Program-made: the position numbers and the translations under genes
In this document: positions 1 to 64,000 of the stretch, in pieces
Numbering within the stretch: position 1 is the first letter of the stretch
Layout: each line of letters begins with the position of its first letter
Notes under the pieces: generated by a model
What the model saw: the letters and a program-made list of their open reading frames with translations, nothing else
Told to the model about the DNA's origin: nothing
Databases searched by the model: none
Assembly: GCF_000172975.1 (NCBI RefSeq)
Contig: NZ_ABTR02000001.1
Span: 1,216,501-1,280,500, forward strand
Reading direction: 5' to 3'
DNA from: Dethiosulfovibrio peptidovorans DSM 11002
GTDB taxonomy: Bacteria > Synergistota > Synergistia > Synergistales > Dethiosulfovibrionaceae
DNA: 64,000 nucleotides

Positions 1-367
1 CCCCGTGGCTGGGGTGGCCGCCTCGGAACTGAAGCCGGGTCAGAGCGTTTGGCTCGATATACCCGAAGAAAGCCTCCTATACTCCATCGCCAAGTTTCAG
101 CAGGGACCTTCCTTTCAGGGGCAGATCGTCGGAGAGGTTATGTCGGTAGAGCAGAGCGATACGGAGCGTATCATGATACTCTTCAAACTATCCGACGAAC
201 TCAGGGCAGTTTCTATCGTACAACAAAGCCTCAAGGTCAAGAGGGCTGCGGATAAAGAGGTCGAGAGGGCTTTTTCCTTTCCCGAGATCACCAAGGAGCA
301 GGGACTGGCCTTGGTGGGAGTGGCCTTTTTTATGGTCGTATTATTGCTATTGTTGATCTTGCGATGA
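1..367 (+). CDS. C-terminal part of a tail-anchored hypothetical protein (cut by window edge)
   Basis: The reading frame is open from the first bases of the window, so the true start lies upstream and only about 121 residues are visible. The last 25 or so residues form a hydrophobic segment ending in a basic residue, which suggests a C-terminal membrane anchor. The visible part aligns with the C-terminal half of the next gene: both contain a GVAAS motif, a Pro-Gly turn, an IPE(E/D)S motif and a QxSL(K/R)(V/I)K stretch before the anchor. The two are therefore tandem paralogs. I do not recognise the family and assign no function. Confidence 0.7.
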   Translation, partial: PVAGVAASELKPGQSVWLDIPEESLLYSIAKFQQGPSFQGQIVGEVMSVEQSDTERIMILFKLSDELRAVSIVQQSLKVKRAADKEVERAFSFPEITKEQGLALVGVAFFMVVLLLLLILR

Positions 368-416
368 TGTATAATTTATCGGAGCAACGACTAGCTTTTA
401 CGGGAGGTGACCCCTG

Positions 417-1322
417 GTGGCTGATTCGAGGGGCTACGGCATATATCGTATATTGAAGGGTAGAATAGATGTCGGGCACGGAGGAGAGAGCGGACGAATT
501 TTCTTTTACGCCCTTTACGGTAAGGGTAAAGTCAAGATATGTCATGCCAAAGAGGTTAGTAACGACGGAGAGGAGCCGCCGAAGGGCGGTATAAAGGCCG
601 GATGGAAGGATTTTTCCGCTTTCGTGGATGGCGGATGCCCCGATCCATCTCTGTCTTCCGGGATCGGCGCGCTTTTTCAGGATTCTGGGGTCGACGACGT
701 CAAGGAGGAAAATCTGGCAAAGCTTCGGTATATCGAGAAGATGTTCGGAACCTGGGCTGCCCAGATTCGTGGGGAGGAGTGTGCCGCTTTCGTCAAGGTC
801 GAGGGCATGACCACCAGCGAGGCCGATGAGCTGCTGTCTCGTTTCCCCGAAGAGGAAGAGGATGAGGATCAAGGGGACAACGCCCCTGAGGCGGCTGCTT
901 CCCTGGGGGATACGCCCATACAGAGAAAGCTGCCCAAGCTGATCTTCACCTGCTTCACCCGTCTGGACCCGGTGAACGGCGTGGCTGCCTCAGATGTCTC
1001 CCCGGGAGATCTGGTGACCATAACCATTCCGGAGGACAGCCCTCTTTTCGGAACTATGAAGGGACAGAACGAGTCCTTCGACGGTTCACTGAGCGTTCCT
1101 CTGTCGTCGGTGGAAGAGTCCGACTCGGACAGGCTGTTGCTGGAGTTCGAGCTGGGAGACGGTGTTATGGCCGTCGCCATGACACAGAAGAGCCTTCGCA
1201 TCAAGGCGGTAAGGGTCGAGGAGGAGAAGTCGCTCTTCGCCGTCGGGTCTCCCGCTTTCATCGCTCTCGTAGGAGGGTGCTGCGCCGCCCTGTTGGCTCT
1301 GATCGCCTATATACTGTCCTGA
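417..1322 (+). CDS. tail-anchored hypothetical protein, paralog of the upstream gene
   Basis: This is a 301-residue protein. The GTG start at 417 is chosen because a GGAGGTGA ribosome-binding site ends six bases before it. A soluble N-terminal region of about 140 residues is followed by an acidic linker (about 143-162, rich in Glu and Asp). Next comes a domain shared with the upstream gene, and then a hydrophobic C-terminal segment (about 278-300) that looks like a membrane anchor. No catalytic motif is visible. Tandem duplication suggests a lineage-specific family. It converges on the MATE gene, whose stop codon overlaps the 3' end of this gene by 16 bases. Confidence 0.75.
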   Translation: MADSRGYGIYRILKGRIDVGHGGESGRIFFYALYGKGKVKICHAKEVSNDGEEPPKGGIKAGWKDFSAFVDGGCPDPSLSSGIGALFQDSGVDDVKEENLAKLRYIEKMFGTWAAQIRGEECAAFVKVEGMTTSEADELLSRFPEEEEDEDQGDNAPEAAASLGDTPIQRKLPKLIFTCFTRLDPVNGVAASDVSPGDLVTITIPEDSPLFGTMKGQNESFDGSLSVPLSSVEESDSDRLLLEFELGDGVMAVAMTQKSLRIKAVRVEEEKSLFAVGSPAFIALVGGCCAALLALIAYILS

Positions 1323-2674
1323 GAGGACACGAGACATCTTTTTTTCGAGCACCTACGGACCTCTCGGAACAGCAGAATGGAGAGTCCTCCGGATATCACC
1401 TCGGAGATAGGTATCGCCATGAATACTCCCTTTAGTCCGGCTATGTGGGAGAGTATATATATCGCCGGGACCACCAGAACGATCCTCCTGAGCAGGTCCA
1501 GGAGGAAGGCGTCTCTTCCTCTGGACAGCGCCTGGTAGGATCCTGAAAGGACGACCTGAAATCCCCCCAGGGGCATCCCCAAGGCTACGTAGGGGGCCGC
1601 TGCGACCGCTATTTCAAGGGTCTCGCCGGAACAAAAAGGCGACAGGGTCGCAAGCGGGAAAGCCCATAGGGGAAGGGCTCCCGCCAGACATACGGCGGTG
1701 GCCCAGAGGGCCGATAGATCCATGGTCCGCAGTACCCGGCATTGGTCTCCCGAACCGGTGTTGTGGCTTATCAGGGGCATCATGCCCTGCACCAGTCCGT
1801 ACAGAGGCATGGTCACGAAGGTGGATATCCTGTTCAATATCCCCATGGCCGCTAAGGCGGGGTCGCCTCCCATGGATAGTAGGACCCTGTTTAATACAAC
1901 CGCCGTTATGCTGGCCGATCCCTGTCTGACGAAGGCCGAAGACCCTACCGATACTATGGAGCTCACCACCGATCTTCTCAGCTTCAGATCTCTCGGCCTT
2001 ATATTGATCGAGCTTTTTCCTCCAAGGTATAAAGCCATCCACGACGCCGACCCTGCCTGAGCGATCACGGTGGCCCAGGCGGCACCTGAGACGCCGAGGT
2101 CGAAATATCTTATCAGTATGGGGTCAAGCACCAGGTTGGTGGCGGCCGATATGGCCAGGGTCTTCATGGCCATGACTGCCTCTCCCTCCGCTCTGGCTAT
2201 GCCGTTGGCCATTATGGAGAAGGCGAGCATGGGGCTGCCAAGAAGGACTATGACGCCGTAGTCCTTTGCCAGGGGAAGGGTCAGTTCGCTGGCTCCCAGG
2301 AATGAAAGAGTGGGGGAGATGAAGGCGAGGGACAATGCTACGATAAAAGCGGAGCCGAGGGAGATCAGCATCGTCATGGTGCCGAGGATCTCCTCGGCTC
2401 CTTTTTCGTTCTCCGCTCCAAGTTCCGTGGCGATCAGGGACGATCCGCCTATTCCGATTCCCTGGGCCAGTGCTATTATGACGAGCTGCATGGGGAAGAC
2501 CACCGCCAAGGCCGCGACCGCGTGGTGTCCCACCCATAGAGAGAGGAAAAAGGTGTCCGCCAGGTTGTAGGCGGTCTGTAGCACCAGCCCGGCTATCGAC
2601 GGCAGCGACAACGACAGCAGCGCCTGCCCTATAGGGGCGTTGCCGAGAAGCTCCCTTTTTCGCTGGAATGTCAA
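1307..2674 (-). CDS. MATE family multidrug/Na+ antiporter
   Basis: This polytopic membrane protein of about 455 residues has the two-halved MATE fold. The N-terminal half opens with a PxIAG-like helix and an LADTFFLS segment matching the family pattern around the first helix. About 12 hydrophobic segments are visible. MATE proteins export cationic compounds in exchange for Na+ or H+; the substrate cannot be told from sequence. The frame is open much further upstream, but a TTG at 2674 overlaps the stop codon of the upstream phosphatase (TTGA). It gives the usual family length, which suggests translational coupling. A second MATE gene is at 24.5-25.9 kb. Confidence 0.85.
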   Translation of the reverse strand: MTFQRKRELLGNAPIGQALLSLSLPSIAGLVLQTAYNLADTFFLSLWVGHHAVAALAVVFPMQLVIIALAQGIGIGGSSLIATELGAENEKGAEEILGTMTMLISLGSAFIVALSLAFISPTLSFLGASELTLPLAKDYGVIVLLGSPMLAFSIMANGIARAEGEAVMAMKTLAISAATNLVLDPILIRYFDLGVSGAAWATVIAQAGSASWMALYLGGKSSINIRPRDLKLRRSVVSSIVSVGSSAFVRQGSASITAVVLNRVLLSMGGDPALAAMGILNRISTFVTMPLYGLVQGMMPLISHNTGSGDQCRVLRTMDLSALWATAVCLAGALPLWAFPLATLSPFCSGETLEIAVAAAPYVALGMPLGGFQVVLSGSYQALSRGRDAFLLDLLRRIVLVVPAIYILSHIAGLKGVFMAIPISEVISGGLSILLFREVRRCSKKRCLVSSQDSI

Positions 2675-3237
2675 TCCGCCAGAGGGCGACCTCTCAGAGG
2701 GCCGTCCCCTTGGATATGTTTCACGTAATCCCAGAACGATCGGACCATGGCGTTGGTCCCTATGTGAAGTGTTGAGAAGTGACCCTTCATCCAGCATAGC
2801 TGGCGGTTAAGTGCCTGAAGGGGGGCGTCTCTGTCCTCGGCCAGACGCCATAGAGCGGCTATCAGCCCTGTGCGGTCCGCTCCGGCGTAACAGTGTATGA
2901 GTATCGGTTTGGGGGCGTTTCTCATGAACTCCAGTATGCGGTCTAGCTCCTGGACCGGGATCTTCCTTATCGCGGAAAGGTCGAAGTCGGCGTGGACTAT
3001 GCCTTTGGACAGGGAGAATTCCTTTTCTCTGCGGTACCATCGTCTTCCCGCTTGAGGTCCTCTTAGGTTCACTATGCTCTTGATGCTGTGGGTCTCGACG
3101 TAGCGGGATAGCCGATCGAGGTTGAGCTGGGCCGATCGGTAAAGAACCCCCTTGGAGACGGTATGGAAATTGACCGCTCTGAGGTATAGTAGGGTAACGA
3201 AGGCTGTGAGCAACTCGTTCAATCTGGCTTTCTTCAT
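2671..3237 (-). CDS. dual-specificity/tyrosine phosphatase-like protein
   Basis: This 188-residue protein carries the cysteine-phosphatase signature HCxxGxxR(T/S)G at residues 115-124, with nucleophile C116 and phosphate-binding R122. An upstream Asp in a DFDLSA stretch (about 84-89) is a candidate general acid. The N terminus (about 1-25) is moderately hydrophobic and may be an uncleaved membrane segment. Related short bacterial phosphatases act on phosphotyrosine, phosphoinositides or cell-envelope lipid phosphates, so the substrate is open. It is the first gene of a two-gene minus-strand unit with the MATE exporter, and its stop overlaps the MATE start. Confidence 0.8.
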   Translation of the reverse strand: MKKARLNELLTAFVTLLYLRAVNFHTVSKGVLYRSAQLNLDRLSRYVETHSIKSIVNLRGPQAGRRWYRREKEFSLSKGIVHADFDLSAIRKIPVQELDRILEFMRNAPKPILIHCYAGADRTGLIAALWRLAEDRDAPLQALNRQLCWMKGHFSTLHIGTNAMVRSFWDYVKHIQGDGPLRGRPLAD

Positions 3238-3353
3238 CGACTCTCTCTGGCTCCTCTGATGGGATGGGTCTTACAGCACAATAATAACCTAGGATGCCGA
3301 AATAAGACAACTCGACTCGGCACGAAAATATGTCTCGGAGGTGACGATCCGCA

Positions 3354-6300
3354 ATGAGAAGGGATCTGATGGTTCTTTATCTGTTTCTGTTGGTTTTTTC
3401 GTCGTCCGTAGCTTTCGGAGCGGATGACTTCACGGTTCGTAGCTTTACGCCTCGAGGGGAGGTCTCGGGAAAACCGGATATCAAGGTTGTCTTTTCCTCC
3501 CCCGTAGTTCCAGACACTTTACTTGGGAAGATACTGCCGGCGGACCAGGTTCCTCTCGACTTTTCACCGTCTCTGTCTGGCAGGGCCGTATGGGACGATC
3601 CCCAGACCTTGCTATTTACCCCGGATACCCCCCTCTCTCGGGCTACCTTCTACAGGGCCACGGTCGAGCCGGTCAGAGACCTGTCCGGGCGGTTGCTGGC
3701 CGGAACCCAGACCTTTTCCTTCAACACCCCTCCTCTCAGGCTCCTGTCGGCGAGACAGGTGTCCATAACGCCTTACGGGGAGATGTCAGTGGAGCTTCGG
3801 TTTTCAATGCCGGTGCCTCCCAAGAGGCTTCTCGGCTTTCTCTCCGGGAGGTCAGACGGTAAGTCCGTAAGGCTCCGTCCTCAGGGAGAGGTGCCCTCGG
3901 ACAGGATAACCGTAGCGTCCGAAAGGATATCCGGTGACAGCCTTACTGTGGTGGTCGAGAAGGGGCTTACCTCCGACGAGGGGCCTCTCGGACTTGAGAA
4001 GACCGAAAAGGTCACCTTGAAACCCTCGTCGTTCGTAAAGATAACGGGAACCTATACCGAGACGGAGACGGTCGACAGAGGCAAGATAGTGATCTATACC
4101 TCCAGGCCGGTGGATCCCGGAGACGTAAAGGGATACGTCTCCGTCTCTCCCGAGAGGTCCTTCCGGGTGGAGTCGACCTACGGCGGTTTCGCCTTGGTAG
4201 GAGAGTTTCCCCCGAGAGAGAGGATAGTCCTGTCACTTAAAAAGGGCTTGGGAGGTGGGGACGGACTCGTGGCCGACGAGAGGCGGACCTTCATCATGCC
4301 CGACGTGCCCCGGTCGATCCGTTTTCCCGTCGCCGGGACATTTCTGACACCGTTTGACGATCCCAGGGTAGCCGTGGAGACGGTGAACGTCGACAGGTTG
4401 AGGCTTCGGGGATGGAAGCTCTACCCAAACAACGTGCCGGTCGCCATGGGGGTCCTGGACGGAGGGTCGGAGCTTTCCACTTCTCTGACGAGACGCCTGG
4501 AGGACTGGGAGCTCCCGATCGATAACAGGGTTAACGAGACTATACGAGGCGCGGTGGATCTGGAGGCCTATCTCGGTCAGTCCAGGGGGGTCTTCATGCT
4601 GGAGGCCTCCGACGAGGACTCCGGATGGACCAGGGCCAGACAGCTGGTTACACTGACGGATCTCGGCCTTTCCGCCAGGGTCTACGACGACGGCCTGATG
4701 GTATGGCTCGACAGGCTGTCCACGGGCAAACCGGTTGAGGGGGCGGAGATATCGGTATACTCCTCCAGCAACCAGCTTTTGGCGGAGGGAGTCACGGATG
4801 GAGACGGGATCTGGTCCGCCGTCCGCGACGGCGACTGGGATCCTCAGCTTCTCCCGTCGGTGGTGGTGGCCCGGCTTGACGAGGACCTGACCTTTCTGTC
4901 CCTGTCGGGCAACCTGTTCGCAGACAACGGTCTGGACGTGTCCGGCGCCCCCTGGAACGAGACCTACGAGGGACAATGTTTGCTGCCCCGTGGGATATTC
5001 CGTCCGGGCGAGTCGGTTCAGATTACCTCGGTGGTTAGAGGCCCCAGGATGTCCATACCGGGGCGTTTCCCTCTGATGTGGCGATTGGTCGATTCCCTGG
5101 GATACGAGATGTTCCGTGGCAGGGCCGAGCTGTCCTCCTCCGGAACCGCCACGGGTTCCTTCGATCTGCCAGACGCAGCTCCCTCGGGAAAGTACCGCTT
5201 CGAGCTGTTCGTGCCGGGCGATGAAGGATCTCCCCTCGCCGACGCTTCTTTCCTGGTGGAGGACTTCACCCCTCCCAAGATAGAGCTTGGGTTGAACGTT
5301 CCGGAGGGACCTCTTTCCTCCGGCGGAACCATGGACCTGTCCTTCCGGGCCGACTATCTCTTCGGAGCGCCAGCGGGCGGTCTTTCCTGGGAGGCGAAGG
5401 CCTTCTCCAGGGAATCGGTCTACCGTTCCGAGAGGTTCCCCGACTTCTCCTTCGGCGACGGCGAGATCTCCTACGAGGGCAGAGAGATCTACCTCGGAGG
5501 CGGCGATCTGGACGGTTCCGGAGAGGGGCGCCTTTCCTGGACCGTTCCGGACGACTGGAGAACCCCTCCCATGATAGATCTGGCTGTGAGCCTAAACGTT
5601 ATGGAGGCAGGCGGCCGCTGGGTTACCCGGACGGAGGTCGTCCCATGCGCCTTGAACCCGATGCAGATAGGGGTTAGATTCCCCGAGGGCGACATTCTGC
5701 CTGACGAGCCGGTCCAGCTGAAAATAGCGGCCGTGACCCCTAAGGACGATCCGATCCGTTCCGGCGAGATATCCTGGACCCTTTTCTCCCTGGCGGATCG
5801 CCCGGTTCTCGTGCGGGACGACGGCAGGACCAGGATGAGATGGGAGGAGGAGAGGTCGGAGGTGGCCTCCGGGAAGGCCGAGTTAAAGGACGGTCTGGCC
5901 GATCTCACAGTGGTACCGGAAGGGGAAGGACGCTATCTGCTGACTTTCTCCGGAAAGGGAGGTTCCACCGGATCGGTCAGATTCGACGCCTGGACCCCAT
6001 GGGGAGGGGCGTCCAGAAAGGCGGTGCTTCCCGGGAAGGTCGAGCTGACCTTGGATAAAGAGAGCTATAGCTTCGGAGACAAGGCCGTCCTCACCTACAG
6101 CGCTCCCTTCACCGGAACGGGGCTGTTTACCTTCGAGGCCGAGGGGATTATAGAGCGGAAGATCGTAGACGTGTCCGAGCCGGAGGGGCGGATCGAGTTC
6201 GTTCCGTCCTCCGAGGCATGGCCGAACGGCTGGTGCACCTTCCAGGTAGTGCGTCCCGTCTCCGATAAGGACGAATGGGGATCCCACAGGGCTCTCGGGG

Positions 6301-8555
6301 TCGTGCCGGTAAAGATGGACCTCGGCTACAGGGCCTCCGTGTCTCTGGACGTGCCGGAAAAGGCGGAACCGGGCGGGACCCTGAATCTGTCCGTCGAGGT
6401 AAGAGACGGCGAAGGGAAGCCCCTATCGGGAGATCTCTGGATAGCCCTGGTGGACAAGGGTATATTGGGGCTGACCGGCCACGAGACCCCCGATCCATGG
6501 GAGGCTTTCACCGCCAGAAGAGCTCTGGCGTCCAGGGCCTCGGACCTTTACGACGAGCTGATGCCCATAGAGTCGAGGGAGACTCCTCTGCTTCATCCCG
6601 CCGGAGGTGACGGCGCCGAGGCCAGGGCCGCCTTCGGGGTAAATCTGTCTCCCGTCAGGGCCAGGGGATTCAGGGTCCTCTCGATGGTGAAGATCATGGC
6701 CTCCGAGGGGGGGAAGACCGATCTGTCCTTCGACCTTCCGGAGTTCTCCGGCGGGGCCAGGGTCATGGCGGTATTCTCAGGCTCCTCGGTGGGGTCGGCC
6801 AATTCTGACCTGTCCATATCCCGCCCGATCACCGTCGATCCGACCGTTCCGGATGCATTGGCTCCGGGAGACCTTTTATTGGTGCCGGTGCAGATCATAT
6901 CGACGGCGAAGGAGGACCTGAAGCTTCGCATGGAGATGAAAGCGGAGGGATCTTTGTCTTTGGAGGAAGCGTTCTCCGACGATCTGGTCCTTCCTGCTGG
7001 GGAGAGCTCGGTGATCTACCTGAAGGTTCGCGGTTCCGATCGGGCCGGAACTGGCTCTCTATCGGTACGGCTTCTCGGAGACGGAATGGACTTCTCCGTC
7101 CGGAGGGACACGGTGGTTCGACCTCCCATGCCCAGGATAACCATTTCCGGAAGCGAGGCCCTGGATAAGGGCGTTTTCGAGATGCCGGAGAAGGGCAGAT
7201 GGTTCCCCGGAACCCTGAGGGCCTCTCTGTATCTCTCCGGTGCGCCTAACGCCGACCTGATGCCTCTGATCCAGTTTTTGGACCGCTATCCCTACGGGTG
7301 CCTGGAGCAGACCGTGTCGGCCCTGTGGCCGTCGGTGACCCTCGGGGACATGGCCGACAGGGTGGGACGGTCTATCTCCGTGCCGGACAGGATCGCTCGA
7401 CTGCAGACTATGCAGCTCTACGACGGAAGTTTTTCCTACTGGCCGGAGGGCGATGTGGACCTGTGGGGAAGCCTCTATGCCGCCCATCTGCTGGCCTTGA
7501 TGGCCGAGGACGAGGTACCCCTGTCGATGATGCAAAGGACCGAGGGATATCTACGGTCGGTTCTCTCCGAGAGCTCCGAGTCGGCCTTCGACCTCTCCCG
7601 AAAGGCCTATGCCGCCTATGTGATGTCCCTTTCCGGTCAGCCCCCTCTGGGGTGGATGGCCTGGCTCTCGGAGAGGATAGGAGAGATGGATTCGGCCGGA
7701 AGGTACCTTCTTGCAGGCGCCTACGGTCTGGCGGGAAAGAGGGACTTGGGACTCAAACTGCTAGGAGGGGCGGACCTGTCCGGTTCCGATCGTTACGGTT
7801 CCGCCGTCAGGGATATGGCACTTCGGCTTCTGGCCATGGAGGAGCTGGCACCCGGTTCGTCCGACGAGGCGTTTTTGGCCGCACAGCTCTCCAAGGCGGT
7901 AGAGGCCGGCGACCTCTCGACCCACGAGGCCGGTCTGGCGGTCCTCACCTTGGGCCGTTTTGCCCGGAAGAGCGACGTCAAGCCATTCTTCGCCGAGGTT
8001 ACCGGTAGCGGCGACGCCTTCAAGATGGCCGCCGGAGACGAGCTGGCCCTTTCCTCCGATTCCTTCGTATCCTGGAGGGTGGATAACGCCGGACCGGGAC
8101 GGCTGTTTTGCGGTTGGAGCCTTTCCGGCGTGCCTCTCGATCCGGTGGAGCCCTTCGACAGGGGGATTTCGGTACGTCGAATATTGAAGAACGCCGACGG
8201 AGAACCGATCGACGGGAACGAGCCCCTCTCGTTAGGAGACGAGGTGGTCCTTTCCATAGAGATAACTCCCACGGGAACGGTGAAGGACCTGGTCGTAGTG
8301 GACATGCTTCCCGGATGTCTGGAGGTGTGGAAGACACCCTCGGGGTTCATCTCCGGAGGTTCCGCTGTGAGGCGAGACGTGCGATTCGATCGGGTGCTGT
8401 TCTTCCCCTCGTCGGTGGAGAAGACCTTGAAGCTGGAATATCGTTGCCGCGTCACAGCCAGAGGGGATTTCCTGTGGCCTCCAGTCTACGCGGAGGGAAT
8501 GTACGATTCCTCCATCAGGAGCGTGAGCGGCGGAGGCCGTCTCTTGGTCCGATAG
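3354..8555 (+). CDS. bacterial alpha-2-macroglobulin family protein
   Basis: This 1733-residue secreted protein has an N-terminal signal peptide (about 1-22, ending VAFGA). An array of beta-sandwich macroglobulin domains follows, then a thioester-domain motif YGCLEQ with C1316 and Q1319, an alpha-toroid-like region, and a C-terminal domain. In the family, the internal Cys-Gln thioester traps proteases that attack the envelope. It lies six bases before the PBP1C gene, the classic pairing for bacterial A2Ms. Unlike E. coli YfhM, the signal peptide has no lipobox cysteine, so this copy is probably soluble in the periplasm rather than lipid-anchored. Its length is close to the roughly 1650 residues usual for the family. 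Confidence 0.93.
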   Translation: MRRDLMVLYLFLLVFSSSVAFGADDFTVRSFTPRGEVSGKPDIKVVFSSPVVPDTLLGKILPADQVPLDFSPSLSGRAVWDDPQTLLFTPDTPLSRATFYRATVEPVRDLSGRLLAGTQTFSFNTPPLRLLSARQVSITPYGEMSVELRFSMPVPPKRLLGFLSGRSDGKSVRLRPQGEVPSDRITVASERISGDSLTVVVEKGLTSDEGPLGLEKTEKVTLKPSSFVKITGTYTETETVDRGKIVIYTSRPVDPGDVKGYVSVSPERSFRVESTYGGFALVGEFPPRERIVLSLKKGLGGGDGLVADERRTFIMPDVPRSIRFPVAGTFLTPFDDPRVAVETVNVDRLRLRGWKLYPNNVPVAMGVLDGGSELSTSLTRRLEDWELPIDNRVNETIRGAVDLEAYLGQSRGVFMLEASDEDSGWTRARQLVTLTDLGLSARVYDDGLMVWLDRLSTGKPVEGAEISVYSSSNQLLAEGVTDGDGIWSAVRDGDWDPQLLPSVVVARLDEDLTFLSLSGNLFADNGLDVSGAPWNETYEGQCLLPRGIFRPGESVQITSVVRGPRMSIPGRFPLMWRLVDSLGYEMFRGRAELSSSGTATGSFDLPDAAPSGKYRFELFVPGDEGSPLADASFLVEDFTPPKIELGLNVPEGPLSSGGTMDLSFRADYLFGAPAGGLSWEAKAFSRESVYRSERFPDFSFGDGEISYEGREIYLGGGDLDGSGEGRLSWTVPDDWRTPPMIDLAVSLNVMEAGGRWVTRTEVVPCALNPMQIGVRFPEGDILPDEPVQLKIAAVTPKDDPIRSGEISWTLFSLADRPVLVRDDGRTRMRWEEERSEVASGKAELKDGLADLTVVPEGEGRYLLTFSGKGGSTGSVRFDAWTPWGGASRKAVLPGKVELTLDKESYSFGDKAVLTYSAPFTGTGLFTFEAEGIIERKIVDVSEPEGRIEFVPSSEAWPNGWCTFQVVRPVSDKDEWGSHRALGVVPVKMDLGYRASVSLDVPEKAEPGGTLNLSVEVRDGEGKPLSGDLWIALVDKGILGLTGHETPDPWEAFTARRALASRASDLYDELMPIESRETPLLHPAGGDGAEARAAFGVNLSPVRARGFRVLSMVKIMASEGGKTDLSFDLPEFSGGARVMAVFSGSSVGSANSDLSISRPITVDPTVPDALAPGDLLLVPVQIISTAKEDLKLRMEMKAEGSLSLEEAFSDDLVLPAGESSVIYLKVRGSDRAGTGSLSVRLLGDGMDFSVRRDTVVRPPMPRITISGSEALDKGVFEMPEKGRWFPGTLRASLYLSGAPNADLMPLIQFLDRYPYGCLEQTVSALWPSVTLGDMADRVGRSISVPDRIARLQTMQLYDGSFSYWPEGDVDLWGSLYAAHLLALMAEDEVPLSMMQRTEGYLRSVLSESSESAFDLSRKAYAAYVMSLSGQPPLGWMAWLSERIGEMDSAGRYLLAGAYGLAGKRDLGLKLLGGADLSGSDRYGSAVRDMALRLLAMEELAPGSSDEAFLAAQLSKAVEAGDLSTHEAGLAVLTLGRFARKSDVKPFFAEVTGSGDAFKMAAGDELALSSDSFVSWRVDNAGPGRLFCGWSLSGVPLDPVEPFDRGISVRRILKNADGEPIDGNEPLSLGDEVVLSIEITPTGTVKDLVVVDMLPGCLEVWKTPSGFISGGSAVRRDVRFDRVLFFPSSVEKTLKLEYRCRVTARGDFLWPPVYAEGMYDSSIRSVSGGGRLLVR

Positions 8556-8561
8556 GCCGTC

Positions 8562-10733
8562 ATGAAAAGAAAATATCTGTTGTGCGCGATTCCGGGGCTG
8601 CCCTTAGCGGCGGCCCTGGCCGTTTGGATCGCCTCTTTCTCCGTAAGCCCGGTTACCGTTCGGGAGGTGGCCTCTCTGGATCGGTCTCCCCGGGTTGCCG
8701 ATCGGGACGGAGAGGTTTTGTGGGTGGGACTCACCTCGGAGGACAAACTCTGTCTGCCACTCTCTCTGGACGAGATGGGGAGGTGGTTGCCGTTGGTCTT
8801 GATAGAGGTGGAGGACCGACGTTTTCGAAAACACCACGGAGTGGACTGGCTCGGTCTGGTTCGGGCCGCGGTCCAGAATGTCCGAAGCGGCGGCATCGTC
8901 TCGGGAGGTTCCACGATAACCAGCCAGCTGATAAGGATGGCAAGGCCCAGGGAAAGGACCTTTTCCGCCAAGGCCAGGGAGTTCCTCCAGGCCATCGACC
9001 TGGAGCGTAGGCTATCCAAGGACGGGATACTGGAGATGTATCTGAATCGGGCTCCTTTTGGAGGAGTCCTTCAAGGAGCCGGGGCCGCCTCTCTCGGATG
9101 GTGGGGAAAATCTCCGAAGGACCTCTCCCTGGCAGAGGCCGCCGTCTTGGTGGCCATGTTGAAGGGCCCCACCAGATACCGCCCCGACCTCCATCCCGAG
9201 AGGCTTCGAACCAGGAGAGACCGTATACTGAGGGATCTGGGCAAGAGAGGGGTCGTCTCGGAAGAGGCGGTTATTCTGGCCATGGAGGAACCCCTGCCCG
9301 GGAATATCTCCATTCCTGATCGGGATTTCCTGTTCGTGTCGAAGGTGTTGGAGGAGTCCCCCGAAGGGGGCCGGTCCACCCTGGATCGAAAGGTTCAGCT
9401 TCTCCTGGAGGAAGCTATATCATCGGCCTTGAGGGGGATGTCCAGGAAGGTGACCGCGGCGGCGGCCCTGGTCGACAACCGAGACGGTTCCGTCAGAGGC
9501 TACGTGGGGAACGGTCGGTTCGACCAGGACAGATCCTGGAGCTGGGTGGACTGTTGCGATTCTCCCCGTTCTCCCGGGTCCACCCTGAAGCCCTTCGTCT
9601 ACGCCATGGCCTTTGAGGGGGGGCAGCTGTCTCCGTCGTCCTTGATGGCGGATACCCCTCTGTCCTTGTCCGGCAGGGCGCCCAGAAACTTCGATCTTCG
9701 CTATCGTGGCCCGGTCTCCGCCTCCGACGCCTTGGCGGACTCGCTGAACGTTCCGGCAGTGAGGGTCCTCAGGTCCGTCGGGGCGGAGCGTTTCCTCCAT
9801 CGTCTCAGGACGTTGGGATTCTCCCTTTTGAGGGAGGACGGCGATCACTACGGCGACTCTTTGATTCTCGGAGGATGCGAGGTTACCTTGCTGGAACTTC
9901 TGAGGGCTTTCTCGACCCTGGCGACCTGTCGAAGCCGTCCTCTGTCCTTTCTGGAGGGGACGGGAGGGGCTCGATGGGAGGATTGTCCTTTTTCCGACGA
10001 GAGCTCCTTCCTAGTGGGGGAAATACTCCGGGATTCGGACAGACTCTCCCCTTATCTGAGATCCCTCCTGTCCGGTAAGGCGGAGATAGCCTTCAAGACC
10101 GGGACCTCCTACGGATTCAGGGATGCCTGGGCTGTAGCCTGGAACGAGAGTTGGACCCTCGCAGTGTGGTTCGGAGATCCCGAGGGCACGCCTCATCCCG
10201 AGCTGGTGGGCCTTTCCGCCTCTGTCCCGGTCGTCGTAGAGGTGATGTCCAGGTTGGGAGGGACCATGCCCCTCCCTCCAGCGGGGGTGTCCAGGCGGAC
10301 CGTCTGTTCTCTCTCCGGGCTGCCTCTCAACTCGGCCTGTCCATCCGGAGAGGAGGCCTGGTATATCCCGGGTGTCTCGCCGGAAAGCCCCTGCGACATG
10401 CACCGCTGGACCGGCGGAAAATCGGTCACGGTTCTCCCTCCGGAGCTGGCGGCCTGGGGAAGGGCTAGGGAGACCTCCTTGACCATCGTCTCTCCTCTGG
10501 ACGGGGCGGAGTATCTCATGCCCCCTCTGGGAGAGCCTCCGAGGATCCCCCTTTCCTGCGAGGGGGCGTCGGGAAAGGTCTCCTGGTTCGTCGACGGGCT
10601 TCACCTGGGAACGGTCCCGGAGGGAAGAAGACTTTTCTGGTCTATCTCGGAGGGGCGGCACAGGATATCGGCGGTGGACGAAAAGGGCAGGAGCGACAGG
10701 GCGGTCGTGAAGGTAACACCCTGGGGTAGATAG
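8562..10733 (+). CDS. pbpC: penicillin-binding protein 1C (transglycosylase/transpeptidase)
   Basis: This 723-residue protein has an N-terminal membrane anchor (about 5-25). A GT51 glycosyltransferase domain follows, with the EDRRFxxHxGVD motif near 83 and a GGSTITSQL motif near 115. The transpeptidase domain has SxxK (S340, in GSTLK), SxN (S394-L-N396) and KTG (K512). The C-terminal region of about 120 residues matches the BiPBP_C extension typical of PBP1C. It polymerises and cross-links peptidoglycan in the periplasm. It follows the A2M gene directly, and the pair is thought to repair and guard the wall after protease breach. No separate promoter is visible. Confidence 0.93.
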   Translation: MKRKYLLCAIPGLPLAAALAVWIASFSVSPVTVREVASLDRSPRVADRDGEVLWVGLTSEDKLCLPLSLDEMGRWLPLVLIEVEDRRFRKHHGVDWLGLVRAAVQNVRSGGIVSGGSTITSQLIRMARPRERTFSAKAREFLQAIDLERRLSKDGILEMYLNRAPFGGVLQGAGAASLGWWGKSPKDLSLAEAAVLVAMLKGPTRYRPDLHPERLRTRRDRILRDLGKRGVVSEEAVILAMEEPLPGNISIPDRDFLFVSKVLEESPEGGRSTLDRKVQLLLEEAISSALRGMSRKVTAAAALVDNRDGSVRGYVGNGRFDQDRSWSWVDCCDSPRSPGSTLKPFVYAMAFEGGQLSPSSLMADTPLSLSGRAPRNFDLRYRGPVSASDALADSLNVPAVRVLRSVGAERFLHRLRTLGFSLLREDGDHYGDSLILGGCEVTLLELLRAFSTLATCRSRPLSFLEGTGGARWEDCPFSDESSFLVGEILRDSDRLSPYLRSLLSGKAEIAFKTGTSYGFRDAWAVAWNESWTLAVWFGDPEGTPHPELVGLSASVPVVVEVMSRLGGTMPLPPAGVSRRTVCSLSGLPLNSACPSGEEAWYIPGVSPESPCDMHRWTGGKSVTVLPPELAAWGRARETSLTIVSPLDGAEYLMPPLGEPPRIPLSCEGASGKVSWFVDGLHLGTVPEGRRLFWSISEGRHRISAVDEKGRSDRAVVKVTPWGR

Positions 10734-10753
10734 AGTATATCCTACGAAAATAC

Positions 10754-10782
10754 TTGACTTTATTCTCTCCAAAGGGCATAAT
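10754..10782 (+). promoter_or_regulatory. sigma-70-type promoter for the superoxide reductase gene
   Basis: A TTGACT -35 box (10754-10759) and a CATAAT -10 box (10777-10782) are separated by exactly 17 bases. The gene starts about 50 bases further on, with an AAGGAGG-type ribosome-binding site. This makes the superoxide reductase gene independently transcribed from the A2M/PBP1C unit. Confidence 0.65.
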
Positions 10783-10833
10783 TTCAGAGGAGGTCAAGAG
10801 ACCTACAGCATTGAGACGAAGGAGGTTCTAGAT

Positions 10834-11226
10834 ATGAAGTTCGGAGAACTGCTTCAGAGCGGGGACTGGAAGGGCGAGAAACACGTACCGGTGATCGAGG
10901 CTCCCGAAAAAGTTAAGGCGGGAGAGTCTTTCGACGTTGCCTTGAGCGTAGGCAAAGAGATAGCTCATCCCAACACGACGGAACATCACATCTGCTGGAT
11001 AAAGCTTTCCTTCAAGCCCGAAGGGGATAAGTTTGGCTACGAGGTGGCCAAGGTCGATTTCGATGGTCACGGGGCCTCCGTGAAGGGAGCCAACGAGGGG
11101 CCGGTATTCACCGATCCCTACGGAGTGGTGAGGTTGAACCTGAAGACCTCGGGAACCCTCATAGCCACTTCCTACTGCAACATTCACGGTTTCTGGGAGT
11201 CCTCTCAGGATATCGTAGCGGAGTAA
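10834..11226 (+). CDS. superoxide reductase, neelaredoxin type (desulfoferrodoxin family)
   Basis: This 130-residue protein reduces superoxide to hydrogen peroxide in the cytoplasm without releasing oxygen, a defence typical of anaerobes. The iron-site ligands of the family are all visible: H17 (in EKHVP, with catalytic E15 and K16), H45, H51, C115 and H118 (in SYCNIHG). The N-terminal desulforedoxin-like Cys4 iron domain is absent, so it belongs to the one-iron neelaredoxin class. The gene has its own promoter and ends in a terminator shared with the convergent Sel1 gene. Confidence 0.95.
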   Translation: MKFGELLQSGDWKGEKHVPVIEAPEKVKAGESFDVALSVGKEIAHPNTTEHHICWIKLSFKPEGDKFGYEVAKVDFDGHGASVKGANEGPVFTDPYGVVRLNLKTSGTLIATSYCNIHGFWESSQDIVAE

Positions 11227-11246
11227 AACAAACCTTTGTCCATGAG

Positions 11247-11274
11247 AAAAGGAGGCCTCAGGCCTCCTTTTTTT
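11247..11274. terminator. bidirectional terminator between the superoxide reductase and Sel1 genes
   Basis: A perfect GGAGGCC/GGCCTCC stem (extended by A-T pairs) surrounds a three-base loop, with T runs on both strands. The stop codon of the minus-strand Sel1 gene is the loop itself (11258-11260). Confidence 0.85.
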
Positions 11275-13822
11275 CGTCCATATCGTTTCCGACCGAGGGA
11301 ACAGGGGGCAGGTCGCTTCCGAAGGGAAGACGGGGCATGTCTTCCTTGCCTATGGCGAAGTCCTTGTCCCGTTCCATCTCGTCCAGTACCTCTCTGGCCT
11401 CGGCACTTCCGCCCTCCATGGCCATGGTAAGCCATGTCTTGGCGGCTTTAACGTCCCTGGAGACGGCGTTTCCCCTCTCGTAGAGGCATCCCAGATAGAA
11501 CTGTGCGTCCCTGTAGCCTTCCTTGGCCGCTCTGGAGAACCAGTGGAAGGCCGAGCTCTCGTCGGGAGAGAGATAGGGACCTCCGTAGAGATACAGGACC
11601 GCCAGGTTGTACTGGGCCGGTACGTACCCCTGTTCAGCCGAGAGGGAGAACCATCTCAGAGCTGCCGGGTCGGACTGAGGAAGCCCCTCTCCGGTTATGT
11701 AGCGGATACCCAATTCGCACTGGGCCGGGGCGTATCCCCCCTGGGCCGCTCTCTCCATCCACATGATCGCCGACGATCTAAGCTCTTCGTCCTTTGAGTT
11801 CCAGAGGCACAGTCCCAGGTTGTACTGGGCCTGGAGGTTTCCCTGTTTCGCCGATTCACAGAACCAGCTCATGGCGGCGTTATGGCTCTTTACCAGCCCG
11901 TCCCCTTTCAGGTACATGGCTCCCAATGTGAACTGGGCCTTGTCGGATCCCTGCTCGGCGGCTTTTCTTATCCACTTCACCGCTTCCATCTTGTCCGGAG
12001 CCACCAGCTTCCCCTCGTCGTAGGCCAATCCCAGCCTCAACATGGCCCGCCTATCTCCTATGGATGCGGCCTGGTAAAGTCTGTAGAGGGCCGAGATCTC
12101 TCTGACAGGTCCTCCGTAATCTCCGGCGAAGAGACATCCCAGAGAGTAGGGGGCATCCCAGCTTCCGGCCTCTATAGCCTTTTCGAGCAGCTCTACCGCC
12201 CTTTCTCTGTTCCGTTCGACCCCTTTGCCCTTTTGATAGAGCAGGGCCAGATTGTAAAGGGCGTAGGGCTCCCCCTGTTTTGCGGCCTTGCCCAGCCAGG
12301 CCGCGGCGGCGGAGGGCACGAGAGCCACTCCGTCTCCCCGTTCGTATTGGACTCCCAGATTACACTGAGCTCCCGGATGACCCTGGAGAGCTGCCTTTCT
12401 GAACCATCTGGCCGCCTCTGCTGTGTCCCTGGGAACCGCCTCTCCCCGGGAGTAGAGCAGTCCCAGGTTGTACTGGGCCGATGGATAGCCTGCCTCTCCG
12501 GAGGCTATTAAATGTTCCATGGCCTCCTTTTCGTCTCTAGGAACTCCGGCTCCACGAAGATACATCAGCCCCAGGGCGCATTGTGACTCGGCGTTCCCTC
12601 GGTTCGAGGCTTTTCGGAACAGTTCCGCCGCCTTCGAGAGGTCTCTGGGAATTTCATCGCCCTCTCTGTACAGTGTTCCAAGGGAATACTGGGCCTCCGG
12701 GAGCCCCAGCTCGGCCGCTTTTTTCAGCCATAGGAGCGATTTTCCCAGGTCCTTAGGCAGAGAGGAGCCTTTCCTGTAGATAACAGACAGGTTGTACTGA
12801 GCCTCCGGTATACCCTGTTCCGCCGCCCTCCTGTACCACAGGGCCGACAAGGTTGGGTCCTTCTCGACCCCTATGCCCCTTTCGTAAAGGGTGGCGAGGG
12901 CGTACTGGGCCGGTCCGTGTCCCTGTCTAGCCGCCAGTCCAAACCAGTTCGCGGCTTCCTTGAAGGAACCTCCCTGTTGGCGACACAGCTGACCCAGGAG
13001 ATACTGGGCCTCCGGGTTACCCCTGTCGGAAGCCATCTTGAGCCAGTCTTTGGCCTCCTCCTCTCTTCCGTTTCGGAGGAGGAACGCTCCGTAGGATAGC
13101 TGGGAATCGTCGTATCCCTCTTTAGCCGCTTTTTCGAGCCATTTATCCGCTTCTTCGACAAGTTTGGGATCGTCGCTTTTTCCAAGGAGGATACCCAGAT
13201 CGTGCTGAGCGTAGATATGGCCTCCCTCTGCCGCCTTTCTCAGGAGCTCGACGGCCTTGCCCTCGTCTTTCTCGATTCCTCTGCCGAGGGAGAGAAGCCT
13301 ACCGAGGTTATAGCATCCCGATATGTTTCCCTGTTCTGCTGCCATGGCGAACCACTTGGCTCCGTCTTCGTAGCGGGGCTCTCCCTCGTCGGGATTCATC
13401 GCCATCATCCCCAGGGCTATCTGGGCTGTCTGGTGTCCCTGGGAGGCCGCCTTCTCGAGCCAGTAGGTCGCCTTATAGCTGTCCTTGGGCGTTCCCTCTC
13501 CGTCTCGGAACATCAGACCGAGGTTGTATTGTCCGTCGGCCGATCCGCCCTTTGCAGCCTCTTTGTACCACTTCATGGCCTTGCCCTTGTCCTGGGAGAC
13601 TCCGTTTCCCTGGTCGTAGAGGTATCCCAGAGTACACTGAGCCAGAGGATCCCCTTTTTCCGCCTCCGGGAGGAGGTGGGTATAGGCGTCCTTGTATCTT
13701 TTCTCCGAATAGGCCTTTACGGCCTGTCTCATGTCGGCTTTCGCCGGACCCGCGGAGAGGAGCATGGACAGAGAGAAGGAAAGGAGGATAGCTTGTTTTA
13801 TCCTCTTAGAGGAAAGTCTCAT
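11258..13822 (-). CDS. large Sel1-repeat (tetratricopeptide-like) exported protein
   Basis: This 854-residue protein has an N-terminal signal peptide (about 8-29, ending AGPAKA). Nearly the whole remainder is about 20 Sel1-like repeats of about 36 residues, with the AQ(Y/C)xLGxLYxxGxGVxxDxxKAxxWxxKAAxxG pattern. Sel1 repeats form alpha-alpha solenoids that act as protein-binding scaffolds, so a periplasmic or surface adaptor role is likely. The partner is unknown. The C-terminal 40 residues are acidic, Pro-containing and non-repetitive. The 92-codon gene lies just upstream on the same strand, ten bases away, and is probably co-transcribed. Confidence 0.9.
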   Translation of the reverse strand: MRLSSKRIKQAILLSFSLSMLLSAGPAKADMRQAVKAYSEKRYKDAYTHLLPEAEKGDPLAQCTLGYLYDQGNGVSQDKGKAMKWYKEAAKGGSADGQYNLGLMFRDGEGTPKDSYKATYWLEKAASQGHQTAQIALGMMAMNPDEGEPRYEDGAKWFAMAAEQGNISGCYNLGRLLSLGRGIEKDEGKAVELLRKAAEGGHIYAQHDLGILLGKSDDPKLVEEADKWLEKAAKEGYDDSQLSYGAFLLRNGREEEAKDWLKMASDRGNPEAQYLLGQLCRQQGGSFKEAANWFGLAARQGHGPAQYALATLYERGIGVEKDPTLSALWYRRAAEQGIPEAQYNLSVIYRKGSSLPKDLGKSLLWLKKAAELGLPEAQYSLGTLYREGDEIPRDLSKAAELFRKASNRGNAESQCALGLMYLRGAGVPRDEKEAMEHLIASGEAGYPSAQYNLGLLYSRGEAVPRDTAEAARWFRKAALQGHPGAQCNLGVQYERGDGVALVPSAAAAWLGKAAKQGEPYALYNLALLYQKGKGVERNRERAVELLEKAIEAGSWDAPYSLGCLFAGDYGGPVREISALYRLYQAASIGDRRAMLRLGLAYDEGKLVAPDKMEAVKWIRKAAEQGSDKAQFTLGAMYLKGDGLVKSHNAAMSWFCESAKQGNLQAQYNLGLCLWNSKDEELRSSAIMWMERAAQGGYAPAQCELGIRYITGEGLPQSDPAALRWFSLSAEQGYVPAQYNLAVLYLYGGPYLSPDESSAFHWFSRAAKEGYRDAQFYLGCLYERGNAVSRDVKAAKTWLTMAMEGGSAEAREVLDEMERDKDFAIGKEDMPRLPFGSDLPPVPSVGNDMDEKKEA

Positions 13823-13832
13823 ATTCCGTCCC

Positions 13833-14111
13833 TCAGTCCATCGATGCCAGGTATTCTAGGAATTCCCTGATATCCTTCCCGCTCGTCCAGGGCACGTTGA
13901 AATTCTTGGCGTCCCTGAGCGAGTTATCCCTTCTTCCTAGCACTATACAGCTGAAGTCGTTGTTGTTGAAGGCTATGTCCAGCTTGTAGCGGGTGGTGAA
14001 ATCATCGTCCATGACGAGGATCTTACCGTCCGGGGTCAGACAGGGCCTGAGCCCTTTCTCCTGGAAAATCCTTTCTATTCTGTTGGATAGTACGTCGGCG
14101 ATATTTTCCAT
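13833..14111 (-). CDS. small hypothetical protein (92 aa)
   Basis: This is a soluble 92-residue protein with alternating charged and aromatic residues, one acidic DDD stretch near 36, and no signal peptide or membrane segment. An AAGGAA ribosome-binding site is placed correctly before the ATG. It lies ten bases upstream of the Sel1 gene and probably forms a unit with it. The alternating secondary-structure pattern would suit a small alpha/beta sensor-like or chaperone-like fold (type III chaperone or YbjN-like), but I do not recognise the family. Confidence 0.65.
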   Translation of the reverse strand: MENIADVLSNRIERIFQEKGLRPCLTPDGKILVMDDDFTTRYKLDIAFNNNDFSCIVLGRRDNSLRDAKNFNVPWTSGKDIREFLEYLASMD

Positions 14112-14233
14112 GGATCGTCATTCCTTTTCTTGGCGTCTTGAGCTCCAGCTCCTTGGGTCTAAAGTCCTTAGAGCATGAGCCTCTAGCAGTGTTTTGTCCA
14201 TCCAAGTATAACAGAACAGATCCCTTTGGATAT

Positions 14234-14265
14234 GAAAAAGGCCTTCGATCTGCCAATCGAAGGCC
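14234..14265 (-). terminator. terminator after the 56-codon gene
   Basis: A perfect 10-bp inverted repeat GGCCTTCGAT/ATCGAAGGCC with a six-base loop is followed on the minus strand by TTTTTC. It ends transcription of the small gene at 14294-14464. Confidence 0.85.
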
Positions 14266-14293
14266 ACGCGAGTGGGGTGAGGAAAGTCCGTCT

Positions 14294-14464
14294 TTAGCGG
14301 ATGCCCTCGAAAGGACCGCGATAGCGAACCGAGTTTACCTCGAATTTCGCCGCGAACCGTCGCTCCTGGGGTATGGGGTCGCAGAGGGTGTAGCCTACGA
14401 AGGGGCCCTTGAATTCCTCGGCGACGTAGAAGGTTGCGCTGTTTCTCATCGTAGTTGTGGTCAT
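14294..14464 (-). CDS. small hypothetical protein (56 aa)
   Basis: The ATG at 14464 is chosen because AAAGGAGTG lies at the right distance upstream; the in-frame ATG 33 bases earlier lacks one. The protein begins with a Thr-rich stretch and contains KGPFVGYTL and RYRGPFEGIR, two similar GPF-containing pieces. No membrane segment or known motif was recognised. The gene is enclosed by rho-independent terminators on both sides (14234-14265 and 14534-14570), which supports a discrete small transcription unit. Confidence 0.55.
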   Translation of the reverse strand: MTTTTMRNSATFYVAEEFKGPFVGYTLCDPIPQERRFAAKFEVNSVRYRGPFEGIR

Positions 14465-14533
14465 GATCGACACTCCTTTTCTAGATTTGATTTTCATGTC
14501 TCTCGTTTTTCTTCTCTACTGTGCGTCGGATAT

Positions 14534-14570
14534 AAAAAAGAGCGGGGTCCTCTAAAAGGGCCCCGCTCTC
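14534..14570 (-). terminator. terminator after the 31-codon gene
   Basis: An 11-bp stem GAGCGGGGTCC/GGGCCCCGCTC (one T-G pair) with a seven-base loop is followed on the minus strand by TTTTTT. It sits 13 bases past the stop codon of the 31-codon reading frame. Confidence 0.88.
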
Positions 14571-14582
14571 GGCAAATCGTCG

Positions 14583-14678
14583 TCACATAACGACAACGGC
14601 ACCGGGAGGAGACCCGCAGCCGATAATTAGGACGACTATCATGACGACTATGGATATGTTAAAACTTCTTCCTACCAT
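14583..14678 (-). CDS. 31-residue hydrophobic peptide with its own promoter and terminator
   Basis: The ATG at 14678 is preceded by GGAGAGGAGGA, a strong ribosome-binding site with about eight bases of spacing. The frame runs 31 codons to TGA. The peptide has a basic N terminus (MVGRSF), a run of about 14 Ile/Val/Leu/Met residues, then LIIGCG followed by SPPGAVVVM. The IIGC stretch resembles a lipobox, so it could be a tiny lipoprotein or simply a single-span membrane peptide. It is bounded by a near-consensus promoter (14722-14750) and a strong terminator (14534-14570). Function unknown; type I toxins and small stress membrane peptides are alternatives. Confidence 0.6.
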   Translation of the reverse strand: MVGRSFNISIVVMIVVLIIGCGSPPGAVVVM

Positions 14679-14721
14679 CTCGGGTTCCTCCTCTCCGATC
14701 GTTGTCTGAAAAGTTTAAGTT

Positions 14722-14750
14722 ATTTTATCTCCGGTTCTGTGGGCTGTCAA
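14722..14750 (-). promoter_or_regulatory. near-consensus sigma-70 promoter for the 31-codon gene
   Basis: On the minus strand a perfect TTGACA (14745-14750) and TAAAAT (14722-14727) are separated by exactly 17 bases. The start codon follows 43 bases after the -10 box. This is one of the closest matches to the sigma-70 consensus in the window. Confidence 0.75.
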
Positions 14751-14768
14751 GTGGCTAACGGAAAAATA

Positions 14769-15023
14769 TAGGGCATCTGTAAAAACTCACGTCCGAGTTT
14801 CCTCGGAGAGGTCGTTTCGGCTCCGCCCTGTCTCGCTCGAACATATTCCCGACCTGCCTGTTTCGTACGGACTGCCTCGGAGGGCACGTCCTGTGCCCCC
14901 TCGGCTTGGGGCGACGTCCTGTCGCCCCATCTGTACTACACGACGGCAGATTCGGAAATATGGGCTCGAATGGGCTCTGCCGAAACGGCCTCTCCGAGGA
15001 GTGACGTTTTTAGAGATGCCCTA
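14769..15023 (+). repeat. structured dispersed repeat, copy 1 (about 255 bp)
   Basis: A palindromic non-coding element with nested stems. The ends are imperfect inverted repeats of TAGGGCATCTCTAAAAAC flanked by TA. Inside is an outer stem (14801-14821 with 14979-14999, one wobble), then a second stem beginning CATATT and ending AATATG. A 52-nt core (14874-14925) is identical in copies 2 and 3. The core holds two hairpins with the same GTCCT loop: GGGCAC/GTGCCC (14882-14898) and GGGGCGAC/GTCGCCCC (14908-14928). No credible reading frame is present. The TA flanks and inverted ends resemble a miniature inverted-repeat element of the IS630/mariner type. Confidence 0.85.
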
Positions 15024-15140
15024 TTAGGAACAGTTGCGATTTTCTATCTTACCCTCTCGATGATATACTCTCGTTAAGGATAAACGAGGTTTCCTAAAAT
15101 GGCGTTCGTGAGCTTTTGATTTTGATATGGAGGATTGAGC

Positions 15141-15695
15141 ATGATTACTTTGGTCGGTATGGATAGCGAGAGTATAAAGGCTCGAAAGGGCAGAGTGATG
15201 CTCGTGGGAGTCTGTCTCTTTCTGTTGGGGGCCCTGGCTGTGTCCATGCCCTTCATGGCTTCGCTGGCGGTGGAGACGTTGGTGGGATGGCTCATGGTCT
15301 CCGCCGGTGTCGTCCAGGCCGTCAGCGGGTATAGGGAGAGACGGCAGGGCCGTAGCGGAGCAGGGGATTTCCTGTGGGCTCTGTTGGCCGCTATGACAGG
15401 GATAATACTTTTGGCCAAGCCCCTGAGCGGCGTGGTTACCCTGACCATGATCCTGAGCGTCTACTTTGTCCTCGAGGGAGTCTTCAAGGTCTTCACCGCC
15501 CTTAAGCTCAGAGGGCTCGTAGGATGGGGCTGGCTCTTGGTCAGCGGTGTCCTGTCGCTCTTCCTGGCGGGGCTGATCTGGCATAATCTTTTCGCCGCGG
15601 CCTGGGGAGTCGGGCTTCTGGTCGGCATAAACCTGCTCTTCACCGGGGCGACCTTGTTCGCCCTCGGATTGAGACTTGGAAAGGAGTCATCGTAG
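15141..15695 (+). CDS. HdeD/DUF308-type membrane protein
   Basis: This 184-residue protein has six hydrophobic segments, about 20 residues each, arranged as three repeated pairs. That is the pattern of the HdeD/DUF308 family, some members of which are tied to acid or stress resistance. The ATG at 15141 is preferred over a TTG two codons earlier because the GGAGG site (15129-15133) is seven bases away from the ATG and one from the TTG. Its end is one base from the start of the downstream DHH gene, whose ribosome-binding site lies inside its last codons, so the two are translationally linked. The pair is bracketed by repeat copies 1 and 2. Confidence 0.8.
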   Translation: MITLVGMDSESIKARKGRVMLVGVCLFLLGALAVSMPFMASLAVETLVGWLMVSAGVVQAVSGYRERRQGRSGAGDFLWALLAAMTGIILLAKPLSGVVTLTMILSVYFVLEGVFKVFTALKLRGLVGWGWLLVSGVLSLFLAGLIWHNLFAAAWGVGLLVGINLLFTGATLFALGLRLGKESS

Positions 15696-15696
15696 C

Positions 15697-16626
15697 ATGA
15701 GACTTCTGACCAGAAGCGACTTCGACGGCCTGATGTGTGCCGTGCTTTTGAAGGAAATGGGGGTTATGGACGAGAGAAAGTTCGTCCATCCCAAGGACAT
15801 ACAGGACGGACTGGTGGAGGCCGACGAGAACGACGTTCTGGCCAACGTTCCCTATCTTCCGGGATGCGGTCTGTGGTTCGATCATCACGCTTCCGAGGTG
15901 GAGAGGGAGGAGATGTTCCGCCACCACTGGGAGGGGGCCTGCGATCCGGGTGCCAAGAGCTGCGCCAGGGTCATCTTTGACTATTACGGCGGAGCGGAGG
16001 GGCCGCTTGCCAGGCTTAGCTATCTGGTGGACGTGGCGGACAAGGCGGATTCGGCGGACTTCTCCAGGGAAGAGATACTGAATCCGGAGGGGTGGGTCCT
16101 TTTGTCCTTCGTCATGGATCCCAGGACCGGCCTGGGCCGTTTCAGAGACTACAGAATATCGAATTACCAGCTTATGGACGACTTGGTCGAATATCTGAGA
16201 AACCACGACATAGACGAGATACTGGCCCTGGAGGACGTCAGAGAGAGGGTCGTCCGCTACAGGAGACATCAGCCTCTTTTCAGGGAGATGCTCACCAAAA
16301 AGAGCAAAGCCGAGGGAGACGCCATAGTCATAGATTTCGTCGGTAACGACGAGGCCTACGTCGGCAATCGTCATATAGAGTACGCCCTTTACCCCGATCA
16401 GAACATCTCCGTCCGGATCTTTGACGGCAAGAACGCCGAATTCTGCGTGATATCGGTGGGACACTCCATCTTGAACAGGACTTCCTCAGTGGACGTGGGA
16501 AAACTGATGCTCCGTTTCGGAGGGGGAGGTCACTTCAGGGTGGGTACCTGTCAGATCCCCTACGAGGATCGCCACAGGGTTCTGGAGGAGATTCTCGAGG
16601 AGATCAACGACGGTAGTTCCACTTAA
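15697..16626 (+). CDS. DHH-family phosphoesterase (exopolyphosphatase-like)
   Basis: This 309-residue cytoplasmic enzyme carries the DHH-family metal motifs: DFDG at 8-11, FDHH at 61-64 (D62, H63, H64), a conserved Asp in the LVDVADKAD stretch near 115-123, and the C-terminal GGGGHFRVG near 283 of the DHHA1 region. Family members cleave short phosphodiesters, pyrophosphate bonds or nanoRNA; the substrate is not settled here. The start at 15697 follows an AAGGAG site at 15681. The TAA stop is exactly where repeat copy 2 begins. Confidence 0.85.
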   Translation: MRLLTRSDFDGLMCAVLLKEMGVMDERKFVHPKDIQDGLVEADENDVLANVPYLPGCGLWFDHHASEVEREEMFRHHWEGACDPGAKSCARVIFDYYGGAEGPLARLSYLVDVADKADSADFSREEILNPEGWVLLSFVMDPRTGLGRFRDYRISNYQLMDDLVEYLRNHDIDEILALEDVRERVVRYRRHQPLFREMLTKKSKAEGDAIVIDFVGNDEAYVGNRHIEYALYPDQNISVRIFDGKNAEFCVISVGHSILNRTSSVDVGKLMLRFGGGGHFRVGTCQIPYEDRHRVLEEILEEINDGSST

Positions 16627-16879
16627 AGACATCTCTAAAAACTCACGTCCGAGTTTTCTCGGGGAGGTCGTTTCGGCTCCGCCCTGTCTCGCCCGAACGT
16701 ATTTTCGACCTGCCTGTTTCGTACGGACCGCCTCGGAGGGCACGTCCTGTGCCCCCTCGGCTTGGGGCGACGTCCTGTCGCTCCATTCGTACTACACGAC
16801 GGCAGGTCGAAAATACGGGCTCGAATGGGCTCCTCCGAAACGACCTCCCCGAGGAGTGGCGTTTTTAGAGACGTCCTTA
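16624..16879 (+). repeat. structured dispersed repeat, copy 2 (about 256 bp)
   Basis: Same orientation as copy 1. The ends are TAAAGACATCTCTAAAAAC and the complement of TAAGGACGTCTCTAAAAAC. The outer stem is 16657-16677 with 16835-16854. The second stem is perfect over 17 pairs (begins CGTATTTTCGACC, closes GGTCGAAAATACG). The invariant 52-nt core is 16730-16781. Relative to copy 1 several stem positions change on both strands at once (for example G-C to A-T and A-T to G-C), which keeps pairing. Its left end coincides with the stop codon of the DHH gene. Confidence 0.85.
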
Positions 16880-16902
16880 GAAAGATTCGTAAATGTTTCG
16901 TC

Positions 16903-16936
16903 AAGGGAGACGGCTGAAAAGCCGCCTCCCTTTTTA
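16903..16936 (+). terminator. rho-independent terminator downstream of repeat copy 2
   Basis: AAGGGAG-A-CGGC pairs with GCCG-C-CTCCCTT around a TGAAAA loop and is followed by TTTTT. It probably ends the HdeD/DHH transcript, which would then include the whole repeat copy 2 in its 3' untranslated region. Confidence 0.85.
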
Positions 16937-17005
16937 CTTTGCCGTCATCTTGTCGTTACATCCCCGAAATCCTGGTCCTGTAACCTTTGAATGGAGGTGG
17001 TATCG

Positions 17006-17856
17006 GTGTCGGGAGCGACTATATTGGAGATATTTCTGTCTTGCGCTTTGGAGGAATTTCTCCGTCGAAACGGGGTGAAGACGGTGTTTCAGCCTGTGGT
17101 GGATTTTTTCGGTGCCAAAATATGGGGCTACGAGGCCCTTTCCAGGGGCGTTCCCCCGAGTTCGACCACGTGGTGGTCCTGGACGGGGCGAAACCGGTGG
17201 GACTGATAACTAGAAACGACTTTGCCGCCAAGATGGGTGGGGCCTACGGTTTCCATCTCTTCCAGAGCCGGCCTATAGAGGAGGTGGCGAAGAGGAACTT
17301 TCTGTCGGTGAGTCATAGTTGTTCGGTCCGTCTTCTGTCCCGGCTGGCCATGGAGAGGTGTCCCGAGGATATCTACGATCCCGTGGCAGTGGTGGACGCC
17401 AGAGGCGGCTATCTCGGTACGGTCACAATGAAGCAGGTGATAGCCCGTTCCGCCGAGATAGAGGTCCGTCAGGCCCTGACCTGCAATCCTTTGAGCGGCC
17501 TTCCCGGGAACCAGGACATACAGCGCTGGATATCCTGCGCCCAGCAGGGGGGAGGGGCCTTCTCTCTGATCTACGCCGACCTGGATCGCTTCAAGGAGTA
17601 CAACGATACCTACGGATTCGTCGAGGGGGACGAGCTGATAAAGCTCACGGCCTCGGTTCTTCAGGAGGGGCTTATAGAGCTGGGATGCCGGGCCATGGTG
17701 GGGCACGTGGGAGGCGACGATTTTGTCGCAGTGATATCAGGGCCTTTGCCGGAGGACTATCTCGACGCCATCTGCAGGGAGTTCGATCGCCGCATCTCTG
17801 AAGCACATGGCCAAACGACGCACCTCCGAAGGGTAGGTTTTCCGATATGTCCCTGA
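17006..17856 (+). pseudogene. decayed EAL-CBS-GGDEF cyclic-di-GMP signalling gene
   Basis: From a GTG at 17006 with a GGAGGT site, one frame encodes the start of an EAL domain (VKTVFQPVVDFFGAKIWGYE, about 24-43, then ALSRG). It is then interrupted near 17150. The next frame (shifted by one) continues with a CBS-pair region (FDHVVVLDG...GLITRND) and a GGDEF domain with a GGDDF motif, as in intact EAL-CBS-GGDEF proteins. About 200 residues of the EAL domain, including the EAL-motif catalytic core, are missing at the junction. The GGDEF domain is also short, stopping about 40 residues after GGDDF. Two deletions and a frame break make an active enzyme unlikely. Confidence 0.75.
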
Positions 17857-19823
17857 GAAAAAGGCTGGTCTTTCTGGTGATAGCCATATGCGTCGCCATG
17901 GCCGGTCTGTCTCTGCTCTCCTCAAGAGGGGCCAGGGCGACCGTATCGGACCTTCTGGACGGAGGGCAGAACAGGGAGAGCAGGAGCTCCGCCGCGGCGG
18001 TGGCCAACTGGCTGAGGTCCATGGAGAACGTCCTGACCACCGGGAGCAGAAACCTGTCCTTCATGATAGAGGACTTAGGGCTTCTTCCCGGAACCGCCGG
18101 GAACTACATGAGAAACCTGACTGAGACCTCTCTTCCCATGGGGCTTTCCGACATCTACCTGGCCCTTCCCAGCGGTCGTTTCATGGACGGGAACATGTGG
18201 TTCCCCGAGGAGGACGATTACGATCCCAGGGCGGAGGGGTGGTATAGGAGAGCCGAGGAAGAGGGAGCCATGGTGCTCTCGTCCCCCTGGATCTCCCCCA
18301 GATCGGAGGAACCGGTAATGACACTGTCTCTGCCGGTCTACTCTCTGTACCAGGAGGGGCGGCTGCTGGGGGTGATGGGAGCGGATATTCCCGTGTCCTC
18401 CTTCGTCTCGGAGATAGTCTCTCTCTCCTCCGATGGGGTGGTTATACTGACGGCGCCGGACGGAGGGGTCTTGGCGGACAACCTTGACGACGGCGAAAGA
18501 GAGTCCATGGCGGCGGTATTCGACGCGATCGAGGAGGGAAGTTTGGACGAGGTCCCGGTCAGGACCGTGGACCTCGCAGACAGCCGCTACAGAGTGCTCA
18601 CCTTCCCTCTTCCCAAGGGACTCTTTCTCTCTCTGGCCTCGGACGAGGCCTCTCTGCTGGCTCCTCTCAGGAGAATCGAGAGAGGTCAGACGGCTCTGGT
18701 GGCCATAGCGTTCGTCCTGGTGTCTCTGGTCATGTGGCTGTTCTGTCGAAGCTTTATGAGTCGCATCGCCAGGCTCACTTCCGTGGCCGAGGCGGCCATA
18801 GGAGGGGATCTCACCGTCTGTTGCGCCATGGCCGGACGGGACGAGCTGGCCCGGGTCGGCATGGCCATGGACGGTCTGGTGGACTTTCAGAGGACGGTGC
18901 TCCAGACTCTGAGGGACGGAAACGGCAGCATCCTGTCCAGCTCTTCCGGGCTGGGACAGGTGGCGGGCAGAATAGAGAACGTCTCTGCCGGGTTGCAGGA
19001 GGCCAGCTCTATATTGACCGAGGCCATGAACGAGAGCATCGAGGCGGTCAAGGCCGCCGAGGAAGGGGCTGCCTCTGTCACCGAGGGAGCTCACCATGTA
19101 GCTTCTTTGGTGGAGGAGGCAAAGAGAAGCTCGGACAGGACTCTGGGAGAGGTTCGAAAGGCCACGGAGCTGGCCCGCCAAAACGGCGGAGGCATGGCCT
19201 CCCTGGCCGAGGATTTCGCCTCCGTGTCGTCCGTGGCGGGGAGGCTGAGAGAGGGAGCCTCCGGCATAGAGTCCTTCGTCACCACCATAGGGAACATAGC
19301 GGAGCAGACCAACCTGCTGGCACTGAACGCGGCCATAGAGGCGGCCCGGGCCGGAGAGTCCGGCAGAGGCTTCGCCGTGGTCGCCCGTGAGGTCAGAGAT
19401 CTCTCCGAGGAGAGTCGAGCCGCTGTGGCCAGGATAAGAGCTCTTTCCGATTCGGTCGTCTCCGACGTCACGGAGTTGGGAGGGATAGCCTCCGAGGGCG
19501 ACGAGGCGGTTAAGGCGAACCAAAGCAGGTCGGAGAATCTCTATCTGGCGTTGGAGGCCATAGAGGCGGAGGCGGTGGACGTAAGCGAGAAGGCCGCAGG
19601 AGTGCTGGAACGGTCGGAGAACCAGACGAGACACAACGGCGAGGTCTCCGCCATGCTGTCCAGTCTCTCCGAGATGGCCGCCAAGGCTGCTCTGAGAGCG
19701 GGAGAGCTGGAGGATTCAGTGACGTCCCTCCTGGACGGAGTGGCGGGGCTCGGCAGGGAAAACCGAACCCTCATCGAACTGGCGGGACGACAGGAGGCCC
19801 TTATAGACCGTCATCGACTCTAG
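17847..19823 (+). CDS. methyl-accepting chemotaxis protein
   Basis: This 658-residue chemoreceptor has a transmembrane segment at about 6-25 and a periplasmic Cache-like sensor region ([14 protein letters not shown] motif near 125, typical of dCache domains). A second transmembrane segment at about 275-293 is followed by HAMP, then a cytoplasmic signalling domain with the hairpin tip [19 protein letters not shown] near 486-504. Cache receptors of this kind often sense amino acids or organic acids. No C-terminal CheR-binding pentapeptide is seen. Its start lies inside the last codons of the decayed cyclic-di-GMP gene. Confidence 0.93.
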
Positions 19824-19913
19824 TGGCGACGAATATTTCGAACCTTGAGTCTTTTAGTTCCCCCTTGTCGTATAAGGGTAACCGTGGTATCGTTTCAGCC
19901 AACAACGAAATAA

Positions 19914-20007
19914 GCTGTTTATCCAGAGTCGGGGGAGAGAGTCAGCTCGCAGATCCCGCACCAACCTGCTTTATGGCAAGGTGGTCCTGCTGACATCGAT
20001 GAGGAGC
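19914..20007 (+). promoter_or_regulatory. S-box (SAM-I)-like riboswitch candidate ahead of the metQ-like gene
   Basis: A structured leader opens with GCTGTTTATC, which pairs with GATGAGGAGC at 19998-20007 to form a P1-type stem. Between them are a CAGAG stretch, a GGG/CCC inner stem, GCACCAACC, GCAAGGTGG and a TCCTGC stretch, in the order of the S-box elements AGAG, GCAACC, AAGGTGC and TCCAGC. The match is partial: the expected GTGCTAA piece is shortened. A terminator follows 11 bases later and then a methionine-type binding protein, which fits a SAM off-switch. A different SAM-class or unrelated leader is possible. Confidence 0.5.
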
Positions 20008-20018
20008 GACGGTCCTTT

Positions 20019-20049
20019 AAAAGGCCTTCCCATCGGGAAGGCCTTTTTT
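20019..20049 (+). terminator. leader terminator before the metQ-like gene
   Basis: A perfect AAAAGGCCTTCCC/GGGAAGGCCTTTT stem with an ATC loop ends in a T run, 38 bases before the start codon. Its position right after the structured leader suggests conditional termination by the leader. Confidence 0.85.
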
Positions 20050-20087
20050 CATGGACCGTAAAATATCCTTGAGGAGGCGTTTTCACC

Positions 20088-20888
20088 ATGAAGAGAATCG
20101 CGTTTTTGGCGGCTTCGGTCCTGATAGCCGGGCTGATTCTGTCCGGTCCGGCCGTTGCAGGGACCTTGGTAGTAGGGGCTACTCCGCTACCGCACTCGGA
20201 GCTTCTGGAGCTGGTGAGGGGAGATCTCGCCGAAAAGGGCGTGGATCTGAAAATAGTTGAGTTCACCGATTACGTCAGGCCCAACATGGCCTTGGACGAA
20301 GGATCGTTGGACGCCAATTTCTTCCAGCATCTGCCCTATCTAGAGGGTTTCGCCAGGGATCACCGCCTGGACCTAGTCTCCGCCGGATCTATACACGTGG
20401 AGCCCCTTGGTCTCTACTCGGGAAAGCATGGCTCTCTAAACGACCTTCCCGACGGGGCCGTCATAGCTATCCCCAGCGACAGCGTCAATGGAGGCCGCGC
20501 TCTGCTTCTGCTTCAGTCCGAGGGATTGATCTCCCTCTCCGATTCCGCCGGGCTGGAGGCCACCGAGTTCGACGTGGAGGATAACCCCAAGAATCTCCGT
20601 TTTCGTCCCATCGAATCGGCTCAGCTCCCTCGGGTTCTTCCCGACGTGGACGGGGCGGTCATAAACGGAAACTACGCCATGGAGGCTGGTCTTAAGCCTA
20701 CCGAGGACGCTCTCTTGCTGGAGGGAGCCGATTCTCCCTATGCCAATATAGTGGCAGTAAGGGCCGGCGACTCGGACAGAGAGGACGTGAAGGCACTGGT
20801 GGAGGCTCTCCAGAGCGACAAGGTACGGGATTTCATACTCGAAAACTACGGAGGAGGGGTCGTCCCCGCCTTCGGGCCGGGCAGGTAA
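20088..20888 (+). CDS. MetQ/NlpA-family substrate-binding protein
   Basis: This 266-residue periplasmic binding protein of the methionine ABC transporter family has a signal peptide at about 1-25 (ending AVAG). It contains the family pattern VGATPxPHSE, then EFTDYVxPNxAL, LDANFFQHxPYL and an INGNYAMEAG stretch that shapes the ligand pocket. Unlike most MetQ proteins, no lipobox cysteine is present, so it is predicted to be soluble. No MetN ATPase or MetI permease gene is next to it; the following gene is convergent. The S-box-like leader supports methionine or a derivative as ligand. Confidence 0.9.
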   Translation: MKRIAFLAASVLIAGLILSGPAVAGTLVVGATPLPHSELLELVRGDLAEKGVDLKIVEFTDYVRPNMALDEGSLDANFFQHLPYLEGFARDHRLDLVSAGSIHVEPLGLYSGKHGSLNDLPDGAVIAIPSDSVNGGRALLLLQSEGLISLSDSAGLEATEFDVEDNPKNLRFRPIESAQLPRVLPDVDGAVINGNYAMEAGLKPTEDALLLEGADSPYANIVAVRAGDSDREDVKALVEALQSDKVRDFILENYGGGVVPAFGPGR

Positions 20889-20915
20889 GCCGGTGAAGAG
20901 GAGGGTGGAGTCGGT

Positions 20916-21902
20916 CTAGATCGACTCCACCCTCCTCTTCCACGATATCGAGTCCCCTTTGCCCATGTCCATCCGCCTTCCCGCCTTTATCAACGTCTCG
21001 GATATGGAGTCAAGCTCCGGCAGATGGTCCAGTTTCAGGGCGGTCTTGCCCGGATAGAGCCTGTAGTGATCTCGATAGCGAGGCGGAGTTATGTTGGGCA
21101 TGAGGACGTTAGCCCCGGCGGCAAGCATGGCCTCTCGTCCCCCGGGAGACAGAGAACCGGCGGCGGTTGTGGCCGGTATGTTGGCGTCGGGCAGCATCAG
21201 CCTGAGCATGGCGGTGAGCCTGACCGTCTCCTCCATGGATCCGGACGGACAGTGGGCCAAGGGGGTCTCTGGGTTGGCTATGAAGGGCCCTATTCCCACC
21301 ATGTCCAGGTCGAGGTCCCTGCACAGGGCCAGATTCCCCTGGCTTATCTTCTCGGTCTCGCCGGGCAGTCCCACCATGAAGCCCGAGCCCAGCTCGATAC
21401 CGGCCTCCCTCAGGTCGATCAGGGCCTTTAGGCGTTCCGAGAGGGAAACCCCGTCCCTGAGCCGTCTGTGGAGCTCGCCGTCGCAGGTCTCGAACCGCAG
21501 AAGATAGCGGTCCGTTCCGGCGGAGGCGAGGGCTCGATAGTCCTCTCTCTCCATGATGCCGCAGCTCAGCGTTACAGCCGCCTCCGGAGCCCGTCCTTTT
21601 ATGACCTCCACGGTGCGGCAGAGCCTCGAGGCCGACCATGCCGGGTCCTCTCCTCCCTGAAGCACGAAGGTCCTTATCCCGGTCTGGTATCCCAGATCCA
21701 CCGAGGCTAAGATCTCCTCCTCGTCCAGGCTGTACCGACGAACCCGGCGGTTGTCCCTTCGAAGGCCGCAGTAGAGGCAGTTCTGGCGGCATCGGTTGGT
21801 GAACTCCAGCAGCCCGCGGATCCACACTCCGTCGCCGTATCGGTTCTTCCTGACGAGGTCGGCCTGATCGATCAGGGGCGTTCCGCTCGCTCTTCTCAGC
21901 AC
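20916..21902 (-). CDS. hydE: [FeFe]-hydrogenase maturase HydE (radical SAM)
   Basis: This 328-residue radical SAM enzyme has the cluster-binding motif CRQNCLYCG (C38, C42, C45) preceded by LLEFTNRC. The LQGGEDP, RFET and GSGFMVGLPGE stretches are characteristic of HydE. It takes part in making the diiron subcluster of the hydrogenase H-cluster in the cytoplasm. Its start overlaps the end of hydF by seven bases. HydG, the third maturase, and a hydrogenase structural gene are not in the window. Confidence 0.93.
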   Translation of the reverse strand: MLRRASGTPLIDQADLVRKNRYGDGVWIRGLLEFTNRCRQNCLYCGLRRDNRRVRRYSLDEEEILASVDLGYQTGIRTFVLQGGEDPAWSASRLCRTVEVIKGRAPEAAVTLSCGIMEREDYRALASAGTDRYLLRFETCDGELHRRLRDGVSLSERLKALIDLREAGIELGSGFMVGLPGETEKISQGNLALCRDLDLDMVGIGPFIANPETPLAHCPSGSMEETVRLTAMLRLMLPDANIPATTAAGSLSPGGREAMLAAGANVLMPNITPPRYRDHYRLYPGKTALKLDHLPELDSISETLIKAGRRMDMGKGDSISWKRRVESI

Positions 21903-23119
21903 GACGCGCCTCTGTAGAGAGCGTGCTCCACCGGGAAGGGTTCGAGGGCTCTCGGGAGGAGTCCGTTGCCCCAGGCGAGGAACAGGCCGTAGTTCGTCCC
22001 CGGTACGTTGGCCTCCTTCAGCAACGATATCCGCCTCATCATGTCTCTTCTGGTGACCATACAGCCGGCGCAGTTGATCACGAAATCGTAACCGCTAAGC
22101 TCCCGAGGGGAGGGGATGTCCTGCTTTAGCTCGAAGTATACGTCGGGGCGGACCTTCTTTCTGAACAGTTTCGGTATCTTCACTGTCCCTATGTCGTCGT
22201 TCATCCTGTGATGTCTGCAGGCCTCCAGCACCAGGATCCTGCCTCCCGAAGGTATCTCGTCCAGTCTGGCCAGTCCCTCCACGAAGAAACCCAGGTCTCC
22301 CTTTTTTCTGGCGAAAATTATTGAGAACGACGTGAGCAGTTGGTCGCTCGGAAGGGTGGATCCGACCTCGGCGAATGCCTGACTGTCCGTCACAACCAGT
22401 GCGGGGCGGTGCTTGAGTCCCAAGTAGCAATCGTTCAGTCTCCTCTCCGTGCAGATCGCCATGGTGCAGTCCTTGTCCAGAATATCCCTTATCGTCTCCA
22501 CCTGAGGCAGTATCATTCTGGCCTTCGGAGCGGATTCGTCTATAGGGGTGACCAGCAGCACGGTCTCTCCCGCCTGTACCAGACCCTCCAACGGGGTTAT
22601 CTCCCTCTCTACATGGTCGGAAAAGCGTTGGAGAGCCCTGTCCAGGTCCTCCAGTCCGAATCCCGATCGGTTGTCCACGGCTATCCTCCTGAAGCCAGAT
22701 GCGAAATGCCGCTTTTCGTCGCATACGCCGGAGTCGGCGAAGGTAAGCACCGTCAGACAGGGCAGGTTCCGACGTCTCAATTTCTCGACCGCGGTCTCCT
22801 CTTTCGCCGTAGGGGGAATGTCTCCCCTGGTTACGAACAGGACTATGTCCGCCGTCTCCAGTTTGCGCTCGCTTCTCTCGACCCTCATGGATCCGAGCTC
22901 GTCGTCGAAGTCGTCGAATCCGGCGGTGTCGACCACCGAAACCGGGCCCAGAGGCCCCATCTCCATGGCGTGGATCACAGGATCGGTGGTGGTGCCCGGC
23001 CGGTCCGACACTATGGATGCCGAGGTGCGAAGCAGGTTGTTGGTCAGGGAAGATTTGCCGCTGTTTCTAAGTCCGTAGATCACCAGGGTCAGCCTTTCCG
23101 CCTTGGGGGTGGTCAGCAT
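21896..23119 (-). CDS. hydF: [FeFe]-hydrogenase maturation GTPase HydF
   Basis: This 407-residue scaffold GTPase delivers the diiron precursor to the hydrogenase. The GTPase domain shows the P loop GLRNSGKS (16-23), the switch Thr in DRPGTTTDP (39-47), and DTAG (64-67). The C-terminal iron-sulphur site is visible as C301-x-H303 and C350-x-x-C353. The residue before C350 is Asn, where many HydF proteins have His. It lies 13 bases downstream of a nitroreductase gene and overlaps hydE, so all four genes appear to be one operon. Confidence 0.93.
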   Translation of the reverse strand: MLTTPKAERLTLVIYGLRNSGKSSLTNNLLRTSASIVSDRPGTTTDPVIHAMEMGPLGPVSVVDTAGFDDFDDELGSMRVERSERKLETADIVLFVTRGDIPPTAKEETAVEKLRRRNLPCLTVLTFADSGVCDEKRHFASGFRRIAVDNRSGFGLEDLDRALQRFSDHVEREITPLEGLVQAGETVLLVTPIDESAPKARMILPQVETIRDILDKDCTMAICTERRLNDCYLGLKHRPALVVTDSQAFAEVGSTLPSDQLLTSFSIIFARKKGDLGFFVEGLARLDEIPSGGRILVLEACRHHRMNDDIGTVKIPKLFRKKVRPDVYFELKQDIPSPRELSGYDFVINCAGCMVTRRDMMRRISLLKEANVPGTNYGLFLAWGNGLLPRALEPFPVEHALYRGASC

Positions 23120-23132
23120 GGGAGCCCTCCTC

Positions 23133-23672
23133 TCACAGATAGCGACGGATATTTTCCCGGTCTTTCCTCTTTTTCGGCCTCGGCCTGTCGTCGGGCCATC
23201 CGACGGTCAACATGACGTCCAGCCGCGAGGTCTTCGGAAGCCCGAGGGCCGCTCTGACCGCCATTTCGTTGAACCAGCCTATCCAGCAGGTTCCGAGTCC
23301 CAGCTCCGCTGCCTTGAGGGTCAGGTGGTCCACCGCTATGGCTACGTCCATGGTCTCGTACCTTACGTTCCGGACCATTCCGGCGAGCCACGGGGCGGTC
23401 TTTTCCCGCTTCAGCGTCTCCACCGCCACTATGACCGGGGCTTCCTGGACGAAACGGTTCAACCCCCTGCCGTATATCCCCGAGTTCATGGCGTCTGCAA
23501 CCGCATTTTTAGCCTTCTCCGATCGACATACGTGGAAAAACCAGGGCTGGGAGTTGCAGGCGCTGGGAGCCATTCGGGCCGCGTCCAGACAGGTCTCGAG
23601 GATTTCCTCGGAAACGGGGTCGGGGCTGTATTTTCTGACGCTCCGTCTTCTAATAATCAGGCTGTCAATCAT
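23133..23672 (-). CDS. nitroreductase-family flavoprotein (179 aa)
   Basis: This short nitroreductase-fold FMN protein has the N-terminal RRSVRKYSPDPV motif, SACNSQPWFF near 37-46 for flavin contact, and the GLGTCWIGWFNE stretch near 125. The family uses NAD(P)H to reduce quinones, nitro groups or flavins; the physiological substrate is unknown. It overlaps the end of the upstream nitroreductase gene by eight bases and is followed within 13 bases by hydF. The proximity to hydrogenase maturation genes may be functional, since flavoproteins of this type occur in redox operons. Confidence 0.88.
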   Translation of the reverse strand: MIDSLIIRRRSVRKYSPDPVSEEILETCLDAARMAPSACNSQPWFFHVCRSEKAKNAVADAMNSGIYGRGLNRFVQEAPVIVAVETLKREKTAPWLAGMVRNVRYETMDVAIAVDHLTLKAAELGLGTCWIGWFNEMAVRAALGLPKTSRLDVMLTVGWPDDRPRPKKRKDRENIRRYL

Positions 23673-24456
23673 GGTCCTTCGGTTCCTCTCCGAGCCACCG
23701 GGAGATGGCCGCCTTTACCGATCTCGACATCTCGAAGGAGAAGGGGGCGCCGTTTTTTCGAAGGTACATTTTCTGCGCTCCGTTTTCCGCAGGGGCGCCG
23801 ATCTTCGTTATGGACCACAGTCGTCTGTGGTCTTCCATGATATCGAAGACTTTTTCGTCCGCCTTTCGATAGACGTCTCTGTGGACGACGATCTCCATCG
23901 GAAGTCGCCCTCTTCGTGGAGGCCGTTCTCCGTCGGGATAGTGACCGTAACATACCAGAGCGATCGGAAAGGTCCATCTGGGAAGCTCGAAGATGTCCCT
24001 GTGTCTCTCGTAGTTTTCCATGATATCGCCTATATAGCACGATCCTATACCCAGGCTTTCGGCCGCTATTACCGAGTTCTGTGCGGCTATCAGGGCGTCG
24101 CAGCAGCCGAGCATCAGGTCCGATTCCTCGGGCTCCCGCCAGGTCAGTCCGTGTTCGTCGCACATTTTCGGCACCCCTCCGTGGACGAAGAAATCGTGCC
24201 ATCTCTGCTGATCGGCCAGAAAAAGCAGCACCAGAGGGGCCTTGGCTATGAAGGACTGACCGTCGCAGGTCTCGACCAGACTTTCCTTGACTGCTTGATC
24301 GGTTATCTCGATTATGGAGTAGAGCATCATGTTTCCCGCCGTTGGAGCCGCCATAGCCGCCGATAATATGGAGAGGCGTTCCTCCTCGGAGATCGGACGA
24401 TCCGCATAACGGCGCAACGACGTTCTGGTTTGCAGCGTTTTTTCCGTGGCGTTCAA
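23665..24456 (-). CDS. nitroreductase-family flavoprotein (263 aa)
   Basis: This nitroreductase-fold protein of the longer class has an N-terminal RTSLRRYADRPI motif, AAPTAGNMMLYSI near 50-62, and GIGSCYIGD near 136. C-terminal to the fold is a basic segment ending RWLGEEPKDHD. It is the first gene of the four-gene nitroreductase, nitroreductase, hydF, hydE set. Upstream sequence contains GAACA-N6-TGTTC (24480-24495), a possible operator. The electron acceptor is unknown. It is related to, but clearly distinct from, the 179-residue neighbour. Confidence 0.88.
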   Translation of the reverse strand: MNATEKTLQTRTSLRRYADRPISEEERLSILSAAMAAPTAGNMMLYSIIEITDQAVKESLVETCDGQSFIAKAPLVLLFLADQQRWHDFFVHGGVPKMCDEHGLTWREPEESDLMLGCCDALIAAQNSVIAAESLGIGSCYIGDIMENYERHRDIFELPRWTFPIALVCYGHYPDGERPPRRGRLPMEIVVHRDVYRKADEKVFDIMEDHRRLWSITKIGAPAENGAQKMYLRKNGAPFSFEMSRSVKAAISRWLGEEPKDHD

Positions 24457-24479
24457 TTTAAACCCTCCTTATAATTAAC

Positions 24480-24495
24480 GAACAAGCGCATGTTC
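24480..24495. promoter_or_regulatory. inverted repeat upstream of the nitroreductase/hyd operon
   Basis: GAACA and TGTTC are separated by six bases, about 24-39 bases before the ATG of the first nitroreductase gene. It could be a repressor or activator site. No T run follows, so it is not a terminator. Confidence 0.3.
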
Positions 24496-24505
24496 AAAAT
24501 ACGCG

Positions 24506-25858
24506 TCAATTCACCTGCGAGGGGATCAATCTTTTTCTGTACCTGGCCAAAAGCCACATGGTCAACGATGCGGAGGCTATGTCGGCGGTAGGGTAAACCA
24601 GGAATACGCCCAACAACCCCAGATAGGGAGGCAGTATCAGGGCAAGGGGGATCAGGAGGAGAACCTGTCGACTCAGGGACAGCACCATGGACGGTCTGGA
24701 GAAGCCCAGCGACTGAAAGGTGGCTGTCCCTATTATCTGAAAGCCCACGACGAAGTACATCGATATAGCCACCCTGATGAAGCTTTTAGTGGTGTCTATC
24801 AGGGCGGGAGAGTCGGTGAACACCCTCACCAGAGGTCCCGGTACCGTCAGAAGCAGGGCCGAGGTGCCTAGGGATATTATCGAAGCCGATATCAGAGCCA
24901 GTTCCACAGCTTTCTTGGCCCTCATGTTGTCTCCCGCTCCGTAGGCGTACCCGACTATGGGCTGAAGGCCCTGGGCTATGCCGAAGATGGGCATTATGCT
25001 CAGGCTCAGCATTTTCTGAACGATGCCCTGAGCAGCCATGGCGTCGGTGCCTCCGTAGAAGCTGAGGCGGTTGAGAATGAGAACTCCCGCTACAGACTGG
25101 GCAGATAGCCTGGCGAACTCGGACCCCCCGACTGTCATGATCTCTTTCAGTATGGACCATCGAGGTCTCAAATTGGAGATGTGCAGCCTTACAGAGCTTC
25201 TGCCGGGAACCAGATAGTGGGCTACGGCCCATAAGAAGGTCACTCCCTGAGCTATGACCGTGGCGACGGCAGCTCCCGTCACCCCCATTTTCAATACGAA
25301 GATGAATATGGGGTCCAGAGCGATGTTCGTGACCGCCGAGAGGATCAGTGACATCATGGCGACCTTGGCGCTGCCCTCGGACCTTATCACGCAGTTCATC
25401 GTCATCCCACAGACCAGCAGGGAGGACCCAAGAAATATGGCCCCCAGGTAGTCTCGAATCAACGGAGCCAGCTCCGACGGAGCGCCGGTCAAGGCCACCA
25501 GGGTCGGCATAGAAAGTCTTCCTGCAGCGGAGACGAAGAGCCCCGCCACCAGTGCCATGAAGAAGGCGTTCCCCAGGGCGACCTCCGCTCGTTCGCTGTC
25601 TCCGGCTCCGAGGGAGCGGGAGACCAACGATGCGGCTCCGACCCCGACCATCATGGCCAGGGCGTGGACTATGAACTGTATCGGAAAGGCCGAAGCGATG
25701 GCTCCCAGGCCCAAAGGGCCTACCCCTCTTCCCACGAATATGGTGTCCACCACGTTATAGGACGCCATCACCAGCATTCCCGTCATGGCGGGTATGGACA
25801 GCTTGGTCAGGAGTCTCCCGACCGGCTCTTTTCCTAAAAACTCGGTCCTGTCCTTCAT
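24506..25858 (-). CDS. MATE family efflux transporter (second copy)
   Basis: This 450-residue protein has about 12 hydrophobic segments and the MATE N-terminal pattern ([20 protein letters not shown]). [18 protein letters not shown] follows, as in the NorM/DinF-like branch. The ATG at 25858 is preceded by AGGAGGG, and a TATAAT -10 box lies about 35 bases upstream (25893-25898). It exports an unknown compound with Na+ or H+ coupling. It is related to the MATE at 1307-2674 but clearly diverged. It stops about 50 bases before the nitroreductase operon on the same strand, so read-through into that operon is possible. Confidence 0.88.
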
Positions 25859-26005
25859 CGCAGAACCCTCCTCTTATCTTAATGTCCCGGGTATTATACA
25901 CGTTTTTCCCCTTGATCCTCTTGACATTCCTTTACTTTTTGTGGCTCTAATATATAAAGAAGCGGGCTTATCTCCGTTCCACGGTTCTGAAGAGACCTCG
26001 ATGTG

Positions 26006-26019
26006 TTACCATATGGTAA
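26006..26019. promoter_or_regulatory. perfect 14-bp palindrome upstream of the second chemoreceptor gene
   Basis: TTACCATATGGTAA is a perfect palindrome, 51 bases before the GTG start of the chemoreceptor gene. Its size and position suit a dimeric regulator site. No known regulator can be named from the sequence. Confidence 0.3.
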
Positions 26020-26069
26020 AGGTTCGATCCTTATTAGGAAGTCTTAATAGATTGGAAGAGGTGTTGCGA

Positions 26070-28211
26070 GTGGGGTTCAAGCGGAGTCTACAGCTCAAGA
26101 TAGTGGCGATGGTACTGACGGTGGTGCTCGTGGTGTTCGCCGGAATGATCGGGACCATCTCCTACATGAATCGCAGGGAAAGTATGGAGCAGGCCAGGGA
26201 TCTGGCCATGAGCCGTTCGACCGAGTTCGCCAATCAGATGAAACTCCGGTTGGACTCGGGGCTGGAGGTGGCTCGGACTCTGGGGCACGTGTTGGAGGGG
26301 CTGGTTCGCACCGACGAGGGCAACCGGGAGATGGTTAACAGCATCCTCTCCGAGACCCTGAAGGCCAATCCCGATTTCTTCGGACTATGGACCTGCTGGG
26401 AGCCGGACGCATTCGACGGCCAGGATTACGCCTACGCCTACATAGAGGGACACGACGAGACCGGCCGCTTCATTCCCTACTGGTTTAAGGACGGAGGCGA
26501 GGTGAAGCTGGTCCCTCTTGAGGGATACGATACCCCCGGAGAGGGAGATTTCTACCTGGTGCCGATGGAGAGAGGAAGGGAGACCATTTTGGAACCCTTC
26601 CAGTACGACACGGGAGACCGAACCGTGACCTTGACCAGTCTCGTAGTTCCTATAGAGATAGACGGGACCAAGGTAGGAGCGGTCGGAGTAGATATTTCTG
26701 TAGACTCTTTGAACGGTATCAACGACGAGGCCAAACTCTACGATACCGGCTTCGGGCGGCTTATGTCCGCCAAGGGGGTCGTAGTGGCCCATCCGGATCA
26801 CGACAGGATAGGAAAGCCCATAGGCGAGACGGTAGGGGATAGGGGAGCATACTTTCTGAAAAAAATCGCTTCCGGCGATAGCTGGTTCGACGAGGCATGG
26901 TCTGTCTCATTGAACGACATGGTCTATAAGGCATTCGCCCCGGTGATCGTAGGAGATACCGGAACGCCCTGGAGCTTCGGGGCCGTCATAGAGAAGGGCG
27001 AGGTCATGGAGGCCTCCGATCGGATGCTCTATTTTACGTTGGTGATAGCGGCGGCGGGGCTCGTCTTGGTGGTCGGAGCCGTATGGCTGGTGGCGGGAAG
27101 AATCGTTCGTCCCCTCAGAAAAATCTCGGAGATGGCCGCTAGAGCTCAAGAGGGCGACCTCACCATGACCAGGGAGGACTTCGGAGTCGACTCCGAGGAC
27201 GAGATCGGAACCGTCGTGGACGGCCTCTCCGCCATGGTGGCCTCCCAGGCCGAATCGGTGGCCCAGATCGACATGGCGGCCAAGGCGGTGTCCCGTATAT
27301 CGAAGGAGCTTCTGGAACTGTCCGGCAGGACCAACTCGTCGGTGGAGACGGTTGAGACCGGGCTGGCTCAGACCTCCGAGCTCTCCGAATCGAACAGCGC
27401 CTCCATAGAGGAGACCACCGCTGGGATAGAGGAGGTCGCCAGCGGAGCCCAGACCATGGCGAAGTCCGCGGCGGACGGAGCCACTGCGGGACGGGAGGCT
27501 GGCGAGACAGCCAGGTCCTCGGTGGACAAGGTGGAGGCGGTGGTCCGTGATCTCTCGGACGTGGAGAGACAATCGGCCGAGAGCGTAGAGGCCATGGAGG
27601 AACTTGGGGCGGCCGTCAGGGACATCGCCGGATTTGTCGAGACCATAACGGCCATAGCCGATCAGACGAACCTTCTGGCCCTGAACGCCGCGATAGAGGC
27701 GGCCCGGGCGGGCGAAGCCGGAAGGGGATTCGCGGTCGTGGCTGAGGAGGTCCGCAAGCTGGCGGAGGAGTCCAATTCCGCCGCGGGAGAGGTAGCCAAG
27801 CTTATGGAGGGTCTTGAGGCCAACTCCAGACAATCCATAGCCGTGACGGAGGAGACCGGCAAGGTCATCACCGACATAGTGGCGAGGGGCAAGGAGGCCG
27901 GGGCGGACCTGAAGGACGCTCTGGGAAAGATCTCCACGGTCGTGGAGGCCATAGACAGCGTGGCGGCCATATCGCAGGAACAGGCGGCCTCCAGTCAGGA
28001 GATGGCCTCCGCCATGGACCAGATAACCATGGGGACCACGAAGATAGCCGAGTCCGTCAGGGAGATGACCGAGTCGGCCGGAGAGGCCAGGAAGGCCGCC
28101 CACTCTGTCGCCGAGATGGCGAAGGAGTTGGACCTCCAGGGAGATGACCTGACTGCCAGGATCGCCCGTTTCAAGGTGAGGGAGGGCGAAAGGGCCATAG
28201 TCTCCCGATAG
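26070..28211 (+). CDS. methyl-accepting chemotaxis protein (dCache type)
   Basis: This chemoreceptor has about 713 residues. The GTG start at 26070 follows an AGAGG site; the upstream open frame has no better start. A transmembrane segment at about 12-30 is followed by a large dCache sensor region ([14 protein letters not shown], and [11 protein letters not shown] near 208). A second membrane segment lies at about 317-340, then HAMP and a signalling domain with the [19 protein letters not shown] tip near 531-549. It probably senses small organic ligands outside the cell. A strong terminator follows directly. Confidence 0.93.
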
Positions 28212-28218
28212 CCGCCAT

Positions 28219-28259
28219 ATAGAAAAGCGCCCGTCCGATCGGACGGGCGCTTTTCTATA
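28219..28259. terminator. bidirectional terminator between chemoreceptor and YeiH genes
   Basis: AGAAAAGCGCCCGTCC and its exact complement flank a four-base centre, giving a perfect inverted repeat of 36 bases with T-rich ends on both strands. It ends both convergent genes; the YeiH stop codon sits at its right edge. Confidence 0.9.
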
Positions 28260-29196
28260 TGGACAGATCCACCAGGCCGGACTTTATCAGTCCCAGCGAT
28301 ATGGAGGCGACGAGCATCCATAGGGACAGGGCGCAGATAAGGGGCCTTCCTCCCGCCTTTCTCAGATCCTCCAGGGTCAGCCCCGCTCCCACCAGGAACA
28401 GAGTGGCGGTCATGAGCCTCTTACCGACGGAGGCCAGAGTAGTCCAGGCCGGATCGGCCTGGGGCAGGAGGGTACGTATCAAGGCGGCGGCGAGAAATCC
28501 GACGAGAAACCACTGTATCCTGGCCTTCGAGTTCCTCCTGTGAAGCCTTGCGGCTGCGAAGGATACCGGCACTATCCACAGGGCCCTGGTCAACTTAACC
28601 GTGGTGGCCAGGGCTAGGGCGGCCATCCCGTAGGCGGCTCCGGCTCCGACCACGCTGCTGGTGTCGTGTATTGCCAGGGCAGCCCAGAGTCCGAACTGAT
28701 CCTGGGTGAGGCCGAAAAAGTGTCCTATCGGGGGGAAGATCACCAGGGCGACCCCGTTGAGGAGGAATACCACCGCCATGGCCACTGCCGTGTCCGCTCC
28801 GGACGCCCCGATGGCCGGAGCTATGGCGGCTATGGCGCTTCCTCCGCATATGGCTGTGCCTCCGCTGAGGAGGGTGGACAGATCTCTATCCACTTTAAGG
28901 GCCTTGCCGAGAGCCCATCCCAAGGCCAAGGTGCATCCTATGCTTACCGCCGTTATGCCCAGCGACTCGGAGCCGACCTTGAGGACGACCCCTATCTGAA
29001 GACCGAAGCCTAGAAGGACCACCGAACCCTGAAGCAGATATTTCCCCGCTCTGGACGTGTAGGCCCTGGCGGGGTTCCCCACGGTAAGCCCCAGCAGCGC
29101 CCCTATGCACAGCCCTGTCGCCGGTGAAGAGGTCGCAGCGCTCAGCATGAAGGCCAGGACCAGCCAGGGAAAGGGGCCTCTCGTTATGTTTCCCAT
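28255..29196 (-). CDS. YeiH/UPF0324 family membrane transporter
   Basis: This integral membrane protein of 313 residues has about ten hydrophobic segments. It carries family motifs LLSGGTAICGGSAIAAIAP (about 107-125) and HDTSSVVGAGAAYG near 178-191. The family is annotated as putative sulfate or sulfite-related exporters; the substrate is not proven. It is divergent from a LysR-type gene, the arrangement seen for yeiH/yeiE in E. coli and for sulfonate or sulfite-responsive loci. The LysR protein is therefore the likely regulator. Confidence 0.85.
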   Translation of the reverse strand: MGNITRGPFPWLVLAFMLSAATSSPATGLCIGALLGLTVGNPARAYTSRAGKYLLQGSVVLLGFGLQIGVVLKVGSESLGITAVSIGCTLALGWALGKALKVDRDLSTLLSGGTAICGGSAIAAIAPAIGASGADTAVAMAVVFLLNGVALVIFPPIGHFFGLTQDQFGLWAALAIHDTSSVVGAGAAYGMAALALATTVKLTRALWIVPVSFAAARLHRRNSKARIQWFLVGFLAAALIRTLLPQADPAWTTLASVGKRLMTATLFLVGAGLTLEDLRKAGGRPLICALSLWMLVASISLGLIKSGLVDLSI

Positions 29197-29310
29197 TTTC
29201 GCATCTCTCCGTTTCGTCCAAGTCTTTGCCTCTAAAGACCGGCGTCAAAGCCCTCTCGGAGAACCGGCGTTTTTAGCGGCACCCGTATATTACATTCGGA
29301 GGATCGTTGC

Positions 29311-29325
29311 ATCCAACTCATGGAT
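29311..29325. promoter_or_regulatory. candidate LysR operator between yeiH-like and lysR-like genes
   Basis: ATCCA-N5-TGGAT is an interrupted palindrome in the divergent intergenic region, about 20 bases before the LysR start. LysR-type proteins bind interrupted palindromes of this size and often control both divergent genes. The T-N11-A core is not exact. Confidence 0.3.
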
Positions 29326-29344
29326 ATGATATGTTTCATCAATT

Positions 29345-30253
29345 ATGTCGATCGATAGAGACGTCACCATAAGACAGATAGAGATATTCGCCGAGGTAGC
29401 CAGATCGGGCAATTTGACCTCCGCCGCGGGAAGGCTGGGGTTGTCCCAGTCCGCGGCCAGTATGGCTCTGAAGGAGCTGGAGAGGCTTCTGGATGGGCCG
29501 CTTTTCGGAAGGATCGGACGGGGCTTGGTTTTGAACGACAGAGGCAGGCTCCTGCTTCCTCTGGCGGAAGACGTCCTGGGCTCTGTACGGGATTTCACCT
29601 CTGTGGGGCGCTCCGGAGACGAGCCGTCCGGAGATCTCACGGTGGCCTGTAGCACCACCATAGCCAACTACCTTTTCCCCTTTCACATGAAGGCCTTCAT
29701 GGACGAATATCCCAGGATCTCTTTGATCCTGAAGGTCGGTAACACCATGGAGATAGAGGAGGAGATATCGAAGGGCTGTGCCGATATAGGGCTGGTGGAG
29801 GGGGAGCTTAGAGGAGAGCACCTGAGATCCGAGGACTGGATAAGGGACGATCTGTCGATATTCTGTTCGCCTCAGGATCCTCTAGCCAGGGAGAGCCTTG
29901 TCTCGCCGATTCGGCTGTCGAAGGAGTGCTGGATTTTGAGGGAGGACGGTTCCGGCACCTTGAGCACCATAATGGCGGCGCTGGACCGGGAGGGGGTGTC
30001 ATTGTCCCGAACCGTCAGGATAGGCCACACCGAGGCCATAAAGAGGGCCGTCGAGGCCGGTATGGGCATAAGCTGTCTCTCCCGGTTCGCGGTGGAGAGG
30101 GAGGTGGCCCGGGGAGATCTGGCCCTGGTGGACACGTCTTTGACTCCGAGTAGATGGTTCCGGATTATCACCCACCGTAGAAACGGAGGAGGCCCCGCCT
30201 TTTCCGCCATGACGGGGTGGCTGAGGGACCACAGGTTCTCGGTCGGTCTCTAA
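29345..30253 (+). CDS. LysR-family transcriptional regulator
   Basis: This 302-residue protein has an N-terminal winged helix-turn-helix (about 8-65, including AEVARSGNLTSAAGRLGLSQ and the SMALKELERLL recognition region). A periplasmic-binding-like effector domain follows (about 95-295). It resembles the CysL/YeiE branch in the VACSTTIANYLFP stretch at the start of the effector domain. It is transcribed away from the YeiH-type exporter and probably controls it. The inducer could be a sulfur anion by analogy, which is inference. The start lies in a short AT-rich region with no strong ribosome-binding site. Confidence 0.88.
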   Translation: MSIDRDVTIRQIEIFAEVARSGNLTSAAGRLGLSQSAASMALKELERLLDGPLFGRIGRGLVLNDRGRLLLPLAEDVLGSVRDFTSVGRSGDEPSGDLTVACSTTIANYLFPFHMKAFMDEYPRISLILKVGNTMEIEEEISKGCADIGLVEGELRGEHLRSEDWIRDDLSIFCSPQDPLARESLVSPIRLSKECWILREDGSGTLSTIMAALDREGVSLSRTVRIGHTEAIKRAVEAGMGISCLSRFAVEREVARGDLALVDTSLTPSRWFRIITHRRNGGGPAFSAMTGWLRDHRFSVGL

Positions 30254-30369
30254 TTCTACAAGAATAACAAGAAAGAATAGAGCTCTTTTCTTTTTGTTGG
30301 GACTCCCCTATAATTTCGGTCGGGCCTCCTCCGTTGGAGGTTATCGACTTTATGAAAAGGGGTAGTGGT

Positions 30370-30933
30370 ATGAAAAACAAGACTCTGGTTCTCATGGCTC
30401 TCTGCATAGCGATAAACATGGGGTTGGGGCAGATCGCATCCAGCCTGAAGCTTCCCATCTTCCTGGACTCAATAGGGACCATATTGGCGGCCCTTCTCAT
30501 GGGGCCCTGGGTAGGTATGGCTACCGGTCTTTTCACCAACCTAATATGGGGGCTTCTCACCGGCCCCATAGCGGCGGCCTTCGCCCCCGTAGCCATGGTG
30601 ATAGGCTTGGTGGCCGGATTCACGGCTCGCAGGGGGATGTTCAGGTCCCTGCCCATGGTCGTAGTCTCCGGCGTCGTGATGACGATCTTCGTCACGATCG
30701 TGGCAACCCCCATAAGGACCTATCTGTTCGGAGGAGTTACAGGTTCCGGAGCGGATTTCTTCGTGGCCTATATGAACGCCGTCGGACAGAATCTGTTGAA
30801 GTCCGTCGCGATCACAGTTATAGGGAGCAACCTGGTGGACAAGGTGGTCAGCTGTCTCATCGGCTGGATGTTGGTGAAACGCCTTCCCGAGCGGATACGT
30901 TCCCTCTTCCCGCTTGCGGGCGAGGCGGTCTGA
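30370..30933 (+). CDS. ECF transporter substrate-binding (S) component
   Basis: This membrane protein of about 187 residues has six hydrophobic segments and the S-component pattern near the N terminus (AINMGLGQIASSLKLPIFLD, about 13-32). It captures a vitamin-type substrate for import through an energy-coupling factor. The ATG at 30370 follows AAGGGG; an alternative ATG at 30352 follows GGAGG. Basic residues end the protein. The substrate is not evident from sequence. The next gene is the cognate fused T-A-A subunit, and a NiaR-type regulator lies further downstream, so niacin is a candidate by context only. Confidence 0.8.
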   Translation: MKNKTLVLMALCIAINMGLGQIASSLKLPIFLDSIGTILAALLMGPWVGMATGLFTNLIWGLLTGPIAAAFAPVAMVIGLVAGFTARRGMFRSLPMVVVSGVVMTIFVTIVATPIRTYLFGGVTGSGADFFVAYMNAVGQNLLKSVAITVIGSNLVDKVVSCLIGWMLVKRLPERIRSLFPLAGEAV

Positions 30934-30939
30934 TCTCCC

Positions 30940-32997
30940 TTGGTGTACTTTCTATTTTGGTCTTTGTGGGTCGGAAGCTCCATGGCGCTTCCGGCCTTTC
31001 CCTTTGTGGCTGTCATGGCCTGCCTATCGTCCTGTTCCCTGATCTTATGGCCCAGGGCCAGGCATCGTCTGATATCTCTGGTCTACCTTATGGTACCTCT
31101 TGCCCTTGGCTTCTGGCTTATACACGGCGGCTTTTTCGCCAGACTCGTAGGATCGGAAGCCGTCGGAGCCAGGCCTCTATGGGCGATGGGGCTGTGGCTT
31201 CGTATCCTGTCGGTGGTGTCCATGTCACAGCTTCTTCTGGAGTACTTTCCTCCGAGAAGGATCGTGAAGGCCCTTTTGAACGGGCCGGCTCCCGATGGGA
31301 TCGCCTATCTGATGGCGAGTCCTCTGCTGCTGGCCGAACAGATCAAGGTCAGGATAGGGGAGATTCGAGAGGCCCAGCTCGCAAGAGGCGTCAGGGTAAA
31401 GGGGTCAATTAGGGAGCGGTTCTCGTCTCTGTCCGCTCTGGTGTTTCCCCTGGTGTTGGGGTTGTTGAACGATCTTCCGGCAAGGAGCGCCGCGTTGGAC
31501 ATGAAGGGATTCGGTTTTTTCCCCGGAAGTTCCAAGAAAAAAGGTGAAGAAGAATCCTTGAAATTACCGGAGGATAGTTTGACGGAAGAAGACCCCGTCT
31601 TGTCCGTGGACCGGTTGGTCCTGCGCTCTTCCAAAAATGGAGAACCCGTATTGGAGGTTCCTGAGCTTACGCTATTTCCGGGAGAATGGCTCTTGGTGGA
31701 GGGGGGCAACGGAAGCGGCAAGTCCAGCCTGGCCGCCGCCCTATCCGGGGCGATTCCGGAACATAGAGGGGGGTACCTGGAGGGGACTGTCTCAGTAACG
31801 GGTAAGGATATCCGTCCTTTAGGATGTCTCCATCTGTCCGACAAGGTCCAATGGGTGCAGCAGATACCGGGGCTTTCCATGTCGGGGTGTTGCTACTCCG
31901 TCTGGGACGAGATCTCTTTCGGTCCGGGGAATCTGTCGATTTCCCCCGAAAAGGTTGAGCTCAGGGTGAAGAGGGCTATGGATTTGCTCGGCATATCCCA
32001 TCTTAGGGATAGAAATCCGATCGAACTGTCCGGCGGAGAGGCCCAGAAGACTGCCTTTGCCTCCTCTCTGGCCATGTCTCCCAGGCTGTTGATCCTGGAC
32101 GAGGCCTTTTCCAGGATAGCCTCCGCCGACGTACCTGTGATAGCTGCAGGGCTCAGGGAATGGTCCGGGGAAAGCGGCTGCTCCGTGGTGCTTCTGGAAC
32201 GGGACGGAGAGCCCTTTAAGGAGTTTTGCGATCAGAAAGGCTTTCTGGAGGGCGGATCGCTGGTTTTAGACGCAGGGGATCACGTTCGTCCTCGTCTCGA
32301 GGGGGCGGTCCAGGGAGGCGTCTCCGGAGGAAGATCTCTGCTTGAGTTCCGGGATCTTGGGTTTTCCTGGCGGCCCGAAAAACCCTCCGTTTTCGATTCT
32401 ATAGACGGGGTGGTACGAGAAGGGGAGAGGATCGCCTTGGTAGGGCCCAACGGGGCGGGAAAGTCGACTTTGATGAGACTCTGCTCCGGATTGATCTCCC
32501 CCGATTCGGGATCTATCGAGCTGGACGGTCTGGACGTGGGATCCATGGATCCCGAGCTCAGGGCCTCCAGGGTCGGTTTTCTTTTTCAGGACGCGGAGAG
32601 GCAGATCTTTCACTCTACCGTGGCGGAGGAGGTCCTGTTTTCACTGAGGAAGGAACAGCTGTCGATGTCGGAAAAAGAGGCTTGCCTCGAGAGGGCTCTG
32701 TCCGACACCGGTCTCTCCGGTATGGAGAAGAGACACCCTCTAGACCTGAACTCGGCGGAACGACGGATGGTGGCCGTGGCGTCCCTGGCTGTCAAGGACC
32801 TTGATATGTTGCTGCTGGACGAGCCCACCAGAGACTTCGACAGCCGATGGATGATTATTTTCGAGAACTGGCTGGAGCGTCAGAGGGGAGCCGTGTTGGC
32901 GGTAAGCCACGATCCCGACTTCGTCTCCCGTTTCTTCCCGACAGTGTGGACCTTGAAGAACGGGAGCTTGGCCTCCCGGCGGATAGAGGTGTCTTGA
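30940..32997 (+). CDS. fused ECF transporter: T component plus two ABC ATPases in one chain
   Basis: This 685-residue protein joins three subunits that are normally separate. Residues about 1-200 are a CbiQ-like T component with four or five membrane segments and the coupling motif AQLARGVRVKG near 146. A charged linker (about 200-215) leads to the first ATPase: Walker A GGNGSGKSS near 255, signature LSGGE near 364, Walker B LLILDEAF. The second ATPase has Walker A GPNGAGKST near 502 and Walker B LLLDEPT near 622, but its signature reads LNSAE. The start is TTG or the adjacent GTG. It powers the S component directly upstream. Confidence 0.9.
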   Translation: MVYFLFWSLWVGSSMALPAFPFVAVMACLSSCSLILWPRARHRLISLVYLMVPLALGFWLIHGGFFARLVGSEAVGARPLWAMGLWLRILSVVSMSQLLLEYFPPRRIVKALLNGPAPDGIAYLMASPLLLAEQIKVRIGEIREAQLARGVRVKGSIRERFSSLSALVFPLVLGLLNDLPARSAALDMKGFGFFPGSSKKKGEEESLKLPEDSLTEEDPVLSVDRLVLRSSKNGEPVLEVPELTLFPGEWLLVEGGNGSGKSSLAAALSGAIPEHRGGYLEGTVSVTGKDIRPLGCLHLSDKVQWVQQIPGLSMSGCCYSVWDEISFGPGNLSISPEKVELRVKRAMDLLGISHLRDRNPIELSGGEAQKTAFASSLAMSPRLLILDEAFSRIASADVPVIAAGLREWSGESGCSVVLLERDGEPFKEFCDQKGFLEGGSLVLDAGDHVRPRLEGAVQGGVSGGRSLLEFRDLGFSWRPEKPSVFDSIDGVVREGERIALVGPNGAGKSTLMRLCSGLISPDSGSIELDGLDVGSMDPELRASRVGFLFQDAERQIFHSTVAEEVLFSLRKEQLSMSEKEACLERALSDTGLSGMEKRHPLDLNSAERRMVAVASLAVKDLDMLLLDEPTRDFDSRWMIIFENWLERQRGAVLAVSHDPDFVSRFFPTVWTLKNGSLASRRIEVS

Positions 32998-33045
32998 GGG
33001 CATCTCTACGAGGAAACTCGGACGCGAGTTTTTAGAGATGTCCAT
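32998..33045 (-). repeat. miniature (internally deleted) copy of the structured repeat
   Basis: On the minus strand this 48-bp piece matches the first 36 or so bases of repeat copy 1: the GGACATCTCTAAAAACTC end, then CGTCCGAGTTTCCTC. It is joined directly to the terminal TAGAGATGCCC. The stems, the core and both GTCCT hairpins are gone, but the terminal inverted repeats remain. It starts immediately after the stop codon of the fused ECF gene. Confidence 0.75.
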
Positions 33046-33231
33046 CGGTACTTTTGACGACCTTGAGAAAGCCGTAACGAGTGCTCTCTATAAGGAATAG
33101 CTTATTTTGGGTTTGAAATATACGCATGGAAATAAGTTTCTAAATGGAGACTTATTTTTTTATTCTGCCTATCGCTCTGTTTCTTGTATGTCTGCTACTA
33201 GCTGCTATAATCTGATCGAGGAGGTGTCCCC
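33046..33231 (+). other. AT-rich intergenic region ahead of niaR, with a weak terminator-like hairpin
   Basis: This 186-base stretch is markedly more AT-rich than its neighbours. At 33131-33161 AATAAGTTTC pairs with GAGACTTATT (one T-G pair) around TAAATG and is followed by TTTTT. That suits a weak terminator, or a regulator site overlapping the niaR promoter. No reading frame is supported. Confidence 0.45.
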
Positions 33232-33747
33232 ATGGGAGACAGAAGAGACCGTCTCGACGCCTTGGCCGGTATCCTAAGAGGTTCGGAGGGGCCGATCAGC
33301 GGAGTGGAGCTGGCGGAGCGCTTGGGGGTAAGCCGTCAGGCCATAGTGCAGGACATAGCCACCCTTAGGGAGGAGGGGCTTCCGATAGTGGCAACGTCCC
33401 GAGGGTATAGAGAGGAGCGTCGTCCTCCCTCTTTCAGAAGGAGTTTCGCCGTCTGTCATCAGGTCGATCAGATATACCGCGAGCTTTCATTGGTCGTCTC
33501 CATAGGAGGAAGGGTCCTGGACGTCTTCATAGATCATCCCATATACGGCGAGCTAAGGGGCAACGTGGACGTAGGGTCCCAGGAGGACGTGGACCGATTT
33601 CTGACCTTGATGGAGACCACCGGTCGCCATCCACTGCTCTCTTTGTCCGACGGGTTCCACCTTCACACTGTGGAGGCCCCGAGCGAGAAGGTACTACAGG
33701 ATATCGAGGAGGGACTGAGGAACGCCGGGTTTCTCGTGAGCTTCTAG
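33232..33747 (+). CDS. niaR: NiaR-type transcriptional repressor (HTH_11 plus 3H domain)
   Basis: This 171-residue regulator has an N-terminal winged helix (about 8-58, ELAERLGVSRQAIVQDIATLRE). The C-terminal 3H domain carries three conserved His positions: H76 (with E84), H102 and H143/H145. The spacing of H76, E84, H143 and H145 matches the metal site described for the family. NiaR represses NAD-precursor uptake and synthesis genes when nicotinate is available. The GAGGAGG site before the ATG is strong. Neighbours are the ECF transporter upstream and a sodium symporter downstream, and either could be its target. Confidence 0.9.
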   Translation: MGDRRDRLDALAGILRGSEGPISGVELAERLGVSRQAIVQDIATLREEGLPIVATSRGYREERRPPSFRRSFAVCHQVDQIYRELSLVVSIGGRVLDVFIDHPIYGELRGNVDVGSQEDVDRFLTLMETTGRHPLLSLSDGFHLHTVEAPSEKVLQDIEEGLRNAGFLVSF

Positions 33748-33789
33748 CTTTTCGAACGATTCGATTACCCAGAAGGAAGTGTTGGTCAT

Positions 33790-33984
33790 ATGAGAAAAAA
33801 AGAAAGGCTTTGGTTGATGTGGATGGCTGTCGTTACAGTGCTGGACGTGGCCCTTCCCTTCGGTGTTTTGAGGGAAAGCGGGTCTTTGAGAGGGGCTTTC
33901 TCCGTTTGGCTCGTGTTGACCCTGGCGGTCGTCCTCTCCGGGGCTATCTATACCGGTTCCTGGGGAACCGAGAGGAGACCCTAG
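33790..33984 (+). CDS. small two-span membrane protein, probable accessory subunit of the symporter
   Basis: This 64-residue protein has two hydrophobic segments (about 8-28 and 36-56). Its size and place match the small YhdT/DUF997-like or DUF4212-like proteins encoded just before sodium:solute symporters. Its stop codon is two bases before the symporter ATG, which suggests coupled translation and a stoichiometric role. An AAGGAAG site precedes the ATG. The role of such subunits is not settled. Confidence 0.75.
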   Translation: MRKKERLWLMWMAVVTVLDVALPFGVLRESGSLRGAFSVWLVLTLAVVLSGAIYTGSWGTERRP

Positions 33985-33986
33985 CC

Positions 33987-35429
33987 ATGTCGGGAGTCAT
34001 GCTGTCTTCCGGGATAGCCCTCTGGTTTCTTCTGGGTTCTCTGGTCTCCTGGCAGGCCCGTCGAAGAAGCGGAAGCGGCCTTTCCGATTATTTTCTGGCG
34101 AATCGAGCGGTAGGTGGTTTCGTATCGGCCCTGACCTACAGCGCCACCACCTACAGCGCCTTCATGATGGTCGGCCTAGTGGGGCTCACCTACAGGACCG
34201 GTGTGGCGGCTCTGGGTTTCGAGTTCACCTATCTGATCTTCACCGTGTTGTTGCTGGTCCTCTTCGCCCCCAGATACTGGGCGGCGGGACGGGCCTTCGA
34301 CCTGGTAAGCCCTACCGAGCTTCTGTCGTTCCGTTATGGTAGCAGGAAGGTCGGTTTTGCCGCGGCCTGTCTCTGTCTGGTCATGCTTATACCCTATGCC
34401 TCGGTTCAGCTCATGGGGGTGGGGTATTTGCTGGAGACTTTGTCTGGCGGCGCCATTCCCTTCGTGGCCGGTTCCGGGGCGGCGGCCCTGATAGCAGTGA
34501 CCTTCTGCCTGGCCGGGATGAGGTCAGTAGCTTGGACCGACAGCCTTCAGGCGTTGGTTATGTTCGTGGCCAGCCTCCTTTTGACTGCCTTCGTCGTCAT
34601 ACGCTTCTTTCCGGACGGCTTTGTCCTGGCCGTGTCGGAGAATCCGGATCTGCTCAAGGTCAACTGGTCCCTGCCTATGTATCTGGGGCTTACCCTGCCC
34701 TGGGCGTTCTTCGCAGTGACCAATCCCCAGGTCGTCCAGAGGCTCTACACGCCGGAGAATCCCCGAAGCCTCAGGAACATGATCCTCGGATTTTCCGGTT
34801 TCGGTCTGATATATACCCTCATATGCGGACTTTTGGGGTTCTCCGTCGCCATAATAAATCCGGGGCTGGAGAACGCCGACAGGGCCATGCCGGTGCTGTT
34901 GTCCCAGGTTCCGGTGGCTCTGGGACTGGTCGTTACTGTCAGCATAATGGCGGCGGCGGTGTCCACCCTGAACTCGGTGGTGCTGACCCTGAGCTCCATG
35001 TTCGGACGGGACGTAGCTCGCCCTCTTAGCCCCGGGATGTCGGAGGAGGGAGAGCTTCATGTCGGAAGGCTGATGATACCGGTCGTGGCTGTGGCCTGTT
35101 TCCTCTTCGCCCAGTTCCGTTTCGACCTCATAGTGGTGCTCTCCGCCATGGCCTCGGGAGGCCTGCTGATGCAGCTTCCAGCCGTGTTGGGGGCCTTTTT
35201 CTGGCGCAGGGGCACCGCCTGGGGCGCTCTTTCGAGCCTGGTGATAGGAGGGGCCGTGGTAGCCGGGCTCAGTCTGGCCGGCTTGAAACCCATGGGACAG
35301 TGGCCGGCCCTGTGGGGATTGGCGATTTCTTCCGTGACCTTCGTGGTGGTCAGTCTTTTCACATCCCCTCCGGAGAACTGTTCTCGGTTTTTCTACGGTA
35401 TGAAAGGCGAGATGGAGGGACATTTTTAA
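33987..35429 (+). CDS. sodium:solute symporter (SSS family)
   Basis: This protein of about 480 residues has about 13 hydrophobic segments and the SSS pattern (SDYFLANRAVGGF near 31-43, then ALTYSATTYSAFMMVGLVG). It imports an unknown solute with Na+ and resembles the pantothenate/proline branch. The ATG at 33987 is used because it follows the stop of the small subunit by two bases; the longer open frame overlaps that gene in another frame. A NiaR regulator upstream and an amidohydrolase downstream hint at a nitrogenous or vitamin-related substrate, which is inference. Confidence 0.87.
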   Translation: MSGVMLSSGIALWFLLGSLVSWQARRRSGSGLSDYFLANRAVGGFVSALTYSATTYSAFMMVGLVGLTYRTGVAALGFEFTYLIFTVLLLVLFAPRYWAAGRAFDLVSPTELLSFRYGSRKVGFAAACLCLVMLIPYASVQLMGVGYLLETLSGGAIPFVAGSGAAALIAVTFCLAGMRSVAWTDSLQALVMFVASLLLTAFVVIRFFPDGFVLAVSENPDLLKVNWSLPMYLGLTLPWAFFAVTNPQVVQRLYTPENPRSLRNMILGFSGFGLIYTLICGLLGFSVAIINPGLENADRAMPVLLSQVPVALGLVVTVSIMAAAVSTLNSVVLTLSSMFGRDVARPLSPGMSEEGELHVGRLMIPVVAVACFLFAQFRFDLIVVLSAMASGGLLMQLPAVLGAFFWRRGTAWGALSSLVIGGAVVAGLSLAGLKPMGQWPALWGLAISSVTFVVVSLFTSPPENCSRFFYGMKGEMEGHF

Positions 35430-35480
35430 AGTACAATATCCCCTGAAGGTGTTTATATCTTCCTGACAGGGGGTAACGAG

Positions 35481-36695
35481 ATGAAAGACCGTGCCGTGAA
35501 CAGGGCGAGGCTGAGGGATTCCATAGAGACTCTAGGTCGAGTCGGTCTGGACGATTCGGGTTTCAGGACCAGGCTGGCCCTGGACGACGGGGATAAGGCG
35601 GGCCGGGACCTGCTGGTCTCCTGGCTGGAGGCCTCGGGGTTGGAGGTCAAGGTCGATTCCATTGGAAATATCTTCGGCATCCTTCCCGGGGATGAGCCGG
35701 GGGATCCGGTCATGTTGGGTTCCCACATAGACACGGTCCGACATGCCGGAAAATTCGACGGCTGCGTCGGCGTTCTCGGAGGTCTGGAGGTGCTTAGGAC
35801 CGTGGCGGAGAGGGGGATCTCTCACCGTCGATCCCTGGCTGTGGCGGCCTTCACCAACGAGGAGGGGGCCAGGTTCGCTCCGGACATGATGGGCAGTCTC
35901 GTCTTGGCCGAGGAGGTCTCGGTCGAGGATATGTATTCCCACGTGGACGACGACGGCGTCTCGGTGGGAGAGGAGCTCGAGAGGATAGGATATAGAGGTT
36001 CCGACCGGGTAAGGCCGTCGGCTTATCTCGAGATCCACGTGGAGCAGGGGCCCTATCTGGACATGAAGGGAGTTCCTCTCGGCGTGGTCGACGGAGTCCA
36101 GGGGATCGCATGGTGGCAGGGGCGCTACGTCGGCCAGGCCAACCACGCAGGGACGACCCCTATGGGAATGAGGAACGACTCTCTGCTGGCGGTATCCCAC
36201 CTTCACGTGAAGATGACCGAGCTTGCCGAAAGCATGGGCGGATGTGCCACCATAGGCAGGATCTCCGTCGATCCCCACATAATAAACGTGATACCAGGGG
36301 AGACCGGCTTCACCCTGGACCTTCGCCATCCCGACAGGGAGAAGTTCGCCTCTATGAAGGAGGAGGCGGAGGGGACCATGGACGAACTGGCAGAACGTTT
36401 CGGCCTCGAGGTCCGATATTCCCGGGAGGCCGACGTCGCCCCCGTCTCCTTCGACGAAGAGCTGGTCTCGATGATCCAGTCGGTGGCGGACGAAAGAGGG
36501 CTCTCTTCCACTCATCTGTGGAGCGGAGCGGGACACGATGCCCAGATCATGTCCCACATAGTTCCCTCCGCGATGATATTCGTGCCGTCTATAGGGGGCA
36601 AGAGCCACTGCCCCCAGGAGGACAGCGATTTCGATCAGATAGCCGACGGGGTCGACGTGCTCTTAGAGTGTGCCGTGAGGCTGGCGAATCGATAG
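35481..36695 (+). CDS. M20-family Zn amidohydrolase (N-carbamoyl-amino-acid hydrolase/allantoate amidohydrolase type)
   Basis: This 404-residue enzyme is a dinuclear zinc hydrolase of the HyuC/AllC branch. The metal motifs are GSHIDTVRHAGKFDG near 76-90, TNEEGARF near 123-130, the HVEQGPYLD stretch near 185-193, and SGAGHDAQ near 351-358. The branch cleaves N-carbamoyl or ureido bonds, releasing an amino acid, CO2 and ammonia. It fits a lifestyle based on amino acids. It lies 51 bases after the symporter gene, which may import its substrate. Exact specificity is open. Confidence 0.87.
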   Translation: MKDRAVNRARLRDSIETLGRVGLDDSGFRTRLALDDGDKAGRDLLVSWLEASGLEVKVDSIGNIFGILPGDEPGDPVMLGSHIDTVRHAGKFDGCVGVLGGLEVLRTVAERGISHRRSLAVAAFTNEEGARFAPDMMGSLVLAEEVSVEDMYSHVDDDGVSVGEELERIGYRGSDRVRPSAYLEIHVEQGPYLDMKGVPLGVVDGVQGIAWWQGRYVGQANHAGTTPMGMRNDSLLAVSHLHVKMTELAESMGGCATIGRISVDPHIINVIPGETGFTLDLRHPDREKFASMKEEAEGTMDELAERFGLEVRYSREADVAPVSFDEELVSMIQSVADERGLSSTHLWSGAGHDAQIMSHIVPSAMIFVPSIGGKSHCPQEDSDFDQIADGVDVLLECAVRLANR

Positions 36696-36756
36696 ACGAG
36701 ACGGAAAGGACGGGGTCGCACACGAAGCGGATTGCCGACTGTCTCCCCAGAAATTG

Positions 36757-36792
36757 GCAAACGGTCATGGCGGTATAGCCGTGACCGTTTGC
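36757..36792. terminator. strong hairpin between the amidohydrolase and alanine symporter genes
   Basis: GCAAACGGTCA and TGACCGTTTGC form a perfect 11-bp stem extended inward by GGC/GCC. It lies between convergent genes and could terminate both. T runs on either side are short, so it is a weaker terminator than the others in the window. The remaining bases from 36696 to 36831 hold nothing else I can support. Confidence 0.55.
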
Positions 36793-36831
36793 TTGGTTAT
36801 GTCGTGGATCTCCATCAAGTGGGATCTTGGG

Positions 36832-38211
36832 TTAGGAGAACTCCCCTTCTCTCCATCTCATGGAGCCGGAGAAGTAGTCGTTTTTGAGTTTTTTGATCTC
36901 CGGAGTGAGGGTCAGAAGGCCGATCATGTTGGGAATTATCACCATGGCCAGCAGTATGTCCAGAACGTAGAAGAGGGACGACAGCCCTCCCAGGGCTCCC
37001 CAAAAGATGGCGGCGACGTAGACGGTCCTCATAAAGAGGCTGAATCGATAACCGAATAGGAATTCGGCCTGTTTTTCTCCGTAGTACACCAGGGTTATTA
37101 TGGTCGATATTACGAAAAGGGTCAGGGATATGGATATGGCCGTCGAGCCTATTTTGTCGCCGAAGACGGAGGAGAACGCATAGAGAGGCATGGTGGCCGC
37201 GTCCTTCGCCGGCAAGGCGGTCCAGGCTCCGGACACTATTATGGCCAGTCCCGTTACGGTGCATATTATCATAGTGTCGGCCACGATCTCGAATATGCCC
37301 CAGCAGGCCTGTCTACAGGGATGGTCGGTCACGGCGGTGCTGTGGGCTATCGGAGCGGTTCCCATTCCGGCCTCGTTGGAGTAGGTCCCTCTGGCTATTC
37401 CCCATCGCAGCGTCGCTATTATCCCGGCACCGCCGAATCCGCCTATCGAGGCGGTAGGGGTGAAGGCCGAACGGAATATCAGCGACAGGGCCTCGGGTAT
37501 CTCGGACAGGTTGACCGCCAGCACCATCAGGGCGCCGATTATAAAGCATACGGCCATGGCTGGCACCATGATCTCGGCCACCTTCCCTATCCTGGTGATC
37601 CCTCCGAAGACGACCAGTCCCACCAGCACGGCCAGTACCGTCCCGGCTGCTATGCTTGATACTCCCAACTCGTTAACCGATCGAACCACCGAAAGGGACT
37701 GGGTGGCTATGGACGGTATGATCTCCAGCATCAGACAGAAGGAGAATGTCAGGCTGAGCCATCTGCCGATCCTTCCTCCGACGCCTTTCTTCAGGTAGTA
37801 CATAGGACCTCCGACGAACTCTCCTCTGGCGTTTTTCTCCCTGTAATGGACTCCCAGGGCTATCTCGGAGAATTTGGATGCACAGCCTATGGCCGCTACT
37901 ACCCACATCCAAAAGATCGCCCCCGGGCCACCGAAGGCCACTGCCACCGATACCCCTATTATGTTGGCCGCTCCGACCGTCGAGGCCAGGGCCGCAGTAG
38001 TGGCCTGAAACGGCGATATAGTTCCCTCTCCGTCCCTTTTGGAGGAGAAGATCTTTCCGAAAGTCTCCCTCAGTATCCTGCCGCAGTACTTGAACTGAAA
38101 GAAGCCGAGGGAGACCGTCAGCCAGACGCCCCCTCCGAACAGGAGTATCCGCATGGGCCATCCCCAAAGCCAGTTGGACAAGGCGGATATGAGTTCGTTA
38201 AACCCCATCAT
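36832..38211 (-). CDS. sodium:alanine symporter (AGCS family)
   Basis: This 459-residue protein has about ten hydrophobic segments and AGCS signatures: GGPMYYLKKGVG near 138, the GTYSNEAGMGTAPIAH stretch near 274-289, and SKFSEIALGVHYRE near 112. It imports alanine, glycine or a related amino acid with Na+. The promoter at 38251-38279 is near-consensus, so it is transcribed alone. It stops about 160 bases before the amidohydrolase gene in convergent orientation. Confidence 0.9.
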   Translation of the reverse strand: MMGFNELISALSNWLWGWPMRILLFGGGVWLTVSLGFFQFKYCGRILRETFGKIFSSKRDGEGTISPFQATTAALASTVGAANIIGVSVAVAFGGPGAIFWMWVVAAIGCASKFSEIALGVHYREKNARGEFVGGPMYYLKKGVGGRIGRWLSLTFSFCLMLEIIPSIATQSLSVVRSVNELGVSSIAAGTVLAVLVGLVVFGGITRIGKVAEIMVPAMAVCFIIGALMVLAVNLSEIPEALSLIFRSAFTPTASIGGFGGAGIIATLRWGIARGTYSNEAGMGTAPIAHSTAVTDHPCRQACWGIFEIVADTMIICTVTGLAIIVSGAWTALPAKDAATMPLYAFSSVFGDKIGSTAISISLTLFVISTIITLVYYGEKQAEFLFGYRFSLFMRTVYVAAIFWGALGGLSSLFYVLDILLAMVIIPNMIGLLTLTPEIKKLKNDYFSGSMRWREGEFS

Positions 38212-38250
38212 GGCACCATTCCCTTCCCGGTAGAATTGAAACTATCTTTC

Positions 38251-38279
38251 AGTATAGGTTTATTTGCTGAGGATATCAA
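38251..38279 (-). promoter_or_regulatory. sigma-70 promoter of the alanine symporter gene
   Basis: On the minus strand TTGATA (38274-38279) and TATACT (38251-38256) are separated by exactly 17 bases, about 40 bases before the ATG. Slightly upstream an interrupted repeat (GTATtATCA...TGATAC, about 38315-38332) could be an operator. Confidence 0.65.
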
Positions 38280-38350
38280 GCAAGATAATCTATTTCGATG
38301 TATTTGAAATTTTGTATTATCAAAATGATACTCTTTATCTTTTTTTGACA

Positions 38351-38385
38351 AAAAAGAGGGACCTCGCAAAGGAGGTCCCTCTTTG
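38351..38385 (-). terminator. terminator of the kip/pxp-type operon
   Basis: AAAGAGGGACCTC and GAGGTCCCTCTTT form a perfect 13-bp stem with a six-base loop, followed on the minus strand by a T run. It lies 18 bases past the stop of the DUF1445 gene, the last of the operon. Confidence 0.88.
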
Positions 38386-38402
38386 GGAGCGTTTTCGAGA
38401 GA

Positions 38403-39200
38403 TCAAAACACCGCCAGATCGGCATCCTTGGGGTCCAGTATCATCATGTGTCCCGGGGCGTGGGTTATCGCGAAGGGAGGTTTGCTGGCCATCAGCGCCG
38501 CCTGGGGCGTCACGCCGCATCCCCAGAAGACCGGGACCTCGCCGGGACGGATCGTGACCGAGTCGCCGAAGTCGGGTTTGGAAATGTCCTTTATCCCTAT
38601 CGCCTCAGGGTCTCCTACGTGAACCGGGGCTCCGTGTACTCCCGGGAAGCGCCCTGTGCACAGAACCGCCTTGGGAACCTGTCTCGCCGGGATGGGCCTC
38701 ATGCTGACCACCATAGGCCCAGACAGCCGACCGGCCGGACTGCACTTCATGGAGGTAATGTACATGGGAACGTTGCGGTTTTCCTCGATGTGCCTTATCG
38801 GAATATTCGCCTCCATGAGGGCGCTCTCGAAGGAGAAGGAGCAGCCTAGGAGGAAGCCGACCAGGTCGTCTCGCCAGTAGGAGCTTACGTCGGTGGGCTC
38901 GTCGATATTGACGCCGTTTTCCCAGACCACGTATCTCGGAATATCCCTGGATATGTCCGAGCCGGGGGCCATTATCCTGGCCTCGGTGTCGCCCGGTTCG
39001 GTGATGTCCAGTATGGGGCAGGGGGTCGGGTTTCTCTGGGCGAAGACGAGGAAGTCGTAGGCCCAGTCCTTGGGGAGGACTATCAGATTGGCCTGAACCC
39101 TTCCCTTGCACATTCCCGGGGTGGGCTTGGTCCATTCCCCTCTTCTGATTATCTCCCTGACCTCTTGGGGCGTAGATCCGCCGTAGTCCGTGGCTTTCAT
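38403..39200 (-). CDS. DUF1445/YcsI family protein (putative hydro-lyase)
   Basis: This 265-residue protein carries the YcsI-family patterns: [17 protein letters not shown] near 27-43, [10 protein letters not shown] near 114, and the [12 protein letters not shown] stretch near 228. Related proteins are annotated as hydro-lyases; a D-glutamate cyclase domain is known in a eukaryotic relative, which would link it to 5-oxoproline. It is the last gene of the operon, and its start overlaps the end of pxpA. In B. subtilis ycsI is in the same operon type (ycsF-ycsG-ycsI-kipI-kipA). Confidence 0.87.
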
Positions 39201-39970
39201 AGTTTCAGCACCTCCCTGAGATTGGCTATCTCTATTCCCTCCGCCTCCAGCGTATTTCTGAGCTCTCTGGACATCTCCACCGCCTCGGCGGTGTCGCCGT
39301 GTAGACAGATCGACTGGGGGCGAAGCTCTATATCCTCTCCGGACAGGGTGGTGACGATGCCCTCTTTTATCATCCTGACCACCCTGGACGCCGCTTCGTC
39401 GGAGTCGTGTATGACCGCTCCCTCCATGCTCCTGGGGACGAGGGTCCCGTCGGCCATGTAGGCTCGATCCGCGAAGGCCTCCGAAGCGAAGGGAACGCCC
39501 GTTTCCTCCGCCGCCTTCTGGAACAGCGATCCCGACAGCCCCATGAGGATCAGGTTATCCCCTCCGTCCTTCACGGCACCGGCTATGGCCCTGGCCATCT
39601 CTAGGTCCTTGGCCGCGGTATTGTACATGGCTCCGTGGGGTTTGACGTGCTGTAGCGAGGTTCCCGTAGCCCTACAGGCTGCGGAAAGGGCCCCTATCTG
39701 GTAGAGACAGTCGGCGTAGACCTGGTCGGGGGTACACTTCAGGTTTCTCCGTCCAAACCCGACCAGGTCGGGGTAGCCCGGATGGGCCCCTATGGCGACG
39801 CCTCTGGACGAGGCCATTTTCACCGTCTCGACCATGACCGACGGGTCTCCTGCGTGAAAGCCGCAGGCCACGTTGGCGGAGGAGACGCTTTCCAGGACCT
39901 GGCCGTCCTTTCCCATGGTGTAGGCGCCGAAGCTCTCGCCCAGATCACTGTTCAGATCTATCTTGTACAT
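39197..39970 (-). CDS. pxpA: 5-oxoprolinase subunit A (LamB/YcsF family)
   Basis: This 257-residue cytoplasmic protein starts with the family signature [12 protein letters not shown]. It has [13 protein letters not shown] near 29-41, GAHPGYPD near 57-64, and [10 protein letters not shown] near 105-114. With PxpB and PxpC it forms the ATP-dependent prokaryotic 5-oxoprolinase that turns 5-oxoproline into glutamate. All three subunits are encoded here in the order B, C, A. It overlaps the DUF1445 gene by four bases and follows pxpC by 16 bases. Confidence 0.93.
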
Positions 39971-39986
39971 CTACGTCATGCCTCCT

Positions 39987-41051
39987 CTAGATTTTCTCCC
40001 ATTGGACCTCGTAGGTTTCGCCGTCGACGGTGATGCGACATTGTCCCTCCGTCGTCGGTTCGGACCGTTCCCTTTCGTCTCTCGTCGGATCGGCTATCCA
40101 GCCTTCAAGGGCCAGTCTGAGGGACTCCAGTCGACCCTTTTCCTCCCTGGCCTCGATTATGGCCTGATCCTGGCTCATGGCGGAGAAACGTACCGGTTGT
40201 CCCGGGAGCCTCTGGGCAAGCCTTGCCACCGAGTTGGCCGTGAGGACCGCTATCTTCGTATAGCCTCCAGTGGTTTGTCTGTCCGCCATCATTACGATCG
40301 GTTGACCGTGTCCCGGAACCTGAACCGCCCCGAGACATATGGCGTCGGAGACTATGTCCGCACCGTCGACGTGTTCTATGGTCGGTCCCTCCATGCGGTA
40401 GCCCATTCGGTCCGCCGCGGCGGAGACGACGTATTCCTCGGATAGGAAGGTCTTTATTCCCTCGTCGGTGAAGAGATCGTCCTGAGGGCCGGGTACCACG
40501 TCCATCGGTCGGGAGGGGGAATAGTCCGGCCTGAGTTCTTCGGGGCATACGAAGCCGACGCACCTCTCCCCTAGGATGTAGGGAGAGCCTGTGTCCAGCT
40601 CGTCTCCGGCCTTGAGGGCTCTGCCCTGGAGGCCGCCTATCTTTCCCCTCAGGTAGGTGGAGCGGCTTCCCATGAGAGGCGGCACGTCTATTCCTCCGGA
40701 GACGCATAGATAGCCTCTGCACAGGCCGTCCTTCATCCCGGAGAAGGAGACAACGTCGCCGTCCTTTACCGCGACGGTCGTCCAGGGTTGTACGTGGGTT
40801 CCGTTGACCGTCATGCCCAGGTCTCCTCCGGCGAGAGCCACGATTCCACTTCCTTGAACCGAGAGCTTTGGGCCCACGACGGTTATCTCCAGGGCGGCAG
40901 CCCCTGGGTCGTTGTGGACCATGATGTTTCCTCTGCGAAGCGCCATGGGATCCATCGCTCCCGCTACGGGCATCCCTATGGCCTGATGTCCCCATCTGCC
41001 CAGGTCCTGCACGGTGGTCAATATGCCTGGAGATCGGACGAGCAGCTTCAT
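39987..41051 (-). CDS. pxpC: 5-oxoprolinase subunit C (KipA/AHS2 family)
   Basis: This 354-residue protein has the AHS2 pattern: PGILTTVQDLGRWGHQAIGM near 8-27, GAMDPMALRRGN near 31-42, and the GHGQPIVMMADRQTTGGY stretch near 257-274. It forms the oxoprolinase complex with PxpA and PxpB. In B. subtilis the homologue KipA counters the kinase inhibitor KipI. Its start overlaps the end of pxpB by four bases (ATGA type). Confidence 0.92.
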   Translation of the reverse strand: MKLLVRSPGILTTVQDLGRWGHQAIGMPVAGAMDPMALRRGNIMVHNDPGAAALEITVVGPKLSVQGSGIVALAGGDLGMTVNGTHVQPWTTVAVKDGDVVSFSGMKDGLCRGYLCVSGGIDVPPLMGSRSTYLRGKIGGLQGRALKAGDELDTGSPYILGERCVGFVCPEELRPDYSPSRPMDVVPGPQDDLFTDEGIKTFLSEEYVVSAAADRMGYRMEGPTIEHVDGADIVSDAICLGAVQVPGHGQPIVMMADRQTTGGYTKIAVLTANSVARLAQRLPGQPVRFSAMSQDQAIIEAREEKGRLESLRLALEGWIADPTRDERERSEPTTEGQCRITVDGETYEVQWEKI

Positions 41052-41791
41052 AGTGTCCCATCTCCTTTCTCGACTATCTCCAGCTCGTAGGCGTTTTTAA
41101 TCGCCTTTTCCCTGATGTCCAGATATTCGTCCTCCCCGACCGGGCGGAATCGAATCCAGAGCCCTGCTTCGAGAAGGGTGGCGGGTTCTCTGGCCGGGTC
41201 GTACATCACCAGGGGTGTGCGCCCTATAAGCTGCCAGCCTCCGGGGCTGTCTATTGGGTAGATCCCGGTCTGCTTGCCCGCTATGCCGACGCTGCCCGCC
41301 GGTATCAGCTCTCTGGGGGTCTCCAGTCTGGGGGTGGCTATGGATTCGTCCATTCCTCCCAGATAGGAGAATCCGGGGGTGAAGCCCAGCATGTAGCAGT
41401 AGCAGCTGTTGGAGCAGTGACGGTGTATGACCTCTTCCTCGGATATCCCGTGGTATCTCGCCACCGATTCCAGATCCGGTCCGTATTCGCCGCCGTAGCA
41501 TACCGGAATGATAGCCTCTTTGGATCCTATCTTGACTTGCTCGTCTATCGATCCAATCCCGGCCGATATTTCCTCTCGAAGCCTGTCCAGGTCCGTCTCC
41601 ACAGGGTCGAAGTAGACGGCCAGTGATCGATATGTGGGCATTAGCTCCATGATGCCGGGAACGGGACGGGCCTCCAGTCTGGATCTAAGAGCCTGTACCT
41701 TGGCGTTTATCTCCAGGGCTATGGCGTTTCCGAAATCGACGACCAGGCAGGAATCTCCGGCTGGCCGTATCCTTGGTTCTATCTCGTTCAT
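41048..41791 (-). CDS. pxpB: 5-oxoprolinase subunit B (KipI/AHS1 family)
   Basis: This 247-residue protein has the AHS1 signature: CYGGEYGPDLESVA near 97-110, then YMLGFTPGFSYLGGMDE near 132-148, ATPRLETPRELIPAGSVG and SPGGWQLIGRTP. It pairs with PxpC in the oxoprolinase. In B. subtilis, KipI also inhibits the sporulation kinase KinA, which is not expected to apply here. A hairpin (41816-41840) lies between it and the upstream NRAMP gene and may tune expression within the operon. Confidence 0.92.
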   Translation of the reverse strand: MNEIEPRIRPAGDSCLVVDFGNAIALEINAKVQALRSRLEARPVPGIMELMPTYRSLAVYFDPVETDLDRLREEISAGIGSIDEQVKIGSKEAIIPVCYGGEYGPDLESVARYHGISEEEVIHRHCSNSCYCYMLGFTPGFSYLGGMDESIATPRLETPRELIPAGSVGIAGKQTGIYPIDSPGGWQLIGRTPLVMYDPAREPATLLEAGLWIRFRPVGEDEYLDIREKAIKNAYELEIVEKGDGTL

Positions 41792-41815
41792 CGGCGTCTC
41801 CTCCTAATCGACGTG

Positions 41816-41840
41816 GCCGGGAGCATCGTAGGCTCCCGGC
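41816..41840 (-). terminator. intra-operon hairpin between the NRAMP and pxpB genes
   Basis: GCCGGGAGC and GCTCCCGGC form a perfect 9-bp stem with a short loop. On the minus strand there is no T run after it, so partial termination or mRNA protection is more likely than a full stop. Confidence 0.5.
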
Positions 41841-41872
41841 TTCATTATAGTCCTACGGTCGATAGCGTCCTA

Positions 41873-43096
41873 TCAGGAGAACAGCGCCATGATCTTGCTC
41901 AGGGATTTGACTCCCATCCACATGGTGAAGGCAGCCATGACGTAGCCTATGATGGACATCCACATGGGGTGTCTGTAGTTTCCGACGATGTCCTTTCTGT
42001 GGGCCGCTAGAAGCACCGATATCAGGGCCAGAGGCAGTATAAGCCCGTTGATCGATCCGGCGAAGATCAGCAGAGCCACCGGTTTGCCTATCGTAGCGAG
42101 TATTGCGGTGGAGAAAACTATAAACCCTATCATCCAGGCCCTGTAGTGATCTCCTACCGATTTGAAAAGCGTTCTGAGGAAGGATATGGACGTGTAGGAG
42201 GCACCTATGACAGAGGTGACCCCGGCGGCCCAGAGGATTACCCCGAAGATCTTGTAGCCCAGGTCTCCCGCTCCAATCTGGAAGGCCGATGCGGGGGGAT
42301 TGGTCGGGTCGAGGGGGTGCCCCATCATGACGACTCCCAGGATCGCCAGGAAGAGGAGGAACCTCATGACTCCGGTTATGGCTACGGCGTTGATGGACCC
42401 CTTGCTTATGGCGCCGATGTTTTCCTCTCCGGTGAGGCCGGCGTCTATTATCCTGTGGGCTCCGGCGAAGGAGATGTATCCTCCGACGGTTCCTCCGACA
42501 AGTGTGAGGACGATCATCCAGTCGATATGGGAGGGTAGCACGGCCTCTTTAAGGGCGGCTCCTACCGGAGGCTGGGTCTTGAAAACCATGAACAGCACCA
42601 TGGCTATCATCACGAAGCCCAAAATCTGGGTGAACTTGTCCATGGCGTTGCCCATCTCCTTGCGGAGGAAAATGAATATTGCTATGAGGGCGCTGATCGT
42701 CGCTCCGACCGGTATGGGAAGGCCGGTCAGGACGTTGACTCCCATGGCCGCCCCTCCTACGTTGCCTATGTTGAAAACCAGACCGCCTAGGGCTACAGCG
42801 AAGGCTATGAAATATCCTAGGCCCGGAAGCACCTTGTTCGCCACGTCCTGGGCCCTCATTCCCGATACCGCCAGTATCCTCCAGATGTTCATCTGGACCA
42901 CTATATCGATCAGCACCGACGCCAGTATGGCGAAGGCGAAGGCCAGCTGCATCTTCTCCGTAAAAACCGCCGTCTGGGTCAGGAATCCCGGACCTATGGC
43001 GGATGTGGCCATTAAGAAGGCCGCTCCCATCAGCACGCTTAAAGTGCTGCCCTGTTTCGCCTTTTCGTCTCCTAAAGTGATCTTTTCCGTGGACAT
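41873..43096 (-). CDS. NRAMP-family transporter (YcsG-like)
   Basis: This protein of about 407 residues has 11 or so hydrophobic segments and a family pattern GPGFLTQTA near 34-42. The ATG at 43096 is preferred because GGAGGT is eight bases ahead of it; the open frame continues 64 codons further without good signals. NRAMP proteins move divalent metals, but the YcsG branch in kip/pxp operons is separate and may carry another solute, such as an oxoproline-linked one (inference). It is the first gene of the operon behind a sigma-54-type promoter. Confidence 0.85.
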   Translation of the reverse strand: MSTEKITLGDEKAKQGSTLSVLMGAAFLMATSAIGPGFLTQTAVFTEKMQLAFAFAILASVLIDIVVQMNIWRILAVSGMRAQDVANKVLPGLGYFIAFAVALGGLVFNIGNVGGAAMGVNVLTGLPIPVGATISALIAIFIFLRKEMGNAMDKFTQILGFVMIAMVLFMVFKTQPPVGAALKEAVLPSHIDWMIVLTLVGGTVGGYISFAGAHRIIDAGLTGEENIGAISKGSINAVAITGVMRFLLFLAILGVVMMGHPLDPTNPPASAFQIGAGDLGYKIFGVILWAAGVTSVIGASYTSISFLRTLFKSVGDHYRAWMIGFIVFSTAILATIGKPVALLIFAGSINGLILPLALISVLLAAHRKDIVGNYRHPMWMSIIGYVMAAFTMWMGVKSLSKIMALFS

Positions 43097-43142
43097 AAAA
43101 GCACCTCCGATATAAAGATGATGGCTCTCTATGGAGGTATAA

Positions 43143-43157
43143 GCAAGAAAGTTGCCA
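43143..43157 (-). promoter_or_regulatory. sigma-54 (-24/-12) promoter for the NRAMP/pxp operon
   Basis: On the minus strand TGGCAACTTTCTTGC has the GG of -24 and the GC of -12 exactly ten bases apart. It agrees with TGGCA-N6-TTGC, differing from consensus mainly in the CG after TGGCA. The predicted transcript starts near 43131, about 35 bases before the start codon and its GGAGGT site. rpoN and an NtrC-type activator gene lie directly upstream on the same strand. Confidence 0.7.
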
Positions 43158-43263
43158 ATTACTATTTTTTTCTCAAGATGAAAAAATGCGGCTATTTCAG
43201 CGTTTGTGCTGTCTTCTACTTTTTGTGCCCGAAGTCCGTTCGACTCGAGTGGGTGCGAAAAGC

Positions 43264-43298
43264 GCACCTGACCGTGCGGTTTGCGCACGGTCAGGTGC
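43264..43298. promoter_or_regulatory. perfect 15-bp inverted repeat: enhancer site candidate and/or rpoN terminator
   Basis: GCACCTGACCGTGCG and its exact complement are separated by five bases. The centre lies about 150 bases upstream of the predicted sigma-54 start site, a typical distance for an NtrC-type activator site. It also lies about 40 bases past the rpoN stop, and on the minus strand is followed by GCTTTTC, so it may terminate the rpoN operon. Both roles are possible together. Confidence 0.55.
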
Positions 43299-43338
43299 TG
43301 TGGTCAGGTGGATTTGTCGCTGTTTGCTCCAGCCTGTC

Positions 43339-44514
43339 CTATCTTCGTCTCTGTCTATGCCATGTTATCGTCCTTCTCGGTACTCCCAGGTTTCGAGACA
43401 GCTCCGAGTCGGACATTCCCTTTCTACTCGCCTCCTCTATCCTCGACCTCAGCTGTGCTACCGACATGTCCGGACGGGATTTCAGAGGACGGCTGAAGAG
43501 ACGGTCCATAGGCACGGTTCCCACCGGGGTCACAGCCCAGGTGGTTGAGGCGATTCTCTGCACCGTGGAAACCGATCTATTCAGTTTTTCGGCCATCTCC
43601 GTCATGGTCATAGGATAAGGGGCCCCTTCCCGGGACATCAGGTAGTCTTTCTGTTTTTTCGCCACCTCGATGGCCAGGGATAGTTTGGATGCGTTCCTCC
43701 TGGCTATGGATTGGATTATGTGAAGTCCTCTGCCCTTCATGGATGTCACTCTGTCGTCCTCCCAGGTCAGAGGGGTCATGTATATCCTGGGGAGGTTCTC
43801 GGCCAGGACGACCGCAGGTCTGTCGGGGTCGGGATAGAGCTCCAGCTCTGGGATTACGACCTGTGCCGTCGTGCGGCGACCCGGGGCTGGGTCGAGGTGC
43901 GATAGTTCTTCCATGGCCCGGTCAAATCTGCTTCGACTCCATCCAAGCCTCTCCATAGCATCTTTGGGGTCTCCCTTTCCCAGCAGGTCCACCGCCATCT
44001 CAAGGATCTTCGCCCCGTCCGACTCTTCTTTTCCCGATCTGATCAGTTGCAGCGACAGACAATGGATCAGATCTCTTGCGAACAGTCCAGGGGGTTCTAC
44101 TATATCCCTGACTCTCTCCAGCAGGAGGTCGAGCCTCTCTGCGGTCAGCTCCAGCTGGTCGGCAATGGCCTCCTGGGTGTCGGTCAGGTAGCCTCTGTGA
44201 TCTAGGTAGCGGACCAGTTCATACGGCAGTGAGTCCCTTTCCTCCCGAAGGGGACGACACTGGGCCATCTGACGGATAAGGTTTTCCTCCAGGGACGGCT
44301 CTTCCGAGAGGTCGTCCAGTATACCCGATTCCTGCCACGATCGGGGAGGGTTCACCTCGTAGAGGGGGTTGTCGGCCAGTTCGCCTATAGCTGTGTCCAC
44401 TAGCTCCTGTACCGGCATGGTCAGTAGCCTGAGGTTTTGGATAAGGACGGGTAGGTGGAGCAGCTCGGTCCTTACCTGCTGGGTCAGTCTCGGCGAGGGG
44501 TCAATCCAGGCCAT
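43339..44514 (-). CDS. rpoN: RNA polymerase sigma-54 factor
   Basis: This 391-residue protein has the region I start (PRLTQQVRTELLHLPVLIQN, about 8-27). An acidic region follows (SEEPSLEENLI), then the core-binding domain (about 80-210) and the DNA-binding part with a helix-turn-helix (YPMTMTEMAEKLNRSVSTVQR near 302-322). The RpoN box reads PRRTITWHR near the C terminus, against the usual ARRTVAKYR. It is shorter than the roughly 480 residues of enterobacterial RpoN, mainly in region II. Its start overlaps the NtrC-type gene by 14 bases, so sigma factor and activator are made together. Confidence 0.93.
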   Translation of the reverse strand: MAWIDPSPRLTQQVRTELLHLPVLIQNLRLLTMPVQELVDTAIGELADNPLYEVNPPRSWQESGILDDLSEEPSLEENLIRQMAQCRPLREERDSLPYELVRYLDHRGYLTDTQEAIADQLELTAERLDLLLERVRDIVEPPGLFARDLIHCLSLQLIRSGKEESDGAKILEMAVDLLGKGDPKDAMERLGWSRSRFDRAMEELSHLDPAPGRRTTAQVVIPELELYPDPDRPAVVLAENLPRIYMTPLTWEDDRVTSMKGRGLHIIQSIARRNASKLSLAIEVAKKQKDYLMSREGAPYPMTMTEMAEKLNRSVSTVQRIASTTWAVTPVGTVPMDRLFSRPLKSRPDMSVAQLRSRIEEASRKGMSDSELSRNLGVPRRTITWHRQRRR

Positions 44515-45856
44515 GTTTCTGAAGTCGCCTCAAAAGGGCGTATCGAGACAGTCCCAGAGAGGAGGCCGCCCTGGTCCTGTTGCCCCCCGAGTCGGACAGC
44601 GCCTGTGTCAGAAGCTCTTTTTCAAAGTCGTCCAGCTGTCGTTGAAGGGGCCTGCCGTCGGTCTCGTGCCTCGATTCGGACTCCCTGTCGGTGGGCATGG
44701 CGTCCAGCATCTCCTGGGGAAGGTCCTTCAGAGATATGGTGCGGTCCCTCTGGTCCTTTAGTATGAAGAGACGCTCCACCAGGTTCTTGAGCTCCCTGAC
44801 GTTTCCGGGCCATCTGTAGGACAGAAAGACTTCCTCCACGTCGGAGGAGGGAATCAGAGGCGGCCGCCCGAGTCTGTCGCTGTACAGAACTATGAAGTGT
44901 TCCAGGAGTTCCAGAGCGTCTCTGCCTCGTTCCCTCAGAGGGGGGAGCTCTATGGGGAGCATGGCTATCCTATAGTACAGGTCTTTTCTGAAGGCTCCGG
45001 AGGATATCCTGTCCTCCAGGTTTGCGCAGGTGGCGCATACCACCCTCAGGGATACCTGGATTTCCCTGGAGGATCCCAGAGGCCTGAGGGACCGAGAGTC
45101 CAGAAAGCGAAGCATCTTGCTCTGGAGAGAGGTCGGCATGTCTCCTATTTCGTCCAGAAAGAGGGTGCCTCCGTCGGCCAGCTCCACTAGTCCTCTCTTG
45201 TCGGTGGAAGCCCCGGTGTAGGCTCCTTTTCTAGACCCGAACAGTTCGGCTTCCAGAAGACTTTCCGGTATGGCGGCGCAGTTTATGGCGACGAACTCGC
45301 CGGAGCTTCCCGAGGCGCCGTGGATCATCCTGGCCACGACCTCCTTCCCAGTGCCGCTTTCTCCCCTTATCAGGACGTTGACGTCTTCGTGTCTCGAGAC
45401 TTTTTCGACGAAGCCTCCTATCTCTTTTACCGCCCGGGACGAGCCTATCAGGGAGACCGCCCGGGACGTCTCCATTCGGGAGACCCGTCTGGCAAGGGCT
45501 ATTGCCTCCGACGCCCTTTGGGCCATGTTCATGGCTGCCTCCAGAGGGAAGGGCTTGTCCAGATAGTTGAAGGCCCCCTCCCTTATAGCTCGTACCACCA
45601 GGGCCGAGTCGCCGAAAGCTGTCATAACTATCACCTTGGCCTCCGGAGACGCTTGAAGTATGTGGGGAAGTCCCTTGAGACCGTCTCCGTCGTCGAGCCT
45701 GACGTCGAGGAAGACTATCTCCGGGGATTCCTGATCCATCATCGAGTTCAGCCCCTTGAGCCCCGATGCGGTGCGGGACTCGTAGCCCCTTCTCTCGAAG
45801 GCGGTTTTGAGCCCTTGAGCCAAGGCTCTTTCGTCCTCTATTATCCAGACTTTCAT
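44501..45856 (-). CDS. sigma-54-dependent response regulator (NtrC family)
   Basis: This 451-residue regulator has a receiver domain with phospho-acceptor D51 and K101. The AAA+ domain has Walker A GESGTGKE (165-172), the sigma-54 contact loop GAYTGA (211-216; Tyr in place of the common Phe), and Walker B LFLDE (232-236). A Fis-type helix-turn-helix sits at the C terminus (about 425-450). It should be phosphorylated by the kinase encoded immediately upstream (overlap of four bases). Likely targets are the NRAMP/pxp operon or the symporter of its own operon. Confidence 0.93.
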   Translation of the reverse strand: MKVWIIEDERALAQGLKTAFERRGYESRTASGLKGLNSMMDQESPEIVFLDVRLDDGDGLKGLPHILQASPEAKVIVMTAFGDSALVVRAIREGAFNYLDKPFPLEAAMNMAQRASEAIALARRVSRMETSRAVSLIGSSRAVKEIGGFVEKVSRHEDVNVLIRGESGTGKEVVARMIHGASGSSGEFVAINCAAIPESLLEAELFGSRKGAYTGASTDKRGLVELADGGTLFLDEIGDMPTSLQSKMLRFLDSRSLRPLGSSREIQVSLRVVCATCANLEDRISSGAFRKDLYYRIAMLPIELPPLRERGRDALELLEHFIVLYSDRLGRPPLIPSSDVEEVFLSYRWPGNVRELKNLVERLFILKDQRDRTISLKDLPQEMLDAMPTDRESESRHETDGRPLQRQLDDFEKELLTQALSDSGGNRTRAASSLGLSRYALLRRLQKHGLD

Positions 45857-47106
45857 ATTTTATCCTCCTCGTTGTCCTTGCCGGCCGGACCGGGGAACCA
45901 GAGATCCAGTCTGGTGCCATCGGGGGATGTGTCCAGGTCCATGGTCCCTCGATGGTCCTCCACTATCCTGTAGACGACCGATAGGCCGAGCCCGGTGCCG
46001 TCCGGTTTCGAAGTCACGAAGGGGTCGAAGATCCTTTCTGCCACACGGTCCGGCACGCCGCCGCCGGTATCCTGGACGGACATAGACGTTCCGTCGCTGG
46101 ATCTACGGCATGAAACGTACAGATCTCCCTCTCCGTCCATGGCCTCTATGCCGTTCAACACAAGGTTCAACAGCAGCTGCTGCATCTGCCCTCTGTCTCC
46201 CCAAAGCACGGTGCCGTCGTCCACCGTTTCGTGCCAGCCGATGGATTTTCGGGAGAGTCGGACCCTCACCATACTGTGGCACCAACGGAAAAGCTCCCTG
46301 GGGTCTATCGGGCCCGGTACGGTCGGGGTAGGCCTGGCGAAGGATAGCAGCTGTGTCACCACACGGTTGAGCCTGTCCAGCTCCGAGCTGAGGACCTGTA
46401 GGGATTCTTCGTCCTCCGTCTCTCCGCTTCTTGCACCGCTCAACAGGTCCAGGTGGATCCTCATGGCAGCCAGGGGGTTCTTTATCTCGTGGGATACCCC
46501 GGCCACAACCTGTCCCAGGGCGGCCAGCCTCTCCATCCTGGAGATCCGACGCTCCAGGCTCTGCCTTTCCCTCAGGCCTCTGACCATTGCGTTGAACGCG
46601 TCCTGAAGTATCTCCAGTTCGTGGGATCCGGATCTCTCGACGGGGAGATCCGATAGATCCCCTCTGCCGACCTTGGCGCAACCCCAAGCCAGCCTCTTGA
46701 GGGGCCTCGTCAGCCAGTAGGCCAGAAATACGGCCATCTCCGCCGAGAGGAGCAGACATATCATTCCCGCCACCAGAAGGTGTCGTCGTCTGTGCAGTAT
46801 GGCGGTCAGGAGCTGTTTGCCGTTAAGGCTCACCTTCCAGCTCGCTCCGTCGGAGGTGGTCACGGAGGTGCCGTCTCCTTCGGAGGTTATTCGCCAGGCC
46901 TCTCCTTCTCTGTCTATGATCTCCATGACCTGTCGGGACGTCAGATCGCTCGATCGACTGGACAGCTCGTCTATCTTTCCCTGTTCGGACATGTAGGTTT
47001 CGTGAAAATCTATGGAGAGAGACATGGCTATCAGGACGACTGTGAGGCAGAAGGTCAGACCCGTTACGACTGCCTTTATCCTGGTCTCCAGATCGGGGCC
47101 TATCAT
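45853..47106 (-). CDS. sensor histidine kinase
   Basis: This kinase of about 417 residues has membrane segments at about 11-31 and 109-131 flanking a periplasmic sensor of about 75 residues. HAMP follows, then the dimerisation helix with phospho-acceptor H206 (in GVSHEIKNP). The ATP-binding domain has NLVLNGIEAM, DTGGGVP and GTGLGLSVV. The ATG at 47106 overlaps the stop of the symporter gene (ATGA), so it is coupled to it. Kinase, regulator, RpoN and symporter appear to be one operon, suggesting that the kinase senses the transported solute or its transport. Confidence 0.92.
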   Translation of the reverse strand: MIGPDLETRIKAVVTGLTFCLTVVLIAMSLSIDFHETYMSEQGKIDELSSRSSDLTSRQVMEIIDREGEAWRITSEGDGTSVTTSDGASWKVSLNGKQLLTAILHRRRHLLVAGMICLLLSAEMAVFLAYWLTRPLKRLAWGCAKVGRGDLSDLPVERSGSHELEILQDAFNAMVRGLRERQSLERRISRMERLAALGQVVAGVSHEIKNPLAAMRIHLDLLSGARSGETEDEESLQVLSSELDRLNRVVTQLLSFARPTPTVPGPIDPRELFRWCHSMVRVRLSRKSIGWHETVDDGTVLWGDRGQMQQLLLNLVLNGIEAMDGEGDLYVSCRRSSDGTSMSVQDTGGGVPDRVAERIFDPFVTSKPDGTGLGLSVVYRIVEDHRGTMDLDTSPDGTRLDLWFPGPAGKDNEEDKI

Positions 47107-48494
47107 TGTCTGGCTCCCAGGATCCACCATAGGATTCCCTCTATCAAGAGGGACGGAAGCATCGCCGTCTCGGGGGACATTCCGGAAAACCATACCAGGA
47201 GGTTGTAGACGATCAGGGCGGTGGACATGGCTCCGAACAGTCCTCCTCTGGCCTTAGTTCTGGGAAGGTACAGGGGAAGCAGAAAGCACAGTGCCACCAT
47301 GCTCCAGCTGTAGCGACCGAGTTGAAGTATCCCCGGAAGGGGCATATAGCTGAGAAACAGCGTCACGGTGGCTATTATAGCCACCGCTATCCTGTTCTTG
47401 AAGAGAAAACCGTCCTCTTCCAGGGGGTCTTTGGACGGTATGCGCCCCTCTCCCTGAAGGTCATAACAGAAAGAGCAAGCGGCAAGCAGCAGCTGGGAGT
47501 TGGCGGTGCTGACGGCGGCGGCGAGGACTCCCACCATCAACAGAGCCAGAGGAAGGGGCGAAAGGCCTGCCTCCATAAGACGGGAGAACAGTACCTCCTG
47601 AAATCCTCCGGTTACGAAGGGGTAAAGGGCCTTGGCTCCCAGCCCCAGGGCGGTGAGGCAGATGTAGATCCAGGACACGGTTAGAGAGGTTATCGCCAGG
47701 GTCAGCCAGGCGGTCCATCTGTCTTTGCAGGATATTATCCTTATGCAGTACTGAGGGTTGGCCGCCACCCCCAGTCCCCAACCCAGGGCCATCGTCATGG
47801 AGGCCAATATCCCCTCCTTCGGCCAGGGCTGGAGCAGCTCTGGCCTGAGGTCTAGCAGTCTCTCGTGTATGGAGGGAAAGCCTCCGGTCTGAGATGTTAT
47901 GCTCCAGGCCGCCACCGTGACGGAGAGCACTATTACCATGAGATTGAGGCCGTCGCTTCTTACAACCGACGGAAGGCCTCCAAAGGTGGTGTAGAGAACG
48001 AAGAGGTAGACCAGGATAGAGGCCATGAAGCCCTCTATGTCCAGCATGGATCCGACGATGGCTCCGAAGGCTCTAAACTGTATTATCAGATAGACCGTGT
48101 AGACCACCAGAAGACAGAGGGCCGACAGGGATCGGAGCCTGTCGTCCGAGTAACGCTCTTCCAGCCACTGAGGAAGGGACAGGGCCCGGCTCTTTCTCAG
48201 CCTTATCACCGCCAGAGGGAGCAGGGGAAGGCCCAGCATCCACCCTATGACCGATCCTGTGAATGCGGCGTATCCCTCCTGATACAGCAGCACCGTGTAG
48301 CCCAACAGTGACGCTGCGCTCATCCAGGTGGCTCCGAAGGTGCCCACAGAGGGCCAAAGGGCTATTTCTCTGCCTCCCAGGTAGAAGGATCGTCTAGTCT
48401 CGTTCCACTGGAAGGCTCGACCGGCCAGCAGGATGAGTGCCATTCCATAGCCTCCGAAGGCCACCAGCCGGTACAGAAGGGATTGCAGGGTCAT
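47103..48494 (-). CDS. sodium:solute symporter (SSS family) linked to a two-component system
   Basis: This protein of about 463 residues has about 13 hydrophobic segments and the SSS pattern (FYLGGREIALWPSVGTFGAT near 34-53, where the GG(R)xxxxW motif is typical). The start at 48494 overlaps the stop of the 38-codon upstream gene (ATGA). The open frame that continues upstream comes from the repeat element and is not coding. Its position beside a kinase and a sigma-54 regulator suggests regulated uptake of an organic acid or amino acid; the substrate is unknown. Confidence 0.87.
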   Translation of the reverse strand: MTLQSLLYRLVAFGGYGMALILLAGRAFQWNETRRSFYLGGREIALWPSVGTFGATWMSAASLLGYTVLLYQEGYAAFTGSVIGWMLGLPLLPLAVIRLRKSRALSLPQWLEERYSDDRLRSLSALCLLVVYTVYLIIQFRAFGAIVGSMLDIEGFMASILVYLFVLYTTFGGLPSVVRSDGLNLMVIVLSVTVAAWSITSQTGGFPSIHERLLDLRPELLQPWPKEGILASMTMALGWGLGVAANPQYCIRIISCKDRWTAWLTLAITSLTVSWIYICLTALGLGAKALYPFVTGGFQEVLFSRLMEAGLSPLPLALLMVGVLAAAVSTANSQLLLAACSFCYDLQGEGRIPSKDPLEEDGFLFKNRIAVAIIATVTLFLSYMPLPGILQLGRYSWSMVALCFLLPLYLPRTKARGGLFGAMSTALIVYNLLVWFSGMSPETAMLPSLLIEGILWWILGARQ

Positions 48495-48607
48495 CTCCCG
48501 TTTCTCCTGCGGCAATAGAGGTAGATCCAGGGTAGAGCTGCGAGGACCGCGAAGGCCCCCCATACCAGTAGATAGGGGCGACGGGACAGTGTCTGAGCGA
48601 AGAACAT
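48491..48607 (-). CDS. 38-residue single-span membrane protein, probable symporter small subunit
   Basis: An ATG at 48607 is preceded by GAGGAGGG at good spacing. The frame runs 38 codons and ends in TGA, overlapping the symporter ATG in an ATGA junction. The peptide has a basic N-terminal stretch (LSRRPY), one hydrophobic segment of about 18 residues (14-31), and a basic tail (CRRRNGR). Size, position and tight coupling mirror the 64-codon protein before the other sodium symporter at 33.8 kb. Confidence 0.65.
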   Translation of the reverse strand: MFFAQTLSRRPYLLVWGAFAVLAALPWIYLYCRRRNGR

Positions 48608-48653
48608 GGGCAGTTTCCCTCCTCTTCGGTAGTCCTGTCACTTTATCACAAGT

Positions 48654-48860
48654 CCTCGGCGAGGAGTCCGACGGGGCCCTGTCTCGCCCGAGCGTATTTT
48701 CGACCTGCCTGTTCCGAACGGACCGCCTCGGAGGGCACGTCCTGTGCCCCCTCGGCTTGGGGCGACGTCCTGTCGCCCCATCCATTTTACACGACGGCAG
48801 GTCGAAAATACGGGTTCGTCGGCCTCCTCACCGAGGAGGCTTGGATATGATTTTTTAGAG
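48654..48860 (+). repeat. structured dispersed repeat, copy 3
   Basis: Same orientation as copies 1 and 2, with the 52-nt core (48725-48776) identical. The second stem (CGTATTTTCGACC...GGTCGAAAATACG) is perfect. The outer stem (48654-48673 with 48817-48836) pairs at 18 of 20 positions although its sequence differs substantially from copies 1 and 2. The terminal GGGCATCTCTAAAAAC-type repeats are largely lost; only TTTTTTAGAGG near 48851-48861 recalls the right end. It lies between the symporter operon and the S9 peptidase gene. Confidence 0.85.
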
Positions 48861-48880
48861 GTTCTCTATCGTTGCCCTTT

Positions 48881-50773
48881 TTACTCCAGCTCGAGGTGTT
48901 CCGTCAGGAATTTCTCCATGGCCCGATAGAAGTCGAAGCGGTTTTCCTGGTTGTGAAAGCCGTGCCCTTCGTCGTCCTTCACCATGTACTGTACCGTGAC
49001 GCCCCTCTTCTTCATCGCCTCCACCATCTGGTCCGATTCGGCCTTTTTTACCCTGGGGTCGTTGGCTCCCTGAGCTATGAAGAGGGGTGCCTTTATCTTG
49101 TCGGCGTGGAAGACCGGGGATACCTCCCTGAACAGCTCTGCGTCCTTTTCCGGATGTCCTATGGTCTCGTACATCTTCTGCCTGGCGAGCTCCCAGTATG
49201 GAGGTATGGACTCCAGAAGGGTGAAGAGGTTGGCGACCCCGACGTAGTCTATGCCGCAGCGGTACAGGTCGGGGGTCCGTATCAGCCCCATGAGGGTGGC
49301 GTATCCTCCGTAGGAGGCCCCATATATGGCGATCCTGTCGGGATCGGCTATCCCTCGATCTACGAGCCATTTTACCCCGGCGGTTATATCGTCCTGTTGC
49401 TTTCTTCCCCACTGTTTGAAGCCCGCCATCCAGAACTTCTTGCCGTATCCGGTGGATATCCGGTAGTTTACCTGGAGCACCGCCACCCCTCGGTTAGCCA
49501 GAAACTGCACCTCCGGGTTGTATCCCCAGGTGTCCCGGACCTCCGGTCCGCCGTGGGGGTTGACCACCACGGGAAGCCCCTTCTCCGGCAGTCCCACCGG
49601 CAGGGTGAGGTAGCCCTGTATGGTGAGGCCGTCCTCGGTCTCGTAGCTGATCGGTTTCATCGGAGCCATCTGTTTTTCGTCTATCCATGGGTACAGGTCC
49701 GCCACAAGCTCGAACTTTTCCGGGTTGTCCAGGTCATGGTAGTAGAGCCTTCCTGGCATCCTATCGCTTGCCACGGCTATTATCATCTTTCTCTCGTCTT
49801 TGCTCATGCTGGAGATTCCCACCGAGTAGTCGGGAAAGCGCTTCTTCAGTCTGTCGAATAGTCTCTCCGTCTCTTCGTCGAAGAAGTGGCGTTGCCTTTT
49901 GTCGGTGTAGTAGGAAACTCCCAGCAGTTTCTTTTTGGCTCTGGACCAGATTATTCCCGAGAGGTCCACGTCGTCTCTCTCGTAGAGCATGTCCTCGAAG
50001 TTTCCGCTTTTCGGGTCGAATAGGTATAGGGCGGTTGTGTCCCTGTCCAGGTTGGACATGACGTAGAGTTTTTCGTCGTCTCCGGTGAAGCCCGCCGGTA
50101 TCACCGAGTCGGTGAAGTCGGTGGAGAATATGGGACGGAAGGGTTGTCCTTCGTCGTCCCTGTAGAGGATGGTCCTCTTCAGTCCCTCCATGGCGTAGGC
50201 TATGCGGATCCTTCCTCTATGGTCCGTCATCCATCCTCCTACCGTGCCGGGGTTTTCCGCGACCATCTCCATCTCACCGGATAGGACGTTTACCTTGTAG
50301 ACGTCGAAGAACCTGAGGTCCCGGCGGTTCATCTCTATCAGGACGTGGGTGTCGTCGTCCTCCAGGTCGTCCAGAAGGCTCGCCCTGACTCCATCGAAGG
50401 GGGTCAGGTCCCTAACGTCCGATCCGTCCGTCGACAGTGAGTAGACGTGGTAGTTTTCGTCGCCTCCCTTGTCCTGAAGGTAGACCAGGGTGTCGTCGTT
50501 TACCCAGGTGTAGGCCCGGATGTCCCTCTCCGTGGAGGACGTTATCCTTTTTGCCTCGCCTCCGACCGGGGCGACGTGTATGTTGAGCCTGTCCTTCCAG
50601 GGCTGGAGAAACGAGTAACTCTTCCCGTCGGGAGAAAGGCGGTAGGCGGTCTTGGTGGGAAGCCTGAAGAAGTCCTCCACCGGAATTCTGGGCGGCCGTC
50701 CCTCGGCCCATAGAGGAGAGGTAATAAGAATGGCCGCCGTGGATGCCAGAGCCATGACGATAGATGCTTTCAA
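48881..50773 (-). CDS. S9-family prolyl oligopeptidase-type serine peptidase, exported
   Basis: This peptidase of about 630 residues has an N-terminal signal peptide (about 1-23). A beta-propeller region (about 30-360) and a C-terminal alpha/beta-hydrolase domain follow. The catalytic triad is visible: Ser near 486 in GASYGGY, Asp near 572 in GANDPR, His near 604 in DEGHGF. A TTG at 50773 is chosen as start because AAGGAGGAT lies six bases ahead and the signal peptide then begins at once. It probably cleaves short peptides or removes N-terminal acyl-amino acids in the periplasm, supplying substrates for uptake systems. Confidence 0.9.
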   Translation of the reverse strand: MKASIVMALASTAAILITSPLWAEGRPPRIPVEDFFRLPTKTAYRLSPDGKSYSFLQPWKDRLNIHVAPVGGEAKRITSSTERDIRAYTWVNDDTLVYLQDKGGDENYHVYSLSTDGSDVRDLTPFDGVRASLLDDLEDDDTHVLIEMNRRDLRFFDVYKVNVLSGEMEMVAENPGTVGGWMTDHRGRIRIAYAMEGLKRTILYRDDEGQPFRPIFSTDFTDSVIPAGFTGDDEKLYVMSNLDRDTTALYLFDPKSGNFEDMLYERDDVDLSGIIWSRAKKKLLGVSYYTDKRQRHFFDEETERLFDRLKKRFPDYSVGISSMSKDERKMIIAVASDRMPGRLYYHDLDNPEKFELVADLYPWIDEKQMAPMKPISYETEDGLTIQGYLTLPVGLPEKGLPVVVNPHGGPEVRDTWGYNPEVQFLANRGVAVLQVNYRISTGYGKKFWMAGFKQWGRKQQDDITAGVKWLVDRGIADPDRIAIYGASYGGYATLMGLIRTPDLYRCGIDYVGVANLFTLLESIPPYWELARQKMYETIGHPEKDAELFREVSPVFHADKIKAPLFIAQGANDPRVKKAESDQMVEAMKKRGVTVQYMVKDDEGHGFHNQENRFDFYRAMEKFLTEHLELE

Positions 50774-50890
50774 TGTGGTATCCTCCTTATGTAGAGTCTG
50801 TTTTTCCTCGCCATTATATGCCATGTCGTTTTCACAGGCTCCCGTGAAATTGCCTATTTCGATCTATTCCTGCCGAAGAGGAGGTGTGTC

Positions 50891-51958
50891 ATGAAAAAGG
50901 GCCTTTGGATATCGATCGCCGGAGTTGTCGCGATCTTGGGTATTTTGTTCTATAAACTGTCGACCCCCGTTGTGATCGTAGGCGTGGCGGTCAACGAAGA
51001 GGTCGCTTTTTCCGCCCCGGAAGGAGCGATGCTATCGGTTATCAAAAGCTACGTTCTCTGGCACAACTCCTCGAGAGGCGACTCCTACCGTCTTCAGGTA
51101 GAGGTCGCTACCTTTGGCGACGACGTCGCTGAGGCGGTTAAGGAACTATCCAGAAGAGGCGCCGCCGTGGTGGTGGGGTTCCCTCTTTCTTGGGAGGCCA
51201 TTGCGGCTGCGGAGGCGGCGGAGAGGCTCGAGATCCCGGTGATATCCCCTTCCGCTTCATCTTCTGCCATGTCCGGTAGGGACGATTGGTTCTTCAGGAT
51301 GATCACCGATGCCGATAGGGAAGTAAAGGCCTTGGCCAGGCTGATGTCCTTCTTGAACCTAGAGGGACCTATCGTCTACAGATCTCCCTACAACGATGCC
51401 TACGTGAACAGCCTCTTGGAAGATATGAGGAGGCTATCCGATTCGATTCCCTCCGGTGTGGTTGTATATCCCGAGATGGCAGGAGATTCTTTGTCCGGGG
51501 ACGGGGTCGTCATAATAGCCGAGCCTTCCAGGAGCTACTGGATATTACAGGACGTATTGCTTCACTATCCTCCGGTGCCTATATTTCTCTCTCGATGGAG
51601 TCAGGTCTCCGATTTTCGGTACTTTTTCGACATCGTCGGGGCGGAATTCTATTTTTCATCGGTCTACGATCCGACCTCGATTCCGGAGGACGACTTCCTT
51701 CGATTCCTGCTGGATGAAAGAGAGGTGGATATGGGGGTTTTCTCCCGCTATACCGTAGCGGCCATGAAATATCTTTCCTCCGTTTTTGACGAAAATCCGA
51801 AGGCGAGGGGCGAAGAGCTTCGCTCTATGCTCGCTCGCCCCAGGACGGTGGATGGGCCCGGGTGGACCTTCAAACTGAATCGCTACGGCGACGTTGAGTC
51901 CGAGATCAGGGTCTACCGCTTCAAGAACGGTTCGGTGGAAGAGGTGATACTGCCTTGA
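50891..51958 (+). CDS. periplasmic binding-protein-like sensor subunit (type I fold)
   Basis: This 355-residue protein has an N-terminal hydrophobic segment (about 4-22), uncleaved or a signal. The rest resembles the leucine/branched-chain amino-acid binding fold (VVVGFPLSWEAIAAAEAAERLEIP then VISPSASS near 98-128, a typical hinge segment). No ABC permease genes are adjacent. Its TGA stop overlaps the TTG start of the HD-GYP gene (TTGA), so it is probably the ligand-binding partner of that membrane sensor. The ligand is unknown. Confidence 0.75.
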   Translation: MKKGLWISIAGVVAILGILFYKLSTPVVIVGVAVNEEVAFSAPEGAMLSVIKSYVLWHNSSRGDSYRLQVEVATFGDDVAEAVKELSRRGAAVVVGFPLSWEAIAAAEAAERLEIPVISPSASSSAMSGRDDWFFRMITDADREVKALARLMSFLNLEGPIVYRSPYNDAYVNSLLEDMRRLSDSIPSGVVVYPEMAGDSLSGDGVVIIAEPSRSYWILQDVLLHYPPVPIFLSRWSQVSDFRYFFDIVGAEFYFSSVYDPTSIPEDDFLRFLLDEREVDMGVFSRYTVAAMKYLSSVFDENPKARGEELRSMLARPRTVDGPGWTFKLNRYGDVESEIRVYRFKNGSVEEVILP

Positions 51959-54066
51959 GATCGTTGAGAAGCTACGGTCGCCTACTAGGCGCCATAATGG
52001 TGGGGCTCTCTCTGTTGGGAGGAGTAGCTGCCTTTTGTTTCCAGTTGAGATCATTCCAGGAGATCTATGAGGATTCTATAACGAGCCGATTCAACTACCT
52101 CTCCCAGTTTCTGGAGGATAAACTGTCCTCCTACAGGAACACGATGCGTTACTGGGGAGTCTCTGGAATGACCAAGGGAGTGGAGGATTTCATGATGTCC
52201 TCTCCGGAGCTCAGAGGGCTTCTGTTCTGCGACAGGAACGGCACGGTCCGTTGGAGCAATCTTCCCTACGTCCAGGGCGGCATGTCAGTCTCCCCTAAGT
52301 TCCTTTCCGGCGAGTGGATTCCGTCGGTGCTGTTCGGGGACATGTCGTCTCCGGGGTTAATTTTGTCCGTGCCCCTGCCGGACGGGTGGCTTCTGTGCGA
52401 CGTGAATACGTCCATGTTGCTGGAGTCCGTTAGGTTGAGGTCCAGAGGCAGAAGCGTAATGGCCCTGGTCGGCGCCGACGGCAGGGTCATCCATAACTGG
52501 GGAAGAGCCGAGTTCGCCTCCATCGGCATGGTACTTCCTAGGGTCTTGCTGAGGGACAGATATCAGGAGGTCGTTCTCTCCATGGGGAAGGTGAACGCCT
52601 TTTCCAGGCGGTTGGTGGGAGGCCTTTTCCTGGTCGCCTTCTATCCTCAAAAGGTCCTTATAGAGAGCGCTCTTTCCCAGGCCGTCGTCGTCGCTGCTCT
52701 GATCTTTTTGGGCGGTTCAGCGATGTTTCTGGTCTTCTGGATAGGACACGACAGGATCAGCCGATCCTTCGGAAGGTGGGTCGATTTCCTGGCCGGTGCC
52801 TCCGACAGGATCGGATCCTGCCAGTCCTCCTTCACCCTTGCCGAGTATCTGGTGGATTTCGAGGGACAGATGGGGGCTCTGGACCATCATTTCGAGGAGG
52901 AGGCCCGTTTGGGAGATGCCTTTCAGCGGCTCATAAGGACCATCGGCGACAAGGAAGAGTCCATTATGGCTCTTCTGGAGGAGACCACCGCTATGGAGGA
53001 AAGCCTCAAACAGACCAACGACGAACTGGAACTCGTCATGGCTCAACTGGAGAACATAATGAGCCTTGCCGAGGGGGCCTCGGACGGTAATACTCTTCAA
53101 GGTGTGGCCGAGTCGATCGCCTCAAACCTGCGCAGGACCTTCCGTTGCGGTTACGTGGCTTTCGTCGCCTTTAACAGGTCCTTCCCCTACATATGGGGGG
53201 AATCGGGAGAGCGCTGTTCGCCGTTGCTATCTAGCGAGCTGTCCTACCTCGGGGAGGATCCTCTTTTCGAGGATGGACGTCTCTCTATGCCGGTATCCTT
53301 CATGGGAAGGGTCCAGGGTTACGTCGTTATCGAGGGAATATCGAGCTACGGGAACGAGAAGGTGGTGGAGGTGCTGAGGAGGTTCGGCCTTACCCTGGGA
53401 GGACTTCTCCACGCCAACGAGCTGCTCATAGAGGTCAGATCGTCCTTCCACTACTTTGCCCTAAGGATGCAGGCTTTCACGGAGATATACCATGAGGAGA
53501 CCGGCGAGCACGTAGCTAGGGTGGGAGAGTTCGCCGCCTTCTTCGCCAGACAATTGGGATTTTCTGAGGGATTCGTGGAGGATATAAGGATATATGCCCA
53601 GCTTCACGACATAGGTAAGCTGAGGGTCCCCAAAGAGATATTGGGCAAGCCCGGATCTCTATCGGATGCGGAGTTTGAGGAGATAAAAAAACACACGATT
53701 TACGGTGCGGAGGTGATAGGAGATTCCTCGTGGCTCGACATGGCCAGAAATATCTGTCTCTGTCACCACGAGAGATGGGACGGAACCGGATATCCCAGAG
53801 GGCTGGTCGGAACGGATATCCCCATCGAGGGAAGAATAGTGGCCCTTTGCGACGTTTACGATGCGCTCAGAGGGGAGAGATGCTATAAGCCTCCCTTCTC
53901 CCACGAGAAGGCTCGAAGGATAATATTGGAGGGAGACGGCAGGGTCATGCCCGGGCATTTCGATCCGGAGATACTGGATATCTTCAGGGAGAACGATGGC
54001 TTTTTCGAGAGGATCTACGGGGCTTTTTCAAACGAGGAGTTCGGTGGGTCCATGAGGTCGTCATAG
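51955..54066 (+). CDS. membrane HD-GYP sensor (cyclic-di-GMP phosphodiesterase family)
   Basis: This 703-residue protein has membrane segments at about 12-32 and 238-262 enclosing a periplasmic sensor domain. A cytoplasmic coiled-coil and GAF-like region (about 330-490) follow, then an HD-GYP domain with HDIGKLRVP near 552-560 and HHERWDGTGYP near 602-612. The intact HD and GYP motifs predict hydrolysis of cyclic di-GMP. The TTG start is coupled to the preceding binding-protein gene, so an external ligand may set cyclic-di-GMP levels. Confidence 0.88.
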   Translation: MRSLRSYGRLLGAIMVGLSLLGGVAAFCFQLRSFQEIYEDSITSRFNYLSQFLEDKLSSYRNTMRYWGVSGMTKGVEDFMMSSPELRGLLFCDRNGTVRWSNLPYVQGGMSVSPKFLSGEWIPSVLFGDMSSPGLILSVPLPDGWLLCDVNTSMLLESVRLRSRGRSVMALVGADGRVIHNWGRAEFASIGMVLPRVLLRDRYQEVVLSMGKVNAFSRRLVGGLFLVAFYPQKVLIESALSQAVVVAALIFLGGSAMFLVFWIGHDRISRSFGRWVDFLAGASDRIGSCQSSFTLAEYLVDFEGQMGALDHHFEEEARLGDAFQRLIRTIGDKEESIMALLEETTAMEESLKQTNDELELVMAQLENIMSLAEGASDGNTLQGVAESIASNLRRTFRCGYVAFVAFNRSFPYIWGESGERCSPLLSSELSYLGEDPLFEDGRLSMPVSFMGRVQGYVVIEGISSYGNEKVVEVLRRFGLTLGGLLHANELLIEVRSSFHYFALRMQAFTEIYHEETGEHVARVGEFAAFFARQLGFSEGFVEDIRIYAQLHDIGKLRVPKEILGKPGSLSDAEFEEIKKHTIYGAEVIGDSSWLDMARNICLCHHERWDGTGYPRGLVGTDIPIEGRIVALCDVYDALRGERCYKPPFSHEKARRIILEGDGRVMPGHFDPEILDIFRENDGFFERIYGAFSNEEFGGSMRSS

Positions 54067-54111
54067 ATCCACGTTTAAAAAACGACGGTTATAACGGAAG
54101 GAGGTCTTTTT

Positions 54112-54633
54112 GTGTATTCATTCGAGAAGGGGCAGCGTCCCCTTAACCCCTATCTGGCTGGAGCTATCACCGGAGGTCTGGTGGCCTTGTCCGTGGTGGC
54201 GACGGGAAAGTTCTTCGGGGCTTCCACTACCTTCGCCAGGGCCGGGGCGGCTTTGGTAAATATGATTTCCCCCGAGCACGGTGCGTCCTTGGATTATTTC
54301 GTCAGATATCCCTTTGCGGTAGACTGGCAGTTGCTTTTTCTCGTGGGAATTTTCGTAGGTTCTCTGCTGTCCTCCACGGTCAACGGAACCTTTTTCATAG
54401 ATGTCGTCCCTGAGCTTTGGAGAGAGCGTTTCGGGGCCAGGACATGGCTCAGGCTCTTTACCGCTTTTCTCGGAGGTGTCCTGGTGGCTTTCGGGGCCAG
54501 AATGGCAGGCGGCTGTCCCTCGGGGCACGGCCTCAGCGGGGTGATGCAGCTATCCATGAGCGGCTTCGTCTCGCTGGCGGCGTTCTTCGTAGGCGGTGTC
54601 GCCATGGCTCGGATAATATACGGAAGGAGCTGA
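54112..54633 (+). CDS. YeeE/YedE sulfur-transport family protein, first half
   Basis: This 173-residue membrane protein has four or five hydrophobic segments. It contains the family motif GARMAGGCPSGHGLSG (about 127-142), whose cysteine passes thiosulfate-type sulfur through the membrane in TsuA-like proteins. It represents the half of the YeeE fold carrying the GGCxSGH signature; the other half is encoded by the next gene. Together they may import thiosulfate or a related sulfur compound, which would fit a sulfur-reducing anaerobe (inference). Confidence 0.83.
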   Translation: MYSFEKGQRPLNPYLAGAITGGLVALSVVATGKFFGASTTFARAGAALVNMISPEHGASLDYFVRYPFAVDWQLLFLVGIFVGSLLSSTVNGTFFIDVVPELWRERFGARTWLRLFTAFLGGVLVAFGARMAGGCPSGHGLSGVMQLSMSGFVSLAAFFVGGVAMARIIYGRS

Positions 54634-54638
54634 GACGT

Positions 54639-55166
54639 ATGTTCGTGTCGATAATGGCGCTTGTGACCGGAGCGGTCTTCGGTGTCCTGATGCAGCGGTC
54701 GGAGGTACTCAGATACGACCGGCAGCTGGGGGCTCTCCTGTTGGAGGACATGACCATCGTCAAGTTCATGCTGTCCGCCATAGTGGTGGGGTCCGTCTGT
54801 ATATACGCTCTTCTCGGCATGGGGCTGGTGTCCCTGTCGGTAAAGTCCACCGTCCTGGGCACCAATCTCGTCGGCGGGGTCGTGTTCGGCATAGGCTGGG
54901 CTCTGTTGGGGTACTGCCCCGGCACGGCGGTAGGAGCTCTCGGCGAGGGAAGAGTTGACGCCTTGGTCGGTATGATAGGCATGGTCTTCGGAGCGGTCCT
55001 TTTCGCCGAACTCTACCCCTTCACCAAGCTGTCCCTATTTTCCTGGGGGAACATAGGCAAGGTAACAATGCCGGGATTCACCGGCACCGGTCCTTGGATA
55101 TGGATAGTCGGGCTTGCGGTGGTGGCGGCAGGTCTATGTTTTCTGTTCGAGAGGAACGATCTGTGA
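54639..55166 (+). CDS. YeeE/YedE sulfur-transport family protein, second half
   Basis: This 175-residue membrane protein has four hydrophobic segments. It contains GIGWALLGYCPGTAVGAL (about 86-103), matching the second cysteine motif of the YeeE/TsuA family. It starts five bases after the first half ends, with GGAAGGAG as ribosome-binding site. In many bacteria the two halves are a single protein of about 350 residues, so here the transporter is a heterodimer. Its stop overlaps the GTG start of the GH3 gene. Confidence 0.83.
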   Translation: MFVSIMALVTGAVFGVLMQRSEVLRYDRQLGALLLEDMTIVKFMLSAIVVGSVCIYALLGMGLVSLSVKSTVLGTNLVGGVVFGIGWALLGYCPGTAVGALGEGRVDALVGMIGMVFGAVLFAELYPFTKLSLFSWGNIGKVTMPGFTGTGPWIWIVGLAVVAAGLCFLFERNDL

Positions 55167-56788
55167 CGATGGAGTTTCGGCGAATTGCCGCGGCGTTGGG
55201 GGCCTTGGCCCTGCTGGCGTCCTCCCCCGTCTGGGCCATGACCTTGGAGGAGAAGGCGGGGCAGGTACTGGCCCTTTCCTTTTCGGGAACCTCCCTCGAC
55301 GAGGAGACCAGATTCCGATTGGAGGAAATTAAGCCCGGAGGTCTCATACTGTACGGGAAAAACGTCGAGTCCCTTTCGCAGGTCAGGTCCCTTTTGTCTT
55401 CTATCAGGGAGAGGGTCCGCTTAGATATCCCATTGATGGTAGCGGTGGATCAGGAAGGAGGTACGGTCGCCAGGATAAGAGGGCACGGTGCGGACTTCCC
55501 GGGGAACATGGCTCTGGGAGCCACAGGCGATCCCGATCTGGCGGAAAGACAGGGTTTCATCATGGGACGGCAGCTTAAGAGCCTGGGGATCGACCTGGAT
55601 TACGCTCCCGTCGTGGACGTAAACAGCAATCCCTCTAACCCTATAATAGGGGTGCGTTCCTTCGGCGACGACGTCGCCACGGTATCCTCAATGGGGGCCT
55701 CCATGATAAAGGGGTTCTCGAGGGCCCGAATGGGTTGCAGCGCGAAGCATTTTCCCGGGCACGGAGACGTCGATATCGACTCCCATCTGGGGCTTCCGGT
55801 GCTGAATCGTTCGCTCGAATCGATGAGGTATCTAGAGTTCCCGCCGTTTCGAAGTGCCGTCGAGGCCGGAGTTCCCGCCGTCATGACCGCCCATATAGTG
55901 GTTCCCTCCCTGACCGGAGAGCTTCCGGCGACACTGTCTCCCGAGGCGATATCGCTTCTTAGAGACGAGATGGGGTTTGAGGGAGTGGTGCTGTCCGATT
56001 CCATGGGAATGAGGGCTATCTCCAACGGATGGGGAGTTCCCGATGCGGTGGTGATGGCTCTGAGGGCCGGTGTGGATTTCGTCCTTCTGGGGGCGGATCC
56101 CGCCTTCCCTCCCGAAGGGCACAGGGAGGTCCGAGACAGGATCGTAGAGGCGGTCCGTTCCGGCGAGCTGGATAAGGCCAGGTTGGACGATGCGGTGGAG
56201 AGGATCCTGCGCTGGAAAGATGATATGGGTCTATTCTCCGGGGAGGTCCGCCCCGATTGGGTGGGCGGCTCCGCCCTGGCGGAGGAGATAGCCTCCAGGA
56301 GCGTGACACTTATCAGGTCGGATGGTCCCCCTCCTCCTCTGAGGAAGGGAGACCATGTCACGCTGATATGGCCGGAAAAAAGGGTCGCTGCGGCGGAGCT
56401 CCTTCTGAGCCGACTGTCCGACCTGGGGGTATCCGGCCGGATAGTGCTCTTCGGAGGTCGGACAGCTCCGGACGTTAATGTGAATGATATAAAGGGTCCG
56501 GTGTTGATGGGGTGCTACGATCTCGTTCGGGACGAGCCCTCCGCGTCGTTTCTGAGGGAGGTCCTCGAGGAAAAACCCGACTGTGTCTCCCTTTCGATGA
56601 AGACCCCCTACGATCTCACGGTGTTGCCCGAGGCCGAGACGGCCCTGGCATGTTTCGGAGATACCCCACCTACGTTGGAGGCTCTGGCCTCGATACTTTT
56701 AGGGGAGATCCGTCCTTCCGGACATCTGCCGGTGGAGTTGCCCGGCCTCTATCCCAGAGGATGGGGCGTATCCTGGTCGTCCAGATAG
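55163..56788 (+). CDS. glycoside hydrolase family 3 enzyme, NagZ-like beta-N-acetylhexosaminidase
   Basis: This 541-residue protein has a signal peptide (about 4-24, ending PVWA), so it is exported, unlike cytoplasmic E. coli NagZ. The GH3 domain shows AVDQEGGTVARIRG near 95, the NagZ signature KHFPGHGD near 194-201, and the nucleophile Asp in LSDSMGM near 277. A C-terminal domain of about 170 residues follows. It probably removes N-acetylglucosamine from peptidoglycan fragments. GTG at 55163 overlaps the previous stop (GTGA); ATG at 55169 is an alternative. Confidence 0.88.
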   Translation: MTMEFRRIAAALGALALLASSPVWAMTLEEKAGQVLALSFSGTSLDEETRFRLEEIKPGGLILYGKNVESLSQVRSLLSSIRERVRLDIPLMVAVDQEGGTVARIRGHGADFPGNMALGATGDPDLAERQGFIMGRQLKSLGIDLDYAPVVDVNSNPSNPIIGVRSFGDDVATVSSMGASMIKGFSRARMGCSAKHFPGHGDVDIDSHLGLPVLNRSLESMRYLEFPPFRSAVEAGVPAVMTAHIVVPSLTGELPATLSPEAISLLRDEMGFEGVVLSDSMGMRAISNGWGVPDAVVMALRAGVDFVLLGADPAFPPEGHREVRDRIVEAVRSGELDKARLDDAVERILRWKDDMGLFSGEVRPDWVGGSALAEEIASRSVTLIRSDGPPPPLRKGDHVTLIWPEKRVAAAELLLSRLSDLGVSGRIVLFGGRTAPDVNVNDIKGPVLMGCYDLVRDEPSASFLREVLEEKPDCVSLSMKTPYDLTVLPEAETALACFGDTPPTLEALASILLGEIRPSGHLPVELPGLYPRGWGVSWSSR

Positions 56789-57846
56789 GGAGCCATCTTT
56801 TCTAGAAAGGTGGAGACGAGGCCCGGATCCAGCTGGGCTCCGGTATTCCTCTTCATCTCCAGGCTCGCCTCCTCGGGGGTGAGCCTTTTTCTGTAGGGGC
56901 TGTCGTCTGTTATCGAATCGTACACGTCGCAGACCGAGATTATCCTGGACAAAAGGGGGATGCTGGCTCCTCTCAGTCCCTCGGGGTATCCCTTGCCGTC
57001 CCATCTCTCGTGGTGGTACCTTATGGGTTCGGCCATGTCGGAGAGTGGCTTCGATTTGGTCACGGCGGTTGCTCCCGCCTCGGAGTGTCTTTTCACTACC
57101 TCGTATTCCTCCTCCGTGAGAGGCCCCGGCTTCATTATTATCTCTCTGGGGATAACGAGTTTGCCGATGTCGTGGAGCAGTCCGGCCCAGTAAAGCCTGG
57201 TGCTCTCCTCCTTAGAAAGGCCCATGGCCTCTGCGGTTTTTCTGCACAGGTTAGCCACGGATTTCGAGTGGTCCTTCGTGCAGGAGTCGTAGTCGTCCAG
57301 AAATTCGGCCAATACCATGATAACCTGTTCCAGTAGGTCCTGTTTTGCCCTGTACACTCTCCTCATGGAGAAGAACATACCGGCTATCTGTCCAAGAGAC
57401 TCGAGGGTCTGGACGGTCGACTCAGGAAACTTCGCGTCGGTATTTCCGCAGATGTCCAAGGCCAGATACCCCGCAACTTTTCCGTCGGAACGGATGGTAT
57501 AACGGCAGGAGCTTACCGCCGGTAGGGTCAACCGTCTCATCTCATCTGCTATTTCCTTGGGAACTCCGATAAATCTGTTCGAGGGATGGTCCATCACGAT
57601 AGGCCTGTCCTCCGTCGACATATAGCGGCTTTGCAGTTTCAGTCTGTTGAGACCTTCCATATCGTGTCCCACCGCGTCGATGAACCTCCAACAGTCTCCG
57701 TCTAGGACCGATATGCAGCCGGCGTTCGCTTCCGGTACCAACGACATAGCGCTTCTGAAAAGAAAGACGGTGATGATCGTCAATACAACGACCACCGGGA
57801 TGCATCCTCTGAGAGCTTTTTTGGGGATCTCTTTTCTCATAGACAC
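56749..57846 (-). CDS. HD-GYP domain protein with N-terminal membrane anchor
   Basis: This 365-residue protein has one membrane segment (about 14-32) and a short sensor-like region that includes three cysteines (C44, C52, C114). The HD-GYP domain has H225-D226 in LLHDIGKL, H278-H279 and GYP at 286-288. It should hydrolyse cyclic di-GMP. The GTG start is preceded by GGGAGGTG. Its 3' end overlaps that of the convergent GH3 gene by 40 bases. It is a second HD-GYP protein within 3 kb but is only similar in the catalytic domain. Confidence 0.87.
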   Translation of the reverse strand: MSMRKEIPKKALRGCIPVVVVLTIITVFLFRSAMSLVPEANAGCISVLDGDCWRFIDAVGHDMEGLNRLKLQSRYMSTEDRPIVMDHPSNRFIGVPKEIADEMRRLTLPAVSSCRYTIRSDGKVAGYLALDICGNTDAKFPESTVQTLESLGQIAGMFFSMRRVYRAKQDLLEQVIMVLAEFLDDYDSCTKDHSKSVANLCRKTAEAMGLSKEESTRLYWAGLLHDIGKLVIPREIIMKPGPLTEEEYEVVKRHSEAGATAVTKSKPLSDMAEPIRYHHERWDGKGYPEGLRGASIPLLSRIISVCDVYDSITDDSPYRKRLTPEEASLEMKRNTGAQLDPGLVSTFLEKMAPYLDDQDTPHPLG

Positions 57847-58026
57847 TATATCTAGACACCTCCCTAATTCCCGATAATACCATCTCCTCTCGCCGTTTTT
57901 GGAAAAATTTTTCTCGGGATCGGAGAAGGCAGGTTCGAAATGGTAAAATAAAGCGTATAGTGGTAAGCTGTATGGGACATTTTAGACAACCATCTGTAGC
58001 AGAGGACGGAAGGAGGAGAGTTCTCG

Positions 58027-59814
58027 TTGAAAAAGGACAAAAACGACGGTCTTGACGGGAAGAAGGGAACTCAGAAGGAAGGGGCACAGGAAAAGAAAGC
58101 CTCGAAGGGCATGTCCAGCGACTCTTTTCAGGAGTCCGTTTGGGAGGAGCAGGATAACGTCTCCACCTCGCAGGATAGCGGCGAAAAGGCCTCCGAAGGG
58201 GAGGAGTCTCCGTTTGCCTCCATCACTAACTGGTTCAGTGGCCTCAAATGGCTGAACGGCGGTGACGACGACGAGGGAAAGGGATGTTGCTCCGGCAACT
58301 CCAAGGACGATGGAACTGGAGAGAATGGTATGCCTGATTTCAAAAAACACTGGAAAAAATACGCTGTAGTAGGTCTTGTCCTTTTGATTCTTTTCAACGT
58401 GGTTTGGACGTTGATGGACAGCCGCATAGGCTCGGTCTCCGGCGATATCTCCAAGCAGTCCGCCGAGATAGAGGCCCTCAAAAAGGACCTGGACGTCATG
58501 AAATCGTCCATGGCCGACAAAATTGCCGCGATGGACGAGGCCCTCAAGGGAGCCGGATCGGCCATCGAGGGAATCCAGGGAGTCGTCTCCGGCTTCGAGA
58601 AGGACATGGCCGAGCTGGAGGGCAAGGTCAGCGACGATCGTTTCCTCCTGGCCAGACACGAGGAATATCTGCGTAAGTCCATTTCGGACAAAAAGAGCGC
58701 GATTCGCAAGTATGCCAGGGATCTCAGGGTTTACGAGGCTCTCCTGACCGAAGGTGGTTCTGTGGCTCTGCCCAAGATCCCCGTCGTTAAGGCGGCCGTC
58801 TCTCAGGGAGACTCGGAGCCGGTCGGACCGGTCAAGAGCACTCTTCAGCTAACCCAGGACAGCCTTTCCATAACCAGGGATACCTTGGCCATCACCAGGG
58901 ATTCCCTCGAGAAGGCCCGTGCCGATCTGATGAAGAAGGAAAAGGATAACGCCGCTCTTACTTCCGATCTCAGGATGGCTAGAAAAGAGCTGCTCGATAT
59001 GGAGGCCAAGCTCGCCGAGATGGAGAGAAAGTACAAGGATCAGTCTCTCGACCTGTCTCAGACGAAGGCCGACCTTGCGGTAGCCCAGAAGGAGGCCTCG
59101 GACCTGAAACTAGAGATCTCCAAGACCCAGGGGTCCTTGAGGGAAGAGATCGAGAAGACCAAGAAGGTCCTCACCGAGAAGACCGCCGAGCTCGATCGTT
59201 TCCGCGCCTCTTTGGCCGAGAAAGAGCAGCAGATCAAGGATCTGGAGGCCAAGGTCGCAGGGCTTCAGAAGTCCCTTGAGGAAAAGGAAGGAACTCTTTC
59301 CTCTGTCAAGGAAGAGCTGACCAAGGTAAAGAACGAAGCGGTCATCAAGGCCAAGGAGCTTTCCGAGAAGTCCGGTCTTCTGGAGGCCACCAGAAAGGCT
59401 CTTGAGGAGATGAAGGGTGCTTCCGCCAAGATGAAGGAGCAGCTCGAGAAGGCTGTAGCCGAGAAGGACAAGCTCATCGCTGATTCCAAGGCCAAGATCG
59501 ACGCCTTCGCAGGAAAGCTCAAGAGCGCCGACGAGCTCTCCGTAAAGGCCAGCGACGAGATCGAGGCCCTCAAACAGGCAGTAGAGGCCAAACAGGCCGA
59601 GCTCGTCGAGGCTGTGAGCAGCATAAAGGCCCACGAGGAGAGACAGAAGGCCCTTGAGCAGAAGCTCGTGGTAATGGAAAAAGAGGTCGCCCAGGCTCGT
59701 GCCGAGCTTAAAGAGGTGAAGTCCGAAGCGGCATCCTCCGACGTGGAGAAAACTGCCGTCGAAGAGGCTGTCTCCTCGGAGGACAAGGTGACCGAAGAGG
59801 CCAAGACGGAGTAA
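58027..59814 (+). CDS. membrane-anchored coiled-coil protein of unknown function
   Basis: This 595-residue protein begins at a TTG behind a GGAGGAG site. Residues 1-100 are charged and polar with repeated Ser/Glu. One membrane segment (about 116-135, VVGLVLLILFNVVW) follows. The rest is almost wholly coiled coil: long heptad-like runs rich in Glu, Lys, Ala and Leu (about 140-575), with an SLSITRDTLAITRDSL repeat near 280-295. The topology suggests a single-span protein with a long rod. Roles in envelope organisation are plausible, but no family is recognised. A strong terminator follows. Confidence 0.75.
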   Translation: MKKDKNDGLDGKKGTQKEGAQEKKASKGMSSDSFQESVWEEQDNVSTSQDSGEKASEGEESPFASITNWFSGLKWLNGGDDDEGKGCCSGNSKDDGTGENGMPDFKKHWKKYAVVGLVLLILFNVVWTLMDSRIGSVSGDISKQSAEIEALKKDLDVMKSSMADKIAAMDEALKGAGSAIEGIQGVVSGFEKDMAELEGKVSDDRFLLARHEEYLRKSISDKKSAIRKYARDLRVYEALLTEGGSVALPKIPVVKAAVSQGDSEPVGPVKSTLQLTQDSLSITRDTLAITRDSLEKARADLMKKEKDNAALTSDLRMARKELLDMEAKLAEMERKYKDQSLDLSQTKADLAVAQKEASDLKLEISKTQGSLREEIEKTKKVLTEKTAELDRFRASLAEKEQQIKDLEAKVAGLQKSLEEKEGTLSSVKEELTKVKNEAVIKAKELSEKSGLLEATRKALEEMKGASAKMKEQLEKAVAEKDKLIADSKAKIDAFAGKLKSADELSVKASDEIEALKQAVEAKQAELVEAVSSIKAHEERQKALEQKLVVMEKEVAQARAELKEVKSEAASSDVEKTAVEEAVSSEDKVTEEAKTE

Positions 59815-59846
59815 TCGGTTCCTATCCCGAAAGACAGACCATCGTG

Positions 59847-59879
59847 AAGGTGGGCCCTTGTGGCCCACCTTCTTTTTTT
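59847..59879 (+). terminator. terminator of the coiled-coil protein gene
   Basis: AAGGTGGGCC and GGCCCACCTT form a perfect 10-bp stem with a five-base loop, followed by a CTTTTTTT run. Confidence 0.9.
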
Positions 59880-59907
59880 CTGAAGACCAAGGTATTCTTT
59901 ATAATGT

Positions 59908-59937
59908 TTGACATTCCATACGACGGGAATGTATCAT
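59908..59937 (+). promoter_or_regulatory. sigma-70 promoter of the TRAP transporter operon
   Basis: TTGACA (59908-59913) and TATCAT (59932-59937) are separated by 18 bases, about 50 bases before the start codon of the TAXI binding-protein gene. Confidence 0.6.
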
Positions 59938-59987
59938 ATAAAGAGGGTGTTTCACCCTGCGATATAAACTTCAAGGAGGGCTTCATA

Positions 59988-60989
59988 ATGAAAAAGGGGT
60001 TTATTGCAGCTTTGCTGGCGATATTTGCACTGTCCGCTGCCGTAGCGGGAACGGCTCAGGCCGTCGAGTTCGTAACGATCGTCACCGGTTCCACAGGCGG
60101 TACCTACTATCCGGTAGGGACCATAATAGCCAACAGCATGAACAAGGAGATGATGTCCAAGGGAGTCAAGGTCTCGGCTCAGAGTTCCGGCGGTACAATC
60201 GAGAACCTCAAGATGCTCAAGAACGACGAAGCGGAGATGGCAATAGCCATGTCCAACCTCACCGGCTTCGCCTACAAGGGCGTCGGCACCTACGAGGGTA
60301 ATCAGATTCCGTCCCTTCGCTACGTTATGGGTCTCTGGCCCGACGTCACCCAGATCGTTGTCCGCAAAGAGGCGGGAATCGAGACCTGGGGAGACCTCAA
60401 GGGGAAGAGAATGGCGGTAGGACCTCCCGCCTCCGGGACCGAGTTCACCAGTAAACTGGTGTTGAGAGCCGTGGCGGGATTGACCTTCGAGGACATCCAG
60501 CCCGAGTACATCGGCTACAGCGAGGCCGCTCAGGCTCTTCAGAACGGCAGACTCGATGCCTTCAACGCCGAGACGGGGTACCCCGTTTCCGCCGTGTCCG
60601 AGCTCTACGCCGGACGGGTTCCAGTGGGGATGCTGGAGTTCTCCGACGACGAGCTTGACGAGCTTCAGCTGGAGGCCCCCTATTACGCCAGGGTGGTCAT
60701 CCCCGCCGACGTATATCCCAAGCAGACCAAGCCTCTGAATCTGGTCGGAGTCAAGTCCGCCCTTATCGTCAGCGATAAGGTCAGCGACGAGATAGTCTAC
60801 GAGACCCTCAAGGTCATCTACAACGACCGCGAGGCTATGAAGCAGGCTCACGCCGCCTTCACCAAGGTCGACTACGACCATCCCATGGCCGGACTCTACG
60901 GTGCTCCTCTCCACCCCGGTGCCGTTAAGTTCTTCAAGGAACAGGGCTTCGAGATTCCCGGATCCCTTCTTCCGCCCGAGGCGAAATAG
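59988..60989 (+). CDS. TRAP transporter solute-binding protein, TAXI family
   Basis: This 333-residue periplasmic protein has a signal peptide (about 1-25, ending AQA). The TAXI signature VTGSTGGTYYPVG lies near 32-44 and is followed by AQSSGGTIENLKML. ATG at 59988 follows AAGGAGGG. It captures a substrate such as an amino acid or dicarboxylate, commonly glutamate in TAXI proteins, for the fused permease encoded next. A hairpin with a T run after this gene (61010-61041) probably makes the binding protein more abundant than the permease. Confidence 0.93.
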   Translation: MKKGFIAALLAIFALSAAVAGTAQAVEFVTIVTGSTGGTYYPVGTIIANSMNKEMMSKGVKVSAQSSGGTIENLKMLKNDEAEMAIAMSNLTGFAYKGVGTYEGNQIPSLRYVMGLWPDVTQIVVRKEAGIETWGDLKGKRMAVGPPASGTEFTSKLVLRAVAGLTFEDIQPEYIGYSEAAQALQNGRLDAFNAETGYPVSAVSELYAGRVPVGMLEFSDDELDELQLEAPYYARVVIPADVYPKQTKPLNLVGVKSALIVSDKVSDEIVYETLKVIYNDREAMKQAHAAFTKVDYDHPMAGLYGAPLHPGAVKFFKEQGFEIPGSLLPPEAK

Positions 60990-61009
60990 GTCCCACGTAG
61001 ACAACACCG

Positions 61010-61041
61010 TGCGGTGCCGGCTCACGCCAGCACCGCATTTT
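61010..61041 (+). terminator. partial terminator between TAXI binding protein and permease genes
   Basis: TGCGGTGC and GCACCGCA form an 8-bp stem with a short inner GG/CC, followed by TTTTTGG. As it sits inside an operon, it is probably an attenuator that lowers permease expression. Confidence 0.7.
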
Positions 61042-61065
61042 TGGATTTTGGAGGGAGTGGTCTAG

Positions 61066-62976
61066 TTGAATATTCTGAGTGTCTTCAAGCCCGGGGAGCA
61101 TGTCCCTAACAGGGATTTCTCCGGTCATGTCAGAACCTTCGCCGTCGCACTGGCGGTTTTCACGTCTCTTATACACTGCTGGATGAACAGCGTAGGTCTG
61201 ATGATAACCATAAAGATGAACGCCATCCATCTTGCCACCATGATGGCATTGGTGTTCCTTTATTTCCCCGGAACAGCCAGGTCTAGACGAGATCAGCCTA
61301 CCGCCCTTGACTGGCTGTTTACCGGGCTCGCCTTGCTGGGCGGTCTTTACGTGGTCATGTGTTATGACCGTCTTTTGGCGACCAAGCTGGAGGTTACCCA
61401 GCTGGACCTCATAATTTCGGTCATGACCATGTGTCTTCTGGTCGAGGCATCTCGTCGGGCGGTCGGTTTACCCTTGACCCTGCTGTGCTTTTTCTTCCTG
61501 GCCTACACCAAATTCGGTCCGTATTTCCCAGGTCTTTTCGCCCATAGAGGTTTCGACTGGAGCAGGATAATAACCCGAATGGCCCTCACCGACCAGGGGA
61601 TATACGGCGTCACCCTAATGGTCTCGTCGTCTTATGTGTTCATGTTCATACTGTTCGGGTCCTTTCTGGCGGCTACTAAGACCAGCGAGTTCTTCAACGA
61701 CTTCGCCCTGGCCCTGGCGGGACGCTACAGAGGCGGTCCTGCCAAGGTCGCGGTGATAGCGTCAGCTCTGATGGGCAGTATTTCCGGCAGTTCTCAGGCG
61801 AACGTGGCCACTACGGGAGCCTTCACCATACCTCTCATGAAAAAGGTAGGATATAAGCCTTTCTTCGCCGGAGCGGTGGAGGCCGCCGCCAGTACCGGAG
61901 GGATACTGATGCCTCCGATCATGGGAGCCTCAGCCTTCATAATGAGCACCTTCCTGGGGATTCCCTACGTCAAAATAATGTTGGCTGGCGTCTTCCCCGC
62001 CCTGCTGTACTACGGTGCTATCTTGACCATGGTCGATCTCAGGGCCAAGAGCAACGGACTGGAGGGGTTGCCCAAGGAGGAAATCCCCTCCATGAAGACC
62101 ACCATGTTGGACAAGGGGCACATGACCATACCTCTCGTCCTGATAGTTTATTTCCTTGTCGCTGGCTACACCCCGCTGTTCTCCGCTTTTCTGGGGTTGA
62201 TCGCTATAATCGTCCTCTCTTCCTGCCGTAAATCCACTCGAATGGGGGTCAAGGATTTCATAGGAGCACTGGACGGAGGGGCCAGAAGCGCCGCTCCTGT
62301 CGGAATAGCCTGCGGGATAGTAGGTTTCATAGTCGGAGCCGTCGGCATGACCGGTGTGGGGCAGGTCATAGCGATGAACATAATAATGTTCGCCGGAGGA
62401 AAGCTCTGGGCGGCCTTGATACTGTGCATGCTGGCCTCCATAGTTTTGGGTATGGGGCTTCCCGCTTCGGCCTGTTACATCATAACCGCCACCATCGCGG
62501 CTCCGGCCCTGCAGCAGATGGGGGTTCCCGCTCTGGCGGCCCACTTCTTCGCCTTCTACTATGGGACGATGTCGGCGGTGGTCCCCCCTGTGGCTCTCAC
62601 CAGCTATACAGCCGCTGGATTGGCCAAGGCAGCTCCGACGAAGGTGGCGGTGGTCGGTTTCGGCCTGGCGATGTCCGGGTTACTTCTCCCCTTTCTGTTC
62701 GTCTACAACCCGGTGCTGCTCTTCGTCGACTTCACCTGGGCCAGGTTCCTCCCGACCATCCTCTGTGCCGTGGTGGGGGTTTTCTCTCTGTCCGCCGGGC
62801 TCATAGGGATGTTGAGGGCCCATATGCCCCTGTGGGAGAGGGTGCTTTTCGCCGCCAACGGCATAGCTCTGGTCAACCCTCTTAAGACGGTTCGTCTGAT
62901 GAGTCTTGCCTTTTTCGCTTTCCTCTTCCTCCAGCATTGGATGAGAAACAGGGCGTTGAGAAAAGAGACGGCCTGA
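61066..62976 (+). CDS. TRAP transporter fused permease (small and large membrane subunits)
   Basis: This 636-residue protein has about 16-17 hydrophobic segments. It joins the four-span DctQ-like part at the N terminus to a 12-span DctM-like part, as is usual for TAXI systems. Family motifs include SGSSQANVATTGAFTIPLMKK near 243-263, GGILMPPIMGASAFIM near 275-290, and GLPASACYI near 465. TTG at 61066 follows GGAGGGAG. It couples uptake of the TAXI ligand to the Na+ or H+ gradient. Confidence 0.93.
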   Translation: MNILSVFKPGEHVPNRDFSGHVRTFAVALAVFTSLIHCWMNSVGLMITIKMNAIHLATMMALVFLYFPGTARSRRDQPTALDWLFTGLALLGGLYVVMCYDRLLATKLEVTQLDLIISVMTMCLLVEASRRAVGLPLTLLCFFFLAYTKFGPYFPGLFAHRGFDWSRIITRMALTDQGIYGVTLMVSSSYVFMFILFGSFLAATKTSEFFNDFALALAGRYRGGPAKVAVIASALMGSISGSSQANVATTGAFTIPLMKKVGYKPFFAGAVEAAASTGGILMPPIMGASAFIMSTFLGIPYVKIMLAGVFPALLYYGAILTMVDLRAKSNGLEGLPKEEIPSMKTTMLDKGHMTIPLVLIVYFLVAGYTPLFSAFLGLIAIIVLSSCRKSTRMGVKDFIGALDGGARSAAPVGIACGIVGFIVGAVGMTGVGQVIAMNIIMFAGGKLWAALILCMLASIVLGMGLPASACYIITATIAAPALQQMGVPALAAHFFAFYYGTMSAVVPPVALTSYTAAGLAKAAPTKVAVVGFGLAMSGLLLPFLFVYNPVLLFVDFTWARFLPTILCAVVGVFSLSAGLIGMLRAHMPLWERVLFAANGIALVNPLKTVRLMSLAFFAFLFLQHWMRNRALRKETA

Positions 62977-63029
62977 TATGTCAGGACGACTTGAGGTAAT
63001 CGACGAAAAGACTTATAATAGTAAGATAA

Positions 63030-63362
63030 ATGGAGGTGAGCGATCTGTCCGGCGATTATCCGGTATGCGTGATAGGCAACGCTAGGAGCGCCAGCGACAA
63101 CCCGATTACCCATACTTACTCTCATTTCTTCATCACCTTCATCGCCGACCCCGATACGGGGGAGATACTCGACATGGAGGCCTCCTTTACCCTGTCCTTG
63201 ACCAACAGGTTTTTGAGAGACCTGTTCCTAGGCAGATCCCTGGCGGCCGTGGACGAGGGGCTTCTTGAGGCGGTGAGGAGGAGATATCTGGGCTCATCTC
63301 AGAAGGCCATAGCCGTGGCCTACAAGGACGCGGTGAAGAAATTCGTAGCCGCGTTCAGGTAA
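63030..63362 (+). CDS. DUF3870 domain protein
   Basis: This protein of about 110 residues or slightly less begins with PVCVIGNARSASDNPITHTY and contains FFITFIADPDTGEILDMEA, both typical of DUF3870. Members are found next to transporters and catabolic genes; the biochemical role is unknown. The start is uncertain: the ATG at 63030 has no ribosome-binding site ahead, while the only GGAGGTG overlaps it. That site would best serve a CTG at 63045, which would give about 105 residues. It may be part of the TRAP operon (53 bases after it). Confidence 0.75.
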   Translation: MEVSDLSGDYPVCVIGNARSASDNPITHTYSHFFITFIADPDTGEILDMEASFTLSLTNRFLRDLFLGRSLAAVDEGLLEAVRRRYLGSSQKAIAVAYKDAVKKFVAAFR

Positions 63363-63507
63363 AGCGAAAGACAACTAAATAGCTGCTTTGCCTGTCGGCC
63401 TGATCGGTGTTCCCGGTCAGCGAGGAAGGCGAAATCCAGCGGACATAGACCTCTAACGAGGTCCATGTCCGCTTTTTGTTTTAAACGAGATCGGAGGAGA
63501 TGATCAG
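63363..63507 (+). other. intergenic leader between DUF3870 and the epimerase gene
   Basis: The region is G/C-rich and contains several short complementary pieces (CTGATCGG with CCGGTCAG, GCC with GGC) followed at once by the terminator at 63439-63478. It may be a structured leader controlling the epimerase gene, or simply the 3' end of the TRAP transcript. I do not recognise a riboswitch class. Confidence 0.35.
63439..63478 (+). terminator. terminator ahead of the dipeptide epimerase gene
   Basis: GCGGACAT-A-GACCTC pairs with GAGGTC-C-ATGTCCGC around TAAC and is followed by TTTTT. The start codon of the epimerase follows 30 bases later. Confidence 0.88.
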
Positions 63508-64000
63508 GTGAGGATAACCGGAGTGAGAACAGGGACCATATCGGTACCCCTCAAAAAACCTTTTAAGACGGCGGTAAGGTCCGTCGATGCGGTCAGAGAC
63601 GTCATCGTGGCGGTGGAGACCGATTCGGGGACGATCGGTTACGGCGAGGCCCCACCGACGGGAGCCATAACGGGCGACACGACGGGGGCCATTCTCGGAG
63701 CCATCGACGACCATATAAGACCTACGTTGCTGGGGCGCGACGGAGAGGACCTTGAGGGGAACTTAAAGATTCTTCAGAGCTGTGTGGTAGGCAACACCAG
63801 CGCCAAGGCCGCCCTCGACATAGCCCTTCACGATCTGTGGGCTCAGTCTATCGGCGCCCCTCTCTACAGGCTTTTCGGAGGGAGCCGGAAATCGGTGGAG
63901 ACCGACGTCACGGTGAGCGTAAACGAGCCGGACGAGATGGCCCAGGATGCCTTGAACGCCGTCGAGAGCGGCTACAAGGTGATCAAGATAAAGGTCGGCA
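63508..64000 (+). CDS. dipeptide epimerase of the enolase superfamily (cut by window end)
   Basis: The GTG at 63508 follows TCGGAGGAG at about ten bases. The frame stays open to the end of the window, giving 164 residues of an expected 350 or so. The N-terminal capping domain is visible (TISVPLKKPFKTAVRSVD, then GYGEAPPTGAITGDT near 45-60). It runs into the barrel domain, where K160-x-K162 is the family's catalytic KxK. L-Ala-D/L-Glu epimerases of this group act on dipeptides from murein or protein breakdown, fitting the peptide-using theme. The metal ligands lie beyond the window. Confidence 0.88.
   Translation, partial: MRITGVRTGTISVPLKKPFKTAVRSVDAVRDVIVAVETDSGTIGYGEAPPTGAITGDTTGAILGAIDDHIRPTLLGRDGEDLEGNLKILQSCVVGNTSAKAALDIALHDLWAQSIGAPLYRLFGGSRKSVETDVTVSVNEPDEMAQDALNAVESGYKVIKIKVG

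Follow-up and report, generated by a model that had tools for sequence, protein, structure and literature searches.

Sigma-54 (RpoN) is usually regarded as a shared factor that serves several activators. In systems of the NtrC, ZraR, AtoC, and DctD types, a -24/-12 promoter element is combined with inverted repeats about 100-200 bp upstream, and an adjacent sensor kinase accompanies an AAA+ response regulator with a GAFTGA-type loop and a Fis-type HTH. The NtrC consensus consists of the half-sites GCAC...GTGC. In the CbrA/CbrB system of Pseudomonas, an SSS-type transporter is linked to a kinase and to an NtrC-type sigma-54 activator. Sigma-54 regulation itself is known, and the RpoN/ManR mannose-PTS system of Lactobacillus plantarum is a partial precedent for the locus described here. 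The L. plantarum genome has one sigma-54 activator (Stevens et al. 2010, as cited by PMC3162934 and PMC4919987), and its sigma-54 regulon is small and centred on one transport function (PMC3162934).

Operons for the use of 5-oxoproline have been described in Bacillus subtilis (ycsF-ycsG-ycsI-kipI-kipA-kipR), where the kip/pxp operon is under TnrA, KipR, AhrC, MntR, and CcpA (PMC10448178), and in Corynebacterium glutamicum, where pxpTABC is under the GntR-type repressor PxpR (PMC13274462). A paper of 2026 states that the regulation of the pathway had not been studied before (PMC13274462). C. glutamicum requires the NRAMP-like protein PxpT to grow on 5-oxoproline (PMC13274462); in B. subtilis, by contrast, YcsG was reported to import manganese (PMC10448178). 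In the searched parts of three open papers on sigma-54 regulons (PMC12316311, PMC6615313, and PMC3162934), Synergistota are not mentioned, and the searched parts of the first two do not mention oxoproline.

In the present study, we examined positions 43143-43298 in a 64-kb stretch of DNA from Dethiosulfovibrio peptidovorans (the whole stretch is referred to as the window). Comparison with related genomes indicates that these positions very probably form the control region for a sigma-54 circuit that is self-contained and serves an oxoproline operon. The catabolic genes, including the NRAMP-like YcsG/PxpT, are common to the locus and to the operons of B. subtilis and C. glutamicum; however, those two operons are not controlled by sigma-54, unlike the control predicted here. 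An earlier note on this DNA had drawn the same contrast with B. subtilis, naming KipR and TnrA, and the contrast holds, as B. subtilis uses TnrA, KipR, and other regulators (PMC10448178).

With the NtrC-family systems, the locus shares the -24/-12 element, the inverted repeats at a similar distance, the AAA+ response regulator with its GAFTGA-type loop and Fis-type HTH, and the adjacent sensor kinase. Unlike in those systems, the sigma factor gene overlaps the activator gene and is inherited with it, the target is apparently a single operon, and the half-sites follow each other as GTGC...GCAC, opposite to the NtrC consensus. In CbrA, transporter and kinase are parts of one protein, whereas here they are separate genes accompanied by their own rpoN. 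In L. plantarum, rpoN (lp_0787) and manR (lp_0585) are not neighbours and the activator is of the PTS type; here rpoN and the activator gene are adjacent and the activator belongs to a two-component system.

Methods

The NRAMP gene and the activator domain were each surveyed in 61 genomes of the order, and the sigma-54 DNA-binding domain was surveyed in 61 and then in 188 genomes. The cluster-type rpoN was found in 35 genomes (34 by Pfam, and G041 by direct comparison; genomes and loci are designated by G and L numbers, respectively). Subtracting the decayed cluster of G025 and the rearranged one of G017 left 33 clusters, which we treated as intact; that of G002 is split over two contigs. The pattern of the upstream site was derived from the window alone; thus, its test in the other loci is independent.

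Results and discussion

Gene cluster

The first part of the cluster, on the minus strand, consists of a sodium:solute symporter gene (SSS; 47103-48785, PF00474), a sensor histidine kinase gene with a HAMP domain (45853-47193, assigned by domain search), an NtrC-type response regulator/sigma-54 activator gene (44501-45856), and a divergent, cluster-specific rpoN (43339-44514). The symporter ORF as listed probably starts too early, and relatives align from about residue 90. The earlier note had placed rpoN and the NtrC-type gene immediately next to each other. They are adjacent, as stated there, and overlap by 14 bp (8-14 bp in most loci), and the kinase and regulator genes overlap by a few bases; these overlaps suggest translational coupling. 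The symporter constantly accompanies the kinase, which suggests transport sensing, as in CbrA. A TwoAYGGAY RNA motif (RF01731, 61 bits) lies at 48679-48830 of the window on the minus strand, just upstream of the SSS-kinase-regulator-rpoN genes. Ten places were listed for this motif genome-wide, nine of them above the family cut-off, and the copy in the window is not among them.

The second part, on the same strand, begins with the gene of an NRAMP-like transporter (YcsG/PxpT type; 41873-43096, PF01566), which is the first gene of the operon. It is followed by the genes of the 5-oxoprolinase subunits, pxpB (41048-41791, TIGR00370 above cut-off), pxpC (39987-41051, TIGR00724 above cut-off and PF02626), and pxpA (39197-39970, PRK05406 models and PF03746), and by that of a D-glutamate cyclase/DUF1445 family protein (YcsI type; 38403-39200, PF07286 and NF003969 above cut-off). 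A Na+/amino-acid (AGCS) symporter gene (36832-38211, minus strand, TIGR00835) is possibly the last gene of the operon; its membership is uncertain because it occupies the same place in G005 only.

The pxpBCA genes encode 5-oxoprolinase. The NRAMP-like protein probably imports 5-oxoproline; we favour this role because residues other than those of the DPGN and MPH metal motifs occupy the aligned positions (set by eye) in 38 of 38 NRAMP-like sequences and because another transporter can take its place, as described below. The residues at these positions bear on the conflict between the published roles in 5-oxoproline and manganese import.

Promoter and upstream sites

From 43158 to 43141, the minus strand has the sequence TTGGCAACTTTCTTGCTT; its GG (43156-43155) and GC (43144-43143) are spaced exactly as GG-N10-GC. 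The predicted sigma-54 type -24/-12 promoter of the NRAMP/pxp operon, TTGGCAACTTTCTTGC (43143-43158, minus strand), would direct a start near 43131; the NRAMP-like gene has its start codon about 36 bp farther downstream. The exact form TTGGCA-N6-TTGC occurs once in the 64-kb window, at 43158-43143 on the minus strand, and RGCAACTTTNTTGC has a single copy in the D. peptidovorans genome, at the same promoter. The shorter pattern TGGCA-N6-TTGC occurs 14 times genome-wide versus 27 times for the reversed control, and the pattern alone is therefore not enriched beyond chance. We rejected the remaining 13 matches as members of a regulon, since none was clearly intergenic; three of the 14 represent one sequence, recognized by eye as 16S rRNA (L057), and 10 others overlap open reading frames. 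Thus, we take the site at 43143-43158 as real because it is conserved in relatives and not because of the pattern match alone.

Farther upstream lies an extended perfect inverted repeat (43264-43298), whose 15-nt arms (43264-43278 and 43284-43298) are 100% complementary and enclose a 5-nt loop. The core of the repeat, GTGCGGTTTGCGCAC (43274-43288), is the first predicted activator-binding site (UAS); the second, GTGCGAAAAGCGCAC (43253-43267), is 21 bp away and nearer the promoter. These are the only two exact copies of GTGCG-N5-CGCAC in the 2.58-Mb genome. Centred about 150 and 129 bp upstream of position 43131, where transcription is predicted to start, and separated by 21 bp, which corresponds to two helical turns, the two predicted sites have the look of tandem activator sites. 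The UAS is also doubled in G001 and G005, and all nine exact UAS sites found genome-wide in the Dethiosulfovibrio genomes belong to this promoter, while chance copies occur in GC-richer relatives. We infer that GTGCG-N5-CGCAC is bound by the neighbouring NtrC-type regulator, because the HTH of the regulator is strongly conserved across loci and the genes are linked.

The earlier note had reported TGGCA-N6-TTGC with GG-N10-GC spacing before the NRAMP/pxp genes and a perfect 15-bp inverted repeat about 150 bases further upstream, and both were confirmed at the positions given above. Its view that the repeat is the site of an NtrC-type activator agrees with the placement and the conservation, but the site that we predict is the 15-bp core, which is present twice. 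The copy at 43253-43267 had been overlooked, and arms of 15 bp turned out to be specific to the genus.

Conservation in Synergistota

The gene order SSS, kinase, regulator, rpoN, NRAMP, pxpB, pxpC, pxpA, and cyclase recurs in several families. The -24/-12 site is present in all 33 intact clusters and differs from TTGGCAACTTTTTTGC at 0-4 positions (shuffled sequences average 5.5-7 mismatches); some loci read AGCAAC, not GGCAAC, at -24. The exact GTGCG-N5-CGCAC is found in 23 of the 33 loci, 97-194 bp upstream of the predicted start, and the intact clusters contain 26 such sites against 0.015 expected. With up to one mismatch, the number of loci rises to 25 of 33 (0.27 sites expected). The exact UAS is missing in 10 of the 33 loci, and five loci have only related half-sites, as judged by eye. 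Thus, the comparison with relatives that the earlier note had proposed shows that several families of the order have kept both elements, correctly arranged and spaced, and that the elements track the presence of the rpoN and activator genes.

The RpoN protein and its activator

The RpoN protein scored 99.8 bits with PF04963 and 55.3 bits with PF04552, both above cut-off, but only 142.9 bits with TIGR02395, whose curated cut-off for canonical RpoN is 277.35. Its profile matched sigma-54 sequences in the PDB at 5e-53, and its structural model aligned to a sigma-54 structure with a VIA-align Z score of 19.8 over 354 residues, at a high overall rmsd (15.9) and a pTM of 0.52. By its sigma-54 domains and its fold, the protein belongs to the RpoN family in the broad sense.

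The Pfam scores across the phylum are bimodal, with 12 matches at 128-184 bits and 34 matches at 27-62 bits. The low-scoring proteins are all encoded in this cluster or in its remnants; of eight high-scoring proteins inspected, none is. In an unrooted tree of 41 sequences, the cluster RpoN is separated from the canonical RpoN of Synergistota with 100/100 support. Both types coexist in G143 and G150, but most genomes with the cluster encode one RpoN. The RpoN box is PRRTITWHR here and mostly P.RT(V/I/A)..(W/Y)H in the cluster proteins; it is (S/A)RRT(V/A)(A/T)KYR in the canonical RpoN of Synergistota and mostly ARRTVAKYR in the listed matches from other phyla, none of which has the cluster form. 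A pattern-based genome scan for the same RpoN outside Synergistota gave only Synergistota proteins above 30% identity. The listed matches from outside, at 22-29% identity, mostly have the canonical box, and very divergent members may be missed by such a scan.

The activator has the receiver (PF00072), AAA+ (PF00158), and Fis HTH (PF02954) domains of a sigma-54 activator. Its loop is GAYTGA here and in most cluster loci, and GAFTGA or GS[YF]TG[AS] in a few. Among regulators encoded beside canonical RpoN, the loop was matched in four, and it is GAFTGA there. Mean pairwise identity is 37% for RpoN, 59% for the activator, and 75% for the NRAMP-like protein. RpoN is thus the least conserved protein of the cluster, a position that sigma factors do not usually hold.

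Lost and rearranged clusters

The NRAMP-pxp genes occur without rpoN in 11 genomes, and none of these has the -24/-12 site upstream (0/11 versus 33/33; Fisher p = 1.3e-10, with the relatedness of the genomes ignored). Because the genomes are related, independent losses weigh more than the count. Loss of the -24/-12 element in relatives that keep the operon, which the earlier note had held to speak against the promoter, therefore does occur; however, all 11 operons without the site are also without rpoN, which supports the sigma-54 reading.

In the case of G025, whose genome is a single contig, the regulator and rpoN are in fragments, no sigma-54 activator domain was found, and the promoter site is damaged, with the GG lost (TTGATAACCTTCTTGC); the congeners G047 and G185 are fully intact. 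The symporter is also fragmented in this decaying cluster (L077, about 7188-9557 of the oriented locus), and NRAMP-pxp is present. In G006, another Dethiosulfovibrio, rpoN, the activator, NRAMP, and the UAS are all absent.

In six genomes (G001, G003, G004, G005, G150, and G151), 1.2-5.3 kb separate rpoN from NRAMP, and the UAS and the promoter stay with NRAMP. Among the inserts in other Dethiosulfovibrio genomes (L069, 6569-11574; L071, 7488-9694) are a large ORF, which encodes 1317 aa in G001, and another ORF that is response-regulator-like. In G027 and G187, NRAMP is replaced by three ORFs that resemble TRAP transporters by eye (L079, 9826-12846; L111, 9340-12442), and the UAS and the promoter are kept. 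The exception is G017 (L074 and L092), in which rpoN lies beside pxpB and the regulator lies on a separate contig; it has no NRAMP and no recognisable promoter site despite the presence of rpoN and the regulator.

Target promoters

Cluster genomes have one strong activator match of about 200 bits, and eight have a second, weaker match (106-128 bits). The weaker match of the D. peptidovorans genome, at L097 (6513-7913, minus strand; G000:C1 near 501758), is a 466-aa AAA+ protein related to sigma-54 activators; seven further cluster genomes have similar weak matches, as does G046, which is without rpoN. We set aside this PF00158 protein as a second activator because its loop is GAYSGM, because no DNA-binding domain (HTH) was apparent by eye, and because of the similar match in G046. 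Most cluster genomes contain a single copy of RGCAACTTTNTTGC, and wherever the copy is single it lies at the cluster; G056 has two matches, and G017, G041, G047, and G059 have none in the exact form. A regulon of one operon in most such genomes is likely rather than proven.

We give about even weight to a broader proposal, according to which this fast-evolving, monophyletic sigma-54, found in Synergistota only, would be a private factor. It would be encoded in one polycistron with its only activator and serve one promoter, with the RpoN box, the GAYTGA loop, and the -24 element drifting together, and may be insulated from canonical RpoN. A competing and rather less probable view is that the circuit is real but that RpoN also serves further, looser promoters and is an ordinary, merely diverged sigma-54. 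Pattern searches catch close matches only, AGCAAC is already used at -24 in some clusters, and the second match in G056 could be read in the same way. This view fits less well with the single strong activator match of nearly every cluster genome, the one promoter match in most, the constant linkage to the operon, and the loss of the whole set together in G006 and G025.

It is very improbable that the operon is transcribed mainly by readthrough or from a sigma-70 promoter, with the -24/-12 site as a relic. The upstream operon does run in the same direction; however, the site is kept in every intact locus though RpoN averages only 37% identity, it is lost or damaged wherever rpoN is lost, and a sigma-70 scan of 43096-43300 on the minus strand reported no site. 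The interpretation already offered in the earlier note, a sigma-54 promoter with an NtrC-type upstream site, is the one that conservation and the co-occurrence of the regulator support, with the difference that the RpoN is not a standard one.

Hairpin

Folded as RNA, the stretch with the inverted repeat is far more stable than its shuffled versions (z -5.8). The hairpin starts about 40 bp past the rpoN stop, and the minus-strand transcript then has GCUUUUCG; the T run is just four long in D. peptidovorans and shorter still in G002-G004. Long arms (12-18 bp) are confined to Dethiosulfovibrio; in other genera the arms are 5-8 bp and the T run is missing in nearly all cases, yet the core GTGCG-N5-CGCAC persists. 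Within the genus, the outer arms are 100% paired through three compensated positions and the core is invariant; the covariation score of the outer arms, calculated from six related sequences, was reached by none of 500 shuffles.

We rejected, as scarcely credible, the idea that the palindrome is nothing but an intrinsic terminator of the rpoN operon at a coincidental distance from the promoter: its place after rpoN, its stability, the following GCUUUUCG on the rpoN transcript, and the compensatory changes expected of an RNA hairpin would agree with it, but a terminator scan did not list the hairpin at 43264-43298, doubling of the core at 20-21 bp does not belong to the features of a terminator, the short-armed repeats of other genera keep the core mostly without a T run, and the palindrome is still at the NRAMP promoter in G001, G003, G004, and G005, where rpoN is 3-5 kb off. 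A terminator role in addition to the predicted binding site is possible. We read the element as an invariant protein site within a hairpin, which may have taken on another function as well, for instance shielding the operon from readthrough.

Conclusions

In the circuit that we propose, the histidine kinase would phosphorylate the NtrC-type regulator, perhaps on a cue from the adjacent sodium:solute symporter. The phosphorylated regulator would bind both copies of GTGCG-N5-CGCAC, which are centred about 150 and 129 bp before the start. It would then reach, by looping, the RNA polymerase that sits with the divergent RpoN at the -24/-12 site, and spend ATP to open the promoter. The genes of the NRAMP-like importer, pxpBCA, and the D-glutamate cyclase would then be transcribed for the use of 5-oxoproline. 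RpoN, activator, and target would form one inherited unit, and the promoter is apparently the only target in most such genomes.

This predicted route is the first based on sigma-54 that we found for bacterial 5-oxoproline use in our literature comparison. The apparently dedicated, diverged sigma-54 is a stronger finding than the promoter and the repeat themselves. A sigma factor, an activator, a sensor, and a single promoter that appear to have been inherited, moved, and lost together offer a system for studying the co-evolution of sigma factor and activator. The cluster lets one ask which residues of the RpoN box and the GAFTGA loop carry specificity, and it raises the question of whether an insulated sigma-54 channel can coexist with the normal one.
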